Assembly: GCA_019186965.1 (NCBI GenBank)
Contig: JABARV010000002.1
Span: 254,737-318,736 of the forward strand
Reading direction: 5' to 3'
Length of the DNA: 64,000 nucleotides
Origin: Turneriella sp.
Lineage (GTDB): Bacteria; Spirochaetota; Leptospiria; Turneriellales; Turneriellaceae
The notes beneath the pieces are model-generated. The model made no database searches. It saw only the letters and a list, made by a program, of their open reading frames with translations, and had not been told where the DNA came from. The position numbers and the translations under genes are program-made. Numbering within the stretch: position 1 is the first letter of the stretch; every line of letters starts with the position of its first letter. Below, piece by piece: positions 1 to 64,000 of the stretch.

Positions 1-251
1 TCCAAAAAGGAATCTATCCACAAAACCCATTCCAAGTTTTGGATGCAGGAGGAGTTGGAAAGCTTATTGAAATTGCCATCGAAAAAGGCCGCTCGACAAA
101 CCCTAAAATTAAACTAGGAGTCTGCGGCGAACACGGAGGCGATCCCGAGTCGATCCAGTTTTGCCACGCTGTTGGCTTAGACTACGTGTCGTGCTCTCCG
201 TACCGAGTACCAATTGCGCGACTTGCGGCGGCGCAAGCGGCTATTGGTTAA
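1..251 (+). CDS. ppdK: Pyruvate, phosphate dikinase, C-terminal end (partial)
   Basis: The reading frame enters from the left edge and stops at TAA 249-251. The visible 83 residues are the end of the PEP-utilising TIM barrel: [11 protein letters not shown] followed by [15 protein letters not shown], which carries the catalytic cysteine region of pyruvate phosphate dikinase. The enzyme interconverts PEP and pyruvate with ATP and phosphate in the cytoplasm. Enzyme I of the PTS shares the fold, but the [16 protein letters not shown] ending is typical of PPDK. The start and the ATP-grasp part lie outside the window. Confidence 0.9.
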
Positions 252-303
252 CCTATAACGCGGCGCTCAAAATAGCTGCGCCGCTTTCAAAAAACTATTT
301 TAA

Positions 304-1428
304 TTACAAACCTAAAAGATTATTGTATGTGGAAAGAAGAGAGGCTTTGTCGCCACAAAGCGTTATGTGTCCCAATTTACGAAAAGGGCGCATATCTTTT
401 TTTCCATACCAGTGGAGTGATGCGTGTGGAATCGCGAGGGATTTTGCAATGAGGTTTTCAAATTCTTTCTCGTGCCCAAGCTGCGGCCCCAACAAGTTTA
501 ACATTAAAGTGGGCGTAGTTGTTGCCGCGTTTCCAAGCGGTAAATCAAGAAGAACACGGAGCAAATTTTCGTACTGGCTCGTCGCAGCACCTTCAATTGT
601 GTGGTGTCCACTATTGTGCGGGCGCGGGGCCAATTCGTTTACCAAAAGCTCGCCATCTGTTGTAAGAAACATTTCAACAGCAAGAAGTCCCACGACACCC
701 AACTTTTTGGCAACGTGTACCGCGAGGCGCTGAGCTTCTTTTGCAAGCTTTGCACCAATATCCGCAGGGCAAAGCTGGTAACGCAAAATATTTTTTTTAG
801 CATCAAAAACCATTTCTACAGGATCGTAGTGCACAAAATTTCCACGCCTGTCGGTGACGACAATTACCGCTATTTCTTTCGCGATAGAAATTTTTTTCTC
901 TACGAGAGATTCACCGTCGAAAACTTCTTTTAGATCCTCTTCGCATTGGATTAGTTGAACGCCGCTACCATCGTACCCCGCTGTGGCTTTCTTTTGGATA
1001 AAGGGTAAATCCCACAAATGCGATAATAAATCTTCTTTATTTTTGTACGTTTTGAAAGGCGCTGTAGGAATTTGTTGTTTTTCAAAAAATTCCTTTTGGC
1101 GGCACTTGTTTTGGATAATAGTGAGGATGTTTCCTTGCGGGACTGTAAAAAGTCCCTTGGCTTCTAAAGCACTCAACGCCTCGGCGCTAACGTGCTCCGA
1201 ATCGATGGTGAGCGCATCACAGCCGTTCGCAAACGTAACAACAGTTTCAAAATCGCGTGCGTCGCCTTCTTTAAAAGCACTCGTGTAGAGCGCCGCTGGA
1301 GCATTTGGGTCTTTGTCTAAAACTCGGCAGCGTACGCCAAGGCGCATTGCGGCAGCAATCGTCATTTGCGCCAACTGCCCCCCGCCTAAAATACCAATTG
1401 TCTTTGTAAATTGCAGAACGCGAACCAA
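304..1428 (-). CDS. purK: 5-(carboxyamino)imidazole ribonucleotide synthase PurK
   Basis: 374 residues, normal for PurK. The N terminus has the glycine-rich TIGILGGGQLAQM strand-loop, followed by an ATP-grasp domain with QKKATAGYDGSGV and, near residues 260-290, the EMFLTTDGELLVNELAPRPHNSGH segment that binds metal-ATP. PurK makes N5-CAIR from AIR, ATP and bicarbonate in purine synthesis. It is convergent with ppdK. Upstream on the same strand lies a GC-rich structured region ending in a strong terminator hairpin only about 30 bases before the start, so expression may be controlled by that leader or simply insulated from it. Confidence 0.95.
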   Translation of the reverse strand: MVRVLQFTKTIGILGGGQLAQMTIAAAMRLGVRCRVLDKDPNAPAALYTSAFKEGDARDFETVVTFANGCDALTIDSEHVSAEALSALEAKGLFTVPQGNILTIIQNKCRQKEFFEKQQIPTAPFKTYKNKEDLLSHLWDLPFIQKKATAGYDGSGVQLIQCEEDLKEVFDGESLVEKKISIAKEIAVIVVTDRRGNFVHYDPVEMVFDAKKNILRYQLCPADIGAKLAKEAQRLAVHVAKKLGVVGLLAVEMFLTTDGELLVNELAPRPHNSGHHTIEGAATSQYENLLRVLLDLPLGNAATTTPTLMLNLLGPQLGHEKEFENLIAKSLAIPHASLHWYGKKDMRPFRKLGHITLCGDKASLLSTYNNLLGL

Positions 1429-1459
1429 AAAAAAACAACGACACCGCGTAAACGTATAT

Positions 1460-1498
1460 AAAAAAGCGGCTACAGGGCAGGAGAGTCCCTATAGCCGC
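1460..1498 (-). terminator. Intrinsic terminator upstream of purK
   Basis: Read on the minus strand, GCGGCTATAGGG (1498-1487) pairs with CCCTGTAGCCGC (1477-1466) with one mismatch, and is followed directly by six T. It ends transcription coming from the structured region at 1500-1690, either as the 3' end of a small RNA or as an attenuator for purK. Confidence 0.7.
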
Positions 1499-1499
1499 C

Positions 1500-1690
1500 A
1501 AGTTTCGGAGTTTTGCGGCATCTCTGCCGAGGGCTTTTAGGCCGCTAAACGGCCCCTACAAAATAGCCCCGCTACACACGGAGAGTAGCTTGGCGTCCGA
1601 CGGGAGGTTTGTCGTTTAACGCCCAAAACTACTCGGGAGGAGGTAACCATACCGTGCTTACTTAAATAGACCCACTAAATGGGGTTTAGT
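1500..1690 (-). ncRNA. Structured non-coding region before purK (candidate small RNA or leader)
   Basis: No convincing protein frame lies between purK and the gene at 1769. On the minus strand the region folds into successive hairpins: GAGTAG/CTACTC closing an arm at 1634-1583 with inner GGCGT/ACGCC and CGAC/GTCG pairs, GGCCG/CGGCC at 1554-1540, and CGGCA/TGCCG at 1529-1516, then the terminator at 1498-1460. Cyanobacterial 6S RNA is known to sit upstream of purK, but I do not see the long rod with a central bubble expected of 6S RNA. The 5' end is unknown and no known riboswitch core was recognised. Confidence 0.4.
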
Positions 1691-1768
1691 TCCAAAAAAG
1701 TATAAATATCGATAAATTTTTGGGTTGCCGCACAGACTCGATAGCACGGGCTTATAAGATAGAAAAGT

Positions 1769-2437
1769 ATGTTAATACGGCTTATTAACTTTATTCAACC
1801 CAAGTTTTCTCCATATTTAGTTGGATTACTTACGGCAAGCTCCCTATTTTCAATCCAATACCCATCGCCCCCCAAAACGCCCGACGTGAACGACCCCGCG
1901 AGTGGAGTAAACTCCGCAAAAGAAGTAAGCACGAAACGGAATACATTAAGCAAAAAAACGCCACAAACTTTGATGCGTGTGCGTATCCACTTAGGCGACA
2001 AATCGGTAATTGTTGCTGAAGCCTCGCTGAGCGCTACGTATTCTTTTTCGCACCAAAAAGGACAACTTACTTACCAGCAGACAATCCGTGCCGAGGATAT
2101 CCGCGAGCTTACCATTGAAGCGTACAGGGCGAGAAAAGTGGCTACAGATAAAGAAGGCGATACTTATGAATTTGAGCCGTCACAGGTACGTATTGAACTT
2201 AAAGACGGGCAATCGTTTACGCTTTCGTACCTTTTTAAAGATTTACGCAAAATCCAAGCAAAAAATGCGGATGGAACTTTTACCGTTTTTGGATTTTTTG
2301 CCGATACGTTTAAAGCACACAAAGGATGGCGCGAAAGAGGAGGAAATTCGCTTTCTTTAGTAACGCACAAGGCGCACCCCGCCGCATTTACAAAACTGGA
2401 ATACTTTGAAACTGTTGATAAAACGGGGGGTAACTAA
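1769..2437 (+). CDS. Exported or membrane-anchored protein of unknown function
   Basis: 222 residues. The first 30 residues are hydrophobic (IQPKFSPYLVGLLTASSLF), consistent with a signal or anchor, followed by a proline/serine/lysine-rich linker to about residue 65 and then a beta-rich domain with alternating charged strands (VRIHLGDKSVIVAEASLS, VRIELKDGQSFTLSYLF). No family recognised. It stands alone on the plus strand and converges on the outer-membrane protein gene, ending 15 bases from it. The start at 1769 is the first ATG; no strong ribosome binding site is seen. Confidence 0.6.
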   Translation: MLIRLINFIQPKFSPYLVGLLTASSLFSIQYPSPPKTPDVNDPASGVNSAKEVSTKRNTLSKKTPQTLMRVRIHLGDKSVIVAEASLSATYSFSHQKGQLTYQQTIRAEDIRELTIEAYRARKVATDKEGDTYEFEPSQVRIELKDGQSFTLSYLFKDLRKIQAKNADGTFTVFGFFADTFKAHKGWRERGGNSLSLVTHKAHPAAFTKLEYFETVDKTGGN

Positions 2438-2452
2438 ACTTAAATTAGCAGG

Positions 2453-3022
2453 CTAAAAGGCAGGGGTTGTACGGCTTCCAAACGAATAGCGTATTCCGCC
2501 TGTAAGCGTGGGCCCACTTGAATTAAGCGAGTCGGTTGCTGTTCGGGCAAGCGCATAAGCAACTCCAACTCGCGCAAAAAATGAAATTTCAGGAGTTAGG
2601 AACGATTCGCCGCCAAGCCCTGCTTCAAAGTACATTGTTCCAATTACGTTACCATACATTTTTGTAAGTGAATCTTTAATTTTGCCACTCCAGACCCCCG
2701 CAGCAAGGTACGGAGTTACTGTGAAAAAATTTGTTAAAACAGGAATGCGGTAATCGACAAGCAAATTAGAAACCATTACTGTGTTAAGTCCCGAGTCTGC
2801 AGTTAAATAAAAGAAACGTGCGTAAACATCTATATTTTTTAGTGCATACCCAATGCTACCTCCTCCCCCTATTTGCGCAGGTTCTTTCTGTGGGGTAAGA
2901 GCAAAACCGCCCGCGTCGACTTTAAAACGCTCGTAGAATTTAAGCTCATTCGATTGCGCAAAAAGAGTGGTGGTCATCCCCAAAATTCCACTCAATACCG
3001 CTATTTTTCCAAATTTTTTCAT
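2453..3022 (-). CDS. Outer-membrane beta-barrel-like protein
   Basis: 189 residues with a clear signal peptide (MKKFGKIAVLSGILGMTTTLFA, cleavage after FAQ). The mature part alternates aromatic and small residues in short amphipathic strands (IDVYARFFYLTADSG, FTVTPYLAAGVWSGKI, PEISFFARVGVAYALA) and finishes with GGIRYSF plus a short tail, as in small eight-stranded barrels. It lies 12 bases downstream of the exported protein at 3035-4615 on the same strand, so the two are probably cotranscribed. Function unknown. Confidence 0.7.
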   Translation of the reverse strand: MKKFGKIAVLSGILGMTTTLFAQSNELKFYERFKVDAGGFALTPQKEPAQIGGGGSIGYALKNIDVYARFFYLTADSGLNTVMVSNLLVDYRIPVLTNFFTVTPYLAAGVWSGKIKDSLTKMYGNVIGTMYFEAGLGGESFLTPEISFFARVGVAYALARTATDSLNSSGPTLTGGIRYSFGSRTTPAF

Positions 3023-3034
3023 AATCTTCTCCAG

Positions 3035-4615
3035 TTACTTACTTTGCTTTTGGGCCATATTAAAAATATCTTGTACTACACCTTGCGCAATTTCATCTAC
3101 AGCGTTAAAAAGGCGCACGTCTACAGGCGACTGGCTTACAGAGCCACCAATCGCAGTCAACTTCACCAAGTCGTATACTTTAGATTCGATGACGATATTA
3201 CTCGACGAAGTACTCAACGAATAAAATCCAAAAATGATATAATCTGCGCCTGTCTCGTTTTTAAATTCCTTGAGTCGAGCCGTTGTAATATCTGCGGGAG
3301 ATTTAAAAAATTTTCGACCAGCAGCGTTACTTTTTTGTTCTTCGTTTCGGTTGTACTCAAATATTTTTTTCATTGAATCATCTACCGCACTTGAAAGCGA
3401 ACCGCTAAGCCACGCATAAAGCGGCGAATTGGTACGATCGTAAAAATCTAAAATTGCAACGCTTGCTAAACTACCGTCTTCACGTTGGGCGGTCATCTTG
3501 TCAATTTGTGATCCAAGCTCAACAAATTGTTCATCGCTTAAAGTTGGAGTACTACGCTGCATCTCTGAAACCATTGCTGTGAGCACATCTTCGTTCGAGG
3601 AAGATTTACTGGGAAAACTATCTTGAAACCAAACGAGGCTCCCGCTGTGTAGATCAAACCCGCGTGCAAACGATTTTTTGCCTTGAGGGCGAAAAAGTAA
3701 TAAATAGTCGGCTTGGGTATGTGCCTGTATTTTTTTTAACACAGAGGAAAAATTTTTCGCAAACTGGTTTGTCATTTGTTCGCGTACTGCTTCGTACTCA
3801 TTTCGATCGGCGAGATCGTCGCTATAATCGACAGCCGCCGAAAGAGCAAATGGAGGTTCCTCCTCTAAAGTGCGTACAGCATCGTACGAAACAAGCCGCG
3901 ACTGTATGCTCCGCAGTGGCTCTACATCGTTTGCCGCCAAAGCCGTAAAATCGTCCCCAGAAAGCGTATGCACGCGATACCGTTGCCGCGACAGTTCCAT
4001 GTAGAACTGGTTGAGCTCCAAGGCGTTGAGCGTTGCGAGCACGGCGACTTTACTTCCTGCCGCAATGGGAGCTTTAAGATAACGATCTCCCACAAGAGGA
4101 AAAATACGCCGCACCATATCAACAACAACAGTTTCTGGTTTAGAATAAACCCAAAACGTTGTTATATAGTTTGTAGCCGAATTATAATGGTAGAGTTTTA
4201 CGAGAACATTTCTTTTATCGATTCCGTCCATTTCGGTAGAGGGTTCTATCTTTTTATCGTTATTTTTTCTTAAAACAATATTTTTAGGTTCGTACTCAAA
4301 AATCTTTCCTGTAATTAGGCTACCGTTATCAAGTATATCTTGTAATTTTTTATATTCGTCGGCCTTGTACAAAACTTGGTTTTTCAATTTAATTTTTTCG
4401 CGCCTTCTGGAAAATTCGTTTGGGTATATTAAAGCGCCTCGGTTAGCTTTTTGTAACGCCTTACTAAGCACTATTGGGAAACGTAACACTATTTCGTGCG
4501 AAAGGGGAGTGTCGCTTGCTTTCGCAAAATACCCAATAGACGTGGGGACAGCCGCCGTAACCGAAACCGTAACTACAAGATAAAGAAGTATCGAAAAAAA
4601 AACGTGCATCGGCAT
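3035..4615 (-). CDS. Exported protein with repeated CsgG/TolB-like domains
   Basis: 526 residues with an N-terminal signal peptide (MPMHVFFSILLYLVVTVSVTA). Two regions resemble the nucleotide-like fold of CsgG, LpoB and FlgO proteins: one near residue 190 (GSKVAVLATLNALELNQFYMEL) and one near residue 380 (VAILDFYDRTNSPLYAWLSG then GADYIIFGFYSLS). Such proteins work in the periplasm in envelope assembly. It sits between a lipoprotein gene upstream and a barrel-type protein downstream with short gaps, suggesting one envelope operon 5211-2453. The family assignment is an inference from motif shape only. Confidence 0.6.
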   Translation of the reverse strand: MPMHVFFSILLYLVVTVSVTAAVPTSIGYFAKASDTPLSHEIVLRFPIVLSKALQKANRGALIYPNEFSRRREKIKLKNQVLYKADEYKKLQDILDNGSLITGKIFEYEPKNIVLRKNNDKKIEPSTEMDGIDKRNVLVKLYHYNSATNYITTFWVYSKPETVVVDMVRRIFPLVGDRYLKAPIAAGSKVAVLATLNALELNQFYMELSRQRYRVHTLSGDDFTALAANDVEPLRSIQSRLVSYDAVRTLEEEPPFALSAAVDYSDDLADRNEYEAVREQMTNQFAKNFSSVLKKIQAHTQADYLLLFRPQGKKSFARGFDLHSGSLVWFQDSFPSKSSSNEDVLTAMVSEMQRSTPTLSDEQFVELGSQIDKMTAQREDGSLASVAILDFYDRTNSPLYAWLSGSLSSAVDDSMKKIFEYNRNEEQKSNAAGRKFFKSPADITTARLKEFKNETGADYIIFGFYSLSTSSSNIVIESKVYDLVKLTAIGGSVSQSPVDVRLFNAVDEIAQGVVQDIFNMAQKQSK

Positions 4616-4632
4616 TTTAAAAGTATCGTTTT

Positions 4633-5211
4633 CTATTTTCCTTTTTTCATCGTCTCGATAATTTTTTCAACAACAGATTTTAAATCGTCCTTGCGGCTTG
4701 CTTGGTAATTTTCAACGTACACAAGTTCCATATTATCGAGGCGAATCGCACGTACCCATGAATAACCTTGCCCCCAATTTTTAAGCGAGAGCAATACAAC
4801 GTACCGTGCATTGAGTTTGGTACGCAGGCTTTGTAACATTTCTATTTTAAGATTTTCAAAGTTAAAAATGTGGAGCTTATAAATATTTTCAAAAACCTTA
4901 TCTGCCACAGCAACTTGCCGTTGTGAATTGCGAGGATTAAAAATATTTTGTATAAATGCTGTCTTTTTTAACGAGCGCACATCCAGTACGTCGTCTGTTG
5001 TATAAAAATCTGTTGCGTTAAACGCTTTCACAGAATATCCTGCTTTCATAAACTCCATAAACACCGCGTTTTTGTAATCGTTCTCTCCTTCGACAAGAAG
5101 CGCGATGCTCGAATTGGCTGGAATTACTTCCTTAATGGTGTAACTTTTTTGTACCGATTTACACCCAAAAACAAGAGTGGTGCAAAAAACTGCATATAAA
5201 TATTTTTTCAT
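4633..5211 (-). CDS. Lipoprotein of unknown function
   Basis: 192 residues. MKKYLYAVFCTTLVFGCKS is a lipoprotein signal with a plausible lipobox (VFGC), the cysteine at residue 17. The rest is a mixed alpha/beta domain with an ARYVVLLSLKNWGQGYSW segment similar in pattern to the FlgO/LpoB-type domain of the next gene. It is the first gene of the probable envelope operon with 4615-3035 and 3022-2453. A region of about 250 bases without genes separates it from the divergent porin gene. Confidence 0.65.
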   Translation of the reverse strand: MKKYLYAVFCTTLVFGCKSVQKSYTIKEVIPANSSIALLVEGENDYKNAVFMEFMKAGYSVKAFNATDFYTTDDVLDVRSLKKTAFIQNIFNPRNSQRQVAVADKVFENIYKLHIFNFENLKIEMLQSLRTKLNARYVVLLSLKNWGQGYSWVRAIRLDNMELVYVENYQASRKDDLKSVVEKIIETMKKGK

Positions 5212-5350
5212 GGTTATCCCTAAATGGTTTAAATTTCATTTTGTATATAATGTAAAGTAATAATCCTTGAATAGAAAAAAGAGCCTACGATAGACAATTT
5301 TCATTGACACCATATTCGAGTTTAACTTACGCGCTCAAAAGTTGCATTGA

Positions 5351-5371
5351 TTGCAAAATTTAGTTTTGCAA
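5351..5371. promoter_or_regulatory. Palindrome in the porin-amtB upstream region (operator candidate)
   Basis: TTGCAAAA and TTTTGCAA are separated by five bases, a perfect 8-bp inverted repeat about 100 bases before the porin start. It lies in the 258-base intergenic stretch 5212-5469, which is AT-rich and also holds a TTGACA at about 5303. A regulator binding here would control the porin-amtB-PII cluster; this is inference. Confidence 0.3.
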
Positions 5372-5469
5372 ACTTTGTAACCTATCTATCGCGTGTGGAG
5401 CAGTAGAAAAGCATACGCGATTGGGTAAACTTGAAAATTAAGATTTTTGGATCTTATAGGAGTAGAAAA

Positions 5470-7062
5470 ATGAGAACCAAAACGACGAATAAAAAAACAA
5501 CAATAGAACTGCGCCCTGCGGGTAGTGACGGTGTTCACCGGGTTGCAGTTAGTACGAATAACCCGACAAACCAAAAATCGAGCTTCGCTCGGTTTTTACG
5601 GCAGTGTGCATGCACAATACAACAAATAGCGCTCGCCGCTTGCGTTGTTTTTGCCACCACACATACCGCATGGGGGCAAGCGGAAACAGAAAAATCTGAA
5701 TCTCCTGCTTCCTACATCTTTGGTGGTAGTCTTGTCCAAAGCTACACCTTCAATCCCAACCATCCCACCGACGGTTATAACGGTACTGTAACCTGGACGG
5801 ATAGAGCCAACGAGTACCAACTGAACCAAGCGTGGACATACGCCGAAATCCCCACCGACACCAGCAAAAAAGAATTCGATTGGGGTGGGCGTATCGACCT
5901 GTTGTTTGGGTCGAGTTACCGCTGGACAACGAGTAGCGGCTTTGAAGATAAAATTTTCAAAACCAATACCGGAACAAACAGTAATTGCACCGCTCTGCCC
6001 GCAACAGGAACGCAAGGCACTGCAAAAGATAACTCAAACTGTAACACGGTGAGCAGCCAATACGGGCTATCGATACCACAGCTTTATTTCGATGCGGCGT
6101 ACAAATCGGTCAAGCTGCGTATTGGACACATCATTTCACCCGTGGGATTTTTCACCGTCGACACCACTCAAAACTTTTTTGCGGTGCTGCCGTACACGTA
6201 CCAATACGGTGAGCCTTTCACGCATTGGGGTGCTTGGGTCTACTGGGCGGTGAACGAACGCCTCAATATCATGGGTGGTGCTACGGTTGGCGGCGATAAT
6301 TTTGACGGCGCGGGTACGGGCTCAAAACTCCCTGGATTTTTAGGCACTGTCAATTATATCTTTGCAGATAAATCGACGCTCGACTGGGTCGTTCATATCA
6401 GCAGTGAATACAACTACAAATCGGCGGCCAATAGCACAGACCCTGCGATTCTTTCGGGGGATTTTAAGAGCGGATCGTACAACCGCTTCGAGAGTCTCTA
6501 TAGCTGGCGCTACTTTCAAACGCTGGTCTATAAACGCGACTTAACGGCAAAACTACAGTGGGTTTTGCAATCCGACTTTGGCATCCAAAAAGTAGCGGAC
6601 GTTGAAGCAGCGTTGACCGGTTCGAAGAGACTCGACAAAGAAGTGTATGCAATGTGGTACGGCATCAACACCTACTTTTTCTATGCACTCACCGATGCAT
6701 TGCGTGTGGGGCTTAACCTCGAGTGGTTCCGCGACCAGAACGGCGTACGCGTTGGCAGTGTTCTACCGAGCATGGCGGCAGCCTCTACACGCGCTGCGGG
6801 TATGGGTACGGGAGGCTCGCCTTTTCGCGGTAACTACGTCGGCAACTTTTTTGCCATCACCGTTGGTCCCCGTTTCCAAGTGCAGAAAAACACGTTCGTG
6901 CGCTTTATGGCGCGTTACGATTATTTTGGCGGAACTGCACTCAATGCACTAAAACCGGGAGATGCCGGTTACAACCAAACTGGCAGCGCAGCGCTTCCCT
7001 TTGGCGACGGCAATAGCCGTGATCAACTGGTCTTTGGTATTGACCTAGGAGTGGTTTTCTAA
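5470..7062 (+). CDS. Outer-membrane porin, BBP2-like beta-barrel
   Basis: 530 residues from ATG 5470, chosen because AGGAG lies 8 bases upstream (an in-frame TTG at 5431 has no such site). A long polar N terminus precedes a signal-like stretch at about residues 50-70 (IALAACVVFATTHTAWG). The mature part is rich in aromatic beta strands, with IGHIISPVGFFTVDTTQNFF and WGAWVYWAVNERLNIMGGATV typical of BBP2-family porins, and ends on GIDLGVVF with a terminal phenylalanine. Its stop overlaps an ATG at 7062 ahead of amtB, so it probably supplies outer-membrane passage for ammonium or other nitrogen compounds. Confidence 0.75.
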   Translation: MRTKTTNKKTTIELRPAGSDGVHRVAVSTNNPTNQKSSFARFLRQCACTIQQIALAACVVFATTHTAWGQAETEKSESPASYIFGGSLVQSYTFNPNHPTDGYNGTVTWTDRANEYQLNQAWTYAEIPTDTSKKEFDWGGRIDLLFGSSYRWTTSSGFEDKIFKTNTGTNSNCTALPATGTQGTAKDNSNCNTVSSQYGLSIPQLYFDAAYKSVKLRIGHIISPVGFFTVDTTQNFFAVLPYTYQYGEPFTHWGAWVYWAVNERLNIMGGATVGGDNFDGAGTGSKLPGFLGTVNYIFADKSTLDWVVHISSEYNYKSAANSTDPAILSGDFKSGSYNRFESLYSWRYFQTLVYKRDLTAKLQWVLQSDFGIQKVADVEAALTGSKRLDKEVYAMWYGINTYFFYALTDALRVGLNLEWFRDQNGVRVGSVLPSMAAASTRAAGMGTGGSPFRGNYVGNFFAITVGPRFQVQKNTFVRFMARYDYFGGTALNALKPGDAGYNQTGSAALPFGDGNSRDQLVFGIDLGVVF

Positions 7063-7094
7063 TGCGCGCAGTAAATAACAAAAGGAGAACTCAA

Positions 7095-8429
7095 ATGAAA
7101 AAGAATTTTATACCGTTCATTATATCTTCATTGGTGCTATCGTTTTGCCTCTTTGCCGGAGTGACACCGGCGCTTGCCGAGGCAAACGATGCGATTGCAA
7201 AAATTGACTCCGGTAGAACTGCGTGGATGCTCGTGTCATCCGCGCTAGTTCTCCTCATGATACCCGGGCTTGCGCTTTTTTATGCAGGCATGGTGCGGCA
7301 AAAAAATATGCTCAACACAATCCTCATGAGCCTCATCGCCATGAGTGTCGTTGGTGTTGAGTGGATTCTTGTCGGTTACAACATGGTCTTTGGTAAATCC
7401 ATCGGCGGCATCTTTGGATGGTCTGAGGGCGGCTTTGCCCTACAAAACATCCCATGGGATACCACCACAAATGGGATACCGACATTGGTGAATGTGATGT
7501 TTTTCGGCAAGTTTGCGATTATCACCCCCGCGCTTATTTCAGGCGCAATTGTCGAGCGCATGAAATTTAGCGCGTACGTGCTTTTCATTTTACTTTGGAG
7601 TGTACTCATCTACAACCCTCTCGCGCACATGGTGTGGGGGCCAGGCGGTTGGCTCTTGGAAAAAGGAGTTTTAGATTTTGCCGGCGGCACAGTGGTGCAT
7701 ATTAGCTCTGGATTTTCGGCGCTATTTCTCGCATGGCTTTTCCTTAAAAAACGCGTCGGTTACCCCGAAGACCAAATGCGTCCCGGAAGTCTTTTCCAAA
7801 CACTATTAGGCGCTGGCCTACTTTGGGTCGGCTGGTTTGGTTTTAACGCGGGCTCGGCCATCGCCACATCGGCGGATTTTATGTTGCGTGCAGGGTTGGC
7901 GTTTACCAATACACAGATTGCTGCGGCCGCCGCCGGTTTTGTGTGGATCACCATTGAATACGCTTTGCATAAAAAACCAACCTCGGTGGGTTTGGCTTCG
8001 GGTATGGTTGCTGGCCTTGTGGGAATTACCCCGGGTGCAGGCCACGTTTCACCGATGGCGGCGCTCGCTATTGGTTCACTCGCTGCGCTCGTTTGTTTTA
8101 CAGCCGTTGTCGCCAAGCGCCGCTTAGGTTACGACGATTCCCTCGATGTGTTTGGCGTACACGGCATGGGCGGTTTATTCGGCGCTTTGGCGACCGGACT
8201 TTTCGCAAGCGTGGGCACACCGCACATTGGCTTGTTCTCGGGTGGCGATGTGCAACAGTTTCTTTTGCAACTGTTGGGTGCCGGCGTCGGTATCGGCTTT
8301 TCAGTCGCGGGAACAATTCTCATCGCGTTCATTGTCGATAAGACAATTGGCTTGCGCGTCTCCGCAAAACAAGAAACGTTGGGGTTAGACCTCACGCAAC
8401 ACGGCGAAACAAGCCTGACTCGGGTTTAA
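7095..8429 (+). CDS. amtB: Ammonium transporter AmtB
   Basis: 444 residues from ATG 7095, preceded by AAAGGAGA; an upstream in-frame ATG at 7062 overlaps the porin stop. An N-terminal signal peptide (to about ALAEA) is followed by eleven membrane segments. Both pore histidines of the family are present: GGTVVHISSGFSAL and DVFGVHGMGGLFGAL. Amt trimers conduct ammonium across the inner membrane and are normally closed by a PII protein, and a PII gene follows 23 bases downstream in the same operon. Confidence 0.95.
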   Translation: MKKNFIPFIISSLVLSFCLFAGVTPALAEANDAIAKIDSGRTAWMLVSSALVLLMIPGLALFYAGMVRQKNMLNTILMSLIAMSVVGVEWILVGYNMVFGKSIGGIFGWSEGGFALQNIPWDTTTNGIPTLVNVMFFGKFAIITPALISGAIVERMKFSAYVLFILLWSVLIYNPLAHMVWGPGGWLLEKGVLDFAGGTVVHISSGFSALFLAWLFLKKRVGYPEDQMRPGSLFQTLLGAGLLWVGWFGFNAGSAIATSADFMLRAGLAFTNTQIAAAAAGFVWITIEYALHKKPTSVGLASGMVAGLVGITPGAGHVSPMAALAIGSLAALVCFTAVVAKRRLGYDDSLDVFGVHGMGGLFGALATGLFASVGTPHIGLFSGGDVQQFLLQLLGAGVGIGFSVAGTILIAFIVDKTIGLRVSAKQETLGLDLTQHGETSLTRV

Positions 8430-8452
8430 TCCAACTATTTAAGGAGGAAATT

Positions 8453-8800
8453 ATGAAACTTATTATTGCACTCATCCAGCCGCACCGTTTAGAAGCGGTA
8501 AAGCGTGAACTCAACAAGCGCGAAATTTTTCGCTTAACCGTCACCGAAGCAATGGGGTATGGCCGCCAGAAAGGCCAGCTTCAATACTTTCGTGGCCAAG
8601 AAATGGAATCGGAGCTCATCAATAAAATCGAGCTACAAATAGGCGTCAACGACGCCTTTGTCGAACCGACCATTGATGCGATTATGGCGGGCGCACGCAG
8701 CGACTCTACGGGCCAAATCGGCGACGGAAAAATTTTCGTGCTGCCACTTGATGAAGTGGTGCGTATCAGCGACGGTACGCGCGGCGGCGAAGCTATTTAG
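8453..8800 (+). CDS. glnK: PII nitrogen regulatory protein (GlnB/GlnK type)
   Basis: 115 residues, the usual PII size, after a strong AAGGAGGA site. Family landmarks: MKLIIALIQPHRLEAVK start, GYGRQKGQ at the T-loop base and the B-loop region GQIGDGKIFVLPLDEVVRI. In the T-loop, where PII proteins carry Tyr51 (RGAEY), this one reads RGQEM, so the uridylylation tyrosine is missing. Linkage to amtB indicates the GlnK role of gating AmtB in response to 2-oxoglutarate and ATP/ADP. The stop overlaps the end of convergent metW by 8 bases. Confidence 0.92.
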   Translation: MKLIIALIQPHRLEAVKRELNKREIFRLTVTEAMGYGRQKGQLQYFRGQEMESELINKIELQIGVNDAFVEPTIDAIMAGARSDSTGQIGDGKIFVLPLDEVVRISDGTRGGEAI

Positions 8801-9386
8801 TGAGGCAAAAAGTGCCCCACTGCGCAAGCAGATTGGGGCGCAAAAAAACTTCTTTTTCGTTGCGCACGTAGCGCTCTGCAAGTATTTTATATCCCCTTTC
8901 ACGGCAATACGCTTTAAAATCACGGATTGTCAAAAGATGTAAATTAGGGCTTTCGTACCATGCAAAAGGTAATGAAGGGGTAACGGGCAATTTACCGCGA
9001 AAGAAAATTTGCACACGCGCTTTGATATACGCAAAATTGGGAAACCCTACGATAAGTTTTTTCCCCACACGCAAGGCGTCTTTAATTACGTCATCGGGAT
9101 AGCGTAACTCTTGCAACGCATTATTTAAAATAACATAATCGAAAGAGGCGTCTTTAAAATCGGTAAGCCCGCTATCCAGGTCGCCCAAGAGCACGTTGAT
9201 GCCGCGCTCGATACACTCCAAAATTTGGTCTTGGTCAATTTCGATTCCTTGCGAGCGTGTTTGCAGGTGTTTGTTTAAAAGGTAAAGTAGTTCGCCGTCG
9301 CCGCATCCCATATCGAGCACACGGCTTTTGGGCTCGATAAAGCTCGATATAATACGATAGTCGATACGGTCCGATTCAAGTTTCAT
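8793..9386 (-). CDS. metW: Methionine biosynthesis protein MetW
   Basis: 197 residues with a SAM-methyltransferase fold: VLDMGCGDGELL (motif I), then DYVILNNALQELRYPDDV, and the MetW-specific GFPNFAYIKARVQIFFRGKLPVTPSLP and ESPNLHLLTIRDF. MetW partners MetX and is needed for its acyltransferase activity in several proteobacteria. It lies 18 bases downstream of metX on the same strand, as expected. Confidence 0.93.
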   Translation of the reverse strand: MKLESDRIDYRIISSFIEPKSRVLDMGCGDGELLYLLNKHLQTRSQGIEIDQDQILECIERGINVLLGDLDSGLTDFKDASFDYVILNNALQELRYPDDVIKDALRVGKKLIVGFPNFAYIKARVQIFFRGKLPVTPSLPFAWYESPNLHLLTIRDFKAYCRERGYKILAERYVRNEKEVFLRPNLLAQWGTFCLTK

Positions 9387-9404
9387 GGAAGTACGAGGGA
9401 TAAA

Positions 9405-10535
9405 TTAATAAATGAGCTCATCCACCCTTGAGAGGAAATGCCGCACAATTTGCGATTGTTTTTCTGTTTCAACCAAAAAGGAATCGTGCCCATAGTTCGC
9501 TTCAATTTCTACGTACGACACAGGCACACCAGTAATTTTACACGCAGTAACAATATCGAGCGATTGGTGTGCAGGATAAAGCCAGTCGGATTTAAACGCG
9601 AGCACCAAAAGTTTTGCTTCGAGCTCAAAAAATTTTTCGCTTAAATGCCTGCCTCCCGATGCGTCGAAAAGGTCCATCGCTTTGCTTATATAAAGATACG
9701 AATTAGCATCGAAACGGCGGACGAAAAAATCCCCACGGTTACGTAAATATCCTTCGACTTCAAAATCGGCGTGGAATTTTGTCGAATCTGCAGCGCTCTT
9801 TGTGCGGCGGCCAAATTTTTCTGCCATCGATTTTTCGCTCATGTACGTAATGTGCCCCACCATACGCGCAACCGAAAGCCCTGCACGGGGAATTTCTGCA
9901 CCGTAGTAATTGCCGCCATTCCATTTGGGATCCGCCATAATAGCCTGCCTTCCCACTTCGTTGAACGCAATTTGTTGTGGAGAATGCCGTGCAGTTGTTG
10001 CAATGGGTATTGCTGATAAAACTGCGTGTGGATAGCTTACAAGCCACTCGAGAACTTGCATCCCCCCCATCGAACCACCCGCTAACGAATACAGCTTTTC
10101 TATACCTAAATGTTCGATTAACTTTTTTTGTGCAGCCACCATGTCGCGGATTGTCACTTGCGGAAAATCGAGTGCATACGGTCTTCCTGTATTTGGATTT
10201 ATCGAAGAAGGCCCTGTTGAACCAGCGCAACCGCCAATGACATTCGAGCAGATAATAAAAAACCGGTTTGTGTCAAACGCACGGTTAGGGCCAATCATGT
10301 TATCCCACCAGCCAGCGCGGGTTTCACCTTCGTGGTAAAACGCTGCATGCGCATCGCCCGAAAAAGCATGCGCGATAAGGATTGCATTCGATTTGGACGC
10401 GTTCAACGTCCCGTATGTTTCATAGGCAATATCGACGTAGGGTATAACTTCCCCATTTTCACAAACAAAGTTCTCAAACGAAAACTTTTGAGGTTTAACG
10501 TAATTTTTTTCTGTATCGAGTAATGTGGCGTTCAC
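9405..10535 (-). CDS. metX: Homoserine O-acyltransferase MetX
   Basis: 376 residues, alpha/beta hydrolase fold. The nucleophile is in LAGGSMGGMQVLEWL (about residue 145); the late triad residues are the aspartate in AFKSDWLYP and the histidine in NYGHDSFL. NVIGGCAGSTGPSS is characteristic of MetX. It activates homoserine for methionine synthesis; whether it uses acetyl- or succinyl-CoA cannot be told here. It is followed by metW. Confidence 0.93.
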   Translation of the reverse strand: MNATLLDTEKNYVKPQKFSFENFVCENGEVIPYVDIAYETYGTLNASKSNAILIAHAFSGDAHAAFYHEGETRAGWWDNMIGPNRAFDTNRFFIICSNVIGGCAGSTGPSSINPNTGRPYALDFPQVTIRDMVAAQKKLIEHLGIEKLYSLAGGSMGGMQVLEWLVSYPHAVLSAIPIATTARHSPQQIAFNEVGRQAIMADPKWNGGNYYGAEIPRAGLSVARMVGHITYMSEKSMAEKFGRRTKSAADSTKFHADFEVEGYLRNRGDFFVRRFDANSYLYISKAMDLFDASGGRHLSEKFFELEAKLLVLAFKSDWLYPAHQSLDIVTACKITGVPVSYVEIEANYGHDSFLVETEKQSQIVRHFLSRVDELIY

Positions 10536-10591
10536 GCTATTTTCTCTTCATTCGCGCCGCCACAGGCTGTCATTCAAGTTTTAGGTTTTAT

Positions 10592-11383
10592 CTATAACTT
10601 TGCGCGGCGTGAAACCGAAAGAACACCGAGGACTTGAGCAACAACTAACGCGTAAAGCCCCAAAGTGAAGAGCAAATATACTTCCTGCGTTTTTCCCTGA
10701 AACTGTGGGAGTATAAACTCTGCAATGGCAATTACGCAAACGGAGGCAACTGCAATAGGAAGCCAATCCAAGAGTCTGTATTTTCTTTTATCCGAATCGA
10801 ATAAATCAAAAACAGCGATTTTAACGCAGTAAAAGCTAAAAAAAGCGCCCAATAAAACACCACCCACATTTGCGATACGCAAGACAAGAAGCGATGTAGA
10901 ATAGCGCCCCACAATAAAATACCCAATTAAAAGCGCAGGAATCGTAAACAAGAACGAAGGGATAAAATAAAGCCATTTCGCATGGCGCCTTTTTCCTTCG
11001 ATGCGGTCGCGGCTAATAGAAAGCGCATAAAAAGCAATACCGACAAAAAGAAAAATACCTAAAATAAAGAGAGAAAAAATTTTAGGAGTTTCTCCCACGA
11101 GGTGTGGAGCTATAACGAGCGGGGTTACGTAACTTGGCCAAACAAAAAGCAGCATCGCCCAATCCATCACACTGCCGTAAAATTTGCCGTTTGCATGCGC
11201 TTTTTTTGCACCCAGTAAAAATCCGGCAATTTTTAACGAAACCGCCATCACAATTACGCCAATAAATGTTGTGACTGCAATAATCCCAAGAGAGTCCTTG
11301 TTTGTATCCACAAGGACATACCCGACAAAAGATAGAGAAACCGCTACCGAAAGAATAAAGATTTCTGGGAGAAATCTACGCAT
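10592..11383 (-). CDS. Polytopic membrane protein of unknown function
   Basis: 263 residues with about seven hydrophobic segments (for example IFILSVAVSLSFVGYVLV, MLLFVWPSYVTPLVIA, IFSLFILGIFLFVGIAFY) and short charged loops (SRDRIEGKRRHAK). Its start codon follows the stop of the upstream exported protein directly (TAAATG), so the two are translationally linked. No family recognised. Confidence 0.65.
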   Translation of the reverse strand: MRRFLPEIFILSVAVSLSFVGYVLVDTNKDSLGIIAVTTFIGVIVMAVSLKIAGFLLGAKKAHANGKFYGSVMDWAMLLFVWPSYVTPLVIAPHLVGETPKIFSLFILGIFLFVGIAFYALSISRDRIEGKRRHAKWLYFIPSFLFTIPALLIGYFIVGRYSTSLLVLRIANVGGVLLGAFFSFYCVKIAVFDLFDSDKRKYRLLDWLPIAVASVCVIAIAEFILPQFQGKTQEVYLLFTLGLYALVVAQVLGVLSVSRRAKL

Positions 11384-12037
11384 TTACTGGACGCGTACCC
11401 CCATATTTAGCGCATCGTTCATTTTTCTTCCCGCAAATTTTTTCGCGGCTAAAATGCGATCATCCAAATCGCGTATCGCACGCAGCAAACCATCGATATA
11501 AATTGCGAAAAGTTTTGCACGGTCGGTAGAGCTCATGTTTGCCAATACTTCTGATTTTGCGACATCGCCTTCCGCATGGTAATAGAGGTTAATGTGGCCG
11601 TAACTTGTTTTGCTAATATCGTCGTTGATTATAGAGCGTTTATGCGAAAACTGCCTTCTTAAAGCCGCTTCTTCGTATTTTAGCTCAATACCTTGGATAT
11701 TATTACCGTTCATTTTCATGACGATTTCCTCAAAAACAACGGGATTATCGCGGTCTAAAACTAGGCGTTTACCACCGCGTTCAAGTACAATACAAAACGA
11801 ACCTTCTGGGCAGTTTGTGTCTGGCGGTTGCTTTACTTTTTGCGGTTCCTTTTGGCCGGAATTTTTACGCTTCTGCTCTTCGTCGTTTTTGAGGCGAACG
11901 ACTAGGGCATTCAGCTTCTTATGCAATTCGTCGACTGTCGGATGGCTTAAATCCGTTGTTCCGTTCATTTGGGCAGTTACCGGATACGTCCACAATAAAG
12001 CAACGATCGGAAACAAAATAAATGCTTGGCGTCTCAT
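11384..12037 (-). CDS. Exported protein of unknown function
   Basis: 217 residues with signal peptide MRRQAFILFPIVALLWTYPVTAQ. A lysine/glutamate-rich coiled-coil-like stretch follows (about residues 40-70), then a beta-rich region with FCIVLERGGKRLVLDRDNPVVF, and a helical C terminus. Directly abuts the membrane protein gene downstream. No family recognised. Confidence 0.6.
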   Translation of the reverse strand: MRRQAFILFPIVALLWTYPVTAQMNGTTDLSHPTVDELHKKLNALVVRLKNDEEQKRKNSGQKEPQKVKQPPDTNCPEGSFCIVLERGGKRLVLDRDNPVVFEEIVMKMNGNNIQGIELKYEEAALRRQFSHKRSIINDDISKTSYGHINLYYHAEGDVAKSEVLANMSSTDRAKLFAIYIDGLLRAIRDLDDRILAAKKFAGRKMNDALNMGVRVQ

Positions 12038-12100
12038 GGTTCTATATTATCGTCGTAATATATATAAAAATATAGCATAAACTATAATTAGGTAAAAGAA

Positions 12101-12436
12101 ATGGATATTAAAGTAACTGAAAAGCAAGGGTACTATGTCGTCACTTTAAAAGGTAGCCTCGACATGTATACGTCGGTCGAACTCAAAAGCCAAACAGATA
12201 GCCTATCTCTTAAAAGCGGCGATAAAATAATCCTGCAGCTTTCTGACGTAAGCTATATTGACTCGAGTGGTATTGGCGTTCTTATAAAAATTGTAAACGG
12301 CGCACAAGCAGCTTCGGCAACTGTGCATTTAACAGGCATTAAACCGATGATTGAAAAAATCTTTAAAGTAGCTGGCCTTATGAGCTTTTTCTCTTTTATC
12401 GACGAAAACGAGTTCAAGACAAAATATCCAGCGTAA
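12101..12436 (+). CDS. Anti-sigma factor antagonist (STAS domain)
   Basis: 111 residues, a single STAS domain of the SpoIIAA/RsbV type. The phosphorylatable serine lies in SYIDSSGIGVLI (about residue 58). Such proteins bind anti-sigma kinases when dephosphorylated; dephosphorylation is done by SpoIIE/RsbU-type PP2C phosphatases, one of which is at 19937-21379. Their partnership is an inference. It stands alone on the plus strand. Confidence 0.9.
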   Translation: MDIKVTEKQGYYVVTLKGSLDMYTSVELKSQTDSLSLKSGDKIILQLSDVSYIDSSGIGVLIKIVNGAQAASATVHLTGIKPMIEKIFKVAGLMSFFSFIDENEFKTKYPA

Positions 12437-12445
12437 TACCTGTTT

Positions 12446-13747
12446 TTACGGTCCTTTTATCCGCGCAAAAATCACGTCGACGTGCGCCAAAAATGACCGT
12501 GCGTCGAATACAACATCCCAGTCTGTTGGGGTGATTGCGTTGAGTTTGGGGTGTGCCTCAAGGCGGGTGCGCAAATTGCCCGTATCGGGGTTTTCCCATG
12601 TAGCCATGGCGGCTTGCTGCACAATGGCGTACGCTTCTTCGCGGCTCATTTGTGTCTTTTCGGTGACAGTCAATAACGCACGCGACGAAAACAAGAGGCC
12701 ATGCGTGGCGTCTAAAACGCGCTCGCAATTTTTTTCGTGGACGTGCAAATTCTCCACCACAAACGCCGACTTAAGTAGCATGTATTCCAAAAGGCTCGTT
12801 GCGTCGGGCAAAATAACGCGCTCTGCACCCGAGTGCGAAATGTCGCGCTCGTGCCACAATGGAATGTTAAACTCTGCGGTGGTGGCATAGCCCGACAAGA
12901 CGCGCGCCAACCCGCAAATGCGCTCGGCTAAAATGGGGTTGCGTTTGTGCGGCATCGCGCTCGAACCCTTCTGCCCTTTTTGAAATGGTTCTTCCAGCTC
13001 GCGCCCTTCGGTGCGTTGCATGAGGCGAATTTCTTGCATGAGGCGGTAGAGCGCTTGGCCTGCAAGTGCGATGGCTTGCATAAAGTACGCATGGCGATCG
13101 CGGGGGATGACCTGTGTACTCACCGGTTCAATTTTGAGATTGAGTTTTTTTAACACAAACGTTTCGAGTTCGGGCGGCATCTGTGAATACGTTCCCACCG
13201 CGCCTGAAATTTTTCCGAAGCGGCAATCCTCCAACGCGTGGTTTAACCGTTCGCGTGCCCGTTTGAGCTCTGCATAGTAACCCAAAAACTTTAGCCCCAG
13301 CGTTGTCGGCTCTGCGTGCACACCGTGCGTGCGCCCTGCGACGATGAGGTCTTTATGTTCCTGCGCGAATGTGTAGAGATTTTTGAGCAATACTCCAAAC
13401 GCTGCGTCGATGAGACGCCCCGCCTCTTGGATGAGCGCCATCTGTGCGGTGTCGCCGACATCGGAGGAAGTGAGGCCGAAGTGGACGTGCTTGGACGCCG
13501 GGCCGATATTTTCCGCAAGTGCAGTTAAGAAAGCAATCACATCGTGGTGTATTTCATTTTCGATTTCGCTAATGCGCTCCACCGTAAAGTGGGATTTATT
13601 CCGTATATCGTCGAGCTCGCCGGCGGTGATACGCCCCTCTGTTGCCCAGTATTCACACGCGGCAATCTCTATGTCGCGCCAAATTTCAAATTTTCGTTTG
13701 AGCGACCAAAGGTGCCGCATTTCGGGGGTGGAGTAACGGTTTATCAT
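12446..13747 (-). CDS. purB: Adenylosuccinate lyase PurB
   Basis: 433 residues. Fumarase/aspartase superfamily signature GSSAMPHKRNPILAE at about residues 262-276 and the upstream HFGLTSSDVGDTA and GRTHGVHAEPTT segments. It acts twice in purine synthesis, on SAICAR and on adenylosuccinate. It converges on the STAS gene with a 9-base gap. Confidence 0.95.
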   Translation of the reverse strand: MINRYSTPEMRHLWSLKRKFEIWRDIEIAACEYWATEGRITAGELDDIRNKSHFTVERISEIENEIHHDVIAFLTALAENIGPASKHVHFGLTSSDVGDTAQMALIQEAGRLIDAAFGVLLKNLYTFAQEHKDLIVAGRTHGVHAEPTTLGLKFLGYYAELKRARERLNHALEDCRFGKISGAVGTYSQMPPELETFVLKKLNLKIEPVSTQVIPRDRHAYFMQAIALAGQALYRLMQEIRLMQRTEGRELEEPFQKGQKGSSAMPHKRNPILAERICGLARVLSGYATTAEFNIPLWHERDISHSGAERVILPDATSLLEYMLLKSAFVVENLHVHEKNCERVLDATHGLLFSSRALLTVTEKTQMSREEAYAIVQQAAMATWENPDTGNLRTRLEAHPKLNAITPTDWDVVFDARSFLAHVDVIFARIKGP

Positions 13748-13934
13748 TGATTTAACTTATGGATGGCGTATTTTTATCAAAATAAAATTCAGCGCTTCCA
13801 TACGGCTTTCTACGCGTTTCAAACAGGTGGTAAAGTACGAACTAAAAAACACTCCAGAGCCTCATTCGCCAATGTGCGCAGGCTCTCCACCCAAATTATG
13901 ATGGCAAATGTAACTCTTTTTTTCTCGCTGGCGC

Positions 13935-15590
13935 ATGGCACAAACAACAAAAAATAAAGAATACGATTTTGTCATTATCGGTTCGGGGTTTGGCGGCTCG
14001 GTTTCTGCATACCGCCTTTCTCAAAAAGGATACAAAGTTCTTGTTATCGAAAAAGGTAAGTGGTTCAAAAACGCGGATGACTTCCCCAAAAGCAACTGGA
14101 ATTTATGGAAATGGTTATGGCTACCCACATTTAAAATGTTTGGCCTTTTTAAAATGACAATTTTTCGCCATGCCACAATTTTTTCTGGCGTGGGCGTCGG
14201 TGGGGGTTCGCTCGTGTACGCGAACACATTACCCGTACCCAAAGCGCCGTTTTTTAAATCAAAAAGTTGGGCACACCTTGCTAACTGGGAAAAAGAATTA
14301 AAACCACACTACCAAACCGCACTCAAAATGGTGGGTGCTGCACGTAACCCACGGCTTTTCGACGGCGACAAAGTACTCAGAGAAATTGCCGTTTCGCATG
14401 GCCACGAAAAAAGTTTCGAACACACAAACGTTGCCGTCTATTTTGGCAAAGAAGGCGAAACAGTGAAAGATCCCTATTTTAAAGGAGAGGGCCCCACACG
14501 CACGGGTTGCACGTTTTGCGGTGGGTGCATGCTCGGCTGCCAACACAACGCCAAAAACACTCTCGACAAAAATTACCTCTACCTCGCACAAAAATTGGGT
14601 TGTGAAATTATTGCCGAACGCGAAGTGGTGGATGTACAACGCCGCGAGAACAATGCACACCCTTATGAAATTACTTTCCACCGCTCCACTGCGTATTTCA
14701 AAAAAAAGGAAGCTGTGCGTGCCGCAGGCGTTGTGTTTGCCGGCGGTGTTTTAGGCACGAACGCGCTTTTACTTAAACTCAAAGAAAAAAAGTCGTTACC
14801 AAATATATCCGACCAACTGGGCTTTGGCATCCGCACCAATTCAGAAAGTTTGTTGGGAGTCACCACCGAACGGCGTGATATTGATTTTTCAAAAGGCATC
14901 GCCATCGGTTCGATTCTCGATGTCGATAAAGACACGCACCTCGAAGTGGTGCGTTACCCCGAAGGCTCAGGATTTTTCCGCACGGCGATGGTGCCAGCGG
15001 TGATGGGGTCAAATATTTTTATTCGCTTAGGTAAAGTGTTTTGGATGTACCTCCGCCATCCCATTAAGTACATCCGTGCATTTTTTGTTCCTGACTGGGC
15101 GAAATACACCCAGATTATGCTTTTTATGCAAAGCCTCGATTCAACGCTGCGCCTAAAACGCGGTCTCTTTCGGCTCAAAACCGCGCTCGACAAAGGTCCC
15201 GCACCCACGTCGTCCATCCCCATGGCGCACAAGCTCGCCGAAGAGTTTGGTGAAAAAACGAAAGGCACCGTACATTCGCTTTCGATTGAAGTTTTGACCG
15301 GCCTTGCAACTACCGCGCATATTTTGGGTGGTACGTGCATGGGTGCTAGCCCCCAAGAAGGTGTCATTGATAGCCGAAACCGTGTCTTTGGATACGACAA
15401 CATGTACGTATGCGACGGCTCGATGATTAGCGCGAATATCGGCGTCAATCCCTCGCTCACGATTATGGCTCTCACCGAACGTGCGATGTCGTTTGTGCCG
15501 GCAAAAGGCAAGATAGTAAGTGGTTCACGAAAACCCGTAGCTAAAAAAACGATAGCGAAAAAGAAAGCAGCAGTGAAAAAGAAAAAATAA
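13935..15590 (+). CDS. GMC-family oxidoreductase, cholesterol oxidase-like
   Basis: 551 residues. FAD-binding VIIGSGFGGSVSAYRL at the N terminus, FSGVGVGGGSLVYAN next, a cysteine cluster CTFCGGCMLGCQHNAKNTLDKNYL that is typical of the bacterial long-chain alcohol/cholesterol oxidase-like group, and the C-terminal HILGGTCMG and NPSLTIMALTERAM segments. The last 25 residues are a lysine/alanine tail. Substrate unknown; sterol or long-chain alcohol oxidation is the family's usual role. The gene ends 6 bases from convergent obgE. Confidence 0.85.
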   Translation: MAQTTKNKEYDFVIIGSGFGGSVSAYRLSQKGYKVLVIEKGKWFKNADDFPKSNWNLWKWLWLPTFKMFGLFKMTIFRHATIFSGVGVGGGSLVYANTLPVPKAPFFKSKSWAHLANWEKELKPHYQTALKMVGAARNPRLFDGDKVLREIAVSHGHEKSFEHTNVAVYFGKEGETVKDPYFKGEGPTRTGCTFCGGCMLGCQHNAKNTLDKNYLYLAQKLGCEIIAEREVVDVQRRENNAHPYEITFHRSTAYFKKKEAVRAAGVVFAGGVLGTNALLLKLKEKKSLPNISDQLGFGIRTNSESLLGVTTERRDIDFSKGIAIGSILDVDKDTHLEVVRYPEGSGFFRTAMVPAVMGSNIFIRLGKVFWMYLRHPIKYIRAFFVPDWAKYTQIMLFMQSLDSTLRLKRGLFRLKTALDKGPAPTSSIPMAHKLAEEFGEKTKGTVHSLSIEVLTGLATTAHILGGTCMGASPQEGVIDSRNRVFGYDNMYVCDGSMISANIGVNPSLTIMALTERAMSFVPAKGKIVSGSRKPVAKKTIAKKKAAVKKKK

Positions 15591-15596
15591 TTGAAT

Positions 15597-16694
15597 TTAT
15601 TTCGTAACTTTCTTCACAGACGTTCTTTTTGTTTTAGTCGTCTTTTTCTTTAGTAACGCCTTTTTCTTCAGCGGTATTTTTTTCTTTGCCGCTTTTTTTT
15701 TCGCACCCAATTTTAAGAGTTTCACTAACTCGCTGCGTAGCGCGTCAATACCTTCACCTGTGTGTGCAGAAATGGGTATGGGGTTAAGCCCTTGTTTTTT
15801 GTACGACGCAATAAACGCTTTTAAAAATTTTTTATCCTCGAAACGGTCAATTTTGTTAAGAACCAAAATCGACGGCTTCAAAAGCAATTCGGGACTATAC
15901 GACTCAATTTCATTTTTAAGAATTTTAAGTTCATCTTCTACAAACGCATTTTCCAGATCAATCACGAAGACAATCAGCCGCACACGTTCGATGTGCTTTA
16001 AAAAAGATAATCCCAACCCATACCCTTTTGATGCACCTTCAAGAATACCTGGAATATCAGCCACGATTAGAGGGCGCGGCGCTAAATCGTCGATAACCCC
16101 GATGTTTGGGGAAAGCGTCGTGAAAGGGTAGTTCGCAATTTTGGGGTTTGCTTTGGTGAGTGCTTTAAGGAGTGTCGATTTACCAGCGTTGGGAAAACCC
16201 ACAAAACCCACGTCGGCAATCATTTTAAGCGAAAGCAAAAATTCTTTTTCGAAAGTTTCTTCGCCCGGCTGCGCGAGGCGTGGGGCCTGCCTACGCGCAG
16301 TTTTAAAAAACGCATTGCCTTTGCCGCCACGCCCTCCCTTGGCGGCAACGTACGCACCTTCTTCGGTAAAGTCGTGCAAAATAGCGTGTGTAGTGGGATC
16401 TATAACTTGGGTACCATAAGGCACACGGATTATAAGGTCTGCCCCTTTTTTGCCGTTGCAGTTAGACCCTTCTCCAGGAAAACCATTGCGTGCTTTGTAA
16501 AGGTGCGCTGGACGCAGGTGCGAAAGCGCGAGCAACTGTCCAGAAGTAGTAAAAATAACGTCGCCACCGTCGCCGCCATCGCCACCGTCGGGCCCGCCAA
16601 ATTCCATAAATTTTTCGCGCAAGAAAGAAATCTCTCCCGCGCCTCCTTTACCCGCTTGAACGCGTATAAGAACTTCGTCTACAAATTTATGCAA
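15597..16694 (-). CDS. obgE: GTPase ObgE/CgtA
   Basis: 365 residues. An N-terminal glycine-rich Obg domain (GGPDGGDGGDGGDVIF, AAKGGRGGKGNAFF), then the G domain with GFPNAGKST (G1), DIPGILEGA (G3) and LNKIDRF (G4). Instead of an OCT domain the protein ends in a roughly 40-residue lysine-rich tail. Obg acts in ribosome assembly and growth control. It lies 15 bases downstream of the pyrophosphatase-like gene. Confidence 0.95.
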   Translation of the reverse strand: MHKFVDEVLIRVQAGKGGAGEISFLREKFMEFGGPDGGDGGDGGDVIFTTSGQLLALSHLRPAHLYKARNGFPGEGSNCNGKKGADLIIRVPYGTQVIDPTTHAILHDFTEEGAYVAAKGGRGGKGNAFFKTARRQAPRLAQPGEETFEKEFLLSLKMIADVGFVGFPNAGKSTLLKALTKANPKIANYPFTTLSPNIGVIDDLAPRPLIVADIPGILEGASKGYGLGLSFLKHIERVRLIVFVIDLENAFVEDELKILKNEIESYSPELLLKPSILVLNKIDRFEDKKFLKAFIASYKKQGLNPIPISAHTGEGIDALRSELVKLLKLGAKKKAAKKKIPLKKKALLKKKTTKTKRTSVKKVTK

Positions 16695-16709
16695 GTGTAC
16701 TTCCTGTTT

Positions 16710-18809
16710 TTATAAAAAATTCAATACAAACACGCGTAGTTTTTCGTGGACAAGAAGCGTCGCAGGAGTAAAAAGCACCGACGCGATTACCGTTACAAGG
16801 ATTGCACTTGCAAGGATTGGAGCAACTGCTTCGTGCATTGAATCACCCACCATGTCGGCTTGTACAAGCGCTTCAAACTGTGCTGTGCGGCGCGTTACAT
16901 AGGTATCGACTTCAGCAGCATGGCGTGCGCTCGACCAAGCAGCGCCTGTGGTAAGCCAGCTATTACCGTTAAGAAAAGAAAGAAAACCAAACCCGATAAG
17001 ATACCCCGTTAACCCATGCGCACCACCCACAAGGCACACGAGTGCGGGAAGCAGCATCGTGCCTAAAAAGAGCGGAAGGATTTTGCGTGTAATATAACTA
17101 TTTGCTATTTTCCAAAGACCATCTACACCGTCTGTAGGTTTATCTTGAAGGTTGTAATCATTTTCGCGGAAAGCCTGCCGCGTTTGCCTAACGAGTACGG
17201 GACCTAAATTAAGCACGAGTTCGTTAACACGCGCCGAAAGAAAATACGATGCAATACCACCCAAAAGGAGCGTCGCCATTTGTGTTAAATACCGAAAAAG
17301 CGAAGTTTGTCCTGCTCCCGACAAAATTTGCGCGTAAACTAAAAAGATAAGGATTACCAACGCAGAGAACATGATTTTACTATTTAAAACAAAAGAAGGA
17401 ATTGCAACACTGCGTAGCGACCTAAATTTATCCATTAAATCGCGTTTTTCTTCTTTTGTACCGCTCATTTTAAGCCGGCTGATTGCCGACGAAGCTAAAG
17501 GCATCATCGCAGCGCTCGCCTGCGAAACAATGAACAAAGGAAGCATCGACACAAGCGCGAGCGAAAGCGCATAAAAACCATAAAGAAATTTGTCTTCGCC
17601 TTTTTCTTCAACAATTCCTGTAATATAAACAAGCGCCATTACCCCTGCGACGATAAGCGCGGGGATTGCCGAACCACGCATCCCCACGGCCATTCCTCGG
17701 TGCACAACTGTCGAGACCGAACTTGCAGCGGCAGCAATAAGCCCGCGTGCGGTTTTATGGTTTTCGGCAACGTAAGCTGCACTATACACATTGAGAAAAA
17801 AAACAGTAAGAGAGCCCATAAAAATAATCCAAAAATATTTAATATGGAGATTAAAAACTATAACAAGAGTAAAATATACAAGAACTGCCTGCAGGCTAAG
17901 TGCTGCTACAGAACCAATACGTATATTCCAAAGGAATGTTTCGGGAGATGCTTTGTCACGCACGCGCATCATAAAAAGCGCGGGGATTGTTGCAAAAACG
18001 CTAAGCGCAAAAACAACAAGCGTTACATTTACACCCGATACTTTGGCTAGTCGCGTCGACGCTTCAATTTGCGACGCAATAAGTAGCGAAGCTGCAGAAA
18101 GTACAAAAAATTCCAAATGGCTAAAAACAAACCGGTTAATGGCGGCAAAATCCAAGCGGAGCTTCCACAAAGGATTTAATGCGCCAATTACTGGAAGTGC
18201 GCTTTCTTGCCTTTGGATAAGCTCGAACGCATAATCGCTAGAACGCGCAATAAGCGCTGCACGAAAACGCAGCCAAAAAAGAAAAAGCGCTGCTGCATAA
18301 ATAGGTAGAAGCGAAACGTCGAGCGAAAATTTTTTATCCTCTAAAACAATAAACACATACACCCCCGCAAGAGAAAAAACGGTAAGCCCCATGAGTGAAC
18401 CTGTGTACAAAAAATGGCGAAACAATCTACTAATAGAGTCTTTGCGTAAAAGATCAACACGTGCGTCTATATGCCTATTGAGTTTTTCTGAAAAAATTAC
18501 TAATACTAAAAATACAATAAAGGAAAATACAACGACAACAATAAGCCCTGGAGAAGAAAATAAACTTGGCGCCCAGTTTTGGTAATGCGTTCCCAAAACT
18601 ACCAAAAGAAATGTACCGAAAGATACAACACAAAAACGGAATAAGTATTTCCGAAAAATAAGCGGCGTATCTTGCTGTATAGAAGAAGGCGCCATTTTGC
18701 GTAGGCGCTTCGTAATTTGGTTTATGCACAGCGCAATTGTAAAGACAACTGCACAAAGCGCGGTAATAAGTATCGCACTATACATTACAAACCATTCGCC
18801 GAGTTTCAT
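16710..18809 (-). CDS. Membrane pyrophosphatase-like protein lacking catalytic acids
   Basis: 699 residues and about 15 membrane segments, the size and layout of H+/Na+-translocating pyrophosphatase (HppA). Family landmarks can be followed in order: residues 190-200 (SDYAFELIQRQE for DVGADLVGKVE), 212-226 where DNVGDNVGD should be (reads LDFAAINR), VVHRGMAVGMRGSAIPAL, a region reading MMPLASSAISRL instead of DNAGGIAEM, GAAWSSARHAAE at about 622 instead of GGAWDNAKKYIE, and ADMVGDSMHEA instead of GDTVGDPFKDT. Most magnesium- and pyrophosphate-binding aspartates and lysines are gone, so hydrolysis is unlikely; the frame is intact, so a non-enzymatic role is possible. It lies between thiG and obgE on one strand. 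Confidence 0.7.
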   Translation of the reverse strand: MKLGEWFVMYSAILITALCAVVFTIALCINQITKRLRKMAPSSIQQDTPLIFRKYLFRFCVVSFGTFLLVVLGTHYQNWAPSLFSSPGLIVVVVFSFIVFLVLVIFSEKLNRHIDARVDLLRKDSISRLFRHFLYTGSLMGLTVFSLAGVYVFIVLEDKKFSLDVSLLPIYAAALFLFWLRFRAALIARSSDYAFELIQRQESALPVIGALNPLWKLRLDFAAINRFVFSHLEFFVLSAASLLIASQIEASTRLAKVSGVNVTLVVFALSVFATIPALFMMRVRDKASPETFLWNIRIGSVAALSLQAVLVYFTLVIVFNLHIKYFWIIFMGSLTVFFLNVYSAAYVAENHKTARGLIAAAASSVSTVVHRGMAVGMRGSAIPALIVAGVMALVYITGIVEEKGEDKFLYGFYALSLALVSMLPLFIVSQASAAMMPLASSAISRLKMSGTKEEKRDLMDKFRSLRSVAIPSFVLNSKIMFSALVILIFLVYAQILSGAGQTSLFRYLTQMATLLLGGIASYFLSARVNELVLNLGPVLVRQTRQAFRENDYNLQDKPTDGVDGLWKIANSYITRKILPLFLGTMLLPALVCLVGGAHGLTGYLIGFGFLSFLNGNSWLTTGAAWSSARHAAEVDTYVTRRTAQFEALVQADMVGDSMHEAVAPILASAILVTVIASVLFTPATLLVHEKLRVFVLNFL

Positions 18810-18832
18810 GCTTGCGGTAAAGTGATAAGATT

Positions 18833-19537
18833 TTAAATGGGGCTCGACGCAGTTGCATACATTTTTGCGCTAATTGCTCCGGCAAGGTACCCTGCACGGC
18901 CTGCAGCAACGGCGTCGCGCATTGCAGAGGACATCCGCACCGGGTCTTTTGCCTTCGCAATCGCCGTATTAAGGAGTACGCCATCTGCGCCCAATTCCAT
19001 TGCACGTGCTGCATGCGAGGGAAGCCCAATTCCCGCGTCGACAACCACCGGTACACGCCCTTGCATCATCTCCAAAAGGATTGCCAAGTTCGCTTCGTTT
19101 GCAATCCCACGCCCCGAACCAATGGGGCTTGCGGCAGGCATAACGCACTGTGCGCCCGCATCTGCGAGTTTTCGCGCAAGAACAGGATCGTCGTTTGTGT
19201 AAACCATAAGGTATAAATTTTTTGTTTCTTCGTGCGCACGTATAATTTCTACCGCACGCAGTGTTTCGACAGGATCGGGAAGTAGCGTTGTCAAGTCGCC
19301 GGTCACTTCTACTTTAAGGTGTGTACATTCCATCGCAACGGCAATGCGTGCGTAACGTAGTGCATCAGCTGCAAAAGAAACACCCGCCGTATTGGGTAGC
19401 AAGGTTATTTTTTTACGGTCGATATAATCGATAATTGCATTGGAATTTCCCGATGTGCCTTTTGGAGGGTTTAAATCGATGCGCCTGAGCGCCACTGTAA
19501 CCATTTGCGTACCCGAAACTTCGTGGCACTTTTGCAT
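18833..19537 (-). CDS. thiG: Thiazole synthase ThiG
   Basis: TIM-barrel enzyme that builds the thiazole ring of thiamine from deoxyxylulose 5-phosphate, dehydroglycine and ThiS-thiocarboxylate. Seen: MVTVALRRIDLN, LLPNTAGVSFAADAL (the lysine region follows in LKVEVTGD), VMPAASPIGSGRG and VVVDAGIGLPSHAARAMELGADGVLLNTAIA. From ATG 19537 the protein is 234 residues, but the conserved first strand (KLGNLNLTSRLIVGTGRYPDL) is encoded in frame upstream to about 19627, where only ATA or ATT could serve as start before the TAA of the preceding gene. The true start is therefore probably a non-standard codon, or translation is coupled. Confidence 0.9.
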   Translation of the reverse strand: MQKCHEVSGTQMVTVALRRIDLNPPKGTSGNSNAIIDYIDRKKITLLPNTAGVSFAADALRYARIAVAMECTHLKVEVTGDLTTLLPDPVETLRAVEIIRAHEETKNLYLMVYTNDDPVLARKLADAGAQCVMPAASPIGSGRGIANEANLAILLEMMQGRVPVVVDAGIGLPSHAARAMELGADGVLLNTAIAKAKDPVRMSSAMRDAVAAGRAGYLAGAISAKMYATASSPI

Positions 19538-19636
19538 GGTGGGTAAATCGGGGTATCTTCCCGTACCGACAATGAGGCGCGAGGTAAGGTTAAGATTGCC
19601 GAGTTTAAGGGGTGCGTCCGTGGCTATACCCCGTGG

Positions 19637-19876
19637 TTAGCCGCTCTCTTCTTCGTCGTCATCTGCTACAGCGACTTCTTTTACTTTTTCGTAGCCGTAT
19701 TTAATTTTTTCGTCGGCAAGCAGGCTGAGTGTTTGTACCGCATTTTTGCGGCGTTTTAACCCCTTGGGTACATCGACCTTACCAAGGTGGTCTACAAGGT
19801 CGAAACTTGCACACGCAACTTCGTATTTCTTGCTTTTCGCGAGGTATAGGATTTTGGCAATCTCGATATCTTTCAT
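19637..19876 (-). CDS. rpoZ: Probable RNA polymerase omega subunit
   Basis: About 80 residues from ATG 19876 (an in-frame TTG at 19921 is possible). The short all-helical protein reads AKSKKYEVACASFDLVDHL, then KGLKRRKNAVQTLSLLADEKIKYGYEKV and an acidic tail, matching the omega pattern of NRFELVxxAxxRA followed by KPVxxALxEIxxGxI. Omega aids RNA polymerase assembly. The stop codon is followed immediately by the conserved start of thiG. The assignment rests on pattern and size only. Confidence 0.55.
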   Translation of the reverse strand: MKDIEIAKILYLAKSKKYEVACASFDLVDHLGKVDVPKGLKRRKNAVQTLSLLADEKIKYGYEKVKEVAVADDDEEESG

Positions 19877-19936
19877 TGAGTCGGTTGACAACCACACGAA
19901 ACGATACAGGTTGTAAATCAAAATGGGGGATTTACC

Positions 19937-21379
19937 TTGCTAAATAAAATCCGTGCCTTTTTCCATCGCTCGAAAGACGGCAATATAAAACTACCATCCA
20001 GAAACTCGTACTATTTTCCCAAACAACTCCCAGAGCATTTAGACATCCTTTATTTTGAAGAATACATACATACCCTCCGTATGCCCCTTGTGTGGGGTAC
20101 TGTCCTCGTTTTTGCAATCGTTCTTATGTTCATCTGCTACTACATGTCTTCTTATAAGTATTTTAAAATTTGGGCAACCCTTGTCGGTGCAGCAGTAGTG
20201 CTCACATTTACAGAACTATACTGGGGCTGGGAAGCAACCCGCCGCTTTGGCTACCGCAACCAACTAACAATCCTCAACGCAACTTTAGGGCTCCTCGTGA
20301 GTGTCATTTCGTGGGGAACAATACAAGCATGGGAAACAATGAGCCCAAGTTATATTGGTATGATGACAACCATCATTGGTTCAATTTTGGGCGCGGGGGC
20401 AGTTATTCTGGCGTACTCTCGGATAAGTTATTCAACTTTCATGTTAGCTTGGATTATACCCGGGCTTGTATTCATGTTTTCAAAAGACGATCTCTTTTTC
20501 TTTTTGATGGGACTGCTTTTTCTTGGCGGCATTTTTTCGTTTTCGTTCATCAATATTATGGAGCACGCTAAACAGCGGCAGCTTTTCGACGCAAACCACC
20601 AACTTTCTGAAACAAATACGGAGCTTATTCAAAAAGACAACGAAATCGACCAAGAACTTCTTTTCGCATCACAAATCCAAATGGGAATTTTTCCAGAACC
20701 AAAAACCCAACTGCCATACTGGCATTTTAACACGGCAATTTTACCACTGGGACGTATCTCGGGAGATTACTGCGACATTATCGTACGCGAAAATACTATC
20801 TTCGTTGTTATGGCAGACGCCTCAGGCCATGGAGTTCCAGCAGCGTTACTTACAGTAGCTGCAAAAAATGTATTTGCAAACGTTCTTACCGCACACATCT
20901 CGCCTGCAAATGCCCTTGCGAAGAGCAACCATGAGATGCTGCGGATTATTAAAACGCAAGATTACATGACTGCGTTTCTTTTAAAACTACACCCTTCTGG
21001 CCTTGTTGAATTTTGTAACGGTGCACACCCCACCGCGCTCTATATTAGCCGCGAAGGCACTGTAACTCCACTTGACACTTCTGGATTTCTTTTAGGCGGC
21101 CTCGACGATGTAGACGCCCTTTTTGAAAATGGTAGCGTGCAACTTGCGCATGGCGACCGGCTTTTTCTTTACACCGATGGAGTTACAGAGTGTACAAACA
21201 CCGAAAATAAATTTTACGGCACTGAAAGGCTTATTCAATTGATGCAATCAACAATTAGTTTAGAATCGAATAAAATTATTCCAACAATTTTTTCTGATAT
21301 TGTAGCACACTGCGCAGGCGCTTCTTTTCGCGACGACATTGCAATGATGGTGGTTGAATTTACGCCCGATAAACAATAG
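19937..21379 (+). CDS. Membrane-bound RsbU/SpoIIE-type serine phosphatase
   Basis: 480 residues starting at TTG 19937. Five to six membrane segments occupy about residues 50-215, followed by a short coiled coil and a PP2C-like SpoIIE domain: ISGDYCDII, MADASGHGVPAALL, GAHPTALYI, LFLYTDGVTE and the closing FRDDIAMMVVEF. Such enzymes dephosphorylate STAS-domain anti-sigma antagonists; the STAS protein at 12101 is a possible partner. The gene is divergent from the omega-like gene. Confidence 0.88.
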   Translation: MLNKIRAFFHRSKDGNIKLPSRNSYYFPKQLPEHLDILYFEEYIHTLRMPLVWGTVLVFAIVLMFICYYMSSYKYFKIWATLVGAAVVLTFTELYWGWEATRRFGYRNQLTILNATLGLLVSVISWGTIQAWETMSPSYIGMMTTIIGSILGAGAVILAYSRISYSTFMLAWIIPGLVFMFSKDDLFFFLMGLLFLGGIFSFSFINIMEHAKQRQLFDANHQLSETNTELIQKDNEIDQELLFASQIQMGIFPEPKTQLPYWHFNTAILPLGRISGDYCDIIVRENTIFVVMADASGHGVPAALLTVAAKNVFANVLTAHISPANALAKSNHEMLRIIKTQDYMTAFLLKLHPSGLVEFCNGAHPTALYISREGTVTPLDTSGFLLGGLDDVDALFENGSVQLAHGDRLFLYTDGVTECTNTENKFYGTERLIQLMQSTISLESNKIIPTIFSDIVAHCAGASFRDDIAMMVVEFTPDKQ

Positions 21380-21393
21380 AGGACTTCACTGTG

Positions 21394-22617
21394 TTACCTT
21401 AGTGTAAGGATTCCGTTATGCGTTTGCAAAAAAATATTTGCGTTTTTTTTAAGCGAACGCTCGCTTAAAATGCCGTTGCGTTCGCTAAGTAACCCACGCC
21501 TATTGACTAAAGCAAACTGTCCCAAGCGGTGCGTAAAAAGGCACAAGGGTTCATTTCGCACCAAAATCGACTGGCTACGCCATGTATCCGCCACAAGAGC
21601 CTGCGTTACCTTTAAGCTAAGTGGTGCCTTCTGCAACGGAGATGATTTATTAACCGAATAATAAACAACGGGGAACTCGCCATCCGTTTGTAAAAAACAT
21701 ATATTTTCGCCTGCGATAACAAGCGGCGATGCAGTTTGCGTGAGTACAGGTAGCTCGCGCTTAGCAATTGTTTTCACTTTTGCTTTTACCTCTGTCATTT
21801 TTTCGACAGTGGTTTTTGTATCTTCATTTTCCAAAGTAAATTCCATTGTAAGCAAAAAATCTTTTGCCAAGCCGGATGTAGCGGTCTCCTTTTTTTTCAC
21901 ACGCTCTTCTACAATTGCTGCAAAAGTCGCTTTTTCAAAATCACACTGCAACGACTTTAACGCGTACCCAAGATGTTTTCTAAAATAAATTTTTTTATCC
22001 AGATGCGCGACAATTAAATCGCCGTCTAAAGTCGATAAACATACCTGTGCAGATTTTAACTCAGGGTTGTCGTCTAAAATGTAATGGTTAAAAAGCACGC
22101 CTTGGAAATCCGCGTGTATTTTAAAGTCGGGATTTACAAAAAGCATCCTCGATCCATCGCCTGCGGATGCTAAAATATACCTCCCATACGGTAATGCGTG
22201 CAGATAGTGGCTTTCCTCTTTTTCCCAAAGAAACGCACCCTTCTCGTTAAAAACGTAAACTTGAGAACCTAACTGTGGATACCATATAAAATACGCACCA
22301 TTTTCTGGACCCGTAATAAATCCTTCTTTACCGTCCAGTGGAATAATAGTTTCGTCGGGTTTTTTGATTTTTAACCCCGGCACTACTACCGAACGGATAA
22401 TAGCGCCGGATGCATTCACGCCAAACGTACGGTACTGCCCTTTATCAACTTTTCGATAGAAAGTCAAAATGGGATTTTCAGAAGGTACGTCGGCGTTATC
22501 TTCAAAAGACGAAAACGCGACAAATTCGGGCAAAAAAATCTCTTGTGTACGAGAAAAAGGAATTTGCCATAAGACCCAGGCTGTTACGACAATTGCAAAA
22601 ATAAATCGCCAAATCAT
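21394..22617 (-). CDS. Membrane-anchored or exported protein of unknown function
   Basis: 407 residues. An N-terminal hydrophobic segment (WRFIFAIVVTAWVLWQIPF) precedes a beta-rich ectodomain of propeller-like character (GAYFIWYPQLGSQVYVFNEKG, GRYILASAGDGSRMLFV, GDLIVAHLDKKIYF) with a charged helical insertion near residues 230-285. It overlaps the XPB stop by four bases (ATGA), so it is cotranslated with the helicase. No family recognised. Confidence 0.6.
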   Translation of the reverse strand: MIWRFIFAIVVTAWVLWQIPFSRTQEIFLPEFVAFSSFEDNADVPSENPILTFYRKVDKGQYRTFGVNASGAIIRSVVVPGLKIKKPDETIIPLDGKEGFITGPENGAYFIWYPQLGSQVYVFNEKGAFLWEKEESHYLHALPYGRYILASAGDGSRMLFVNPDFKIHADFQGVLFNHYILDDNPELKSAQVCLSTLDGDLIVAHLDKKIYFRKHLGYALKSLQCDFEKATFAAIVEERVKKKETATSGLAKDFLLTMEFTLENEDTKTTVEKMTEVKAKVKTIAKRELPVLTQTASPLVIAGENICFLQTDGEFPVVYYSVNKSSPLQKAPLSLKVTQALVADTWRSQSILVRNEPLCLFTHRLGQFALVNRRGLLSERNGILSERSLKKNANIFLQTHNGILTLR

Positions 22618-24392
22618 TTTGGAGCAGTTGTAAGTTTTTTAGGCTTTGGGCTTTCGTTTTCTTTAAGCTCTCTCATTTTTTTCATAATCTCTACATACGT
22701 TCCGAATTTGTCTCGGAAATCTTGGTACGAATAAATATAGTATTCGTAGCCTTGCTCAGTAAGGAAAAGCTGGCGATTCCGGCAAAATTGCTCTTCGCTC
22801 GACTCGTTGGTGACTACTGAATAAAAAAGTGCTTGGTTTCCGTTTGCCTTTGGGCGCAACACACGCCCAAGCCGCTGCGCTTCTTCTTGCCGACTACCAA
22901 ATGTACCCGAAATTTGGATTGCCACGTTCGCGTCTGGTAGATCAATCGAAAAATTGGCAACCTTCGAGACCACAAGAGCGCGAATTTCTTTTGTACGGAA
23001 TTGCTCGTAAAGCCGAGCGCGTTCATCCAAGGGCGTTTTTCCAGTAATAAGGGGAATTTGGAAACGTGCCGACACCCGCGTCAGTTGATCTAAGTATTGC
23101 CCAATAATGAGCACTTGGTCGTTACGGTGGTGGTAAAGCAAAGTTCCAATGACGCGCAATTTTTCTGGATTTTCTGACGAGAGGCGAAATTTTTCGCGGT
23201 CGTCCGCAACCGAATACATTCCCCGCATTAGTGAACGTAAAGGGGTGCGGATTTCAATGCAACGCGCCTCTGCAATCCACTGTTTCTTTTCAAGCTCTTT
23301 CCAAGGAACATCGTATTTTTTAGGGCCAATGAGAGAAAACACATCTTCTTCTAAACCATCTTCACGGACAAGAGTTGCAGTAAGCCCAAGCCTACGCTTT
23401 GCCTGTAGTTCGCTTGTCATACGGAAAACAGGCGCGGGTAACAAGTGTACCTCGTCGTAAATGATAAATCCCCAGTTGTTTGCGGAAAATAAATGGAAGT
23501 GCGTAAAGTCACCACCCTTTTTTTTACGGTGCGTTAAAATATTGTACGTAGCGATTGTAATGGGTTTAATTTCTTTTTTATCGCCTGAGTACTCGCCGAT
23601 ATCTTCTTCGGGTACAGTCGTCTTTTCTAAAATTTCATTTTTCCACTGGCGTATCGACAATGTATTCGTTACAAGGATAAGCGTTTGTGCACCAATAGCG
23701 TGCATTGCGCCAATACCAACAATCGTTTTTCCCGCGCCGCAAGGGAGCACCACGACCCCCGAACCGCCTTCGATACTACCGTCCGCGTAAAACGCACATA
23801 TCGATGAATCTTGGTAATCGCGTATAACAAATTTGCTGCCATTAGAAAGTTTTTCTTTGAGTTCAAATTTATAATCGTTCCCTTTATCGTAACCTGCGAT
23901 ATCTTCGACGGGAAAACCAATTTTAATGAGCGCCTGCTTTACATGGCCTCGGTAATCTGCCTTTATGTATACTTCGTTTGGGGTTTTTGGCCCTTCTATA
24001 TAAGGTTGTACTTTTTTATTGCGGATAACTTCGGCAATATAGCGGGGGTCTACCGATTTGAGCACAAGATCGCCTCGGTCGTCGCGCTCGAGTTTTAATT
24101 TTCCATAACGACCAATTTGCGTATAGATATCGGCAATCACTGCTTGCGGTACTGGGTATTTGGAAAACTTGTATAAAACGTCTACGATTTGCTCCGCTTT
24201 AAGGCGCGAAGCAGCCGCATTCCAGAGCGAAAGCGGAGTAATGCGGTATGTATGCAAATACTCGGGCGATTTTTCCAGTTCGGCAAATTTTCCCAATTCC
24301 ATACGGCATGCCTCGAACATGGGATGGTCGACTTCGAGCAACAAAGTTTTATCCGATTGGACAATGAGCGGTTTTTCGTCTGTATTTGACAA
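22614..24392 (-). CDS. DNA repair helicase, bacterial XPB family
   Basis: 592 residues. An N-terminal damage-recognition-like domain (to about 200) precedes a superfamily 2 helicase core: VLPCGAGKTIVGI (motif I), IIYDEVHLLP (II), GLTATLVREDGLEED containing the XPB RED motif, and C-terminal motifs with VVSKVANFSIDLP and QEEAQRLGRVLRPK (VI). Bacterial XPB unwinds DNA and pairs with Bax1-like nucleases in some species; none is adjacent. It forms an operon with the protein at 21394. Confidence 0.92.
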   Translation of the reverse strand: MSNTDEKPLIVQSDKTLLLEVDHPMFEACRMELGKFAELEKSPEYLHTYRITPLSLWNAAASRLKAEQIVDVLYKFSKYPVPQAVIADIYTQIGRYGKLKLERDDRGDLVLKSVDPRYIAEVIRNKKVQPYIEGPKTPNEVYIKADYRGHVKQALIKIGFPVEDIAGYDKGNDYKFELKEKLSNGSKFVIRDYQDSSICAFYADGSIEGGSGVVVLPCGAGKTIVGIGAMHAIGAQTLILVTNTLSIRQWKNEILEKTTVPEEDIGEYSGDKKEIKPITIATYNILTHRKKKGGDFTHFHLFSANNWGFIIYDEVHLLPAPVFRMTSELQAKRRLGLTATLVREDGLEEDVFSLIGPKKYDVPWKELEKKQWIAEARCIEIRTPLRSLMRGMYSVADDREKFRLSSENPEKLRVIGTLLYHHRNDQVLIIGQYLDQLTRVSARFQIPLITGKTPLDERARLYEQFRTKEIRALVVSKVANFSIDLPDANVAIQISGTFGSRQEEAQRLGRVLRPKANGNQALFYSVVTNESSEEQFCRNRQLFLTEQGYEYYIYSYQDFRDKFGTYVEIMKKMRELKENESPKPKKLTTAPK

Positions 24393-24588
24393 TGTTCCTC
24401 CTTAAAATTTTCGGGCTGTATTGCCTTGAAGCCAAAGATGCGGTGTAAAGGAGAATATAGTTCTATAATTTCTTTTTTTCTATAATTATGCATCTTTAAT
24501 TCCACAAAATTACTTTACACGGTACAAAAAAGAACTTTTGTGGCTCCGTTCTTGAAAAGAGAATAATTCTTTCGTACGAGGAAAACAA

Positions 24589-24777
24589 ATGAAAAAATTG
24601 GCAACAATTTCTATGTTTGCAGCAGCATTGTCTTTCGTGGCATGCTCTTCTGCAGAAACAAAAAAAGAAGCTCCTGCTGAGCCAGCAAAAACAGAAGCAG
24701 CACCTGCAGCTCCTGCTAAAGCTCCTGCTAAAGCTCCTGCTAAAGCTCCCGCAAAAGCTCCTGCAAAAAAAAAGTAA
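24589..24777 (+). CDS. Small alanine/lysine/proline-rich lipoprotein
   Basis: 62 residues. MKKLATISMFAAALSFVACSS is a lipoprotein signal with lipobox FVAC (Cys19). The mature part is low-complexity, with four near-identical KAPA units encoded by a 12-base tandem repeat and a lysine end. A GAGG site precedes the ATG and a strong terminator follows, so it is a single-gene unit. It resembles abundant small lipoproteins that bridge the outer membrane and cell wall; role not proven. Confidence 0.75.
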   Translation: MKKLATISMFAAALSFVACSSAETKKEAPAEPAKTEAAPAAPAKAPAKAPAKAPAKAPAKKK

Positions 24778-24790
24778 TCACGTTACTTCA

Positions 24791-24826
24791 ACCCACGCCA
24801 CTTAAATTGGACCGTGGGTTTTTTTA
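24791..24826 (+). terminator. Rho-independent terminator
   Basis: ACCCACG (24791-24797) pairs with CGTGGGT (24813-24819), followed by seven T. It ends the small lipoprotein transcript. Confidence 0.85.
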
Positions 24827-24887
24827 TGCCCTGAGCGTTTTTATAAACTCTTTGCAAGGCGTTCCTTAAAGCATTATCTCTCTTAAA

Positions 24888-25754
24888 ATGAAACGGCGAT
24901 TTTTCCAGTTCCAAAATTTACAGCTCTCGTACCTTGAAGCGGGAGAACAACACCCACAAAAAGTACTTATCGCGCACGCCAACGGCTACGCAGCCGGAAT
25001 GTACGGATATATAGTCGAGGCGCTTAAAGACAATTACCATGTTTGCGCGATTGATTTTGCGGGGCACGGCGAATCGCAAGCAAGTCTTGATTTTAACTCT
25101 TGGAATTTTTTTCGTGATCAGGTTGTTTCGCTTATAGAGCACAAAAAATGGAAATCTTGTATTGGGATTGGCCACTCATTGGGCGGGGGGAGTATACTAC
25201 GTGCAGCAATTGACGCCCCTTCTCGGTTTACAAAAATTATTGGTTTTGATCCCGTTGTTCTCAGCTACCTTGTTGTTGTATATATACGCCTTTTTGGTAA
25301 CAATATGGCAAAAACGGCGCGTAACCGCCGTGCAGTTTTTAAAAGTAAAGAACAAGCATATAAAATTTTTGAAAGGCACCCTGCAAATAAATCGTGGCAG
25401 AAAGAAAGCGTTCGTGCGTACGTTGACTACTGCATTGAAGAAACAAGCGAAGGCGCACGGCTTAAATGCAGCAGGGAAGTTGAAGCACAAATTTTCTCGC
25501 TCAACGAATGGGCACATTTAAGGAAACTACACCAGATTACATGCGAGGTACACCTTGTGCTACCTGAAAAATCACATGTGTGCCCGCACACAAGTGCAAG
25601 GCGTATTACTAAAGGAAATCCCCTTTCAACGGTAGAGCACGTACCCCATTACGGACACCTGTTGCCATTTGAAAACCACGCGCTTGTGCTTGAACTTCTT
25701 AAAAAATCGCGTTTTTGCGCAACAAGTTTTGAAAAATTTGACAAACCCCGATAG
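24888..25754 (+). CDS. Alpha/beta-hydrolase
   Basis: 288 residues. The nucleophile elbow GIGHSLGGGS is at about residue 98, preceded by HANGYAAGMYGY (oxyanion-hole side) and AIDFAGHGES. The late HYGHLLPFENHALV supplies the histidine. Substrate unknown; likely an esterase or lipase-like cytoplasmic enzyme. The acyltransferase gene follows 17 bases downstream. Confidence 0.8.
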   Translation: MKRRFFQFQNLQLSYLEAGEQHPQKVLIAHANGYAAGMYGYIVEALKDNYHVCAIDFAGHGESQASLDFNSWNFFRDQVVSLIEHKKWKSCIGIGHSLGGGSILRAAIDAPSRFTKIIGFDPVVLSYLVVVYIRLFGNNMAKTARNRRAVFKSKEQAYKIFERHPANKSWQKESVRAYVDYCIEETSEGARLKCSREVEAQIFSLNEWAHLRKLHQITCEVHLVLPEKSHVCPHTSARRITKGNPLSTVEHVPHYGHLLPFENHALVLELLKKSRFCATSFEKFDKPR

Positions 25755-25771
25755 AAAAACAATATGCCGTA

Positions 25772-26953
25772 ATGCAACGTCCACTTACGGATACAGCAAA
25801 AGTCGTTGCCGCAATTGCTGTCGTCGCAATCCATGCAACAAGCACTGCAGAAACACGTTTTGCCGCGCAGCATAATTATATATCGCTCGACTTTATAGGG
25901 GTAGCGTTAAACCAATGGGCGCGTTTTAGCGTTCCTCTTTTTTTGTACCTTTCGGCGTACGGACTTGCTAAATCTACCAAGGAATTTGCAAGTGGTTTTT
26001 GGACGAACTATGCCCAATTTTTAAAAAAACGCCTTGCGACGATTCTTCTGCCGTATTTTTTCTTTTCTGCAGTGCCCATAGCTATGGAAATCCACAGCTA
26101 TGGGGAAAATACACCTTTTGGCCAGCTATGGAATTCCATAGCTACGAAACTCCTTACTGGTACAGCAGATTACCACCTCTATTTCCTAGTTATTCTTTTG
26201 CAATGCTACCTGCTTTTTCCTTTACTTTTACAAATATCTCGCAAATTCCCTGTAGTTTTTCGTAGCTTTACGTGGATTTCTTTCATTTTGGTGGTAACCC
26301 TCCTTTACAGAGGGACATCCGAATGGGTACTTAGCCGTTTTGGGTTGTCGAATCCCGGCTGGCACGCTTCCTTTGCAATTTATTGGTTGCCTTATTTTTG
26401 CCTCGGAATTCTCCATGTACAGGGCGATCCATCCGCCTTGCTACGGAAATCCATAGCTACGGCCCACCAAAATGGTAGCGAAAACACCCCAGCTATGGAA
26501 ATCCATAGCTACTGGACGCTCCAAAGATTCGCCTTTTTTTGCCTTGTACTGTTTACTCTTCTCCTGGTCATCTTGGACTACAACCGCGCCTCGTGGCAGG
26601 GCATTCCGGTCGATTACTACAACCACTTTTCACGCCCGTCGGTCGTCCTTTATACGTTAGCAGTGCTTTGGTTTCTACATTCATTTTCTGTAGGTATGTT
26701 TACGAAAGAAAACGCCGTCAGCCGTTTGGCTCCATTAACTTTTACCGTCTACTTACTCCATCCACATATTTTGCGAGTAGTAAATAATTATATCCCGTAC
26801 ATTCCGAGCATAGCCGGATGGATTTTGGTTACAATTACTACATTTGTATTAGTTTATTTCCTCCACCGAATAACAAACTGGTTTATAGATAAAGAAAATA
26901 AACCAGTTAAAATGGCAGCGCACTTTTTGCAGCGTTCATTAGGCCTACGGTAA
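25772..26953 (+). CDS. Acyltransferase 3 family membrane protein
   Basis: 393 residues with about ten membrane segments. The N terminus RPLTDTAKVVAAIAVVAIHA holds the family's helix-1 histidine, and ARFSVPLFLYLSAYGLAKS is the usual second segment. The family acylates sugars of the envelope at the inner membrane. Four copies of a short palindrome (core AGCTATGGAAATCC) are embedded in loops at 26078, 26123, 26440 and 26490 and encode repeated AMEIHSY and SIAT peptides, so the protein has been enlarged by repeat insertion without loss of frame. Confidence 0.8.
   Translation: MQRPLTDTAKVVAAIAVVAIHATSTAETRFAAQHNYISLDFIGVALNQWARFSVPLFLYLSAYGLAKSTKEFASGFWTNYAQFLKKRLATILLPYFFFSAVPIAMEIHSYGENTPFGQLWNSIATKLLTGTADYHLYFLVILLQCYLLFPLLLQISRKFPVVFRSFTWISFILVVTLLYRGTSEWVLSRFGLSNPGWHASFAIYWLPYFCLGILHVQGDPSALLRKSIATAHQNGSENTPAMEIHSYWTLQRFAFFCLVLFTLLLVILDYNRASWQGIPVDYYNHFSRPSVVLYTLAVLWFLHSFSVGMFTKENAVSRLAPLTFTVYLLHPHILRVVNNYIPYIPSIAGWILVTITTFVLVYFLHRITNWFIDKENKPVKMAAHFLQRSLGLR
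26078..26515. repeat. Four in-frame palindromic repeats inside the acyltransferase gene
   Basis: Copies at 26078-26103, 26123-26146, 26440-26462 and 26490-26515 share the palindrome TAGCTATGGA-AA-TCCATAGCTA with small changes. All keep the reading frame open. A related copy lies at 39717-39740 in front of citrate synthase. Confidence 0.75.
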
Positions 26954-27000
26954 AAAAATTGCCTCTCCATAAATGCTGTGTGAGTTGACGCACAGCCTCC
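26952..27000. repeat. Half copy of a dispersed palindromic element
   Basis: This stretch, starting at the acyltransferase stop, matches the right half of the 214-bp palindrome at 43187-43400 (A-run, TTGCCTCT, then GAGTTG within a GCTGTG/CACAGC hairpin at 26975-26996). It may act as a terminator for the acyltransferase gene. Confidence 0.5.
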
Positions 27001-27078
27001 AAATAGCTTTACTGGTTATACGCTAAAACTCTGTTATCGTTTTTTTCAAGGACACTACAACAATTTCCATAGTTAATT

Positions 27079-28257
27079 ATGAAACAAGAAGAGCCTAATT
27101 TCTACCGCAAGATGAAGCCTGCACCGTCGCTAATGCAAGCTTTTTCCGAAAAATCAACGCATGCACTACCTAAGGATTGGTTTGTTATTATCACTGATAT
27201 TGCCGGTTCGACGGCAGCCATCGAAGGGGGTAACTACCGCGACGTAAACAAGGCCGGCGGACTTGCCGCGATGGCATTGAGTAACGCTTTCGACACGTTA
27301 GAGTTCCCGTTTATCTTTGGCGGCGACGGCGCGACATTTCTAATTCCTCCCCGTATGCGCGTCCATGCCGAAGATATCCTTGTCGATACCGCGAACAAAG
27401 TGAAAGAATTTTTTAACTTAAATTTACGCGTCGGTGTGGTGCCGGCAAAGTCCGTTTACGATGCGGGATATTCCATCCAAGTGGGTAAAATCCAAATTTC
27501 TCCGTACTATCTACAAGCGGTTATCATGGGAGACGGCATTGAATACGCTGAAAAACTTGTTAAAAATAAAGAAGAATACCGTGTCACGAAAAAACAAAAC
27601 CCAACGGTTGAGGCAAATTTCTCCGGTTTTTCTTGCCGATGGCACGATGTTCCCAGCGAAAATGGCGAAACTGTTGCTCTTATAGTGCGCTTAAACGGCG
27701 AAAATGAAACCAAGAAAGAACTTCTCTTACAACAAGTATTCCAAGTAATCGAAAAGTATTACGGTACAGAAGCCGAATACCACCCCATTCGAGAAAGTGC
27801 GATGCAGCTTGCGTTTACAAAAAAAATTATTTGGCGCGAGGCTGCTGCCCGTGCAGGAAAAAAAAACGGTATTCTTTATTTTTTTATACTCATGCGTATT
27901 TTTTTGGAAAATTTACTTGTACGTCTATCTATTTGGTTGTCACTACCTATTAAATCTTCTCATTACCAAGTGGATAAAATAAAATGGTACAATGTAATTT
28001 CATCTGATTTCAAAAAATTCGACGGTATGCTAAAAATGGTTTTGAGCGGTACACCCGAAGCACGCACAGGACTTACGGAAGCGCTCGAAAAGTGGCGGCG
28101 CGATGGCGACCTCTGCTACGGCATTCACACCTCGAACCGCGCTCTGTTAACCTGCCTTTTACATGCAGGAAGCGAGCAGGAAGTGCACTTCGTCGACGCT
28201 GCCGATGGTGGCTATGCAATGGCGGCAAAGATGCTCAAAAAGCAAATGTCCGTTTAA
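27079..28257 (+). CDS. DUF3095 family protein, cyclase-like
   Basis: 392 residues. WFVIITDIAGSTAAIEGGNYRDVN is the metal-binding start of a class III nucleotidyl-cyclase-like fold, and FPFIFGGDGATFLIPP follows at about 80, as in DUF3095 proteins. A second domain with GDLCYGIHTSNRALLTC lies at the C terminus. Function of the family is not established; it may make or sense a nucleotide. Single gene preceded by a repeat-containing gap. Confidence 0.75.
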   Translation: MKQEEPNFYRKMKPAPSLMQAFSEKSTHALPKDWFVIITDIAGSTAAIEGGNYRDVNKAGGLAAMALSNAFDTLEFPFIFGGDGATFLIPPRMRVHAEDILVDTANKVKEFFNLNLRVGVVPAKSVYDAGYSIQVGKIQISPYYLQAVIMGDGIEYAEKLVKNKEEYRVTKKQNPTVEANFSGFSCRWHDVPSENGETVALIVRLNGENETKKELLLQQVFQVIEKYYGTEAEYHPIRESAMQLAFTKKIIWREAAARAGKKNGILYFFILMRIFLENLLVRLSIWLSLPIKSSHYQVDKIKWYNVISSDFKKFDGMLKMVLSGTPEARTGLTEALEKWRRDGDLCYGIHTSNRALLTCLLHAGSEQEVHFVDAADGGYAMAAKMLKKQMSV

Positions 28258-28289
28258 TACACCCATAAAATAGCGGCGCTCCCTGAGAA

Positions 28290-29234
28290 ATGTTCCATCG
28301 GCGTAAGAATAAAGACCAGCACAGAATTCTTCTCATCACTTGCTATTATAACCCAAACCGGTATAGATCCCGCTACGAAAATTTTCGCACCTTTGCCAAA
28401 AAAATTACAGAAGAAGGAAGGCACTGGCGTGCACTTGAACTAATTTTTCCCGGACAATCTGCACAATTGACCGAATACAAGAATGTCATCTCCGTTTCGG
28501 GGGGCGATGTCCTTTGGCAAAAAGAACGGCTATTAAATTTGCTTATTAAAAAACATGCAAAAAAATATGACGCACTTGCGTGGACAGATTCAGATATCTT
28601 ATTTGAAAACCAAAATTGGGAAGAGGAAAGTCTTGCTCAATTGCAGCATTATCCCGTGGTGCAACCCTTTTCAAAAGTTATACGCTTACCACGCGGACAC
28701 CGTACATGGCAAGGTGAAGGCGAAGAGTGGCACAGTTTTGCTTCTGTGTATAAAAAATCGCCACAACTTTTGCTTAAAGGTGATTTTGAAAAACACGGCC
28801 ACAGCGGCTTTATTTGGCTCATGCGTAGCGACATTCTTTATAAGCACGGCCTTTACGATTGCAATATCGCGGGAAGCGGCGACCATGTTATGAGCCATGC
28901 TTTTACCGGCGATTGGGATTCTTCGTGTATAACACGCATTATGAGTGGTAACAAATTACACACCAAACATTTTGAAACATGGGCAAAAAAAGTTTATCGC
29001 GATATAAAAGCACGTGTCGGATTTACACCTGGTAATATTTGGCACCTGTGGCACGGCGAAACAGAACACCGCAGGTATGTGTTGCGAAACCGTGAATTAG
29101 CCGAATTTGGCTTTAATCCGTATAAAGACATTCGCAAAACTAGAAATGGGTTATGGAAATGGGCAAGCAATAAACAGCGTTTACATCTTTGGGCTAAAGA
29201 GTATTTTGGACAAAGACGCGAAGACGGAGAATAA
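28290..29234 (+). CDS. Glycosyltransferase-like protein (GT-A fold)
   Basis: 314 residues. LLITCYYNPNRYRSRYENF at the start, a DXD-type motif in LAWTDSDILFEN (about residue 98), and GHSGFIWLMRSDIL followed by GSGDHVMSHAFTG near 190-220, which resembles the C-terminal part of galactosyltransferase-type enzymes. Likely acts on cell-surface glycans in the cytoplasm. The next small gene starts one base after its stop. Confidence 0.7.
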   Translation: MFHRRKNKDQHRILLITCYYNPNRYRSRYENFRTFAKKITEEGRHWRALELIFPGQSAQLTEYKNVISVSGGDVLWQKERLLNLLIKKHAKKYDALAWTDSDILFENQNWEEESLAQLQHYPVVQPFSKVIRLPRGHRTWQGEGEEWHSFASVYKKSPQLLLKGDFEKHGHSGFIWLMRSDILYKHGLYDCNIAGSGDHVMSHAFTGDWDSSCITRIMSGNKLHTKHFETWAKKVYRDIKARVGFTPGNIWHLWHGETEHRRYVLRNRELAEFGFNPYKDIRKTRNGLWKWASNKQRLHLWAKEYFGQRREDGE

Positions 29235-29235
29235 A

Positions 29236-29592
29236 ATGGCACTATGGAAAAGGATTAAAAATTTTTTTACAGGCACCAACGAAGAAGATACCATTAACGC
29301 AATTAGAGAAAAAATTTTGCGCTACGCCGATCGCTACCGCAATAGCGGAAATACAGATTCTGCCAACCGTTGTGTTTATTTTGCCCAAAAAGTACTTGAA
29401 TGTAAAAACCTTGCCCAAGCGCGTATTGTTGAAAAAGATTTTTTTTTATTCGTGAATGAAAATGATGGGACAGTAAAAACCCATCGCTCGGCCTTTTACA
29501 ATGACGATAGCGATATTGATAATGACACCGACGACGGCACTGATTTCGATGACGACAGTAACGATAACGAAAATTTTTCTGATAACAGTTGA
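29236..29592 (+). CDS. Small protein with very acidic C terminus
   Basis: 118 residues from ATG 29236, which follows the glycosyltransferase stop; a longer frame from 29107 would overlap that gene and is unlikely. Helical, with RYADRYRNSGNTDSANRCVYFAQKVL, and a 35-residue tail of aspartate and asparagine. No family recognised; coupling to the glycosyltransferase suggests a related task. Confidence 0.6.
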   Translation: MALWKRIKNFFTGTNEEDTINAIREKILRYADRYRNSGNTDSANRCVYFAQKVLECKNLAQARIVEKDFFLFVNENDGTVKTHRSAFYNDDSDIDNDTDDGTDFDDDSNDNENFSDNS

Positions 29593-29606
29593 ACCCCTAC
29601 GTTAAA

Positions 29607-29630
29607 CCTGTGCGCCAACTCACGCACAGG
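29607..29630 (+). terminator. Hairpin downstream of the acidic-protein gene
   Basis: CCTGTGCG and CGCACAGG are separated by CCAACTCA. The stem has 8 perfect pairs; no T-run follows at once. The loop and flanks resemble the dispersed element at 43187-43400. Confidence 0.45.
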
Positions 29631-29660
29631 CTCTTGACACCCTATATTCTGCTTGCCGGA

Positions 29661-29689
29661 TTATGTCGCATCAGTCTCATGTGACATAA
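29661..29689. promoter_or_regulatory. Inverted repeat just before the DegT-family gene
   Basis: TTATGTCGCAT and ATGTGACATAA pair at 10 of 11 positions over a 7-base spacer, ending 4 bases before ATG 29694. TTGACA at 29634-29639 upstream could be a -35 element, placing this repeat over the promoter or the translation start. Confidence 0.4.
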
Positions 29690-29693
29690 TACT

Positions 29694-30818
29694 ATGGAAA
29701 CTGCTGCTGCCGTATCCCCTTCTCGAGCAAAGAACCAAGCGATACAATACTTACGCCCTACACTTTCGCGCAACGAGCTCAAGTCGGTGCTCGAGTCGCT
29801 TGTTATGGAAGAAGTTTCTTTTGGGCAAGGCGTTTTAAATTTCGAGAAAGCCTTTGCGCGCACGTTCGATTTTGGCCACGCAGCGGCAGTCGATTCGTAC
29901 ACATCGGCGTTCCATCTGACACTCCTTTCCTGTGAAATAAAAAAAGATGATGAAATAATTTTGCCCGTTTCATCTCCTTTGGCGTTACTCGATGCCATCC
30001 ACTACACTGGTGCTCGCGCAGTGCCAATCGATTTGGGAAAAGATTCATTCCATGCGGATGAAAAAGCAATTACAGAGGCAATCAGCGAAAAAACAAAAAT
30101 TATTTTTCTTCCTTATACATTTGGTTCGTATAAAGAATACCGCACGCTTTACGAAACTCTCGACGGTATGGGATTACGCAAACCTAAAGAAAGATTTATC
30201 CGCGTTATTGAAGATATCTCGCATCTTATTGGGCATGAGTTCGCAGGAAATCAAGCAGGCTCAAACGCCGACATTGCAATTTGCGGTCTTAACGAAGACC
30301 ATTTGATGACCATTGGTAAAGGCGCAGTTGTACTTACCGATTCGCACAATCTTTTTGCTACAATAAAAGATTTGCGCGTACAAGGTGGTAACCGTCCATA
30401 CCGTATGCGTTTTGATTACGCAATTACCGACTACCAAGCCGCAATGGGGATGGAGCAGTTGGGAAACCTTGCGGCAATTATCGAAAGGCGTCGTCGTATC
30501 GGTGTTCTTTATAAAGAAGCAATCGAAAAGAGTCGCTTGAAAACATACTTCACAAACGCCGAAGCAGACGTGTGCGCCTCTTTTCCTGTTATCGCTGAAA
30601 CGGATATAGAGCATACGCAACGTTACTTCGCCTCTCTCCATATCGAGACGCGCCGCATTTTTCCTAATGGCCCGCTCCACCAAATAATGGGACTTAACAC
30701 GCTCGACTTTCCTAATGCAGAACGCCTTTACCAACGTAGCCTTTTATTACCACTTTACCCAATGCTTAATAAACCATCGGTCGAAAAAATTACCGCAGCG
30801 ATTCGCGGATTTTATTAG
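29694..30818 (+). CDS. DegT/DnrJ/EryC1-family PLP enzyme homologue
   Basis: 374 residues with the sugar-aminotransferase layout: FGHAAAVDSYTSAFHLTLL near 58-76, DEIILPVSSPLALLDAI, VIEDISHLIG (the PLP-ring aspartate) and ADIAICGLNEDHLMTIGKGAVVLT. In the last segment the usual catalytic lysine (SFHPTK) aligns with histidine in NEDH. Relatives with histidine, such as ColD, are sugar 3-dehydratases. This may be such a dehydratase or a non-catalytic homologue. Neighbouring glycosyltransferase and heptose genes fit envelope sugar synthesis. No ribosome binding site is seen before the ATG. Confidence 0.75.
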   Translation: METAAAVSPSRAKNQAIQYLRPTLSRNELKSVLESLVMEEVSFGQGVLNFEKAFARTFDFGHAAAVDSYTSAFHLTLLSCEIKKDDEIILPVSSPLALLDAIHYTGARAVPIDLGKDSFHADEKAITEAISEKTKIIFLPYTFGSYKEYRTLYETLDGMGLRKPKERFIRVIEDISHLIGHEFAGNQAGSNADIAICGLNEDHLMTIGKGAVVLTDSHNLFATIKDLRVQGGNRPYRMRFDYAITDYQAAMGMEQLGNLAAIIERRRRIGVLYKEAIEKSRLKTYFTNAEADVCASFPVIAETDIEHTQRYFASLHIETRRIFPNGPLHQIMGLNTLDFPNAERLYQRSLLLPLYPMLNKPSVEKITAAIRGFY

Positions 30819-31017
30819 TAACGATAGATTACAATTTTTATTTTTTATTGTGGAAAAATGTGTATAACACAAATTATAAAGAGACATATTACTTAAAAAA
30901 AATGTAAAAAAATTCCTATTTCGTCTTTACATTGCGTTGCGAATACAAAATGCTCTTTTAAGTTTGTGCGCTAACGTGAAATTTAATTTCATTATCACAT
31001 AAACCCTTATACTTTTT

Positions 31018-31218
31018 GTGAAACAGCTAAGTAACGAAACGCCCGCGACTATGAATAAGCAACAAGAATTTTATGAGTGTCCCGAATGCGCGGCAATTGT
31101 TGAACACGTATACCAAGACGGTATATGCCGTGCGTGCCTCAATAAAAAACTGAAAGTTGTACGCCACATCATCGACAGAAACCATATTCTCGCGACACGT
31201 AAATTCGTAGCTACTTAA
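31018..31218 (+). CDS. Small zinc-ribbon protein
   Basis: 66 residues from GTG 31018 (55 from ATG 31051; neither has a clear ribosome binding site). Two CxxC knuckles, YECPECAA and GICRACLN, form one zinc ribbon. Its stop overlaps the start of the next gene (TAATG), so it is coupled to the heptose enzyme. The 200 bases upstream (30819-31017) are AT-rich and hold no gene. Confidence 0.6.
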   Translation: MKQLSNETPATMNKQQEFYECPECAAIVEHVYQDGICRACLNKKLKVVRHIIDRNHILATRKFVAT

Positions 31219-32234
31219 TGCTCATCCCTAATCGCTACTCAGTCATTTTAGACCGCGACAAGACAATAAATGAAGACCCTGGCTATTTAAACGATCCTGC
31301 AAAGGTTAAACTAATGCCGCATGCGGCAAAAGGAATCTCTTTACTAAACAAATTTGGGGTTCGCGTATTTGTTGCAAGCAACCAGTCTGGCATTGCACGC
31401 GGACTTATTACTACCACCCAGCTTGGCACTGTAAATAACCGTATTACAGAACTTCTTGCAAAGGAAAATGCGCATGTCGGTGGCTTCTTTATATGCCCAC
31501 ACGCTGATGAAGACAACTGCGACTGCCGTAAACCGAAGTCGGGGTTAATTAAACAAATTATCAATAAGGAAAAAATAGACCCCTTTAAAACCTTTCTTGT
31601 AGGTGACAGGGCTCGCGATATAGAATGCGGTAAAGAGTTTTCGATGCGTGGTATTTTGGTGGGCCCAGATGAGGTAAATTTAAGCCCAAATACAGTCTTT
31701 CGTGCAGCACATTTAGAAGAAGCCGCAACGTATATCCTAGAGGCGATTTTCGACGAGACAACAAATACAAAAATTTTTTTAAACGCCGAAGACTTTTTTC
31801 CACAACTGGAGGAACTTAAAAGCACACAAAAGAAAATCGTCTTTACAAATGGCTGTTTTGATCTTCTCCACTCGGGACACGCGCAACTTCTTTCGTATGC
31901 GCGTACGCTGGGAGATTATCTCGTACTGGGTTTAAACTCCGACAGGAGTGTACGTGCACTTAAAGGAAAAACACGCCCGTTAAACAACGCACTCGATCGG
32001 GCTAGGCTTTTGGCACAACTTCCGTATGTCGATGCGGTTGTTGTTTTCGACGAAGACACTCCTATTGAGCTTTTAAAAAAAATAGCTCCCGATATTCAGG
32101 TTAAAGGCGGCGATTACATTAAGGAAGAACTACCAGAATACAAAGTAATGCGCACTATGGGAAAAGAAATTGTCATTGTTCCTTTTCGTAAGGGCTATTC
32201 CACAACAAATATTATTGAACGGATGCGTCTTTAG
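31218..32234 (+). CDS. Fusion of heptose-bisphosphate phosphatase (GmhB-like) and HldE adenylyltransferase
   Basis: 338 residues in two parts. Residues 1-160 are a HAD phosphatase of the GmhB type: VILDRDKTINEDPGY, VASNQSGIARG, CPHADEDNCDCRKPKSGL with the zinc-loop cysteines and histidine, and VGDRARDIECG. Residues 200-338 are the RfaE2/HldE nucleotidyltransferase: FTNGCFDLLHSGHAQLL with the HxGH motif, GLNSDRSVRALKG, and VKGGDYIKEELPE. Together they cover two late steps of ADP- or GDP-heptose synthesis for LPS. The separate kinase (HldE N-domain) is not in this window. Confidence 0.88.
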   Translation: MLIPNRYSVILDRDKTINEDPGYLNDPAKVKLMPHAAKGISLLNKFGVRVFVASNQSGIARGLITTTQLGTVNNRITELLAKENAHVGGFFICPHADEDNCDCRKPKSGLIKQIINKEKIDPFKTFLVGDRARDIECGKEFSMRGILVGPDEVNLSPNTVFRAAHLEEAATYILEAIFDETTNTKIFLNAEDFFPQLEELKSTQKKIVFTNGCFDLLHSGHAQLLSYARTLGDYLVLGLNSDRSVRALKGKTRPLNNALDRARLLAQLPYVDAVVVFDEDTPIELLKKIAPDIQVKGGDYIKEELPEYKVMRTMGKEIVIVPFRKGYSTTNIIERMRL

Positions 32235-32733
32235 GAACATTGCGGTAAAGCGCCGCCGCAAGTAACGCTGCAAGAGAGCATCTCATTGCGCTTGATATGA
32301 AAAAAAGTAGATACGAGGGAAACGCGCCGTTATAGCTAATGTCAAACTCGCGCATCTTGGTCTCCATAACTTCTGTGCTTGGTTTTGTCGCGGCAAGCCT
32401 CTCCTCAAAATATGTACGGTATGTGGAATAGAAATCAGGGTTTACGGCATGCTGATAAAAAGCAATAAAAAGTGTATACCCTAAAGAAAAAATTATTGCA
32501 AACAAAAATCCGAAACGTAGGGCAACTAAAAAATTATGCTCCTTACCCGAAAGAGCACGCAACATAACTGTGTTTATAAAAATTAAACTCCATGGAAAAA
32601 TTACAAGTACGCTTCGGAGTAAATCGCCGCGTTCGTGGTGGGTTGAGTTAAACCCTAAAAAATGTAAAGCCATGTATGCAATAAAAACCAGCACCCATGC
32701 AATTAAAAGATTGCGTACAAAAATTTTTATCAT
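32212..32733 (-). CDS. Membrane protein, DUF4199-like
   Basis: 173 residues with four membrane segments (LLIAWVLVFIAYMALHFLGF, LVIFPWSLIFINTVML, FGFLFAIIFSLGYTLFIAFYQ, YLLFFISSAMRCSLAALLAA) and a soluble stretch between segments 3 and 4 (STYRTYFEERLAATKPS), a layout seen in DUF4199 proteins. It overlaps pyrE by four bases (ATGA) upstream and the end of the convergent heptose gene by 23 bases. Function unknown. Confidence 0.6.
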   Translation of the reverse strand: MIKIFVRNLLIAWVLVFIAYMALHFLGFNSTHHERGDLLRSVLVIFPWSLIFINTVMLRALSGKEHNFLVALRFGFLFAIIFSLGYTLFIAFYQHAVNPDFYSTYRTYFEERLAATKPSTEVMETKMREFDISYNGAFPSYLLFFISSAMRCSLAALLAAALYRNVPKDASVQ

Positions 32734-33305
32734 TTTTGGCGAAACTCCGCAGCGGTAAATACCGGAACAAGTTCAATTTTTTCATTTAACAGGGCTTCGC
32801 GACCGCCTTCACCACGGTCCAAAATGCAGTAAGCGTGTTTCACAGTAAATCCCGCTTCACGCATCGCAGCGACAGCCTTTAACGTAGAACCCGCTGTTGT
32901 AATTACATCATCCACCATTACACAAGGCGTCACGTTTTCAATCCCTTTGAGCATTTCTATTTTTTTTCCTGTACCGTGATCCTTTGCTTCTTTACGCACA
33001 ATTGCCGGAAAAATTTTATTCGGCACAGCTACCCCGCTCAAACATGCGGAGTAAATAATGGGGTCTGCGCCCATCGTTAGGCCAGAAGCAATTACTGTAT
33101 CTGGATAATTTTTTCCAATCGCCATTCTAATAACGCGCCCCGCAAGGCGAAGGTACTCGGGGTTTAAAAGGGTTTGCTTAAGATCAAAGTAGTAAGGACT
33201 TTTTTTTCCTGATGCAAGGGTAAATAGCGTTTCATGGTTTTCGCGGTACGACAAAAGCCTGATTGCTTCTTTCAATATTTTTTTTTCCGTATCGAGATCT
33301 TGCAT
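32730..33305 (-). CDS. pyrE: Orotate phosphoribosyltransferase PyrE
   Basis: 191 residues. SGKKSPYYFDLKQTL is the orotate-side strand and VMVDDVITTAGSTLKAV the PRPP-binding loop. It makes OMP from orotate and PRPP in pyrimidine synthesis. It is cotranscribed with the DUF4199-like gene, which it overlaps. Confidence 0.92.
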   Translation of the reverse strand: MQDLDTEKKILKEAIRLLSYRENHETLFTLASGKKSPYYFDLKQTLLNPEYLRLAGRVIRMAIGKNYPDTVIASGLTMGADPIIYSACLSGVAVPNKIFPAIVRKEAKDHGTGKKIEMLKGIENVTPCVMVDDVITTAGSTLKAVAAMREAGFTVKHAYCILDRGEGGREALLNEKIELVPVFTAAEFRQK

Positions 33306-33401
33306 TTAAGTCAATTTTAAGAAAAGAAACAAGTAGCAAAGCAAAGCAGCACCTTCTAAAAGTTTAAATTTTACTGTAAAACCTATATTTACATTTTTCT
33401 C

Positions 33402-33878
33402 GTGCACATGCGCCCCAAGAAATGCAAGCAAAAACTTTCTGCTAAGGAAAGGGCGCTACAAATTGTAACGCGTAAAATGCGTAGCGTAAGCGAACTTCGC
33501 ATAAAACTTATCCAAGAGGAGTATCCGGTTGAAGAAATAGAGGTAGCGTTGGAGCGTCTTTCCGAAGTCTATCTTTTAGACGACAAGAAAATTGCGGAAA
33601 GCATTGTACGCCAATACAAAGACCGCAGTAACCGTTTCATTATTAATAGGCTTAAACAAAAAGGTATACACAGTGAAATACACTTAGACGCCATGGAAGC
33701 TTTGGAATGCGAAGAAGAACGCGCACTTTTTTGTGGCAAAAAAAAGGCAAAGGTATTAGAAAATATTGCCCCCCATATAGCTGCACAAAAAATTTACCAA
33801 CACCTTGCAATGCGTGGCTTTTCAAGTTCGCTCGCTCAAAAAGTAGCGCGTATACTTACGAAGGATTCTATTTTGTAA
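33402..33878 (+). CDS. recX: Regulatory protein RecX
   Basis: 158 residues from GTG 33402, or 156 from ATG 33408. Three-helix repeats typical of RecX: KERALQIVTRKMRSVSELRIKL, LLDDKKIAESIVRQYKDRSNRFIINRLKQKG, and YQHLAMRGFSSSLAQKVARIL. RecX modulates RecA filaments. No recA is in the window. Confidence 0.85.
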   Translation: MHMRPKKCKQKLSAKERALQIVTRKMRSVSELRIKLIQEEYPVEEIEVALERLSEVYLLDDKKIAESIVRQYKDRSNRFIINRLKQKGIHSEIHLDAMEALECEEERALFCGKKKAKVLENIAPHIAAQKIYQHLAMRGFSSSLAQKVARILTKDSIL

Positions 33879-33914
33879 AGCTGTTACCATTGGAGTAAAT
33901 TCAAGTAAATTAAC

Positions 33915-33955
33915 TACCTTGAAAATCCAACATATAAAGCAGGATTTTCAAGGTA
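33915..33955. repeat. 41-bp palindrome, copy 1, downstream of the AAA ATPase gene
   Basis: TACCTTGAAAATCC and GGATTTTCAAGGTA are perfect 14-base arms around AACATATAAAGCA. An almost identical copy in the same orientation lies at 35121-35161; the two bracket the ATPase gene. Confidence 0.85.
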
Positions 33956-33981
33956 AATTATTTCTTTGATTTCAGTTAAAT

Positions 33982-35109
33982 TTATGCAAATAATGAATTT
34001 GCAGAAATGACTTCAATATTTTTTGCAAGAGCGTATGAAATTTTTCCCGGATATACAACGTAGAGTTTCTGCAGTTTCAAATCTGAAAAAGCAATCCGCA
34101 TCGATGCGGTCAGTGAAGGAGCGTCTGAGCGTTTGATTTCATATCCAATTCGTTTGTTGCCCTTGATGAGTAATAAATCCAATTCAGCACCAGAGTACGT
34201 ACTCCAATAGTAAGGGGATGTGTCACGATTACGGTGTAAAAGTGTTTCTATAATAAATCCTTCCCACGAGGCACCCAACCGTGGGTGTAAATAAAGTTGA
34301 TTGCGGCTTTCAACACTGAGCATAACGTGTAAAAGACCTGAATCGCGGAAATAAATTTTCGGTGCTTTCACTTGTCGCTTACTTAAATTTTCGTGCCACG
34401 GTTTTAATTGGCGAATCATGTAAATCCCTGTCAGCGCGTCTAAATAACGGCGCACTGTTGTTTCGCTGATGCCCAACGAACGCGCCGGATCTGCGGCATT
34501 CCAGATATTGGCATGGCAGTGCGCGAGCATGTACCAAAATCGGTGCATCGTCTCTGGCGATAAATTTAACCCCAGCAGAGATAAGTCTAACCGCAGGAGT
34601 GTATCGATATAATTCTTTCGCCACGAAAAACTATCTTTTTCATTGCGCGCTAAAAACGAAGAGGGAAATCCGCCGCGCAGCCATAGCCTTTCTGTTTGCT
34701 TTTGCAAAATTTCATCGCTACTAAAAGGCGTGAGCTCAATCGTTTCGGTGCGCCCGGCAAGAGTTTCAGAGACGTTGCGCATCATTTCGGGAGCAACGCT
34801 GCCTAAAAGCAAAAAGCGGCATTGCACGCTTTTTCTGTCGGCAAGTACGCGCAGTATGGGGAAAAGAGTTGGCATGCGTTGCACTTCGTCGATAACCACA
34901 ACGCCTTTGAGACGTGAAAGTTCGGTCATGGGTTCTTTTAGGCGTTGCAGACTCACGGGATCTTCGAGGTCAAAATAATTTATCGACTTTTCAGAAACAA
35001 AGCTACGCGCGATGGTTGTTTTACCGCATTGGCGCGGGCCTGTGATGACGGCAATTTTAGCACGCTTGAGTGCTGTCTTAATTTGCTCTGTATAGAATAG
35101 CCTTTTCAT
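33982..35109 (-). CDS. AAA+ ATPase with DUF4143 domain
   Basis: 375 residues from ATG 35109; a longer frame to 35157 would translate the flanking palindrome and is rejected. Walker A GPRQCGKTTIA and Walker B VVVIDEVQRMP at the N terminus; DUF4143 follows from about residue 190 with KAPKIYFRDSGLLHVML and YYWSTYSGAELDLLL, then IGYEIKRSDAP, which looks nuclease-like. Such ATPases are often mobile or defence-associated; target unknown. It sits between two copies of a 41-bp palindrome, as if it moved as one unit. Confidence 0.85.
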   Translation of the reverse strand: MKRLFYTEQIKTALKRAKIAVITGPRQCGKTTIARSFVSEKSINYFDLEDPVSLQRLKEPMTELSRLKGVVVIDEVQRMPTLFPILRVLADRKSVQCRFLLLGSVAPEMMRNVSETLAGRTETIELTPFSSDEILQKQTERLWLRGGFPSSFLARNEKDSFSWRKNYIDTLLRLDLSLLGLNLSPETMHRFWYMLAHCHANIWNAADPARSLGISETTVRRYLDALTGIYMIRQLKPWHENLSKRQVKAPKIYFRDSGLLHVMLSVESRNQLYLHPRLGASWEGFIIETLLHRNRDTSPYYWSTYSGAELDLLLIKGNKRIGYEIKRSDAPSLTASMRIAFSDLKLQKLYVVYPGKISYALAKNIEVISANSLFA

Positions 35110-35120
35110 TGAGGATAATT

Positions 35121-35161
35121 TACCTTGAAAATCCAACATGTAAAGCAGGATTTTCAAGGTA
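35121..35161. repeat. 41-bp palindrome, copy 2, upstream of the AAA ATPase gene
   Basis: Same arms as at 33915-33955 with spacer AACATGTAAAGCA (one base different). It lies 12 bases before the ATPase start and may also serve as operator. Confidence 0.85.
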
Positions 35162-35165
35162 GAAA

Positions 35166-35208
35166 TTTTCTTTATTCTTGTGCGCTACGCGCACAAGAAT
35201 AAAGAAAA
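35166..35208 (-). terminator. Perfect 20-base-arm hairpin between two minus-strand genes
   Basis: The arms TTTTCTTTATTCTTGTGCGC and its exact complement surround a TAC loop. It follows the stop of the lamin-tail lipoprotein gene by 15 bases, with T-rich arms on both sides, so it probably ends that transcript. Confidence 0.6.
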
Positions 35209-35223
35209 CTTGTTAAAATACGG

Positions 35224-38200
35224 TTATAGTTGTGCAGGGTCTAAGCAATACTGTGGCGTCAGCGTTGGCGACGCTGCATTAAAATCGGACAAATTGTCAT
35301 CGGTGTCGGTGCTGTGGCCTGCCCCACCGGCTGGTTTGCGCTCGATGCTTTGATTAGCACCCAATGCACTTAAGACAGTACCTTCATAGTTGAGTGCAGG
35401 TACTGCACCCCAACCGACTTTATCGATAACCAGTAAATCAGTTGTACTACTGAGACTAATATAAACGGCACCGTCGCCAGTAATTCCCGCAGAATACGTC
35501 ATATTACGTTTTGTCCACCATGACTCACTACTTGCCCCAGTGGATACAATAAAATAAAATCCATGAGCTGGAATTGTCGTATCATTTGCCGTGCAACTAG
35601 CTCCACCACGAGTTGCACCATCAATCACAGTGAGTCCTTTATTCGTATCCGCGCCGCTGCTATTACGGGTATGTAATCGCAAATTTAGCCCTGTTGAGCC
35701 AATATCAATCGCTAAACCTGTTGGGTTATAAAGCTCAATAAATTCACTGGATGCTCCGCCAGCATTTTGTGCAACCTCACTTATCAAAAGCCCCGCCTTG
35801 GGTACAAACTTTACACTACTGGTTGCATTGGTACCACTTGTATTTGTGACACGTACATTCCAACCCGTTACACCATTCGTGCGCACGCCCGCTGGTACGG
35901 TTGCGGTGATCTGCGTCGCTGAATCGACGGTTACCCCCGTGAGTGCGGTGTTGACGGCGGCGTTAGCACCGTTCAAATCGTCTAAACTGACGGCAGTTGC
36001 CCCCGTAAAATTTGTGCCGGTAATCGTGAGCGTCGTTGTCCCTGTATTAAAAGGCGTTGTGCCGTTGTTGGGATTGGTGCTCGCCACAACGACGTTTGTG
36101 ACCGTGGGGGTAAGCGCAGGGTTAATCGTAGTAAAACTAACCCCCGTAACAAGCGGCGCAAGGTTCAAGCTGGCATTTTTAAAGTTATTTAAAGTAACTG
36201 TTACTGTCTCATTCGTTTGAAAGGCACTTGCAGGTGTAACTGTACACACCGTGTCGCCCACTGTCCACACACAAGGCTGATTCGCTTGTGTGCCGGAACT
36301 GGTGCCTATAAGCGTGAGAGTTCCCGTGCCGTTGTTCATTGCTTCATTAAACGTGAGCACGACATTAGCGTTAGTGAGAACTCCAGCGGCCCCGTTTGCG
36401 GGCGTCGAAGTAAAAGTGGGCGTGCCGTTTATGGTCCCGGGAGTTGTGGGTTTTAATTGGAAATCACTTCCATTCATGTCGGTGTCAGTGCCGTTAGGGA
36501 TTCGGCTAATGGCGCCATCGTCACCTGTCGTGGGTGCATACGAACTATTTTCTGCGCTACCAGACCCTGCAATCGTCACCCAGTCAACGATAGTGGCATC
36601 GGTACTTGCCGTTGTTGCTTTATTACTTCCACTCAAAATAACACAATAGCCCACCGCGATATTCCCCAGCGTCGCCGCGTCGATGTTTGAAAGCGAGTGG
36701 CCGCTGTTGGCGAGGGTAAAATATCCCCCCGCTGGAATTGTACCCGAAAGTGCGAGATTTTCTGTAACGCCGTTTGAAAGGTCGCACGCTGAATCGCGCT
36801 GCAAGTAGAGTTTTGCAGCGGCAAGATCGATTGCTTGCGTGTTGGGATTAAAAATTTCGACAAAATCATTCGAGGCGGAAGAGACGCCAATCTCATTGAT
36901 GACAGGCACGAGAGGAAACCACAGCGCGGTAGATGTATACGTGACACCGTCAAATATATACGTTGCGGTGATGGTGTCGCCCGAAGCAACTTTAATCTGG
37001 TTGCCAACACTTGCGCCCGTTGTAAAGTTCAAGAGTGTTCCCGTCTCAAAAAGGCCGGTGTTTACCCCTGTCTCGGTGAGTGTTAGGCTGATGCCAGTAC
37101 TGTCGCTCGTTGAAGTAACGGTGACAGCCACACTCTCAGCAACAGACGTGTTTGTGTTTGCACTGGGGCTTAGCACGGTAATTTTACCGCGTCCATTGAC
37201 TTTGGTGTTGTCTGTGGTAAAAAAAACGCTACGCTCGAACGCAATACTTGGTAAATAGATCGACTTTGCCGCTCCAGGCGTTGCAAATGTTTGCATACGG
37301 TAGTTATCCGCGACATAGATGTTTTGCGATGGCTCAAAAACATTCGTTTGCCAATCCGTGTTTGCAGTACCCGATGCAAAATTGATTCGCTCCATGCTGC
37401 GCTTGATGTAAGTGGGACTTCCCACGTTGGAGCCTCTATTCCAACCGGCAGTGTTAAACTTGGTGGAACCATCGCCCACCGTGTCGAGAACAACACTTCC
37501 AAAATCCGTAATTCCATAAACAGCCGCCGATGTTTTGCCATTGCCTAATTTACATTCGTATGAATCGTCGGTGATACCCACTTTGGTGTCGAAATGGTTT
37601 GCTACCGCGCCGAAAGCGCCTGAATCTTTTTTAGCCACGACGAAATAGCCGTAGGGTCCAATCATCGCGCCGGGTGGTAGCGTAATCGCCGAGTTGGCGG
37701 TACTGCCGTCTTTCGTACACGCAAATTTCCATCCGCTCATGTTGATGGGTGAAGCGGTGGTATTGTAAAATTCGATAAATTCGTCGGCGGAATCGCTCGT
37801 CAAATCGTTCGAGTAGCTTCCCATCCACATGAGCTCACTCACCACCACTGCACCCGCTGCCGACGTGTCACCGGTGCTCGTGACAATCGTCGAAGCAGCG
37901 CCGATGCTGTCGAGGTATGCACCCATTGCGTCGGCAATGCGTCGGCCTTTAAGCACAATGAGAACGCTGTCGTCGGCGGAGTTTCCTTCTTTGCGTAACG
38001 CGCCGGTGTAGATGTACGTTTTTGCGCCTATTGTACCTCGATCGACGACAAAGATGTTCGCGCCGACAACGGTCGTGCCGGTGTAAATATGCGGGTTTGT
38101 GAGTGTGTACGCTTGCGAACCGGTAGCGTAGAGTGCTTGGCTGGAGAAGTATTTTTTTATCGGTAAAAGTTTTGTGTTTTCGAGCCCTTGGAGTGTTGTG

Positions 38201-38988
38201 GGAATGTCTCTGTCCGCTTTTGTTGCACTGTTGTTCGTGGTCAAAAACGAAGTGGAGTAAAAATCAACGCTGTGATTCGCCTCAGAAAGCTCGGTGCCTA
38301 AAACATCCAATGGTGATTCTTGTGGCCCCCAGTACACACCGATGACTTGATCGAGCGCGGTGAACTTGGTAGTGAAGTCCGTTTTTGCTTTACCGTTACC
38401 AAACAAAAGCTGGCCGAACATATTTGCCTCACGCAAAAAATCACGCGCGAGCCCAAACTGTGGACTGCCTATTTTAAGCGCGACGTTCGGCATCTTGCGC
38501 ATTTGGTTGTCATCCGGCGCGGCGGTAGAGATATAAATAAAGCGTTCATCCGCCATGCAGAAATTGTGGCGCACGAATGCGTTGGTGTTTGCATTGCCGT
38601 ATAAAAGTTGACTTTCATTGCCAGCAGAGGGGGATGTAAGGACTGTAAATCTTGTATTCGCTTGTAGGGCGATAGACCCTGGATCGGTTTCTTTAATGTT
38701 TCGGTCGAAAGCAATTTTAACCTGCACGCCCGCGCTGGCGCGTTCTATGAGAGCGTCAGTCACATCGGTGAGGGTGAGTTTCGAGAACGCACAATGGAGC
38801 GTTGCGCGTGAACTTTTGATGACGTCGAGAAGTGCAGCTTTGGCACCGCTGTCGGTTTGGGCTGTGAAGTCGGTGGTGTATAAGTTAAATTCTTCAAACG
38901 AATTTTCCGTGTCGCCAAAAGGGTTCGTGCGGCACGAAAAAAGCGTCATTACAAGGGCAAAAATAATAATGGAATAAATCTGCCGCAT
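35224..38988 (-). CDS. Large surface lipoprotein with PLD-like and lamin-tail domains
   Basis: 1,254 residues. MRQIYSIIIFALVMTLFSCRT is a lipoprotein signal (Cys19). Residues 40-360 resemble two phospholipase D-type repeats (SSRATLHCAFSKLTLTDVTDALIERASAGVQVKIAFDR) but the HxK motifs read HNFCMAD and HIYTG, so catalysis is doubtful. Lamin-tail domains follow at about 385-500 (DEFIEFYNTTASPINMSGW), 700-800 (NDFVEIFNPNTQAIDLA) and 1080-1240 (SEFIELYNPTGLAIDIG), with Big-like and IPT/TIG-like domains between (PANGAAGVLTNANVVLTFNEAM; TLTITGTNFTGATAVSLD). Likely on the outer surface, binding glycans or nucleic acids. Single gene. Confidence 0.8.
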   Translation of the reverse strand: MRQIYSIIIFALVMTLFSCRTNPFGDTENSFEEFNLYTTDFTAQTDSGAKAALLDVIKSSRATLHCAFSKLTLTDVTDALIERASAGVQVKIAFDRNIKETDPGSIALQANTRFTVLTSPSAGNESQLLYGNANTNAFVRHNFCMADERFIYISTAAPDDNQMRKMPNVALKIGSPQFGLARDFLREANMFGQLLFGNGKAKTDFTTKFTALDQVIGVYWGPQESPLDVLGTELSEANHSVDFYSTSFLTTNNSATKADRDIPTTLQGLENTKLLPIKKYFSSQALYATGSQAYTLTNPHIYTGTTVVGANIFVVDRGTIGAKTYIYTGALRKEGNSADDSVLIVLKGRRIADAMGAYLDSIGAASTIVTSTGDTSAAGAVVVSELMWMGSYSNDLTSDSADEFIEFYNTTASPINMSGWKFACTKDGSTANSAITLPPGAMIGPYGYFVVAKKDSGAFGAVANHFDTKVGITDDSYECKLGNGKTSAAVYGITDFGSVVLDTVGDGSTKFNTAGWNRGSNVGSPTYIKRSMERINFASGTANTDWQTNVFEPSQNIYVADNYRMQTFATPGAAKSIYLPSIAFERSVFFTTDNTKVNGRGKITVLSPSANTNTSVAESVAVTVTSTSDSTGISLTLTETGVNTGLFETGTLLNFTTGASVGNQIKVASGDTITATYIFDGVTYTSTALWFPLVPVINEIGVSSASNDFVEIFNPNTQAIDLAAAKLYLQRDSACDLSNGVTENLALSGTIPAGGYFTLANSGHSLSNIDAATLGNIAVGYCVILSGSNKATTASTDATIVDWVTIAGSGSAENSSYAPTTGDDGAISRIPNGTDTDMNGSDFQLKPTTPGTINGTPTFTSTPANGAAGVLTNANVVLTFNEAMNNGTGTLTLIGTSSGTQANQPCVWTVGDTVCTVTPASAFQTNETVTVTLNNFKNASLNLAPLVTGVSFTTINPALTPTVTNVVVASTNPNNGTTPFNTGTTTLTITGTNFTGATAVSLDDLNGANAAVNTALTGVTVDSATQITATVPAGVRTNGVTGWNVRVTNTSGTNATSSVKFVPKAGLLISEVAQNAGGASSEFIELYNPTGLAIDIGSTGLNLRLHTRNSSGADTNKGLTVIDGATRGGASCTANDTTIPAHGFYFIVSTGASSESWWTKRNMTYSAGITGDGAVYISLSSTTDLLVIDKVGWGAVPALNYEGTVLSALGANQSIERKPAGGAGHSTDTDDNLSDFNAASPTLTPQYCLDPAQL

Positions 38989-39048
38989 AATACTATATGG
39001 CCTGAGAGAGTCAGTAGTGCAAGAATTTATTTGGAGTCTTGTAAAAAC

Positions 39049-39585
39049 TTACCAATACGTACACACAGCAAAATTACGCCACTTGAAGCGGTGCGTGTGT
39101 GGCCGCGAGAAGAGATTTTGTGTGTGTGGTGTGTAGTTTTCGATGAAGCGTATGGCTTGCCATTTGAGATTTTCATCAGTTATCGCGCTATAGCCCTGTT
39201 TTTCCATAGCTAATCGCTCCAGAAACAAGTCCAATGCAAGCCTTATAAACGCCGACATCGTAATCCTGAGACGCATCGACGCTAAGCGAACAAGCATCTC
39301 GTCCTCGCCATAGAGGCACATAACATGCCGGTGCACCTTACCCACGTTTTGCATCTCCTCTTTTAGCTTTTCACGCGTCTTCCGCAACACCGGAGTCCAC
39401 CGCAGGTGCTCTTTTCGCGCCAAACGTAGCACGCAATACCGCGTCATCGTCGAAAACGTCTTCTTTCTACTTGCCGCCAGCGCAATAATACGCGCCCATT
39501 GCCGCAGCGATAAGTGCACTTCTAACACGTTGGCAATTTTAACTGGCCGTTTTTCCAAAAATTTCGGCTGTTTTCTGCATTTCAT
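39049..39585 (-). CDS. Basic protein with possible ribbon-helix-helix domain (DUF1564-like)
   Basis: 178 residues from ATG 39585, preceded by AGGAGG. Highly basic. The middle (HRHVMCLYGEDEMLVRLASMRLRITMSAFIRLALDLFLERL) has the strand-helix-helix pattern seen in Leptospira DUF1564 proteins; the assignment is tentative. Its upstream region (39638-39681) shares about 42 bases with the region before the IS91-family transposase at 47.3 kb, hinting at common regulation or mobility. Confidence 0.5.
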   Translation of the reverse strand: MKCRKQPKFLEKRPVKIANVLEVHLSLRQWARIIALAASRKKTFSTMTRYCVLRLARKEHLRWTPVLRKTREKLKEEMQNVGKVHRHVMCLYGEDEMLVRLASMRLRITMSAFIRLALDLFLERLAMEKQGYSAITDENLKWQAIRFIENYTPHTQNLFSRPHTHRFKWRNFAVCTYW

Positions 39586-39637
39586 TGTAATTCCTCCTAT
39601 CAGGCGGATTAACTTTCGCGTAGATAACAATCTGCCC

Positions 39638-39681
39638 CTATATATTAAATACCAGAAAACACGTAAATTTTCTCACTTTTT
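39638..39681 (-). repeat. Upstream element shared with the IS91-family transposase
   Basis: Read on the minus strand it contains GTGAGAAAA, then GTTTTCTGGTATTTAATATA continuing to a 23-base exact match with 47306-47328. It lies about 50 bases before the start at 39585. Confidence 0.7.
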
Positions 39682-39716
39682 AGAAAAAAAGTACAATTTT
39701 TGGGAAAAAGTTGTTT

Positions 39717-39740
39717 TAGCTACGAAATTCCATAGCTATG
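39717..39740. repeat. Copy of the AGCTATGG palindrome before gltA
   Basis: TAGCTACGAAATTCCATAGC continues to TATG and matches the repeats embedded in the acyltransferase gene (26078-26515). It lies about 50 bases upstream of the citrate synthase start. Confidence 0.65.
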
Positions 39741-39790
39741 CTGGCTATGATATTCCTTGATAGCCTCTAAAGGATTATTATTTTGACGCT

Positions 39791-41080
39791 ATGGAAGAAA
39801 CAGCAAAAATAATCTTTGAAGGTAAAGAATACTCATTCCCCGTTGTTCGTGGAAGCGAAGGTGAGCTTGCAATTGACATTGCTAAGCTTCGAGCACAAAC
39901 AGGGCTTGTAACATTGGACGATGGTTTTGTAAATACCGGCTCTACAATGAGTGCAATTACATTTTTGGATGGTGAAAGAGGGATTTTGCGCTACCGCGGG
40001 TACGATATCGCCGAACTTGCCGAAAACTCTACTTTTCTTGAAGTTGCATACCTGCTCATTTACGGAGAGCTTCCCAGCGCAGCGGTATTCGATAACTTCA
40101 AAAAAACGATTACACGGCACACACTCATCCACGAAGATTTAAAGCGGCTTTACGATGGCTTCCCTAAAGACGCGCACCCCATGGCGACCTTAGGTTCAAT
40201 GATCAACACACTTTCAGGATACTATATTCGCGATACTTCCGATCCACTCGACCCCGTGGGGCGCGAACTTTCAATACACCGTTTGCTTGCGAAAACGCCG
40301 ACCATCGTCGCTTTCTCGTACAAAAAATCAATTGGCCATCCGATGATGTACCCTAAAAACTCTCTCAATTATATTGCAAACTTTATCCGTATGATGTTTG
40401 CAGTTCCTGCAGAAAATTATGCTGTCGATCCTGTAATAGAACGTGCCCTCGATCTGCTCCTCATTTTGCACGCCGACCACGAACAAAATTGTTCCACATC
40501 CACCGTACGCCTTGTGGGTTCTTCACGCGCAAACGTGTTCGCTGCGATATCAAGCGGCGTCAACGCGCTTTGGGGACCTCTCCACGGAGGGGCAAACCAA
40601 GCGGTTATTGAAATGCTTGATGAAATACACAAAGAAGGTGGGGGCGTTAAAAAATTCGTAGCACTTGCAAAAGATAAAAACTCTAATTTTCGCCTCATGG
40701 GTTTTGGCCATCGTGTTTACAAAAATTTTGATCCCCGTGCGAAAATAATCAAAAAAGCGTGTATGGATGTTTTAGATAAACTTGGTATAAAAGATCCACT
40801 TCTTGATATCGCGATGCAATTGGAGGATGCAGCGCTTAAGGATGACTACTTCGTCGAACGCAAACTCTACCCTAACGTTGATTTTTATAGTGGGCTTATT
40901 TACCGTGCTTTGGGAATTCCCACCGAGATGTTTACCGTTATGTTTGCTTTAGGCCGTATGCCTGGTTGGATTGCACAATGGAAAGAAATGATTGAAAACC
41001 CCTCTGCAAAAATTGGACGCCCGCGGCAAATTTACAATGGGCACACCGCACGGCCATTTATTCCTATTGCGAAAAGGTAA
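39791..41080 (+). CDS. gltA: Citrate synthase
   Basis: 429 residues, type II (hexameric, NADH-sensitive type) size, with the beta-strand N-terminal domain typical of that group. Active-site segments: WGPLHGGANQAVIEML, MGFGHRVYKNFDPRAK and LYPNVDFYSGLIYRALG. It condenses acetyl-CoA with oxaloacetate, the entry to the TCA cycle. A bidirectional terminator separates it from the convergent phasin-like gene. Confidence 0.95.
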   Translation: MEETAKIIFEGKEYSFPVVRGSEGELAIDIAKLRAQTGLVTLDDGFVNTGSTMSAITFLDGERGILRYRGYDIAELAENSTFLEVAYLLIYGELPSAAVFDNFKKTITRHTLIHEDLKRLYDGFPKDAHPMATLGSMINTLSGYYIRDTSDPLDPVGRELSIHRLLAKTPTIVAFSYKKSIGHPMMYPKNSLNYIANFIRMMFAVPAENYAVDPVIERALDLLLILHADHEQNCSTSTVRLVGSSRANVFAAISSGVNALWGPLHGGANQAVIEMLDEIHKEGGGVKKFVALAKDKNSNFRLMGFGHRVYKNFDPRAKIIKKACMDVLDKLGIKDPLLDIAMQLEDAALKDDYFVERKLYPNVDFYSGLIYRALGIPTEMFTVMFALGRMPGWIAQWKEMIENPSAKIGRPRQIYNGHTARPFIPIAKR

Positions 41081-41092
41081 TCTAACTACAAC

Positions 41093-41133
41093 GGACTATC
41101 TAACAAGCTGCATCGCGGCTTATTAGATAGTCC
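41093..41133. terminator. Bidirectional terminator hairpin
   Basis: GGACTATCTAACAAGC pairs with the later GCTTATTAGATAGTCC (one internal mismatch pair), between the ends of gltA and the phasin-like gene. Confidence 0.7.
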
Positions 41134-41141
41134 AAACGTTT

Positions 41142-41447
41142 TTATTTCGCTTGCGATTTTCCTTCGGGTTTAACTTTCGCGATAGTTTCTTGGACAAGTT
41201 TTTGTGCTTGGCCAGTAACATCGTTCAGGTTGTTTACCGCTGTGTTCACAATGTTGGTTACACGGTTTACAAGGTCTGTTGCGTTTGCGCGAATTTTTTG
41301 TGCATTCTCGTCGCTTGCAGCAGCGCCTTTTTCGACAAGAGATTTAACTTCCGCTTCCAAATTTGTAAGCGTGTTTTTTGCAGCGTCGCCTAAGCCGCGT
41401 ACGGTGCCGATTGCGAAATTTACGATTTGTTGAATTTGTTGTTCCAT
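41142..41447 (-). CDS. Phasin-like coiled-coil protein
   Basis: 101 residues, all helical, with heptad-like spacing (IVNFAIGTVRGLGDAAKNTLTNLEAEVKSLVEKG, then IRANATDLVNRVTNIVNTAVNNL). Size and pattern fit phasins or polyhydroxyalkanoate granule-associated proteins. AGGAG precedes the start. No PHA genes are nearby, so the role is inferred from shape only. Confidence 0.6.
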   Translation of the reverse strand: MEQQIQQIVNFAIGTVRGLGDAAKNTLTNLEAEVKSLVEKGAAASDENAQKIRANATDLVNRVTNIVNTAVNNLNDVTGQAQKLVQETIAKVKPEGKSQAK

Positions 41448-41687
41448 AAGTTACTCCTTTCAAAAACTTTATGACAGTTTTTGTGCGGCGCACAACGCGT
41501 CAATAAGATTCTTTTTTTTCTTAAGCCACACAAAAAATATCTGTGGACATTCATTTATTGATTTTCATTTTGGCGAGTATTTGCTTTATTTCATAAGTAT
41601 GGCAAGGCTATAACTTGCGAAGCCCCAGTTTAAAGAGAGCAAATTGGAGCCTGACCATCCTCGGTAGTATTTATAGTACTTGACAAA

Positions 41688-41706
41688 GTGTTACAAAACG
41701 TAACAC
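41688..41706. promoter_or_regulatory. Palindromic operator candidate at the thioesterase start
   Basis: GTGTTAC-AAAAC-GTAACAC, a perfect 7-bp inverted repeat, ends directly before ATG 41707 and follows TTGACA (41680-41685). A protein bound here would block the promoter or the start. Confidence 0.45.
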
Positions 41707-42123
41707 ATGCATATGAAGGTACTGAGGCGACAAAAAAATTTAAGTTTCGGTACTAGCCCTGATAACGAACAAGGTTTAAAGCTCGAGCTACGTTTCGACG
41801 AAGATACAAAAACTGCATACGGGGAAATTGTGCTCCCTGTACATTTTCAAGGCAACCAACCCAACTGTGTACACCCAGGCATCATTGGTGTAATGCTCGA
41901 CGAAGTTATGATGAAAATCAACCAAGCTCTTAACCTAAATGTAACCACGGGAGAAATTACTATCCGCTACTTGCAGTTGGCGAAAGTAGACGAGCCTTTA
42001 TACTTACGCGGGTATTTTGTAAAAAAGAACAAACGCGTTATCGAAAATCGTGCTGAGCTCGAGGACGACATTGGTAAAATTGTCGCACGCGCAAAAGGCC
42101 GATACATCGAACAAGATTTATAG
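41707..42123 (+). CDS. PaaI-like hotdog-fold thioesterase
   Basis: 138 residues. Hotdog fold: [29 protein letters not shown] (the HPGI...LDE active-site helix of PaaI/YbgC-type enzymes), then [25 protein letters not shown]. Likely hydrolyses an acyl-CoA. No ribosome binding site is visible and the start lies against a palindrome. It is the last core gene before tRNA-Leu. Confidence 0.75.
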
Positions 42124-42169
42124 TTTTCTGTGTATCACAAAAAAAAAGAGTCGTTCCGTCGGTAAACAA

Positions 42170-42252
42170 GCCGAAGTGGTGAAATGGTAGACACGCCGCA
42201 CTCAAAATGCGGTGGGGGCAACCCCATGTCGGTTCAAGTCCGACCTTCGGTA
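42170..42252 (+). tRNA. tRNA-Leu (anticodon CAA)
   Basis: Acceptor GCCGAAG pairs with CTTCGGT (G-U at the end), the anticodon stem CCGCA/TGCGG holds loop CTCAAAA (anticodon CAA), a long variable arm (GTGGGGGCAACCCCAT) marks a class II tRNA, and the T arm reads GTCGGTTCAAGTCCGAC. CCA is not encoded. The accessory region begins immediately downstream. Confidence 0.95.
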
Positions 42253-42257
42253 CATAA

Positions 42258-42465
42258 AACGTTGGATTTACAAGACGTTCCTCACCATTTCTCGACAAAC
42301 CTTGCAATGACAACTAATTCATGAAATGGTGAGGGATGTGTCTGCTTCGACAAGCCCTGCATAAACTCCACGCCTGCCCGCGACCTCGCGGTTTCTACGA
42401 AATCGCTTCGGTTGCGGCATAAACTCCGCGGCTGGCGAGGTCAGGCGATAAGCTGACCAGCCTCA
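42258..42465. repeat. attC-like repeat, partial copy 1, next to tRNA-Leu
   Basis: Starts AACGTTGGATTTACAAGACG as in the repeats at 56034 and 58120, then a hairpin with arms CTCACCATTTC/GAAATGGTGAG and the conserved ATGTG. The right end (CTTGTAAAT...GTT) is missing; instead a segment like the GCGATTTC hairpin of other copies appears in reverse orientation. It is the first member of the array. Confidence 0.6.
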
Positions 42466-42484
42466 TGTGTGTGAAAATAAAGCC

Positions 42485-42988
42485 TTACTTTCGCGCAGCT
42501 AGTTGAGCTTCAATATCCTTAAAGAAATTCTTAACGTCATTTTTTGAAGCTTTCCCGATGCTCATGATGAATGGCGTATAAATTAAGTCACCTTGTTTGC
42601 GAAACATGACACTGCCGCCGCAAAAAGTAGAAATCTTCAGATTCTTTAGGTCGCTGATTTCGACGATTTGTGTGCTTTTCCACGTTTTTGCAAGATTAAG
42701 AAAAAATTCGTGTATCGATTCGAGAGTCGATTCCGGCCGAGCCAGCACCTCTACTACCATCTGTGAAGGCGTTTTTTTTCCAAATTGCAGTGATTCAATC
42801 TTGTAGGTATCGGACAACACGGAGGCCCAAAACCCCTCATCCACATCCTGGGTATTAGGAATCAAATACATGCGACTTTTCGTGCCAACAAAACAACCTT
42901 GTCCGGAGTAATCACTGTCTGCACCGACGCTAATCTGGACGCCTGGGGCGACAACGTAATCTATATTTTTCTGCAATGCCATGGTCAC
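42485..42988 (-). CDS. Protein of unknown function
   Basis: 167 residues, no signal peptide, mixed alpha/beta (SGQGCFVGTKSRMYLIPNT, HEFFLNLAKTWKSTQIVEISDL, YTPFIMSIGKASKNDVKNFFKDIEAQL). No family recognised. It lies between the partial attC-like repeat and a long palindrome and may be the first cassette gene. Confidence 0.6.
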   Translation of the reverse strand: MTMALQKNIDYVVAPGVQISVGADSDYSGQGCFVGTKSRMYLIPNTQDVDEGFWASVLSDTYKIESLQFGKKTPSQMVVEVLARPESTLESIHEFFLNLAKTWKSTQIVEISDLKNLKISTFCGGSVMFRKQGDLIYTPFIMSIGKASKNDVKNFFKDIEAQLAARK

Positions 42989-43186
42989 CCATTGGCTTTA
43001 CTTGTCATATTGTCAAGTTATAAGCCTTCTTACCCTCGGCGGCAAGGTCGGACACTCTTTGGCCAAACCATAGTTTTGAAGCCTCGGATAGTCAATCGTC
43101 GATGTGCTGTTTCATAATTGGCTTTCCCGATCGAAGTATCGGAAAAGTATTATGTCACATTACAGTTTTTCTAAAAATTTGTCTAA

Positions 43187-43400
43187 GAGCCTCATGCGCC
43201 AACTCGCTGGAGCAATTTTTTTGAAAATTTTTGTACGCTATTTTGCACAAATTCCTCCGCAAATCGTTGCCGATTTGCTCTGCGAGGGGCGAAGACGCCC
43301 GAATTTGTGCAAAATTTCGCATTTTTAAGCGAACCGCGTACAAAAATTTGCAAAAAAATTGCCTCTTTATCAATACTGCGCGAGTTGGCGCATGAGGCTC
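43187..43400. repeat. 214-bp long palindrome
   Basis: Outer arms GAGCCTCATGCGCCAACTCG and its exact complement (20 of 20), inner arms 43211-43238 against 43337-43363 (26 of 27), then TTTTGCACAAATTC/GAATTTGTGCAAAA and GCAAATCG/CGATTTGC at the centre. The gap 42989-43474 has no gene. Half copies occur at 26952 and around 29607. Confidence 0.85.
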
Positions 43401-43474
43401 CTAACCTCCCCGCCGAGAGGAAGGGTTTTGACTTGACAGTCTCGAAAATGTAATTGGTGTTAAAGCCGATTAGT

Positions 43475-44194
43475 ATGAATTCTACATATAGAAGATTATT
43501 TGCATTCGCGAGTCTTTATACGAATCGTGTACTGATTGCTCTCGCTTTTGCTGGCTGCGCGCAGCACAGTGATTTACCGAGTTATGGCAGCATTACAACG
43601 GTCGATCGCGTCTCCGACCTGATCCTCTCGGCACCGCACGGCAACTACGATACGTACACCGGCGATATGGTGCAAGAAATTTGTAGCGTCACCGCCTACG
43701 ACTGCCTCATTGCGCGCGGTTATCGCACCGACGAACATCCGATCAATGTGAATCGTCCGACCGAAGGGGTGGGTGTCGCGTACAGCGAAGAGCAGGTGAC
43801 TGGCCGAGCTTTGGCGGTTTGCGACTACTACCGCTCAAACGTCGAAAAAATTCAATCGGAGCATTTACGATACTACATTGAACTACACGGGAATAATCGC
43901 AGCGCAAGTGCTGGACAACTCGAAATTGCAACGGTTGGCATCGACGCCGCCCGCGCGGCGCAGATCAAGCAGACCATCGACAACAGCCTAGCCGCACACG
44001 GCTTGTCGGCATATACCACGGCGATGGAGGGCATCGATACGATTTATTTTAAGGCCACGGGCGCAAAGCAATTTGGGATTTTAGCCACCGTGCAGACGGC
44101 TCTCCACATCGAGACGCCATGGGCTATACGCGGATCGGCGTCGTCAAGAGCGGCTCTCGTTGCAGTGTTGAAAGATTTGATGAACAGCTTGTAA
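43475..44194 (+). CDS. Lipoprotein resembling N-formylglutamate amidohydrolase-type hydrolases
   Basis: 239 residues from ATG 43475 (an in-frame GTG lies at 43454). Signal with lipobox ALAFAGC. The mature protein has LILSAPHGNYDTYTG, then INVNRPTEG, YYIELHGNNRS, and a late ALHIETPWAIRG; the histidine-glycine and glutamate pattern resembles the zinc-dependent N-formylglutamate amidohydrolase group. Substrate unknown. No attC-like boundary was found between this gene and the next. Confidence 0.6.
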   Translation: MNSTYRRLFAFASLYTNRVLIALAFAGCAQHSDLPSYGSITTVDRVSDLILSAPHGNYDTYTGDMVQEICSVTAYDCLIARGYRTDEHPINVNRPTEGVGVAYSEEQVTGRALAVCDYYRSNVEKIQSEHLRYYIELHGNNRSASAGQLEIATVGIDAARAAQIKQTIDNSLAAHGLSAYTTAMEGIDTIYFKATGAKQFGILATVQTALHIETPWAIRGSASSRAALVAVLKDLMNSL

Positions 44195-44249
44195 TCGTAA
44201 AGACGGCTGAGCGGTCATTTCAAATACTCACCGTAACCCAATTGAGACG

Positions 44250-44783
44250 ATGCGGAGAAACTCGCTGAGGCTCGTCAGCGCGTGGATAATAACGCTTGCG
44301 GCGTCATGCATGTTCGCTATTTTAACAGGAATGACTACCACGGGCAGCTCTTTACCAGAAACCAAGACCCTCGAGGCCATGCAGAGAAAACGCTTCGAGC
44401 TAGGGAATATTCTCCTCAACCTCGACATGTACGAAAGGTGGGGCCATGGTTCGGATCCGGCGATGAATCTTGAACTTGAAAAGATGGGTGTTTACTCCGC
44501 AGAAGCTGAACAGTTGGAAAAACAAATAACGGAAAAGGTGAAATCGCTACCTTTGGAAATCCGCAAAGATTGGGCTGCGGCACATATAAGGTTGCTGGAA
44601 TCTTTCATTGCCAAAAAAAATGCCGACCCGGAAAAATATTCGACAGAGCTATTTGTCGCCAAGGAAGAGATGGACTCTTGGCACAATCTTGCGCAGGGTA
44701 AAATCAATTATGTATCGCGAAATGTTTTCTATGTAAGCTACGACCGCGAAGAGTATTTCTCTCTTTTTGGTTTTTTTCCGTAA
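44250..44783 (+). CDS. Membrane-anchored protein of unknown function
   Basis: 177 residues. A single N-terminal hydrophobic segment (LVSAWIITLAASCMFAILTG) could be signal or anchor; the rest is helical and charged (LETKTLEAMQRKRFELGNILLNLDMYERWG is part of it in similar form). No family recognised. Confidence 0.55.
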   Translation: MRRNSLRLVSAWIITLAASCMFAILTGMTTTGSSLPETKTLEAMQRKRFELGNILLNLDMYERWGHGSDPAMNLELEKMGVYSAEAEQLEKQITEKVKSLPLEIRKDWAAAHIRLLESFIAKKNADPEKYSTELFVAKEEMDSWHNLAQGKINYVSRNVFYVSYDREEYFSLFGFFP

Positions 44784-44927
44784 AGAGTTAAAGCCGGGCA
44801 ATCTACATTTCGGTGAGCTTCTTAACTGCACCTGACTCAAGTGCCGCGCCCGCAGCCGCTAGCATGGCTGGGATGGCCGCGCGTCGCCGCCGACACGCCG
44901 CAAGCCTTTCTCGGCGCTCATGAAGGC

Positions 44928-45090
44928 GAAGATTGCCTTAGCGGTTCGTTCGCAGAACGCGGCAATCGCCGTGTGAGCGGGAACAGGACAATGACGCTGC
45001 GGCAGTTGTTGAATAAGTGGGTTTGCGGTGGAGGAAAGTCGCTTATACACTAAGGATGACGCGAGGGAAAGGGATTTTTCTACAGTCTCG
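44928..45090 (+). mobile_element. Relic of the 3' end of the IS1182-like element
   Basis: This segment matches 53674-53836, the end of the IS1182-like element, including the last transposase codons (ATTGCCTTAGCGGTTCG) and the terminal inverted repeat CTACAGTCTCG. It stops exactly where a GTTGGGC core begins (45090-45096). Only this right end is left. The stretch 44784-44927 before it shows no gene, only a possible C-terminal fragment on the minus strand. Confidence 0.8.
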
Positions 45091-45121
45091 TTGGGCGATG
45101 CACGGCGATCGATCAAGCCCT

Positions 45122-45141
45122 GATTGCCATGGAGGGCAATC
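45122..45141. repeat. Small hairpin near the cassette start
   Basis: GATTGCC-ATGGAG-GGCAATC, a 7-bp perfect stem. Like hairpins lie at about 46105, 46864, 47198 and 59583, all near the ends of cassettes with loops ATGGAG, AAGGAT, AAGGAG or ATGGAC. It follows the relE stop on the minus strand. Confidence 0.55.
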
Positions 45142-45147
45142 AGGCGA

Positions 45148-45411
45148 TTAGTAAGCATCTTTTCTTTGAACCGTATGCAGCATGAAAACTATTTGCTCAC
45201 CTTCATCAATAGAATAAATGAGACGAAAATCACCTAATCTATACCTGTACAAACCAGCAAAATTGCCCTTTAGTTTCTTAATGTTATTTCCATAATAGGG
45301 ATTTTCTTTGAGCATAGAATAAATAGTCTTTCTGGCCTTGGCGAATCGATTCTCTAAATTCAATTTCTTCAGGTCATCTTCAAATGTTTCAGTCTCTGCA
45401 ATTTGAAACAT
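45148..45411 (-). CDS. RelE/ParE-family toxin
   Basis: 87 residues. The RelE fold is clear: FEDDLKKLNLENRFAKARKTIYSML, then LKGNFAGLYRYRLGDFRLIYSIDEGEQIVFMLHTVQRKDAY, which matches the type II toxin pattern (GxxRxRxGDYRxxY...H-R). It would cleave mRNA on the ribosome or act on gyrase. The antitoxin gene lies one base upstream. Confidence 0.9.
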   Translation of the reverse strand: MFQIAETETFEDDLKKLNLENRFAKARKTIYSMLKENPYYGNNIKKLKGNFAGLYRYRLGDFRLIYSIDEGEQIVFMLHTVQRKDAY

Positions 45412-45412
45412 T

Positions 45413-45655
45413 TCAGGCCACTATCTTATATTTCTTCTTTTTAACGTCATTTAAGGCCGATTCGATGCCTTTGCTAAATTTTGGGTCTCTTGTATATGAG
45501 CTCATTTCGACGTCATCTACGAAGTCCGATTCAAATAAGTGTTCCAGTAGATGTGTTTCAATATAGTTAGAAATTGACCTGTTCTCGGACATTGCCGCAG
45601 TTTTTACCTGTTTATACGTCTTATCGGGCAATCTGAGCGTTACTGTTTTGGGCAT
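45413..45655 (-). CDS. Antitoxin with ribbon-helix-helix domain
   Basis: 80 residues from ATG 45655, which has AGGAG 6 bases before it; a longer frame to 45682 lacks a site. MPKTVTLRLPDKTYKQVKTAAMSENRSISNYIE is a ribbon-helix-helix DNA-binding domain and the tail would wrap the toxin. Forms a pair with the RelE-like gene and probably represses its own promoter. Confidence 0.88.
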   Translation of the reverse strand: MPKTVTLRLPDKTYKQVKTAAMSENRSISNYIETHLLEHLFESDFVDDVEMSSYTRDPKFSKGIESALNDVKKKKYKIVA

Positions 45656-45806
45656 GTTTACTCCTGAATAAGAATGAATCATTATGACTCATACTGTGTC
45701 AATTTAATTCAAGCCATGGATAATAGGCCAGTATTCTTTGATAATCAGCATGGAAAGACTTGATCATGGATGACCGAGGGGATGTAAGAATTCTTCGCCG
45801 TGTTTC

Positions 45807-46084
45807 GCTCAACGTTCAGATTTCCGCGACGTTTTGACGCCGCATTCAGTAAAGCTTAGTTCTCTTCAATTAGATAATTCGCGGCGTCAAAATGTGCCCG
45901 GAGCGCCTCGCGGCAAAGCACAAAACAAGCGTCCCGCTTGTGCTTTGTCCGCGATCTTCTGGCGCGTAGGGCCGTGAGCGTCTTCGCTCTCCGTCTTCGG
46001 CCATTGGCCTGGCGGCCACCGGCCTGACAGGTGCACGCGACCCAACGGAGTGGTCGCGCCCGCAGCTTGTAAATATTGTTAGGC
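45807..46084. repeat. attC-like site 2 (278 bp)
   Basis: Left core GCTCAAC (45807-45813, RYYYAAC) and right core GTTAGGC (46078-46084, GTTRRRY). Inside: hairpin arms TTTTGACGCCGC/GCGGCGTCAAAA, a GCACAA/TTGTGC arm around ACAAGCGTCCCGCTTGT, an optional module at 46001-46033, hairpin GCGACC-CAACGGAGT-GGTCGC, and CTTGTAAAT before the right core. It closes the toxin-antitoxin cassette 45091-46078. Confidence 0.8.
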
Positions 46085-46129
46085 GCAGTATCTCATTGAT
46101 AGAGGCCATTGCCAAGGATGGCAATGGCG

Positions 46130-46531
46130 TTATACATTCTTTTCCTTTATTTTAGCCAGAAAGGTAGAAACTGTGCTAATGGGAATGTGAAACCCTTGAA
46201 TTTCTCGCAAATCTTTGTCACCACTGACTATGAAATCGACCTTTCCAGCATGGGCTGCGTTAAGAAATTTGTTGTCATCAGCATCTCTGCACAAGGCAAA
46301 CTTTTTCGTAGCTTGAACCAAAATACCAAATTCACGAAAATAATCATGCCATTCTGCTGCAAGGGCTTCGTCATGAGAAAAGTTAAACATGGATCTTTTG
46401 TACTCAGCCAAAATATCCGGAGTAACAATGACGTCAACGATGCCTTCTTTGATAAGACTGAGCAACTCTCGCGGCTTACCGCCAAAGAAAACCGCCGAAA
46501 TCAGCAGATTTGTATCAAAGACTATTCGCAA
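46130..46531 (-). CDS. PIN-domain toxin (VapC-like)
   Basis: 133 residues. PIN nuclease acids are present: MRIVFDTNLLISAV (Asp), the glutamate in ILAEYKR, and CRDADDNKFLNAAHAGKVDFIVSGDKDL (Asp residues). Belongs to the COG1569-type putative toxin group. It overlaps the AbrB-like antitoxin gene by 17 bases and lies in its own cassette. Confidence 0.9.
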   Translation of the reverse strand: MRIVFDTNLLISAVFFGGKPRELLSLIKEGIVDVIVTPDILAEYKRSMFNFSHDEALAAEWHDYFREFGILVQATKKFALCRDADDNKFLNAAHAGKVDFIVSGDKDLREIQGFHIPISTVSTFLAKIKEKNV

Positions 46532-46793
46532 CTTTTTTCTTTCGAGCTGCTTTAATGGCTACACGAATATCACTTTTTTTTAGTCTCTTACGTTTTCTAA
46601 TTTCTTGACTACGAGCAATAAGGTCATTAAACTTAGAAATCCTTGGCGGTTCAATCTTCTGTAAAAGGACATTCTTACCATCAGTCATGATAGCCAGTTT
46701 TGTACCAACGTCTAGCTCCAGTCGTTTGCGAATCTCGGTCGGTATGACTATTTGTCCTTTGGAAGAAAGGCTTGTAATTTCGTATTTTCTCAT
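46515..46793 (-). CDS. AbrB/SpoVT-type antitoxin (VapB-like)
   Basis: 92 residues. SLSSKGQIVIPTEIRKRLELDVGTKLAIM is a swapped-hairpin AbrB DNA-binding domain; the basic helical tail (ARSQEIRKRKRLKKSDIRVAI) would bind the toxin. First gene of the pair with the PIN toxin. Confidence 0.88.
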   Translation of the reverse strand: MRKYEITSLSSKGQIVIPTEIRKRLELDVGTKLAIMTDGKNVLLQKIEPPRISKFNDLIARSQEIRKRKRLKKSDIRVAIKAARKKKVANSL

Positions 46794-46916
46794 GAATGTA
46801 AGACCTTCTTACCTTATAAGGTTAAGCTGTCTATAAAAAATCGACCATTATTTGTTCAATTTCGCTGCCAAGGAGGGCAGCGATGAGGAAATCTTCAAAA
46901 CTTTTTGCGATATTGC

Positions 46917-47165
46917 GCCTAACGTTCAGGTTTACGCGACGTTTTGACGCCGCATACAGTAAAGCCTATTCCACCTCGACTCAAAATTCGCGGCGTCAAA
47001 ATGTGGTCGAAGCGGCTCGTGGCGGCGCACAAAACAAGCGTCCCGCTTGTGCGCCGTCCACGATCTTTGTCGCGCAGACCCGAGCACCCGCGACGAGTCT
47101 TCGAGTCTCCGTCTTCGGTGGAGCTACTGCACCGCAGGGAGCGCAGCAAATAAAATTTGTTGTCT
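46917..47165. repeat. attC-like site 3 (249 bp)
   Basis: Left core GCCTAAC (46917-46923) and right end GTTGTCT (47159-47165). Same interior as site 2 (TTTTGACGCCGC/GCGGCGTCAAAA, ACAAGCGTCCCGCTTGT), without the optional module. The cassette it closes (46079-47159) has ends that pair 14 of 15: 46078-46092 with 46909-46923. Short frames reading through it are not considered genes. Confidence 0.8.
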
Positions 47166-47287
47166 GAAGTAATTGCGCCTGTGAGCCCGACCATGGACGG
47201 CCGGGCGACGACGATTGAACTTTCATGACAGCAGAAAGGACTCATTTTGGAGGCATTTCTACTTTTTTTGCATGATTTTCAGCTAGA

Positions 47288-47328
47288 TTGTGAGAAAAAT
47301 CAACCGTTTTCTGGTATTTAATATATAG
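47288..47328 (+). repeat. Element shared with the gene at 39049-39585
   Basis: GTGAGAAAAATC then GTTTTCTGGTATTTAATATA continuing to TAG; 23 bases are identical to 39660-39638 read in reverse. It precedes the IS91-family transposase frame by 27 bases and may hold its promoter or the left end of the element. Confidence 0.65.
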
Positions 47329-47354
47329 AGGGTCGTGCATGCTCTCCGGAGTAA

Positions 47355-48614
47355 GTTATCTACATCTCTTCGAAATCGGGTCAGCGACCGTACAAACCAG
47401 CACTTACCCGGTATAGTCACTACAAGGCGATCTGGCAGACGCATTGGATTGATTTTCTGGATGCGTACCCAGAGCACTATGAAGGGAAATTCGGAAAGAT
47501 TGACCAATGGAAGTTAGCCGAGGCCAAGAAACTTCTAAATTGCGGCCAATTTGGGAGAGGCTTTCAATGGCATGAATGCGAGTCATGTAAAGTGGTACTG
47601 GCGGTGCCTTTTTCGTGCAAGAGTCGACTCTGCCTGTCTTGTTACCGCAAGCGCCTATTCGGTTGGTCGATTCATCTTTCAAAGGTGCTGAATCCTGCGC
47701 TACTGCACTTTCATGTGGTCTTCACCATGCCGGGTAAATTGGCGGATTTACTTTTGGCACGAAAAATTAACCCGCGGTTTCTAAATCTTCTCGCCGCCAG
47801 AGTTTACGCGAAAAGGCAGCGGGCAACGGCTGTTGTAGATGAAGCCTTTAAGCCAGGAATCTTGAGCACCGTTCATCTTGCAGGCAACAGTTTGAATTTT
47901 AACCCGCACGTTCATGCCATCGCTACGCGCGATCTCGTAAATCCCGAAACCGGAGAGCTGAAAGAAGTCAATTTCATGCCTTACCAGACAATACGTTACG
48001 ATTGGCAACGAGCAATTTGCCGCTTCTTGCGACGGCGAAGGGTTTTATCGAAAGACGAGTATGATTTTTTCCTGAAAAAGTACCCGAAGGGATTTCACGT
48101 GTATTTTCAGAGAATCGCCGGCGAAACCAGCGACGTGATTTTCAAGACAGCGCAATATATCGCATTCGGCTTGTTTCATAACAGCCAAATTGAAAACGTC
48201 GATCACGAAAACAAGAAGGTGACATTCAGATTCAAGAGTCACGTTGATGCACAGAGTAGGGAGAAGACCTTCAGTTCAATAACAATGCCGATTCATGAAT
48301 TCATGGCTCGCATGCTGTTTTTCTTGCCTGACCGGCATGAAAAATCAATCCGTTATTACGGCATCTACGTGCGCCCGGCTAAAGTGGCCGCGACGGAGCA
48401 GGTTGACAAAATTTCCCTGTGGGCTGCTGGTATTAAATCGTCTTTCGACACGCCAAACCCGATGGCTTGCCCTTTGTGCCGGCAAAATATGCGGACATAC
48501 ACAATATTTGCTCGTGACGCGCCTCGCTTTGAGAAGCGCCTGCGTTCAAGATATTTTCTCGCAGACGGTTACTTTTACCTGAAATCTACCAGAGCGCCGC
48601 CTGCAGGCTCATAG
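47355..48614 (+). CDS. IS91-family transposase (HUH type)
   Basis: Up to 419 residues; the frame is open from 47355 after a TAA and has no ATG/GTG/TTG before GTG 47592, although the conserved N terminus (YKPALTRYSHYKAIWQTHWIDF) lies upstream of that, so the true start is unusual or lost. Zinc-binding HECESCK...CKSRLCLSCYRKR, HUH motif LNFNPHVHAIA, then DEYDFFLKKYPKGFHVYF and a C-terminal zinc pair CPLCRQNM. Replicates by rolling circle. It has landed in the cassette that spans 47160-52442. Confidence 0.85.
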   Translation, partial: VIYISSKSGQRPYKPALTRYSHYKAIWQTHWIDFLDAYPEHYEGKFGKIDQWKLAEAKKLLNCGQFGRGFQWHECESCKVVLAVPFSCKSRLCLSCYRKRLFGWSIHLSKVLNPALLHFHVVFTMPGKLADLLLARKINPRFLNLLAARVYAKRQRATAVVDEAFKPGILSTVHLAGNSLNFNPHVHAIATRDLVNPETGELKEVNFMPYQTIRYDWQRAICRFLRRRRVLSKDEYDFFLKKYPKGFHVYFQRIAGETSDVIFKTAQYIAFGLFHNSQIENVDHENKKVTFRFKSHVDAQSREKTFSSITMPIHEFMARMLFFLPDRHEKSIRYYGIYVRPAKVAATEQVDKISLWAAGIKSSFDTPNPMACPLCRQNMRTYTIFARDAPRFEKRLRSRYFLADGYFYLKSTRAPPAGS

Positions 48615-48717
48615 CATGATCGATGTTTGAAGCAGCTGTTTTTTTGCGCATTAACACCGCGGCAGGGCCGTTACGCGCCATTCGCAAATAATACTTGAAT
48701 AAAACGCGAATTCGGCT

Positions 48718-48840
48718 AAATATAGCACTTTAACCCAGCAACTACGCATATAGAGTCATTTTGTCACATCAAAAACAGGCTTTACACCCGAGAAAGCCTA
48801 GGTTCAATAGGCCCCGGTGGGCAGTAATTTCTTATATACT
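48718..48840. repeat. 123-bp direct repeat, left copy
   Basis: Identical to 52050-52172 except for one base (ACTACGCAT against ACTACCCAT). The two bracket a 3.2-kb segment with three genes. The right edge ends in TATACT, a possible -10 element. Confidence 0.95.
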
Positions 48841-49590
48841 GAACAGAAAGATGTTAACCGGGCGATTGCAGAGCTTCGGTCAGAGCTCGCCGCGCAAAAC
48901 ATGCGGATTGCCCACCAAAATGAACTGCTTGCCGAGCTACAACTCTCACGCACACAAAAGACCCTGCGCCTCATGCGCACAAAAAAACGCCTCATCGCCG
49001 CGACGCTGTTCTGTTTCGTGGGGATTCCCCTCTTGCACGCCGCTGTACCGCACACATTCACCGCCGGCACTGCTGCGGTCGCCGCTGACGTGAATGCGAA
49101 TTTCACCAAGCTCGATAACTCGCTCGTGCCCATCGGTGGCATCATCGCGTGGCACAAGAGCATGACAGGCGGCACGCCCTCACTACCGGCCACGGGCGAG
49201 TGGGTCGAGTGCAACGGCCAGACGCTCGGCACCGTCGGTTCTGCCTATGACGGCCAGGTGATACCCAACCTCAACGGCGCGGCGGGCGGCGCCGATTCGC
49301 CGGGACAGTCAGCGAAGGTGGCGATGTTTCTAAGAGGTGGAGTGACATCGGGCACGGGGCAGCAGGATGCGTTTCAGGGGCATCATCATGTTTTAAATTC
49401 GCGCGCGTATGGCGGAGCAATTGCCGGGTACGGTGGCAATTCTTCGACGACGACGCAAACAGCTGATTCTGATCCCAGTTATTTTAATGTCGGGGATCCG
49501 AAATCCGACGGCACCAACGGCACACCGCGCACGTCGAGTGAAACCCGGCCGGTGAATATGAGCGTCGTGTGGATTATGAGGGTGAAGTGA
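48817..49590 (+). CDS. Phage tail collar-like protein with coiled coil and membrane segment
   Basis: 257 residues from GTG 48817, inside the direct repeat; ATG 48973 would give a 205-residue protein beginning with signal peptide MRTKKRLIAATLFCFVGIP. Upstream of that ATG the frame encodes a good coiled coil (AIAELRSELAAQNMRIAHQNELLAEL), favouring the long form. The C-terminal domain reads PIGGIIAWHKS, GEWVECNGQTL, IPNLNG, FLRGG, GHHHVL and ETRPVNMSVVWIMRVK, the pattern of phage tail-collar/tail-fibre domains, also found in bacterial exported proteins. Confidence 0.75.
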   Translation: MGSNFLYTEQKDVNRAIAELRSELAAQNMRIAHQNELLAELQLSRTQKTLRLMRTKKRLIAATLFCFVGIPLLHAAVPHTFTAGTAAVAADVNANFTKLDNSLVPIGGIIAWHKSMTGGTPSLPATGEWVECNGQTLGTVGSAYDGQVIPNLNGAAGGADSPGQSAKVAMFLRGGVTSGTGQQDAFQGHHHVLNSRAYGGAIAGYGGNSSTTTQTADSDPSYFNVGDPKSDGTNGTPRTSSETRPVNMSVVWIMRVK

Positions 49591-49593
49591 GGG

Positions 49594-49686
49594 GCCTCAC
49601 CCCCCGGCCCCCCCTCCTAAAGGAGAGGGGGAGAAAGAGTTTCCCCTCTCCTTTAGGAGAGGGGTGGCCGAAGGCCGGGGTGAGGC
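49594..49686. repeat. GC-rich REP-type palindrome between two genes
   Basis: GCCTCACCCC... at the left and ...GGGGTGAGGC at the right are complementary, with inner arms CTCCTAAAGGAGAGGGG and CCCCTCTCCTTTAGGAG. Its right edge supplies the GTG (49680) used as start of the next gene. This type of repeat is widespread in bacteria. Confidence 0.85.
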
Positions 49687-50675
49687 TGCTTCTCCTCGCG
49701 CTGGCGACGCAAGCGCTCACCGCCGCGCCGATGAAGAGCGCGCCGGTCGTGGTGGGCGAAGCACCTACAGAAGCACCGGCGAAGAAGCTCATTTTTCTCG
49801 ATTTCTATAATGAGGCGAATGACAAGAACCTGCAATATGTGGCGAACTCGATTGGCGATGCGGTGCATGAATCGATCAAGGGCAAATACCGTTATGACAG
49901 AATTGCATCCTCAACCTGGAAAAAATATGCCGCTCAGCAAAAATGGACAGAAAAAGATTTTTTTGATGCGGTAAAAATTCGCGAGATGGGGCGCGTGCTC
50001 GGAGCCGATGGCGTCATCTATGGCAAGTATGTGTCGAAAGAAGGCAACCTTGAAATTCAGGGCGTGATTTTTTCTGTCATCGACGGCGAAATTGTCGACG
50101 AGCAGAACGGGCAGACGCCGACGAATGCGCAGATGTTCGAGACGATCAACCAGGTCGCCGACAACCTCGCGAAAAAAATCAAAGACCTGTTCGTGCCGTC
50201 TGACCGCGGTGCGCTCACGCGCTCGCTGCTTTTTCCCGGTTGGGGGCACCACTACAAGCAGCGCCATGGCTGGGGCAATTTCTGGATGATTTCAGGTGGC
50301 ACGGCGGTTGCGTTCACCGCGACGATGGGCACGCTCTTTGTTGTCATGAAGAACCAGTACGACACGTACAAGCCGCAACATTACAAGAACGATGCGGGTG
50401 GCACGGGCCTTTACGATCAGGCTGCGGCGCAGTCTGAGTTCGATCGCCTCGAGACGCAGGCGAACCAGTATGGCCAGCTCGCGCTCATCGGCGGCGTGGT
50501 GACCGCAGGCATTTGGCTCGGCGCGATGCTGCACGCGTACTTCATCGAGCCCGATGTCGGCAACGCCGCGCTACCGAAAGTCGCCGAAGCGAACCCACTG
50601 CAGTTCAACCTCGGCGCTGACGAGAGTGCGCTGCCAGGCCTTCGCGCCACTTTTTCATATACAGGGAAATTTTAA
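49680..50675 (+). CDS. Exported protein with FlgO/CsgG-like domain and C-terminal membrane segments
   Basis: 331 residues from GTG 49680, giving a signal peptide (LLLLALATQALTAAP); an in-frame ATG at 49569 would translate the whole GC-rich repeat. LIFLDFYNEANDKNLQYVANSIGDAVHESIKG and MGRVLGADGVIYGKYVSKEG resemble the CsgG/FlgO-type fold. Two hydrophobic segments follow (FWMISGGTAVAFTATMGTLFVV and LALIGGVVTAGIWLGAMLHAYFI) after SLLFPGWGHHYKQRHGWG. Envelope role likely; family uncertain. Confidence 0.65.
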   Translation: MRLLLLALATQALTAAPMKSAPVVVGEAPTEAPAKKLIFLDFYNEANDKNLQYVANSIGDAVHESIKGKYRYDRIASSTWKKYAAQQKWTEKDFFDAVKIREMGRVLGADGVIYGKYVSKEGNLEIQGVIFSVIDGEIVDEQNGQTPTNAQMFETINQVADNLAKKIKDLFVPSDRGALTRSLLFPGWGHHYKQRHGWGNFWMISGGTAVAFTATMGTLFVVMKNQYDTYKPQHYKNDAGGTGLYDQAAAQSEFDRLETQANQYGQLALIGGVVTAGIWLGAMLHAYFIEPDVGNAALPKVAEANPLQFNLGADESALPGLRATFSYTGKF

Positions 50676-50688
50676 ATAGGGGGGATCT

Positions 50689-51783
50689 ATGAGCGTACGT
50701 AATACATTCAACTCACTTGCGATTCTTGCACTGGTTATTTCTGCGGGTTGCAAGCTGAACAAAGATGGCAACTGCCTTAACCCCAAGGCCGGGTGCTTCG
50801 TGAAAGATACTGAGGCGCCGAGGGTGACGGTGACCGACCCGCCCTCGACTGAAACAAATCCTGCTGCGCCGAACCAACCATCCTTATCACAGATAGTCAT
50901 CACCTTCAGCGAGCCAATGAAGAATGCCGGCGACAAGTCAAACTACAGCGTAACGCCTATCGACGCGACAATCGGTTCAATTGATAAACTGAGCGATACA
51001 AGTTATCGTGTTAACTTCAGCAATCCGCCGACAGGTGTTGCTCAAGCAGTATTGAATATTGCTCCATTGACTGATCTCTCTGATAACGCAATTACTGTGG
51101 CCACGAGCACAATCACAGTACCACTGGAACCAATACAGGCTACCCACACTTTTGTTAGCAACCAAGCAGGCTCGTTTCAGAGTACTGATTTGACCTGGAA
51201 GAACGGAAATCTGGTAGCGGTAGATTATACGGTCAAGAAGGGTGGCACGAGCTGCGCAACTGCAACAGCACTTTCTGGTACCAATGTCTCAGGTACGGGG
51301 CTTGCGGCAAATGCGCAGGTTGTTACCACACTCGACCGCCTTCAATTTACTGATCAGGTTGCCACTAAGGTATGGGTTTGTCAGGTTAATGTCGGGGCCG
51401 GGGTGAATGTGGAGCTCGAAACTACCATCACCAGGGATGATACCTCACCATCGGTTGGCACTATCACAGCCGGCATATATCCTCGCCCACATACAATTAC
51501 GCTTACGTGTTCTGACAATGCCGAGCGCATCGCGTATAGAACCGATGGCATCGCGCCGACTTATACCGTTGCGCGCGTCGAGGTGAATCCCGCAGTCCAG
51601 TACGTGACGGCGACGGGCTACGCGTTGCCGATGGGCGAAATCAACCTAATATACAGCTGCGTTGATCGCGCAGGGAATATCAGCACAGCCAGCGCCGTCT
51701 ACAACCTTAAGTCAGCGATGGTGTGGGGTACCAGCTTGTGGTCAGCGCCAGGCCCCACACCGCCTTACGACGTCTGGAAATAA
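50689..51783 (+). CDS. Lipoprotein with Ig-like domains
   Basis: 364 residues. Lipobox VISAGCKL (Cys21). The first domain (ITFSEPMKNAGDKSNYSV ... YRVNFSNPPTG ... LTDLSDNAI) is a Big/SbsA-type Ig-like domain; the last (ITLTCSDNAERIAYRTDGIAPTYT) resembles the chitobiase/HEX C-terminal type domain. Probably surface-exposed. It follows the previous gene by 13 bases, with GGGGGG-type site before ATG. Confidence 0.75.
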   Translation: MSVRNTFNSLAILALVISAGCKLNKDGNCLNPKAGCFVKDTEAPRVTVTDPPSTETNPAAPNQPSLSQIVITFSEPMKNAGDKSNYSVTPIDATIGSIDKLSDTSYRVNFSNPPTGVAQAVLNIAPLTDLSDNAITVATSTITVPLEPIQATHTFVSNQAGSFQSTDLTWKNGNLVAVDYTVKKGGTSCATATALSGTNVSGTGLAANAQVVTTLDRLQFTDQVATKVWVCQVNVGAGVNVELETTITRDDTSPSVGTITAGIYPRPHTITLTCSDNAERIAYRTDGIAPTYTVARVEVNPAVQYVTATGYALPMGEINLIYSCVDRAGNISTASAVYNLKSAMVWGTSLWSAPGPTPPYDVWK

Positions 51784-51787
51784 CCTC

Positions 51788-51812
51788 GGTGAATCACCAA
51801 AAGTGATTCACC
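51788..51812 (+). terminator. Hairpin after the Ig-like lipoprotein gene
   Basis: GGTGAATCAC-CAAAA-GTGATTCACC, a perfect 10-bp stem starting 4 bases after the stop; no T-run follows. Confidence 0.6.
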
Positions 51813-51821
51813 GGAAATTCA

Positions 51822-51989
51822 CTACTCTGTCTTCACCGGTGAGGTCAGCGCTGCCTTGCAGCCGTCGCTCAGCTGGGCCTCGTTTTCTTTGAGGCACTTG
51901 ATGATACGGCCTTCGCCGGCTTTCACCTGCTTGCAGAGCTTCTTGTAGTCGGCTTTGCAGGCCTTTTTAATATCGCGGCTCTTTATTAT
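51822..51989 (-). pseudogene. Remnant of a cysteine-rich repeat protein gene
   Basis: The minus strand encodes KKACKADYKKLCKQVKAGEG, then RIIKCLKENEAQLSDGCKAAL, ending TSPVKTE and a stop at 51822. The C-x7-C ... C-x11-C spacing matches the cysteine-rich repeat seen in Golgi-apparatus-protein-1-like and bacterial exported proteins. The frame is stopped just upstream, so only about 55 C-terminal residues remain. The rest of the gap 51784-52526 holds a direct repeat and an attC-like site. Confidence 0.6.
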
Positions 51990-52049
51990 CGCTTTGTTTT
52001 TTTATTTTCGCGACATCGCGCGAAAATAAGAAAAATCACGCCATGCATA

Positions 52050-52172
52050 AAATATAGCACTTTAACCCAGCAACTACCCATATAGAGTCATTTTGTCACA
52101 TCAAAAACAGGCTTTACACCCGAGAAAGCCTAGGTTCAATAGGCCCCGGTGGGCAGTAATTTCTTATATACT
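52050..52172. repeat. 123-bp direct repeat, right copy
   Basis: See 48718-48840; 122 of 123 bases identical. A palindrome TTATTTTCGCG/CGCGAAAATAA lies just to its left at about 52000-52030. Confidence 0.95.
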
Positions 52173-52234
52173 TAATTCGAATTACGTTGCCGCGCCGACA
52201 CGAGGTCGGCGAATAACAAAGGCGCAATTATTTC

Positions 52235-52444
52235 AGACAACGCGGAATTTACCTGACGTTTGGTGACGCAAGTGTCATTAATTCAACCTGTAAGGCCATT
52301 TTGCGTCACCAAATGTGCCCGAAGCGCCTGCCCGAGCCCGGCAAAACCAAGCCCCCGCTTGGCCAGGCGCAGGGCATCTTAGGCGCGTAGGGCAGAGCAC
52401 GCGACCCAACGGAGTGGTCGCGTGCGCAGCTTGTAAATCTTGTT
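52235..52444. repeat. attC-like site 5 (about 210 bp), cut by an IS
   Basis: Left end AGACAAC, then GGAATTTACCTGACG, hairpin arms TTTGGTGACGC/GCGTCACCAAA, GCACGCGACC-CAACGGAGT-GGTCGCGTGC, and CTTGTAAATCTTGTT at the right. Bases 52221-52241 pair with 47159-47179 at 20 of 21, marking the two ends of one cassette. The IS1182-like element begins directly after GTT (52444). Confidence 0.8.
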
Positions 52445-53836
52445 GAAACTGTAGAAAAAGTTCTTGATTCTTTAGTTTTCTGTGCTATCTTGAAATTCAG
52501 ATCATGAAACGAGGGAGAAAACTCACATGGCACGATTTAGAAAAACAAATCTTACACAGCACATGCTCGTAGCCGTCGAACTGCAGGAGCAACTGATGCG
52601 CGGGACAATGGAGAAAACGATTAATGATCTGATTGATCGAATGGACATGAAGGTCTTTATGGATCGCTACAAGAACGACGAGACCGGCGCTCCGGCATAC
52701 GATCCGCGGATTCTCCTGAAAATAATCCTATTCGCCTACTCGCAGGAATTCTCTCGTCGCGCAAAATTGCACAGGCCGCAGAGAAAAACATCACCTTCAT
52801 TGCCTTGAGCGGTTACTCGAAGCCCGATTTTACCACCATTGCGCACTTTGTCTCTTCTATGGAACGGGAAATCATGTTCGTTTTTACCTATGTCCTGAAA
52901 GTCTGCCAGCGACTTGATCTTATTGGTGGCGAGCGTTTTGCTTTGGATGGACACCAATCGGCTGGTAGCCTCTTGGCTAACAGCAAAATGTCATCCAATG
53001 CGTCGAAAGAAATGTCCGGCACATTCCCGAAGTTCGAGAAAAAGGTCTCCAAGCTCAAAGCAATCCTCGCTGACCTGATGCAGCAGCACAAAACTGCCGA
53101 CACCGAAGAGGCTAAGCATTCACTTTCGCAACGGATTAAAAAAAAAGAGCACATGATTGAAAAGATAGAAACGTTCGTCGCTGAAAACGAACCCAAGAAA
53201 CCGACGCGCAAAGCGAACGTCTATGCAAATCAGAAGAAAGAAAAATTGCGCGGCTATGGTGCAACTGATTTCACTTATAATGACGCGCTCGATCAGTTCA
53301 CCTGTAAAAATGGCAAGCTACTGACGCGCTGGGGATCGAGTATGCGTGGCGATGCGCGCTACGGCATCGCAAAGGGCGAATGTGCAGCGTGTTCGCTCCT
53401 TACGACCTGCATGCCGCGTGCAAAACAAGGCTCGCGCAAGACGCTAACTGTAAAAACAGAGGCTACGACGAACAGAAATATGCCATTCACCGCGCTGATG
53501 CGTGCGAAAATCGACTCACCGGAAGGTCGGCTGATCTACTCGCAGCGCATGAAGATTATCGAACCGGTGTTTTCGAACATAACGGTGCAAAAGGGGATGC
53601 ATAAGTTCACGCTGCGGGGCAAGACGAAGGTGGGGATTCAGAATTTACTCTACTACATTGTGCACAACATCGGGAAGATTGCCTTGGCGGTTCGTTCGCA
53701 GCACGTGGCAATCGCCGTGTGAGCGGGAACAGGACAATGAAGCTGCGGCAGTTGTTGAAAAAGTAAGTTTGCGGCGCAGGGCAGTCGCTTATACACTAAG
53801 GATGACGCGAGGGAAAGGGGTTTTTCTACAGTCTCG
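52445..53836 (+). mobile_element. IS1182-like insertion sequence
   Basis: Terminal inverted repeats GAAACTGTAGAAAAA (left) and TTTTTCTACAGTCTCG (right) enclose one transposase gene. The left end abuts GTT of attC-like site 5 and the right end abuts a GTTGTGT core at 53836-53842. A relic of the same right end lies at 44928-45090. Confidence 0.85.
52527..53722 (+). pseudogene. IS1182-family transposase with a frameshift
   Basis: The first frame (MARFRKTNLTQHMLVAVELQ ... LLKIILFAYSQ) breaks near 52744; one missing G would restore GILSSRKIAQAAEKNITFIA and join it to SGYSKPDFTTIAHF. The rest is DDE transposase: FALDGHQSAGSLL, KKEHMIEKIETF, CAACSLLTTCMPRA, and RMKIIEPVFSNITVQKGMHKFTLRG. Most likely inactive, though a programmed frameshift is not excluded. 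Confidence 0.85.
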
Positions 53837-53855
53837 TTGTGTGATGCGCGACCAA

Positions 53856-54638
53856 TTAGGAAAGTTTCTTGTAACAATTATAACAGACTGGCTTGACGAT
53901 GCTGCCCTTATTGGGTTTACCGCACGAATGACAATATTTCTCGACATAATCAGGATTTGAGTACGCCTTCCATTCCTTGTAACACTCGCTACAGAGAGGC
54001 TTGTCTGGACTTAATTCAATAGACTTCTTACACCGAATGCAATAGCCAGAATTATGAACTTGGTTTCTTTTGGGCGCAGGGGCAACTAAGGACCAAAGTT
54101 TTTTGGACGCGATGGGACTTTTTGTTGGAATTTCAAATTCTTCCAAAAAATCTTCGGTCAGATAGACAGACTTGATCCGAATGATAGGTATGATGAATCC
54201 GAAGTCAGGTGACGCCGGCTTCCCCGCGACACCGAGACAAATAAACACAGGTTGTTCTGCATTGAGTTTCTTATGGCGTTCAAACTGACCAGGATTCGCA
54301 TATTGAAGTGCGCCATTCTCGTTGACCCCATTTCGGTATTTTGCCTCAACGTAGAAATTGCGTTTCGTATCTAAGCACTGGAAAGTGAAGTCTGGCTGCT
54401 TAGAGTTTTCGACATAATCCCGGCTGTTTTGAGAATACCCTTGAGTTTTGTGTATGAGCTTATACCTGTCGTCAGTAAAAAGTTGCTTTCGGACAAAGTC
54501 TTCAAAAGCCTCACCTTTCTTAAATGATTCCGGCGTATTCAAATCATCTTTCAGAACTTGAGCTGCTTTCATTAAACTCTGGAAAATGCCCATACTGCTT
54601 TTGTCCTTTATGTTAAAAATATCTTGGTCGCGTTTCAC
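53856..54638 (-). CDS. PD-(D/E)XK nuclease-like protein with C-terminal zinc ribbons
   Basis: 260 residues. GEAFEDFVRKQLF (glutamate), then KQPDFTFQCLDTKRNFYVEAKYRNG form the PD...EAK core of restriction-type nucleases at residues 43-105. The C-terminal 70 residues hold two zinc ribbons: YCIRCKKS...LCSECYKE and YCHSCGKP...VCYNCYKK. Likely a DNA-cleaving defence protein. It is the only gene of cassette 53837-54928, whose ends (53836-53855 and 54624-54643) pair 18 of 20. Confidence 0.75.
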   Translation of the reverse strand: MKRDQDIFNIKDKSSMGIFQSLMKAAQVLKDDLNTPESFKKGEAFEDFVRKQLFTDDRYKLIHKTQGYSQNSRDYVENSKQPDFTFQCLDTKRNFYVEAKYRNGVNENGALQYANPGQFERHKKLNAEQPVFICLGVAGKPASPDFGFIIPIIRIKSVYLTEDFLEEFEIPTKSPIASKKLWSLVAPAPKRNQVHNSGYCIRCKKSIELSPDKPLCSECYKEWKAYSNPDYVEKYCHSCGKPNKGSIVKPVCYNCYKKLS

Positions 54639-54934
54639 ACAACGTGGAATTTACCTGACGTTTTGACTTGGCATGTCTTCATGGCAAGGCAAAATGTGGG
54701 TGGAGCGGCTCGTGGTGGCGCACAAAAACAAGCATCCCGCTTGTGCGCCATCCACGATCTTCGCCGCGCAACCCCGAGCACGCGCGACGAGTCTTCGCGA
54801 CCAAAGCGATTTCACAGAAATCGCGAGGTCTCTGTCCTCAGAGTCTCCGTCTTCGGCCATTGGCCTGGCGGCCACCGGCCTGACAGGTGGAGCTACGGCA
54901 CCGCAGCGAGCGCAGCAGGTAAATTTTGTTCTGC
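54637..54934. repeat. attC-like site 6 (298 bp)
   Basis: Ends ACACAAC and GTTCTGC. Inner stem AATTTACCTG (54648-54657) pairs perfectly with CAGGTAAATT (54916-54925), with 4 spacer bases on the left and 2 on the right. Then TTTTGACTTG/CAAGgCAAAA, the ACAAGC/GCTTGT arm, hairpin GCGATTTC-ACA-GAAATCGC, and the optional module at 54857-54890. Confidence 0.8.
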
Positions 54935-54946
54935 GCCGTATTGATT

Positions 54947-56002
54947 TCAAAGCATGCTCTTGATTCGTTTAGCAATGTCTTCACCTCGAAGGTCTTTTGC
55001 AGCGATTAGTCCATTCTGGTCTATCAAATAGATTGTTGGATACCTGAGGATATTGTATTTTTTTGAAACTTCGCCAAAGAAGGCTTCTCCCTCGAAGATA
55101 TTAGGCCAATTAAGGTTGTCCTTTCGAATGAGTGTCCGTAGATCACTTTTGTTATGATCCCCAGCTATGCCAATGATTTGCACTTGTTCTTGAAATTCTT
55201 CAGCAATCTTCTTTAAATGAGGAAATTCGCCATGGCATGGACCACATGTCGTGGCCCAGAAGAAAAGTAGCCGAATTTTATCAGAATTCTTCGTCAACGC
55301 AATCTTCTGGTCATTTAGATCAGTGCCTTCAAAAACGGGAGCTTTCATACCAATTTTTAGGTTTTGAATTTCATAGATGTAGCCGGCAGCGTGTTTAACG
55401 TAGTATTCGCTATGATTTCTTTCAACTATGTCGCGAAAGCCAGCAAGAGCTAATTCATAATCACCTTTTTCCAGGTAATATTCAGCCTTCTTGAATTTCA
55501 AAAAATGTTCTGTTTTTGACCCTACACCTTTCTTTAGGATGCGCACATAGAGATCAAATTCCGTAAAATCTTTATCAAAACGGCCATCTCGCGAATATGA
55601 ACTGGTTATGCCATTCAGAATGTCCGGATAAATATCATTTTCGATCATTTTAGACAAGGCCGAGTCAACAATTGCACTCGTCCCTTTGAGGTTCCCCCAC
55701 ATAAGAAACGCCTGCTTTAAGGCTTGGATCGAAAGGGTTGAGGGTCGCTCTCGGAGGTAATAGTCAAAGTATTCCTTTGCCAGTGCATATTGCGGATCCT
55801 TGGTACTGTCTTTTTCCTTACTGTCCCAATAGGCAAAAATCAATCGCCAATCACGTCGATTTTTCCAATTGAATTGGAGCTCAGCGATCGACTTCGGCCA
55901 TTTCAGATAATGGAGCACATTAACTGTTTCAATCAGCAGGAGGAAAAGAAGCATCTTCCACGAGTGCTTTTTTACAAATCCTATGTATTTATTCCGCTGC
56001 AT
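54947..56002 (-). CDS. Membrane-anchored TlpA-like thioredoxin
   Basis: 351 residues. A hydrophobic N-terminal anchor (KMLLFLLLIETVNVLHYLKW), a helical TPR-like middle (FLKFKKAEYYLEKGDYELALAGFRDIV), then a TlpA/AhpC-TSA domain from about 215: GMKAPVFEGTDLND, LFFWATTCGPCHGEFPHL with the CGPC active site, and RYPTIYLIDQNG with the cis-proline. Likely a periplasmic disulfide reductase. Single gene in cassette 54929-56353. Confidence 0.85.
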   Translation of the reverse strand: MQRNKYIGFVKKHSWKMLLFLLLIETVNVLHYLKWPKSIAELQFNWKNRRDWRLIFAYWDSKEKDSTKDPQYALAKEYFDYYLRERPSTLSIQALKQAFLMWGNLKGTSAIVDSALSKMIENDIYPDILNGITSSYSRDGRFDKDFTEFDLYVRILKKGVGSKTEHFLKFKKAEYYLEKGDYELALAGFRDIVERNHSEYYVKHAAGYIYEIQNLKIGMKAPVFEGTDLNDQKIALTKNSDKIRLLFFWATTCGPCHGEFPHLKKIAEEFQEQVQIIGIAGDHNKSDLRTLIRKDNLNWPNIFEGEAFFGEVSKKYNILRYPTIYLIDQNGLIAAKDLRGEDIAKRIKSML

Positions 56003-56033
56003 AATCTTCGAAAATATGTCTTATCAATATGGC

Positions 56034-56359
56034 ACACAACGTTGGATTTACAAGAAGTTGATGACGCGCCGCACTATAAATGCGGGCTTTTTCGGAAGCC
56101 GCATATTTGCGCGTCATCAATTTGCCGAACCCACAGCGTTGCGCCGCACCGAATGCACGTCCCGTGCGTGCGGCGTCAACGCTTCTTTGTGGGTGAGGCC
56201 GAGCACGCGCGACGAGTCTTCGCGACCAAAGCGATTTCACAGAAATCGCGAGGTCTCTGTCCTCAGAGTCTCCGTCTTCGGCCATTGGCCTGGCGGCCAC
56301 TGGCCTGACAGGTGGAGCCACGGCACCGCAGGGAGCGCAGCAGGTAAATTTTGTTGGGC
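56034..56359. repeat. attC-like site 7 (326 bp)
   Basis: Ends ACACAAC and GTTGGGC (GTTRRRY). Left arm GTTGGATTTACAAG, right arm CAGGTAAATTTT (the two halves look like they come from different subtypes). Hairpin arms GATGACGCGCCGC/GCGCGTCATC, module GCGATTTC-ACA-GAAATCGC, and the optional module at 56282-56314. Confidence 0.8.
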
Positions 56360-56404
56360 GCAGTTGACTCACGGTAATTGATAAAAAGTTCGATAATATT
56401 AACA

Positions 56405-57082
56405 ATGTCAAACAAAAATGCCGAAGCCCTCAGTTGCCAGCCGATTGCCATAAAGACAAAATACTTCAATAAGAACGCGAAGTTACCCTACGGCCTTAAT
56501 ATTGGAAACATTCAGAAAGCGATGAATGAATTTACCAAATTTCTTGGCTTTGTCAATACGCAGCTAAATTCCAAGAAGATGGCTCGGCTTGAGAGTATGC
56601 TTATGCCTGCGAATTTTAGCAGTATGGTTGGTGAATTTATGGTCAGCAACATTCCCAAATATTGCAAGACCTTAGTAAAAAACCAGTTTCATAATGGTCA
56701 CCCGGACCTAATTCAACGCGATAAATTTCCGAATGATGCCGTTCAGCATGCTGAAGCAGGTATTGAGGTAAAGGGCTCTAGGTACGGTCGTGGATGGCAA
56801 GGACACAATCCTGAGAATGCATGGCTAATGGTATTCGTTTTTGACAGCAATAGACCAGTTGACCCAGCCGAGGGAATTGAACCAAAACCTTTCAGATTTC
56901 TTAAGGTCGTCGGCGCACAACTAAACAAGAATGATTGGCTTTTTTCAGGACGATCTGCAACAAGTAGACGCACGATTACCGCAAGTGTCACAAATTCAGG
57001 GTATGAAAAAATGTCCAAAAACTGGATTTACATGGACTATGAGGCGAATAAGCCAGATGAGACTTCGGCTGATGATGAATAA
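56405..57082 (+). CDS. Probable type II restriction endonuclease
   Basis: 225 residues from ATG 56405. NGHPDLIQRDKFPND and HAEAGIEVKGSRYGRGWQGHN give a PD...ExK nuclease core near residues 105-145. The partner methyltransferase gene is convergent and overlaps its 3' end by 46 bases. Both lie in one cassette (56354-58322). It would cut the sequence protected by the methyltransferase; specificity cannot be read. Confidence 0.75.
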   Translation: MSNKNAEALSCQPIAIKTKYFNKNAKLPYGLNIGNIQKAMNEFTKFLGFVNTQLNSKKMARLESMLMPANFSSMVGEFMVSNIPKYCKTLVKNQFHNGHPDLIQRDKFPNDAVQHAEAGIEVKGSRYGRGWQGHNPENAWLMVFVFDSNRPVDPAEGIEPKPFRFLKVVGAQLNKNDWLFSGRSATSRRTITASVTNSGYEKMSKNWIYMDYEANKPDETSADDE

Positions 57083-58005
57083 TCGCGATTCGGCGCATAA
57101 GAGTCACCATTTAATGCTGGTATTGCACGCTCTGCTTCTTTAAAAAATCGTGGATTGATTTCAATCCCGATACATGCGTAATTGAAGTGTGCTGCTGCAG
57201 CTAAAGTTGTGCCGGCCCCCATGAATGGATCAAGAATTACACCCTCGCCCAAAGGCAGTGCAGAATAGACAATTTCGCGCATAAACGATTGCGGCTTGAG
57301 ACTTGGATGATCAGCCGTCGCTCGTTCCCATTTAGTTGTTCGTTCACTATTAATTACGTCCGAAAAAGGTAAACCATCTCTGCGCCGTCTTAAGCCGCCG
57401 GTTTTATTCTGACGTAAGCATTCTGCAACTGTCATTCGATTTGGTAACGCTTTTCGGAATAGACCCCATGGTTCATAAGAGCCACGTGGCATGGAGCAGA
57501 CTTCTGGAAATTCTGTTTCAGCATTTTTAGGCCTATCACCACCACGTAACGTTTGAACGAGTCGAATAACCTCGCCGCGAAACTCTAAGCCACCCTTAAC
57601 CATGGCTTCAAATACCATTTGTGAGAGAAAACTATTCGATGCTAAAATCACATGCCCGCCTGGCTTTAGGACGCGATTTAATTCGCTTGAGAGATTTGCA
57701 AAAAATTCAAATAGCTCGGTGCGTTCTTTTGCATTAAGGGCGGTGAATCTGGGCAAAGGGGCTCGTTGGTTGCCGTCGAAAGATGGGGGAATTCGCCAGA
57801 TGCCACCACGCCCAAGATCCTTTTTGGCAAGCTGATCTTCATAGAACTCTTTGACCCCATAAGGTGGGTCAGTCACTACTGCGTGAATAGACTCAGAAGG
57901 CATCTGCCGCATCACAGCGAAACTATCAGCCAAAACGCCAATAACTCGCCGATATTCAAAGTGCTCAATCTTCTCATCGTTAAAACCAAGCATTGCAAGC
58001 GACAT
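57037..58005 (-). CDS. DNA methyltransferase (beta-type, N6-adenine or N4-cytosine)
   Basis: 322 residues. Motif IV VTDPPYGVKEFYED comes first (about 45), then NRVLKPGGHVILASNSFL, and near the C terminus motif I DPFMGAGTTLAAAAHFNYACIGIEINP, the order of beta-class enzymes. LPLGEGVILDPF precedes motif I. Protects host DNA against the neighbouring endonuclease. Confidence 0.9.
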   Translation of the reverse strand: MSLAMLGFNDEKIEHFEYRRVIGVLADSFAVMRQMPSESIHAVVTDPPYGVKEFYEDQLAKKDLGRGGIWRIPPSFDGNQRAPLPRFTALNAKERTELFEFFANLSSELNRVLKPGGHVILASNSFLSQMVFEAMVKGGLEFRGEVIRLVQTLRGGDRPKNAETEFPEVCSMPRGSYEPWGLFRKALPNRMTVAECLRQNKTGGLRRRRDGLPFSDVINSERTTKWERATADHPSLKPQSFMREIVYSALPLGEGVILDPFMGAGTTLAAAAHFNYACIGIEINPRFFKEAERAIPALNGDSYAPNRDYSSSAEVSSGLFAS

Positions 58006-58119
58006 AATACAGAATGATGCTACTTTTTCATCAGGTCAAGTAATTTAAGATCATGATTGAGTAAAATTCTGTAACGATTAACTGACCTACCAGAATAACA
58101 ATATCTAATAGCCAATGGC

Positions 58120-58328
58120 GCAGAACGTTGGATTTACAAGACGTAAAGTGACGCTTCGTTCAACTTTGCATCTATAAAGCCGTTTTGCGTCACTTTATGT
58201 GCCGAGGGCACCTGCCGACGAGCGCAAAATGCACTTCACGTGCGCGCGAGGAGGCAGTCCAGGTGCCCGAGGCCGAGCACACGACCCAACGGAGTGGTCG
58301 CGCGCGCAGCTTGTAAATCTTGTTGTAC
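58120..58328. repeat. attC-like site 8 (209 bp)
   Basis: The cleanest copy. GATTTACAAG (58131-58140) pairs perfectly with CTTGTAAATC (58310-58319), again with 4 and 2 spacer bases to the AAC and GTT. Interior: TAAAGTGACGC/GCGTCACTTTA, GGGCACCTGCC/GGCAGTCCAGGTGCCC type arm, and CGACC-CAACGGAGT-GGTCG. Confidence 0.8.
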
Positions 58329-58337
58329 GTCGTGCTT

Positions 58338-59231
58338 TTAGGTGAGAATCTTGTAATAAGTCTTGCTGGAAGCAGCCCCGTGTATAGCATTTTCAATGGA
58401 GAGTTTCTTGAATTTTCCAGCTTGAATTTCTTTTTTGAGAGATTTTTCAAATCGTTCCGTATTTCTTAGGATACGTCTGTTTTCGTTTCCAAGTATGGCT
58501 GAAATTGTATAAACGTGATCCTTCTTGAGATTCGTTGCATTCCCGATGCGCTTCAGAACTAATTCTCTGAATTCTTTGTAAGAATTAATTGGGAGCTCAA
58601 GAGTCGGAATAAACATTCCTTCAAAACCATAAAGAGACGTCAGAAGGTTCTGCAATATCTCTAAGGCCAAAAGGATTTTCTCTTTTTCGTATGCCTTTAA
58701 CGCATGTACAGCATCATTTCCGAGAAACCTAATTGCATGCAGCCGGCTCGAGTCTAATTTGGAAATCAGCCCTTTTTTCTGTAGATTGGTTATCTGATTT
58801 TCGAGATGTTTTCCTGGTACCTTTTTATCAATAGCTATGGCTTCAATGATCATTCTCAAGCCTGCACCAGCTAAGACTAGGTTTTCGTCCTTAATGGCAT
58901 TCGTAGTCTCCACATAAATATTGCTGATGTCATCCGGAAACCAAGCAGCCCTCTTAAAGCGCTTGGCTTCTGGGAGAAAATTCGGAAAAATCTTCACTAC
59001 AATATCATGAATCCATTCACCGTCGTCAGCCGTGTAGCCACCTTCATAATCGTGCATTTCATACCGAAACGACGTGTGGCCACAACCTGCGCATTCGAGA
59101 GTGAAATATTTCTCTTCAGCGTGGTAGTCATCTGAGGGTTGTGAGCCAACACTATGCAGAAACAATATTTTATGCTGAGTCTCTTGAAGACATTTCTCAC
59201 AGAGAGAAGATTTTAGCTTGATCTGATCCAT
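58338..59231 (-). CDS. DUF4145 protein with N-terminal zinc ribbon
   Basis: 297 residues. CEKCLQ and CAGCGH form a zinc ribbon in the first 60 residues; the DUF4145 core follows: LVLAGAGLRMIIEAIAID, HLENQITNLQKKGLISKLDSSRLHAIRFLGNDAVHALK, LEILQNLLTSLYG. DUF4145 proteins often occur with restriction and other defence genes; activity unknown. Single gene in cassette 58323-59550. Confidence 0.8.
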   Translation of the reverse strand: MDQIKLKSSLCEKCLQETQHKILFLHSVGSQPSDDYHAEEKYFTLECAGCGHTSFRYEMHDYEGGYTADDGEWIHDIVVKIFPNFLPEAKRFKRAAWFPDDISNIYVETTNAIKDENLVLAGAGLRMIIEAIAIDKKVPGKHLENQITNLQKKGLISKLDSSRLHAIRFLGNDAVHALKAYEKEKILLALEILQNLLTSLYGFEGMFIPTLELPINSYKEFRELVLKRIGNATNLKKDHVYTISAILGNENRRILRNTERFEKSLKKEIQAGKFKKLSIENAIHGAASSKTYYKILT

Positions 59232-59246
59232 ATTTTAAAGCATGGC

Positions 59247-59556
59247 ACACAACGTGGAATTTACCTGACGTTTTGACTTGTGGCGTCTTCGCTACAAGTC
59301 AAAATGTGCCCGAAGCGGCTCGTGGCGGCGCACAAAACAAGCGTCCCGCTTGTGCGACGAAGGCATCTTTGGCGCGCAGGGCCGTGACCGAAACGATTGC
59401 GCAGCAATCGTGAGGTCTCCGTCTTCGGTGCACACGCGACGAGTCTTCGCGACCAAAGCGATTTCACAGAAATCGCGAGGTCTCTGTCCTCAGAGTCTCC
59501 GTCTTCGGTGGAGCTACGGCACCGCAGCGAGCGCAGCGCGTCAAATCTTGTTCTGC
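59247..59556. repeat. attC-like site 9 (310 bp)
   Basis: Ends ACACAAC and GTTCTGC. Left arm GTGGAATTTACCTG as in site 6, hairpin TTTTGACTTGT/ACAAGTCAAAA, the ACAAGCGTCCCGCTTGT arm, GCGATTTC-ACA-GAAATCGC, no optional module; the right arm (CAAATCTT) is less well paired. It closes the DUF4145 cassette and is the last complete site. Confidence 0.78.
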
Positions 59557-59711
59557 GACGTGCCTTGCCCGCAATCTTTGCCGAAGCCATGGAGGGCTGA
59601 GGCAATTGTGGTTTGCTTTTCAACAATACTGAGTAAATTTCATCATCTGTGCGAAAAACCTCTTGATTTTTTATATTTCATGGGCATTTTCACCGGTTGC
59701 AAGTATTCGCA

Positions 59712-60260
59712 TTATCCAATTGCCTTCAAGGTTGAAATGATTGCCTCGTTGACTTCTTCTACAGATTTTTTATTGTACTCTACCAGAAGCACCTGAAAAA
59801 ACTCTACGGTGAAAGTATCATTTTCTCTCTTTGCTGTGGAGGTGAAAATGCTTGTTTGCCCCATCTTCTTCGGCTTGGTGGGCAGATTATTCTCGATTAC
59901 CTCAAGTATCGAGGAATCATAATGATTTAATGATTTGCCCACCTTTGATGTGGTTTTAGAAATAATAAGCGATGGCTTCAGTAACACGTTCGGATTGTTA
60001 ATAATATGCTTATTGAGAATCAGTGTAATATTGATAGTCGAGAATCCTTCTTCATTGGACAAACCGAGAGTCACGTAATCACCAATTCTTGGCATTAACC
60101 CTCTGGGACTCACGCCTCGCGTGTAAAGGTTGTATTCTTGCATATTGAGAATTTTGCCGATTTTTTCTTGCAGATCACGATAGATAACCTGCAGATTGTC
60201 TGTAAACGCATTGTACCGATCGATTGCGTCAAAAAAACCGTCATTTTCCACTGTTGCCAT
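59712..60260 (-). CDS. Protein of unknown function, partner of a nuclease-like gene
   Basis: 182 residues, soluble. ITLILNKHIINNPNVLLKPSLIISKT and FTVEFFQVLLVEYNKKSVEEVNEAIISTL give mixed alpha/beta structure without recognised motifs. It overlaps the upstream PD-(D/E)XK-like gene by 20 bases, so they form a unit in the cassette that begins at 59551. Confidence 0.6.
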   Translation of the reverse strand: MATVENDGFFDAIDRYNAFTDNLQVIYRDLQEKIGKILNMQEYNLYTRGVSPRGLMPRIGDYVTLGLSNEEGFSTINITLILNKHIINNPNVLLKPSLIISKTTSKVGKSLNHYDSSILEVIENNLPTKPKKMGQTSIFTSTAKRENDTFTVEFFQVLLVEYNKKSVEEVNEAIISTLKAIG

Positions 60261-60852
60261 TATACACTCCTATTTTTGGAAAGTTTTCAAAATTATTATA
60301 TTGCAAATCCATTTTTAGTAAGGCTTTCTTGAAATGAATTGGATTCAAGAAGCCTAAGTCAAACCGGAGTTGTGAGAAGATCGGTACACCATACCACCGT
60401 ATCACTTCTACAAAATTTCGGATGAGATTTTGTGCAGTCACCTCATTGCTATTGGCAATTGCCTGCTCCATAGATTCAAGAATTCCTCGCCAAGTATTCG
60501 TAACTAGATGTGCCTGATATTCTTGAAAGCTATTTATATTCAAGAATGTTCTCGCATAGGAACCAATTTGCTCTATGGTTGCGCCGGTATCATTATCTTT
60601 TGCTTCAATGAGGACGCAACCAGTTACCTTCTGATTTGCGTCGATCACGAAAATCCAAGCGTCAGGTATGCCGGCTTCAAAGGTGCCTAAATCTTCGTAA
60701 TCTTTTTGCGAAAAGCCAGCTGGCTGGACTATGTGGCCGAAGCCGCTAATCGTCGCTACAATCTTCTTGGGAATTTTGCGTAAATCTTCAATCTTGTAGG
60801 GCTGCAAGTTCTGGAGATAATATGCAAGGGTCGATCTTGCAGGCACATTCAA
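60241..60852 (-). CDS. PD-(D/E)XK nuclease-like protein, 5' end disturbed by an IS66 element
   Basis: 203 residues from TTG 60852. TFEAGIPDAWIFVIDANQKVTGCVLIEAKDND is a PD...ExK core near residues 68-98. The frame stays open upstream for five more codons into the IS66 terminal repeat at 60866, so the original N terminus may have been lost. Probably a defence nuclease working with the downstream protein. Confidence 0.65.
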   Translation of the reverse strand: MNVPARSTLAYYLQNLQPYKIEDLRKIPKKIVATISGFGHIVQPAGFSQKDYEDLGTFEAGIPDAWIFVIDANQKVTGCVLIEAKDNDTGATIEQIGSYARTFLNINSFQEYQAHLVTNTWRGILESMEQAIANSNEVTAQNLIRNFVEVIRWYGVPIFSQLRFDLGFLNPIHFKKALLKMDLQYNNFENFPKIGVYNGNSGK

Positions 60853-60922
60853 TCCGAAAATTTTCGTAACCGTCTAAGCAACAGCGGATTCGGTTTAGTG
60901 AGCTACCTGCCGATCTTCAGGC

Positions 60923-61177
60923 ATGGCCAAGACCAAATTTGATACAACGCACATAGAACGCTTTGAGACCAGTGGCCTGTCGCAGACGGCTTATTGTAAG
61001 ACCAACAACATCAGTATCGCAACCCTGCAATACCATCTGTCGAAGAAGCGGCAAGCTGCTCGCGACGAGCAATCGGGTTTCGTGCAAGTCGCGGCCGACG
61101 CAAAAGCCGACTGGCTCGCGCTGACGCTGGGTAGCGACGGCTTTCGTATTCGGCTGAATGTGGATTTGATTTTCTAA
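60923..61177 (+). CDS. tnpA: IS66 accessory protein TnpA
   Basis: 84 residues. HIERFETSGLSQTAYCKTNNISIATLQYHLSKKR is the helix-turn-helix start of IS66 OrfA proteins. First gene of the element and apparently intact. Confidence 0.8.
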   Translation: MAKTKFDTTHIERFETSGLSQTAYCKTNNISIATLQYHLSKKRQAARDEQSGFVQVAADAKADWLALTLGSDGFRIRLNVDLIF

Positions 61178-61184
61178 GTTATGC

Positions 61185-63121
61185 TTGATTGGGCACTGCC
61201 CAACCAGCGGTTGGCGTTCATTCGACCGCATCTACATTCGCCCTGGACGCACGGATATGCGCAAAGCCATCAACGGTCTGCTTGTGTTGATAGAAAACGA
61301 AATGAAGCTCGATGCCTTTCACAAAAGCGCCTTTCTCTTTTGTGGGTTGACCAAGCGCAACCTGAAAGTAATCTTCTGGGATAAGAACGGTTTTTGCATG
61401 CTTCAGAAAAAGCTCGATCGTCATAAATATGCATGGCCAAAATCGGAAGCGCAGGCGCAGCAGCTAACGCACGACGACTTGGATTTATTACTGCAAGGTT
61501 TTGACATCACAGCGCGGCAAGAACGCCTGTTCGACGAAGCGGAAGCCTTGCTCCACAAAGTGGAGTCAGAAAACAAATCGAACGAACTTACCGAAGTCAA
61601 GGCACACAAACGAAAGCGCGGAGGTCGAAAGCCATTTTCCGATCGCATACCTCGCGAAGAAATTATTCACGATATCGATCCAGCAGAGAAAAAGTGTTCT
61701 TGCTGCGGCAGCGAATTGCTTGAAATTGATCGTGAAACTACGGAAAAACTCGATATTATCCCGATCAAAATCGTAGTTCACAAGCATATCCGCCCGAAGT
61801 ACAGTTGCAAAACCTGCCTGAACGGCAAGAAATCCTCCGAATTCAAAATCGCTCCTATGCCACCAATAGGCTGGCACCTCTTGGCTGACAGCCTGAAATC
61901 CTGCCGAAGTCGATTGCGACTGCTGGCCTTTTTGCACACATTTTAACTAACAAATTCTGCGATCACTTACCGTACTACCGCCAGGAGTAAATTTTCCAGC
62001 GTTATGGGATTGATATTTCACGCACTAATCTTTCCAACCGCCGGGCTGTTAGCCCGAACGGCCGACTAGGTCGGCTCTGACGACTGACAGCTGGCAGATT
62101 CAATTTTACGAACAGTACGATCGACTGGAGGAGCTTTTCTGGCAGGATTTACTTGCAGAGAAAGTCATCCTCGCCGACGTTCAGTGAGCGAAGCGAGCTG
62201 CGCCTCTTGGCAAACCCCGTTGCAGGTTCTTAATGAAAAAGACCGAACGAATACGCAGAAGTCGTGGATGTTGGCGTTCGCGGCTGAGAGGATTCGATTT
62301 TTTCAGTATCGAGAAACTCGAGCCGCAGGATTTCTTGCGGAACGCCTCCGCGGCTATGCAGGAACTCTGGCGAGCGACGGCTATAAGAGTTACGACACTC
62401 TATGCAACGATTTACAGATCGCACACTCCGCATGTTGGCAGGGCGGTCACCACATCCATGTGGCCGCCTGCTCTGCGGACATCGTCGTCTGCGCCGACCC
62501 GTTGCAGTCCGCGGAGGGAACACGCGCCGCAAGTTTGTCGAAGTCATGAAGCTCACGAAGGGCGAGTCTTTTACGTCGCTGATTGTCGAAGAAATCCGTA
62601 AACTCTATGCGATCGAAGCGCGCTCAAGGGAAAAAGTATATCCGCCGGACAAAATTCAAGAAACGCGAAACGAGTATTCGACAAAGATCGTTGATCGCAT
62701 TTTCGAACGGCTGAAATCGAAACGTGACCAGATCCCGGAAAGGCAGCCTTTGGGCGAAGCGATCCGGTACGCCCAAAGGCAGGAAACGAAGCTGCGCGTG
62801 TTTCTGACGAACGGTCATGTGCCGATCGATACGAATGCGGTCGAAAATGCAATCCGGCCATTCGTCGTCGGCAGAAAGAATTGGCTCTTCTCTGGTAGCC
62901 CGCGTGGCGCCGATTCGAGTGCTCTGATTTATTCTTTGATTGAAACGGCGAAAGCCAACGATCTGGAGCCTTGGATGTATTTGCGGTATTTATTCGCTAA
63001 GCTGCCGCTATGCAAGAGCGACGACGAAATGCGCGCTCTATTGCCGCATCGAGTCGAAAGGGCTACCGTCGAGAATTTTGATCCGAACGCGCATCGCTCC
63101 GGGCTCCGCGCAGTTACTTAG
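61185..63121 (+). pseudogene. Fused and broken IS66 tnpB-tnpC
   Basis: 61185-61946 encodes TnpB (RIYIRPGRTDMRKAINGLLVLI, LHRH-like DRHKYAWPK) running straight into an internal part of TnpC (KRKRGGRKPFSDRIPREEIIHDI, the CSCCGSELL zinc pair). Then frames shift at about 61900, an in-frame stop occurs at about 61988, and a palindromic insert (GGGCTGTTAGCCC, GCCGACTAGGTCGGC) lies near 62043-62080. The C-terminal catalytic part survives to 63121 (VPIDTNAVENAIRPFVVGRKNWLFSGSPRGA). Not functional. Confidence 0.8.
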
Positions 63122-63306
63122 ACGGTTACCGCCAACGATCTGGAACCATGGATGTACTTACGGTATCTGTTCGCTAAGCTGCCGCTATGCCAGAGCGACG
63201 ACGAAATGCGCGCTCTATTGCCGCATCGAGTCGAAAGGGCTACCGTCGAGAATTTTGATCCGAGCGCGCATCGCTCCGGGCTCCGCGCGGTTGCTTAGAC
63301 GGTTAC
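63121..63306 (+). repeat. Tandem second copy of the IS66 right end
   Basis: About 180 bases repeat 62941-63127 with roughly ten percent differences, including the last transposase codons (AACGATCTGGA) and a second terminal repeat. It suggests that two IS66 copies met here and recombined. Confidence 0.8.
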
Positions 63307-64000
63307 TTTATCTTCGAGAAATTGCCAGGAGTCTAGGGCCAAACTCTCATACAAAACCTTATACAAGTGGACTCGTCTGGCATTCACCGCGTTGCTGAAT
63401 GCATCGATTCTTGATTTCTTATCCCAAGATCTGTCGGAGTGCCATGGAACTTCCGCCGCCATAGATTCTTTCTTCTTGGTATGGCATGCAGTCTCCCAAT
63501 TCTTCAAAATCTCAGGATCCTCGGGTATTGCACTGGCTTGCCTAATTTCACCAATTGTCTTGAAACCAAATGGTTTGCTAGTAAGGTATGAGAGATCTTT
63601 TCCGAATGGGACTGTATCCGGTATAGAATCTTGAGAATCTCCAAGTATAAACTTTCGCCACAAATTGTCAGCTTGATCAGATCGATTCAGATGCTTCGGC
63701 CATAGTCGATAGTTACCTACACATTCCACTAAAAATGCTCTGATAGTTTGAAAATCCTCGTGGGCACTTGGCATATCCCCCCGTTGGTTGAAGCAATCCG
63801 CTGCAATTATGTGATCCCAATCGAATGGCAAGTCCTCTTGCGTGTGATAAAGTGTTGGGTCATAATTTGGATACCACTTATGTAGGTAATACCGCTGATT
63901 CCAAGTTGCGAGATTATGTTCATTGCGGTCGAGTACGCTGGTTCGTTGTCTCGTTTTCCAATTTTTAGCTTCAGTCTCGAATTCTGTTACCGTGTGGAAT
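63295..64000 (-). CDS. HNH-type nuclease-like protein (partial, GmrSD/DUF1524-like)
   Basis: The frame runs in from the right edge for 234 residues. LDRNEHNLATWNQRYYLHKW is followed by LPFDWDHIIAADCFNQRG, whose DHI...N pattern matches the HNH active site of DUF1524/GmrSD-type restriction proteins. The last residues (KVTV and stop) are encoded by the IS66 terminal repeat, so the original 3' end is probably replaced. Start lies outside the window. Confidence 0.6.
   Translation of the reverse strand, partial: FHTVTEFETEAKNWKTRQRTSVLDRNEHNLATWNQRYYLHKWYPNYDPTLYHTQEDLPFDWDHIIAADCFNQRGDMPSAHEDFQTIRAFLVECVGNYRLWPKHLNRSDQADNLWRKFILGDSQDSIPDTVPFGKDLSYLTSKPFGFKTIGEIRQASAIPEDPEILKNWETACHTKKKESMAAEVPWHSDRSWDKKSRIDAFSNAVNARRVHLYKVLYESLALDSWQFLEDKVTV

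What the first reader, a model, noticed from the sequence alone, without database searches (positions are those of the whole stretch)
52442..53842. IS1182-like element inserted exactly at the cassette core site, twice
The element's left end abuts GTT of attC-like site 5 and its right end abuts GTTGTGT, whose continuation pairs with the far end of the next cassette. The relic at 44928-45090 ends at the same relative position, before GTTGGGC. Two independent placements at the crossover point suggest the transposase recognises these sites. Targeting of attC is known for IS1111-attC elements, but I do not know it for IS1182-like elements.
Basis: partly seen in the sequence, partly recalled or inferred. 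Interest (0 to 1): 0.7.

Follow-up and report, generated by a model that had tools for sequence, protein, structure and literature searches.

The report
Jumping gene that targets integron sites
The window holds a worn-out bacterial jumping gene (IS1182 family) sitting exactly at the joint where integrons splice in gene cassettes, and its relatives in 16 genomes or replicons from two phyla sit at the same joint, so a whole branch of this family appears specialised to invade integron cassette arrays.

Summary
Confirmed and much extended. The element is 52445-53835 (1391 bp). It lies between GTT (52442-52444, core of a complete attC) and GTT (53836-53838, first bases of the next cassette). The relic's right end (45089) abuts GTTGGGC in the same way. 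The local copy is dead: frameshifted, middle of its DDE domain deleted.

Relatives came from 13 Spirochaetota genomes and 3 Alteromonadales replicons. Of 60 element ends, 58 abut GTT or its complement AAC. All 35 cassette-side ends read GTT+purine (integron core GTTRRRY). Of 17 copies with both flanks, 15 show an exact 3-bp GTT repeat, never longer. For 14 of 34 ends the adjoining cassette's far end pairs with the junction far better than shuffles. Uninterrupted sister attC sites show the empty site. The transposases form one clade (100/100); other IS1182-family elements never show GTT/AAC on both sides.

So an IS1182 subgroup targets attC cores with a 3-bp duplication. Known attC-targeting IS belong to the unrelated IS1111 (DEDD) group; no held paper links IS1182 to attC targeting. 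How the transposase recognises attC (core sequence or folded hairpin) is inferred. New variant of a known kind.

The parts
52445..53835 (+). IS1182-family element (defective copy), 1391 bp
   Evidence: Ends fixed by 16-bp inverted repeats and by comparison with other copies
52445..52460 (+). left terminal inverted repeat GAAACTGTAGAAAAAG
   Evidence: Matches complement of right end; same ends in G015
53820..53835 (-). right terminal inverted repeat (GTTTTTCTACAGTCTC on + strand)
52442..52444 (+). GTT of the attC R' core, left copy of the 3-bp target duplication
   Evidence: 15 of 17 two-flank copies have exactly this 3-bp direct repeat
53836..53838 (+). GTT, right copy of the target duplication and first bases of the next cassette
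52527..52760 (+). 5' part of the transposase gene (up to the frameshift)
   Evidence: translation; DUF772 weak match
52754..53722 (+). 3' part of the transposase gene; about 110 residues of the middle DDE region are missing compared with complete relatives
   Evidence: DDE_Tnp_1_6 E=7e-18; NF033551 in two separate stretches
52235..52444 (+). attC site occupied by the element (R'' AGACAAC ... L' GTAAATCTT, GTT)
   Evidence: Sister site 58115-58324; bottom strand folds to a hairpin closing on ACAAC/GTTGT, -56 kcal/mol
53836..54930 (+). downstream gene cassette with its attC (54636-54930); carries a 260-aa ORF on the - strand
   Evidence: cassette ends pair
47158..52444 (+). upstream 5.3-kb cassette ending in the occupied attC; ends pair (47159-47183 with 52217-52241)
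   Evidence: pair I7, 92% complementary
44928..45089 (+). relic: right end of a second copy of the element
   Evidence: 93% identical, E=5e-63
45090..46080 (+). cassette starting directly at the relic's right end (GTTGGGC...), ending in attC 45815-46080
   Evidence: 13/17 pairing, shuffle maximum 12
58115..58324 (+). uninterrupted sister attC showing the empty target site

Best explanation
The element is a decayed member of a distinct IS1182 subgroup whose DDE transposase inserts specifically into the core of integron attC sites. The shown pattern: insertion falls immediately after the GTT of the core GTTRRRY (R' box, where the integrase exchanges cassettes), the 3 bases GTT are duplicated, and the rest of the attC is kept on one side with an intact cassette start on the other. 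Inferred steps: the transposase binds the attC (core sequence, folded hairpin or both), cuts with a 3-nt stagger around GTT, joins the element's 3' ends there, and repair yields GTT on both sides. This copy moved when its gene, or a helper copy, was intact; it can no longer move by itself.
For: Exact junctions at both ends of the window copy and the right end of the relic. The same at a third copy in this genome and at copies in two congeners. Clade members in 10 further Spirochaetota genomes and in Pseudoalteromonas piscicida, Pseudoalteromonas sp. NC201 and Catenovulum: 58 of 60 ends abut GTT/AAC; 35 of 35 cassette-side ends have purine next. A 3-bp GTT direct repeat in 15 of 17 two-flank copies, never longer. 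Far end of the adjoining cassette pairs with the junction at p<0.01 for 14 of 34 ends. In G204 the same array holds unoccupied attC sites that differ from the occupied one only by the element plus one AAC, and a complete IntI (384 bits) lies about 5-6 kb beyond the last copy. All attC-inserted transposases form one clade, support 100/100, apart from 12 other IS1182 members; none of the 9 controls with definable ends has GTT/AAC on both sides, and G003 has a 4-bp ATTG repeat instead.
Against: No transposition was observed. Two ends deviate (G349 copy 2: ATC; G213b: ATT), which could be later mutations. My simple attC detector reached p<0.05 for only 8 of 19 sites, because attC sites here are long and divergent, so for some copies attC identity rests on the core and cassette pairing alone. 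Some ends are near-copies (G021, G204, G151), so 60 ends are about 38 insertions, fewer if arrays were duplicated. The left flank in G015 is not a clear attC.
Confidence: 0.88

Rival explanations
1. No targeting: insertions elsewhere are purged, and cassette arrays are merely the neutral DNA in which copies survive.
For: Arrays are dispensable DNA and rich in mobile elements (general knowledge); most copies here are decayed.
Against: Survival would scatter copies through cassettes and non-coding DNA; instead 58 of 60 ends sit on one trinucleotide and all 35 cassette-side ends on GTTR. Other IS1182 members do not.
Confidence: 0.03
2. The element is carried as an integron cassette by the integrase, which would also place it between two G|TT crossovers.
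For: Boundaries coincide with the integrase crossover.
Against: The element has no attC of its own at either end; its ends are ordinary IS inverted repeats; exactly 3 bp are duplicated; the gene lies mostly but not always in one orientation (3 of 24 orientable copies reversed).
Confidence: 0.04
3. The transposase only prefers a short sequence (GTT plus purines) and hits attC because the core is frequent in arrays, with no recognition of the rest of attC.
For: The only invariant letters at the sites are GTT|R; interior stems differ between genomes.
Against: GTTR occurs many times in every cassette and gene, yet no copy was found there; in 14 cases the hit lies at a cassette end supported by pairing.
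Confidence: 0.12
4. Targeting is RNA-guided, as in IS1111/IS110 elements.
For: IS1111 members ISKpn4 and ISPst6 reach attC with a seekRNA (PMC11187229).
Against: Transposase is DDE, not DEDD; non-coding ends are short and share no more sequence with the flanks than shuffled flanks (a weak test).
Confidence: 0.04

Closest known systems
IS1182 family (NCBIfam NF033551; IS1272, ISPa7, ISPmo1)
   Same: Transposase family, terminal inverted repeats of the (G)AG-CTGT type, one gene, about 1.7-1.8 kb when complete; members are known to choose hairpins (IS1272/TnSha1: PMC5678879, PMC4923244)
   Different: IS1272 inserts in many unrelated hairpins, deletes part of the hairpin and makes no target duplication; the group described here keeps the attC, duplicates exactly GTT and was found only at attC cores. 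Controls have flanks that tend to be inverted repeats of each other (mean 6 of 14), the attC group does not (3 of 14)
IS1111-attC group (ISKpn4, ISPst6)
   Same: Insertion at one end of attC sites of gene cassettes
   Different: DEDD transposase, subterminal repeats, seekRNA-guided (PMC11187229); the present elements have a DDE transposase, terminal repeats and a 3-bp duplication
Group IIC-attC introns
   Same: Use attC sites as insertion targets (group IIC named in PMC7923331 as the only intron class linked to integrons before that study)
   Different: Retroelements; the window element encodes only a DDE transposase remnant
Integron gene cassette
   Same: Lies between two G|TT crossover points
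   Different: Has no attC of its own

Membership tests
IS1182 family | Transposase matches NF033551 over the curated cut-off (270 bits) | tested here: met
   Complete relatives: G021 313.9, G310 296.7 bits; G349 268.4 and G204 262.3, just below; window fragment 131.9 because of deletion
IS1182 family | Short terminal inverted repeats at the element's tips | tested here: met
   16-bp repeats at both ends
IS1182 family (IS1272-like behaviour) | Insertion into hairpins with loss of part of the hairpin and no target duplication | tested here: not met
   attC retained and GTT duplicated in 15 of 17 copies; so it is an IS1182 member but not IS1272-like in outcome
IS1111-attC group | Insertion specifically at attC sites | tested here: met
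IS1111-attC group | DEDD transposase of the IS110/IS1111 family | tested here: not met
   Pfam DDE_Tnp_1_6/DDE_Tnp_1, NF033551
IS1111-attC group | Guide RNA from a long non-coding region | tested here: inconclusive
   Short non-coding ends, no excess match to flanks; RNA not testable here
Integron gene cassette | Own attC at one end | tested here: not met
   Ends are IS inverted repeats; sequence

The most novel reading that the evidence does not exclude
A DDE transposase clade has evolved structure-specific targeting: it recognises the folded (cruciform or single-stranded) attC hairpin, as the integron integrase does, and inserts at its core with a 3-bp duplication, thereby spreading through cassette arrays across phyla, a second and independent invention of attC targeting after IS1111.
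Probability: 0.4. Interest if true: 0.75.

Novelty: new variant of a known kind. Interest (0 to 1): 0.62.

Why it matters
attC-targeting insertion sequences are known from one family (IS1111, DEDD, RNA-guided). A DDE family that does the same shows that integron arrays are a niche entered at least twice by unrelated transposases. It also gives a natural case in which a hairpin-preferring family became site-specific, which can be tested with intact copies (G021, G204, G349, G310). It links the reported IS1182 taste for hairpins to the attC hairpin, and such elements can block, split or carry cassettes.

Tried and rejected
1) Protein search of genome contigs with the truncated window transposase found only the congener MAG; whole-genome searches with profile A1 did the work. 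2) A search of viral contigs gave nothing. 3) Pattern search GANNCTGTAGAAAAA over the order: most of the 23 hits were chance hits in unrelated sequence; only those with element context were used. 4) First attC test (arm pairing including R'/R'' against shuffles) was badly designed, because in an array the R' belongs to the next cassette; replaced by the cassette-end test. 5) The L''/L' detector was weak for long attC sites. 6) Considered and rejected: element as a cassette, chance or tolerance, GTT as part of the element (rejected because GTT orientation flips relative to the transposase in G084, G186 and Catenovulum). 7) RNA guide: no sign, weak test. 8) Papers: five searches with IS1182 combined with attC, palindromes, target site or integron, or with attC and insertion sequences, gave no report of IS1182 at attC; one phrase search had no hits; the original IS1111-attC paper is not held.

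Full report
What is there. The element spans 52445-53835 and has 16-bp terminal inverted repeats (GAAACTGTAGAAAAAG / GTTTTTCTACAGTCTC). It is preceded by GTT (52442-52444) and followed by GTTGTGTG (53836 on). Its gene is broken: the reading frame changes near 52755 and, compared with complete relatives, about 110 residues of the middle of the DDE domain are gone; the remainder still matches DDE_Tnp_1_6 and the IS1182 transposase model in two separate stretches. The relic 44928-45089 is the last 162 bp of a second copy (93% identical), followed by GTTGGGCG.

Is the surrounding really a cassette array? Yes. attC 3' ends of one type end with their GTT at 46080, 47160, 52444, 54930, 56355, 58324 and 59553. 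Cassette ends pair with cassette starts: 47159-47183 with 52217-52241 (92%) and 53835-53855 with 54624-54644 (90%). The occupied attC has an unoccupied sister at 58115-58324 that runs GTAAATCTTGTT directly into the next cassette. The bottom strand of the occupied attC folds into a hairpin closed by ACAAC/GTTGT (-56 kcal/mol, DNA parameters, no shuffle test; the top strand folds about as well).

Other copies in the genus. A third copy in the same genome (contig 18, L003) has its right end against the boundary of a cassette with a TlpA-like gene: CGACAAC|GAATCTGTAG; the two cassette ends match at 14 of 17 positions. A congener, G015, holds an 822-bp derivative flanked GTT|GAGACTGTAG...CTACAGTCTC|GTTGTCGG, with the matching cassette end CCGACAAC downstream. 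G017 has an end AAC|GAATCTGTAG.

Relatives further away. Profile A1 and the window protein found complete or partial members in G021, G084, G145, G151, G186, G204, G213, G303, G310 and G349 (Spirochaetota), and tblastn on plasmid records found Pseudoalteromonas piscicida, Pseudoalteromonas sp. NC201 and Catenovulum adriaticum at about 40% identity, with every other plasmid hit at 24-28%. Their ends were read from the sequence. Of 60 ends, 58 abut GTT or AAC. Read towards the cassette, 35 of 35 have GTT followed by A (27) or G (8), the integron core GTTRRRY; examples are GTTAGGC, GTTATAC, GTTATGC. The two exceptions read ATT (one base off) and ATC. Fragment ends with up to 3 mismatches to the repeat all had GTT or AAC; hits with 4 mismatches were mostly chance, and only one of them (G145) was counted.

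Cassette test. For each cassette-side end I looked downstream for an AAC-ended stretch complementary to the first 20 bases after the element and compared with 300 shuffles of the query: 14 of 34 ends had a partner at p<0.01 and 17 at p<0.05, with 13-16 of 17 matches in the best cases. Ends without a partner include those with short contigs and the G204/G349 and Alteromonadales arrays, where only about 7 bases are expected to pair. In the window's genus the partner is followed by the R''-side stem of an attC, so the element lies at the start of the cassette, that is, at R' of the preceding attC; the other resolved cases look the same, though R' and R'' are near mirror images and I did not test this formally.

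Target duplication and polarity. Of 17 copies with both flanks, 15 have an exact 3-bp direct repeat GTT (AAC on the other strand) and none has a longer one. In G204 unoccupied attC sites in the same array read TATAACAACGAG, the occupied ones TATAAC|element|AACAACGAG. The transposase gene points away from the attC stem in 21 of 24 orientable copies and towards it in G084, G186 and Catenovulum; since GTT keeps its place relative to attC and not to the gene, it belongs to the target.

Integrases. Complete IntI genes (over the curated cut-off) lie about 5-19 kb from the three complete G204 copies and about 9 kb from one G349 copy. The window's genome has none over the cut-off, but see the item on a divergent recombinase under 'noticed'.

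Controls. Twelve other IS1182 transposases (G003, ISPmo1, ISPa7, ISPa22-like, IS1272-like of phiPV83 and others) separate from the attC-inserted ones in a maximum-likelihood tree with 100/100 support, and one change of state suffices (G003 has a long branch). None of nine controls with definable ends has GTT/AAC on both sides; seven of the nine have flanks that match as inverted repeats at 5 or more of 14 positions (mean of all nine 6.0, against 3.0 in the attC group), in line with the hairpin targets reported for IS1272/TnSha1 (PMC5678879, PMC4923244). G003 has a 4-bp ATTG repeat and no attC.

Mechanism. Shown by sequence: site, orientation of the site, 3-bp duplication, retention of attC, restriction to one clade. 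Inferred: recognition by the transposase, 3-nt staggered strand transfer around GTT, and use of the hairpin. Hairpin use is plausible because the family is reported to choose hairpins and attC is one, but the invariant letters are only the core, so recognition of core sequence alone is not excluded.

Relation to what is known. attC-targeting insertion sequences are described for IS1111 elements, with DEDD transposases and guide RNAs (PMC11187229, citing Tetu and Holmes 2008 and Post and Hall 2009). In the held library only four papers contain both 'IS1182' and 'attC', none of which appears from title, abstract or passages to be about targeting. I therefore call this a new variant of a known kind: a member of IS1182 by its transposase that works like the IS1111-attC group by its target. 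Subscription papers and ISfinder entries could not be searched, so an unheld note of this group is possible.

Noticed in passing
G000 contig 14, L151:3624-4811 (genome of the window); also L152, L153, L155: A 396-aa tyrosine recombinase with an N-terminal extension matches the integron-integrase model only outside about positions 178-237 (178 bits, cut-off 265) yet lies at the end of an array of attC sites of the window's type (attC at about L151:2305-2525, cassette end at about 3500); attC ends also lie near the homologue in G015 and G012. Possibly a divergent integron integrase of arrays that would be filed as integrase-less.
   Followed up: partly
45090-59553: attC array in a Spirochaetota lineage, apparently outside the Treponema clade that a 2013 paper named as the only integron-bearing spirochaetes (PMC3607928). 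Cassettes look like a RelE/ParE-type toxin-antitoxin pair, an AbrB/PIN pair, a TlpA-like protein and a methyltransferase with a partner gene (names from reading the ORFs, not tested).
   Followed up: partly
47592-48614: IS91-type transposase (Y2_Tnp plus Zn_Tnp_IS91) inside the 5.3-kb cassette 47158-52444.
   Followed up: no
48718-48843 and 52050-52175: 126-bp direct repeat, 98% identical, 3332 bp apart, bracketing several genes inside the same cassette; origin unknown.
   Followed up: no
61180-63300: Looks like a decayed IS66-type element with interrupted reading frames (from reading the sequence).
   Followed up: no
L073:3733-4245 and 5001-6149: In Catenovulum adriaticum the attC-inserted IS1182 element lies near a group II intron maturase fragment.
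   Followed up: no
52445, 53835 and other copies: Most element tips begin with GAR, so insertion leaves GTT followed by three purines at both junctions, close to an intact core GTTRRR; not true for G021 (CTGG/GTAG). Possibly keeps neighbouring cassettes mobile.
   Followed up: no
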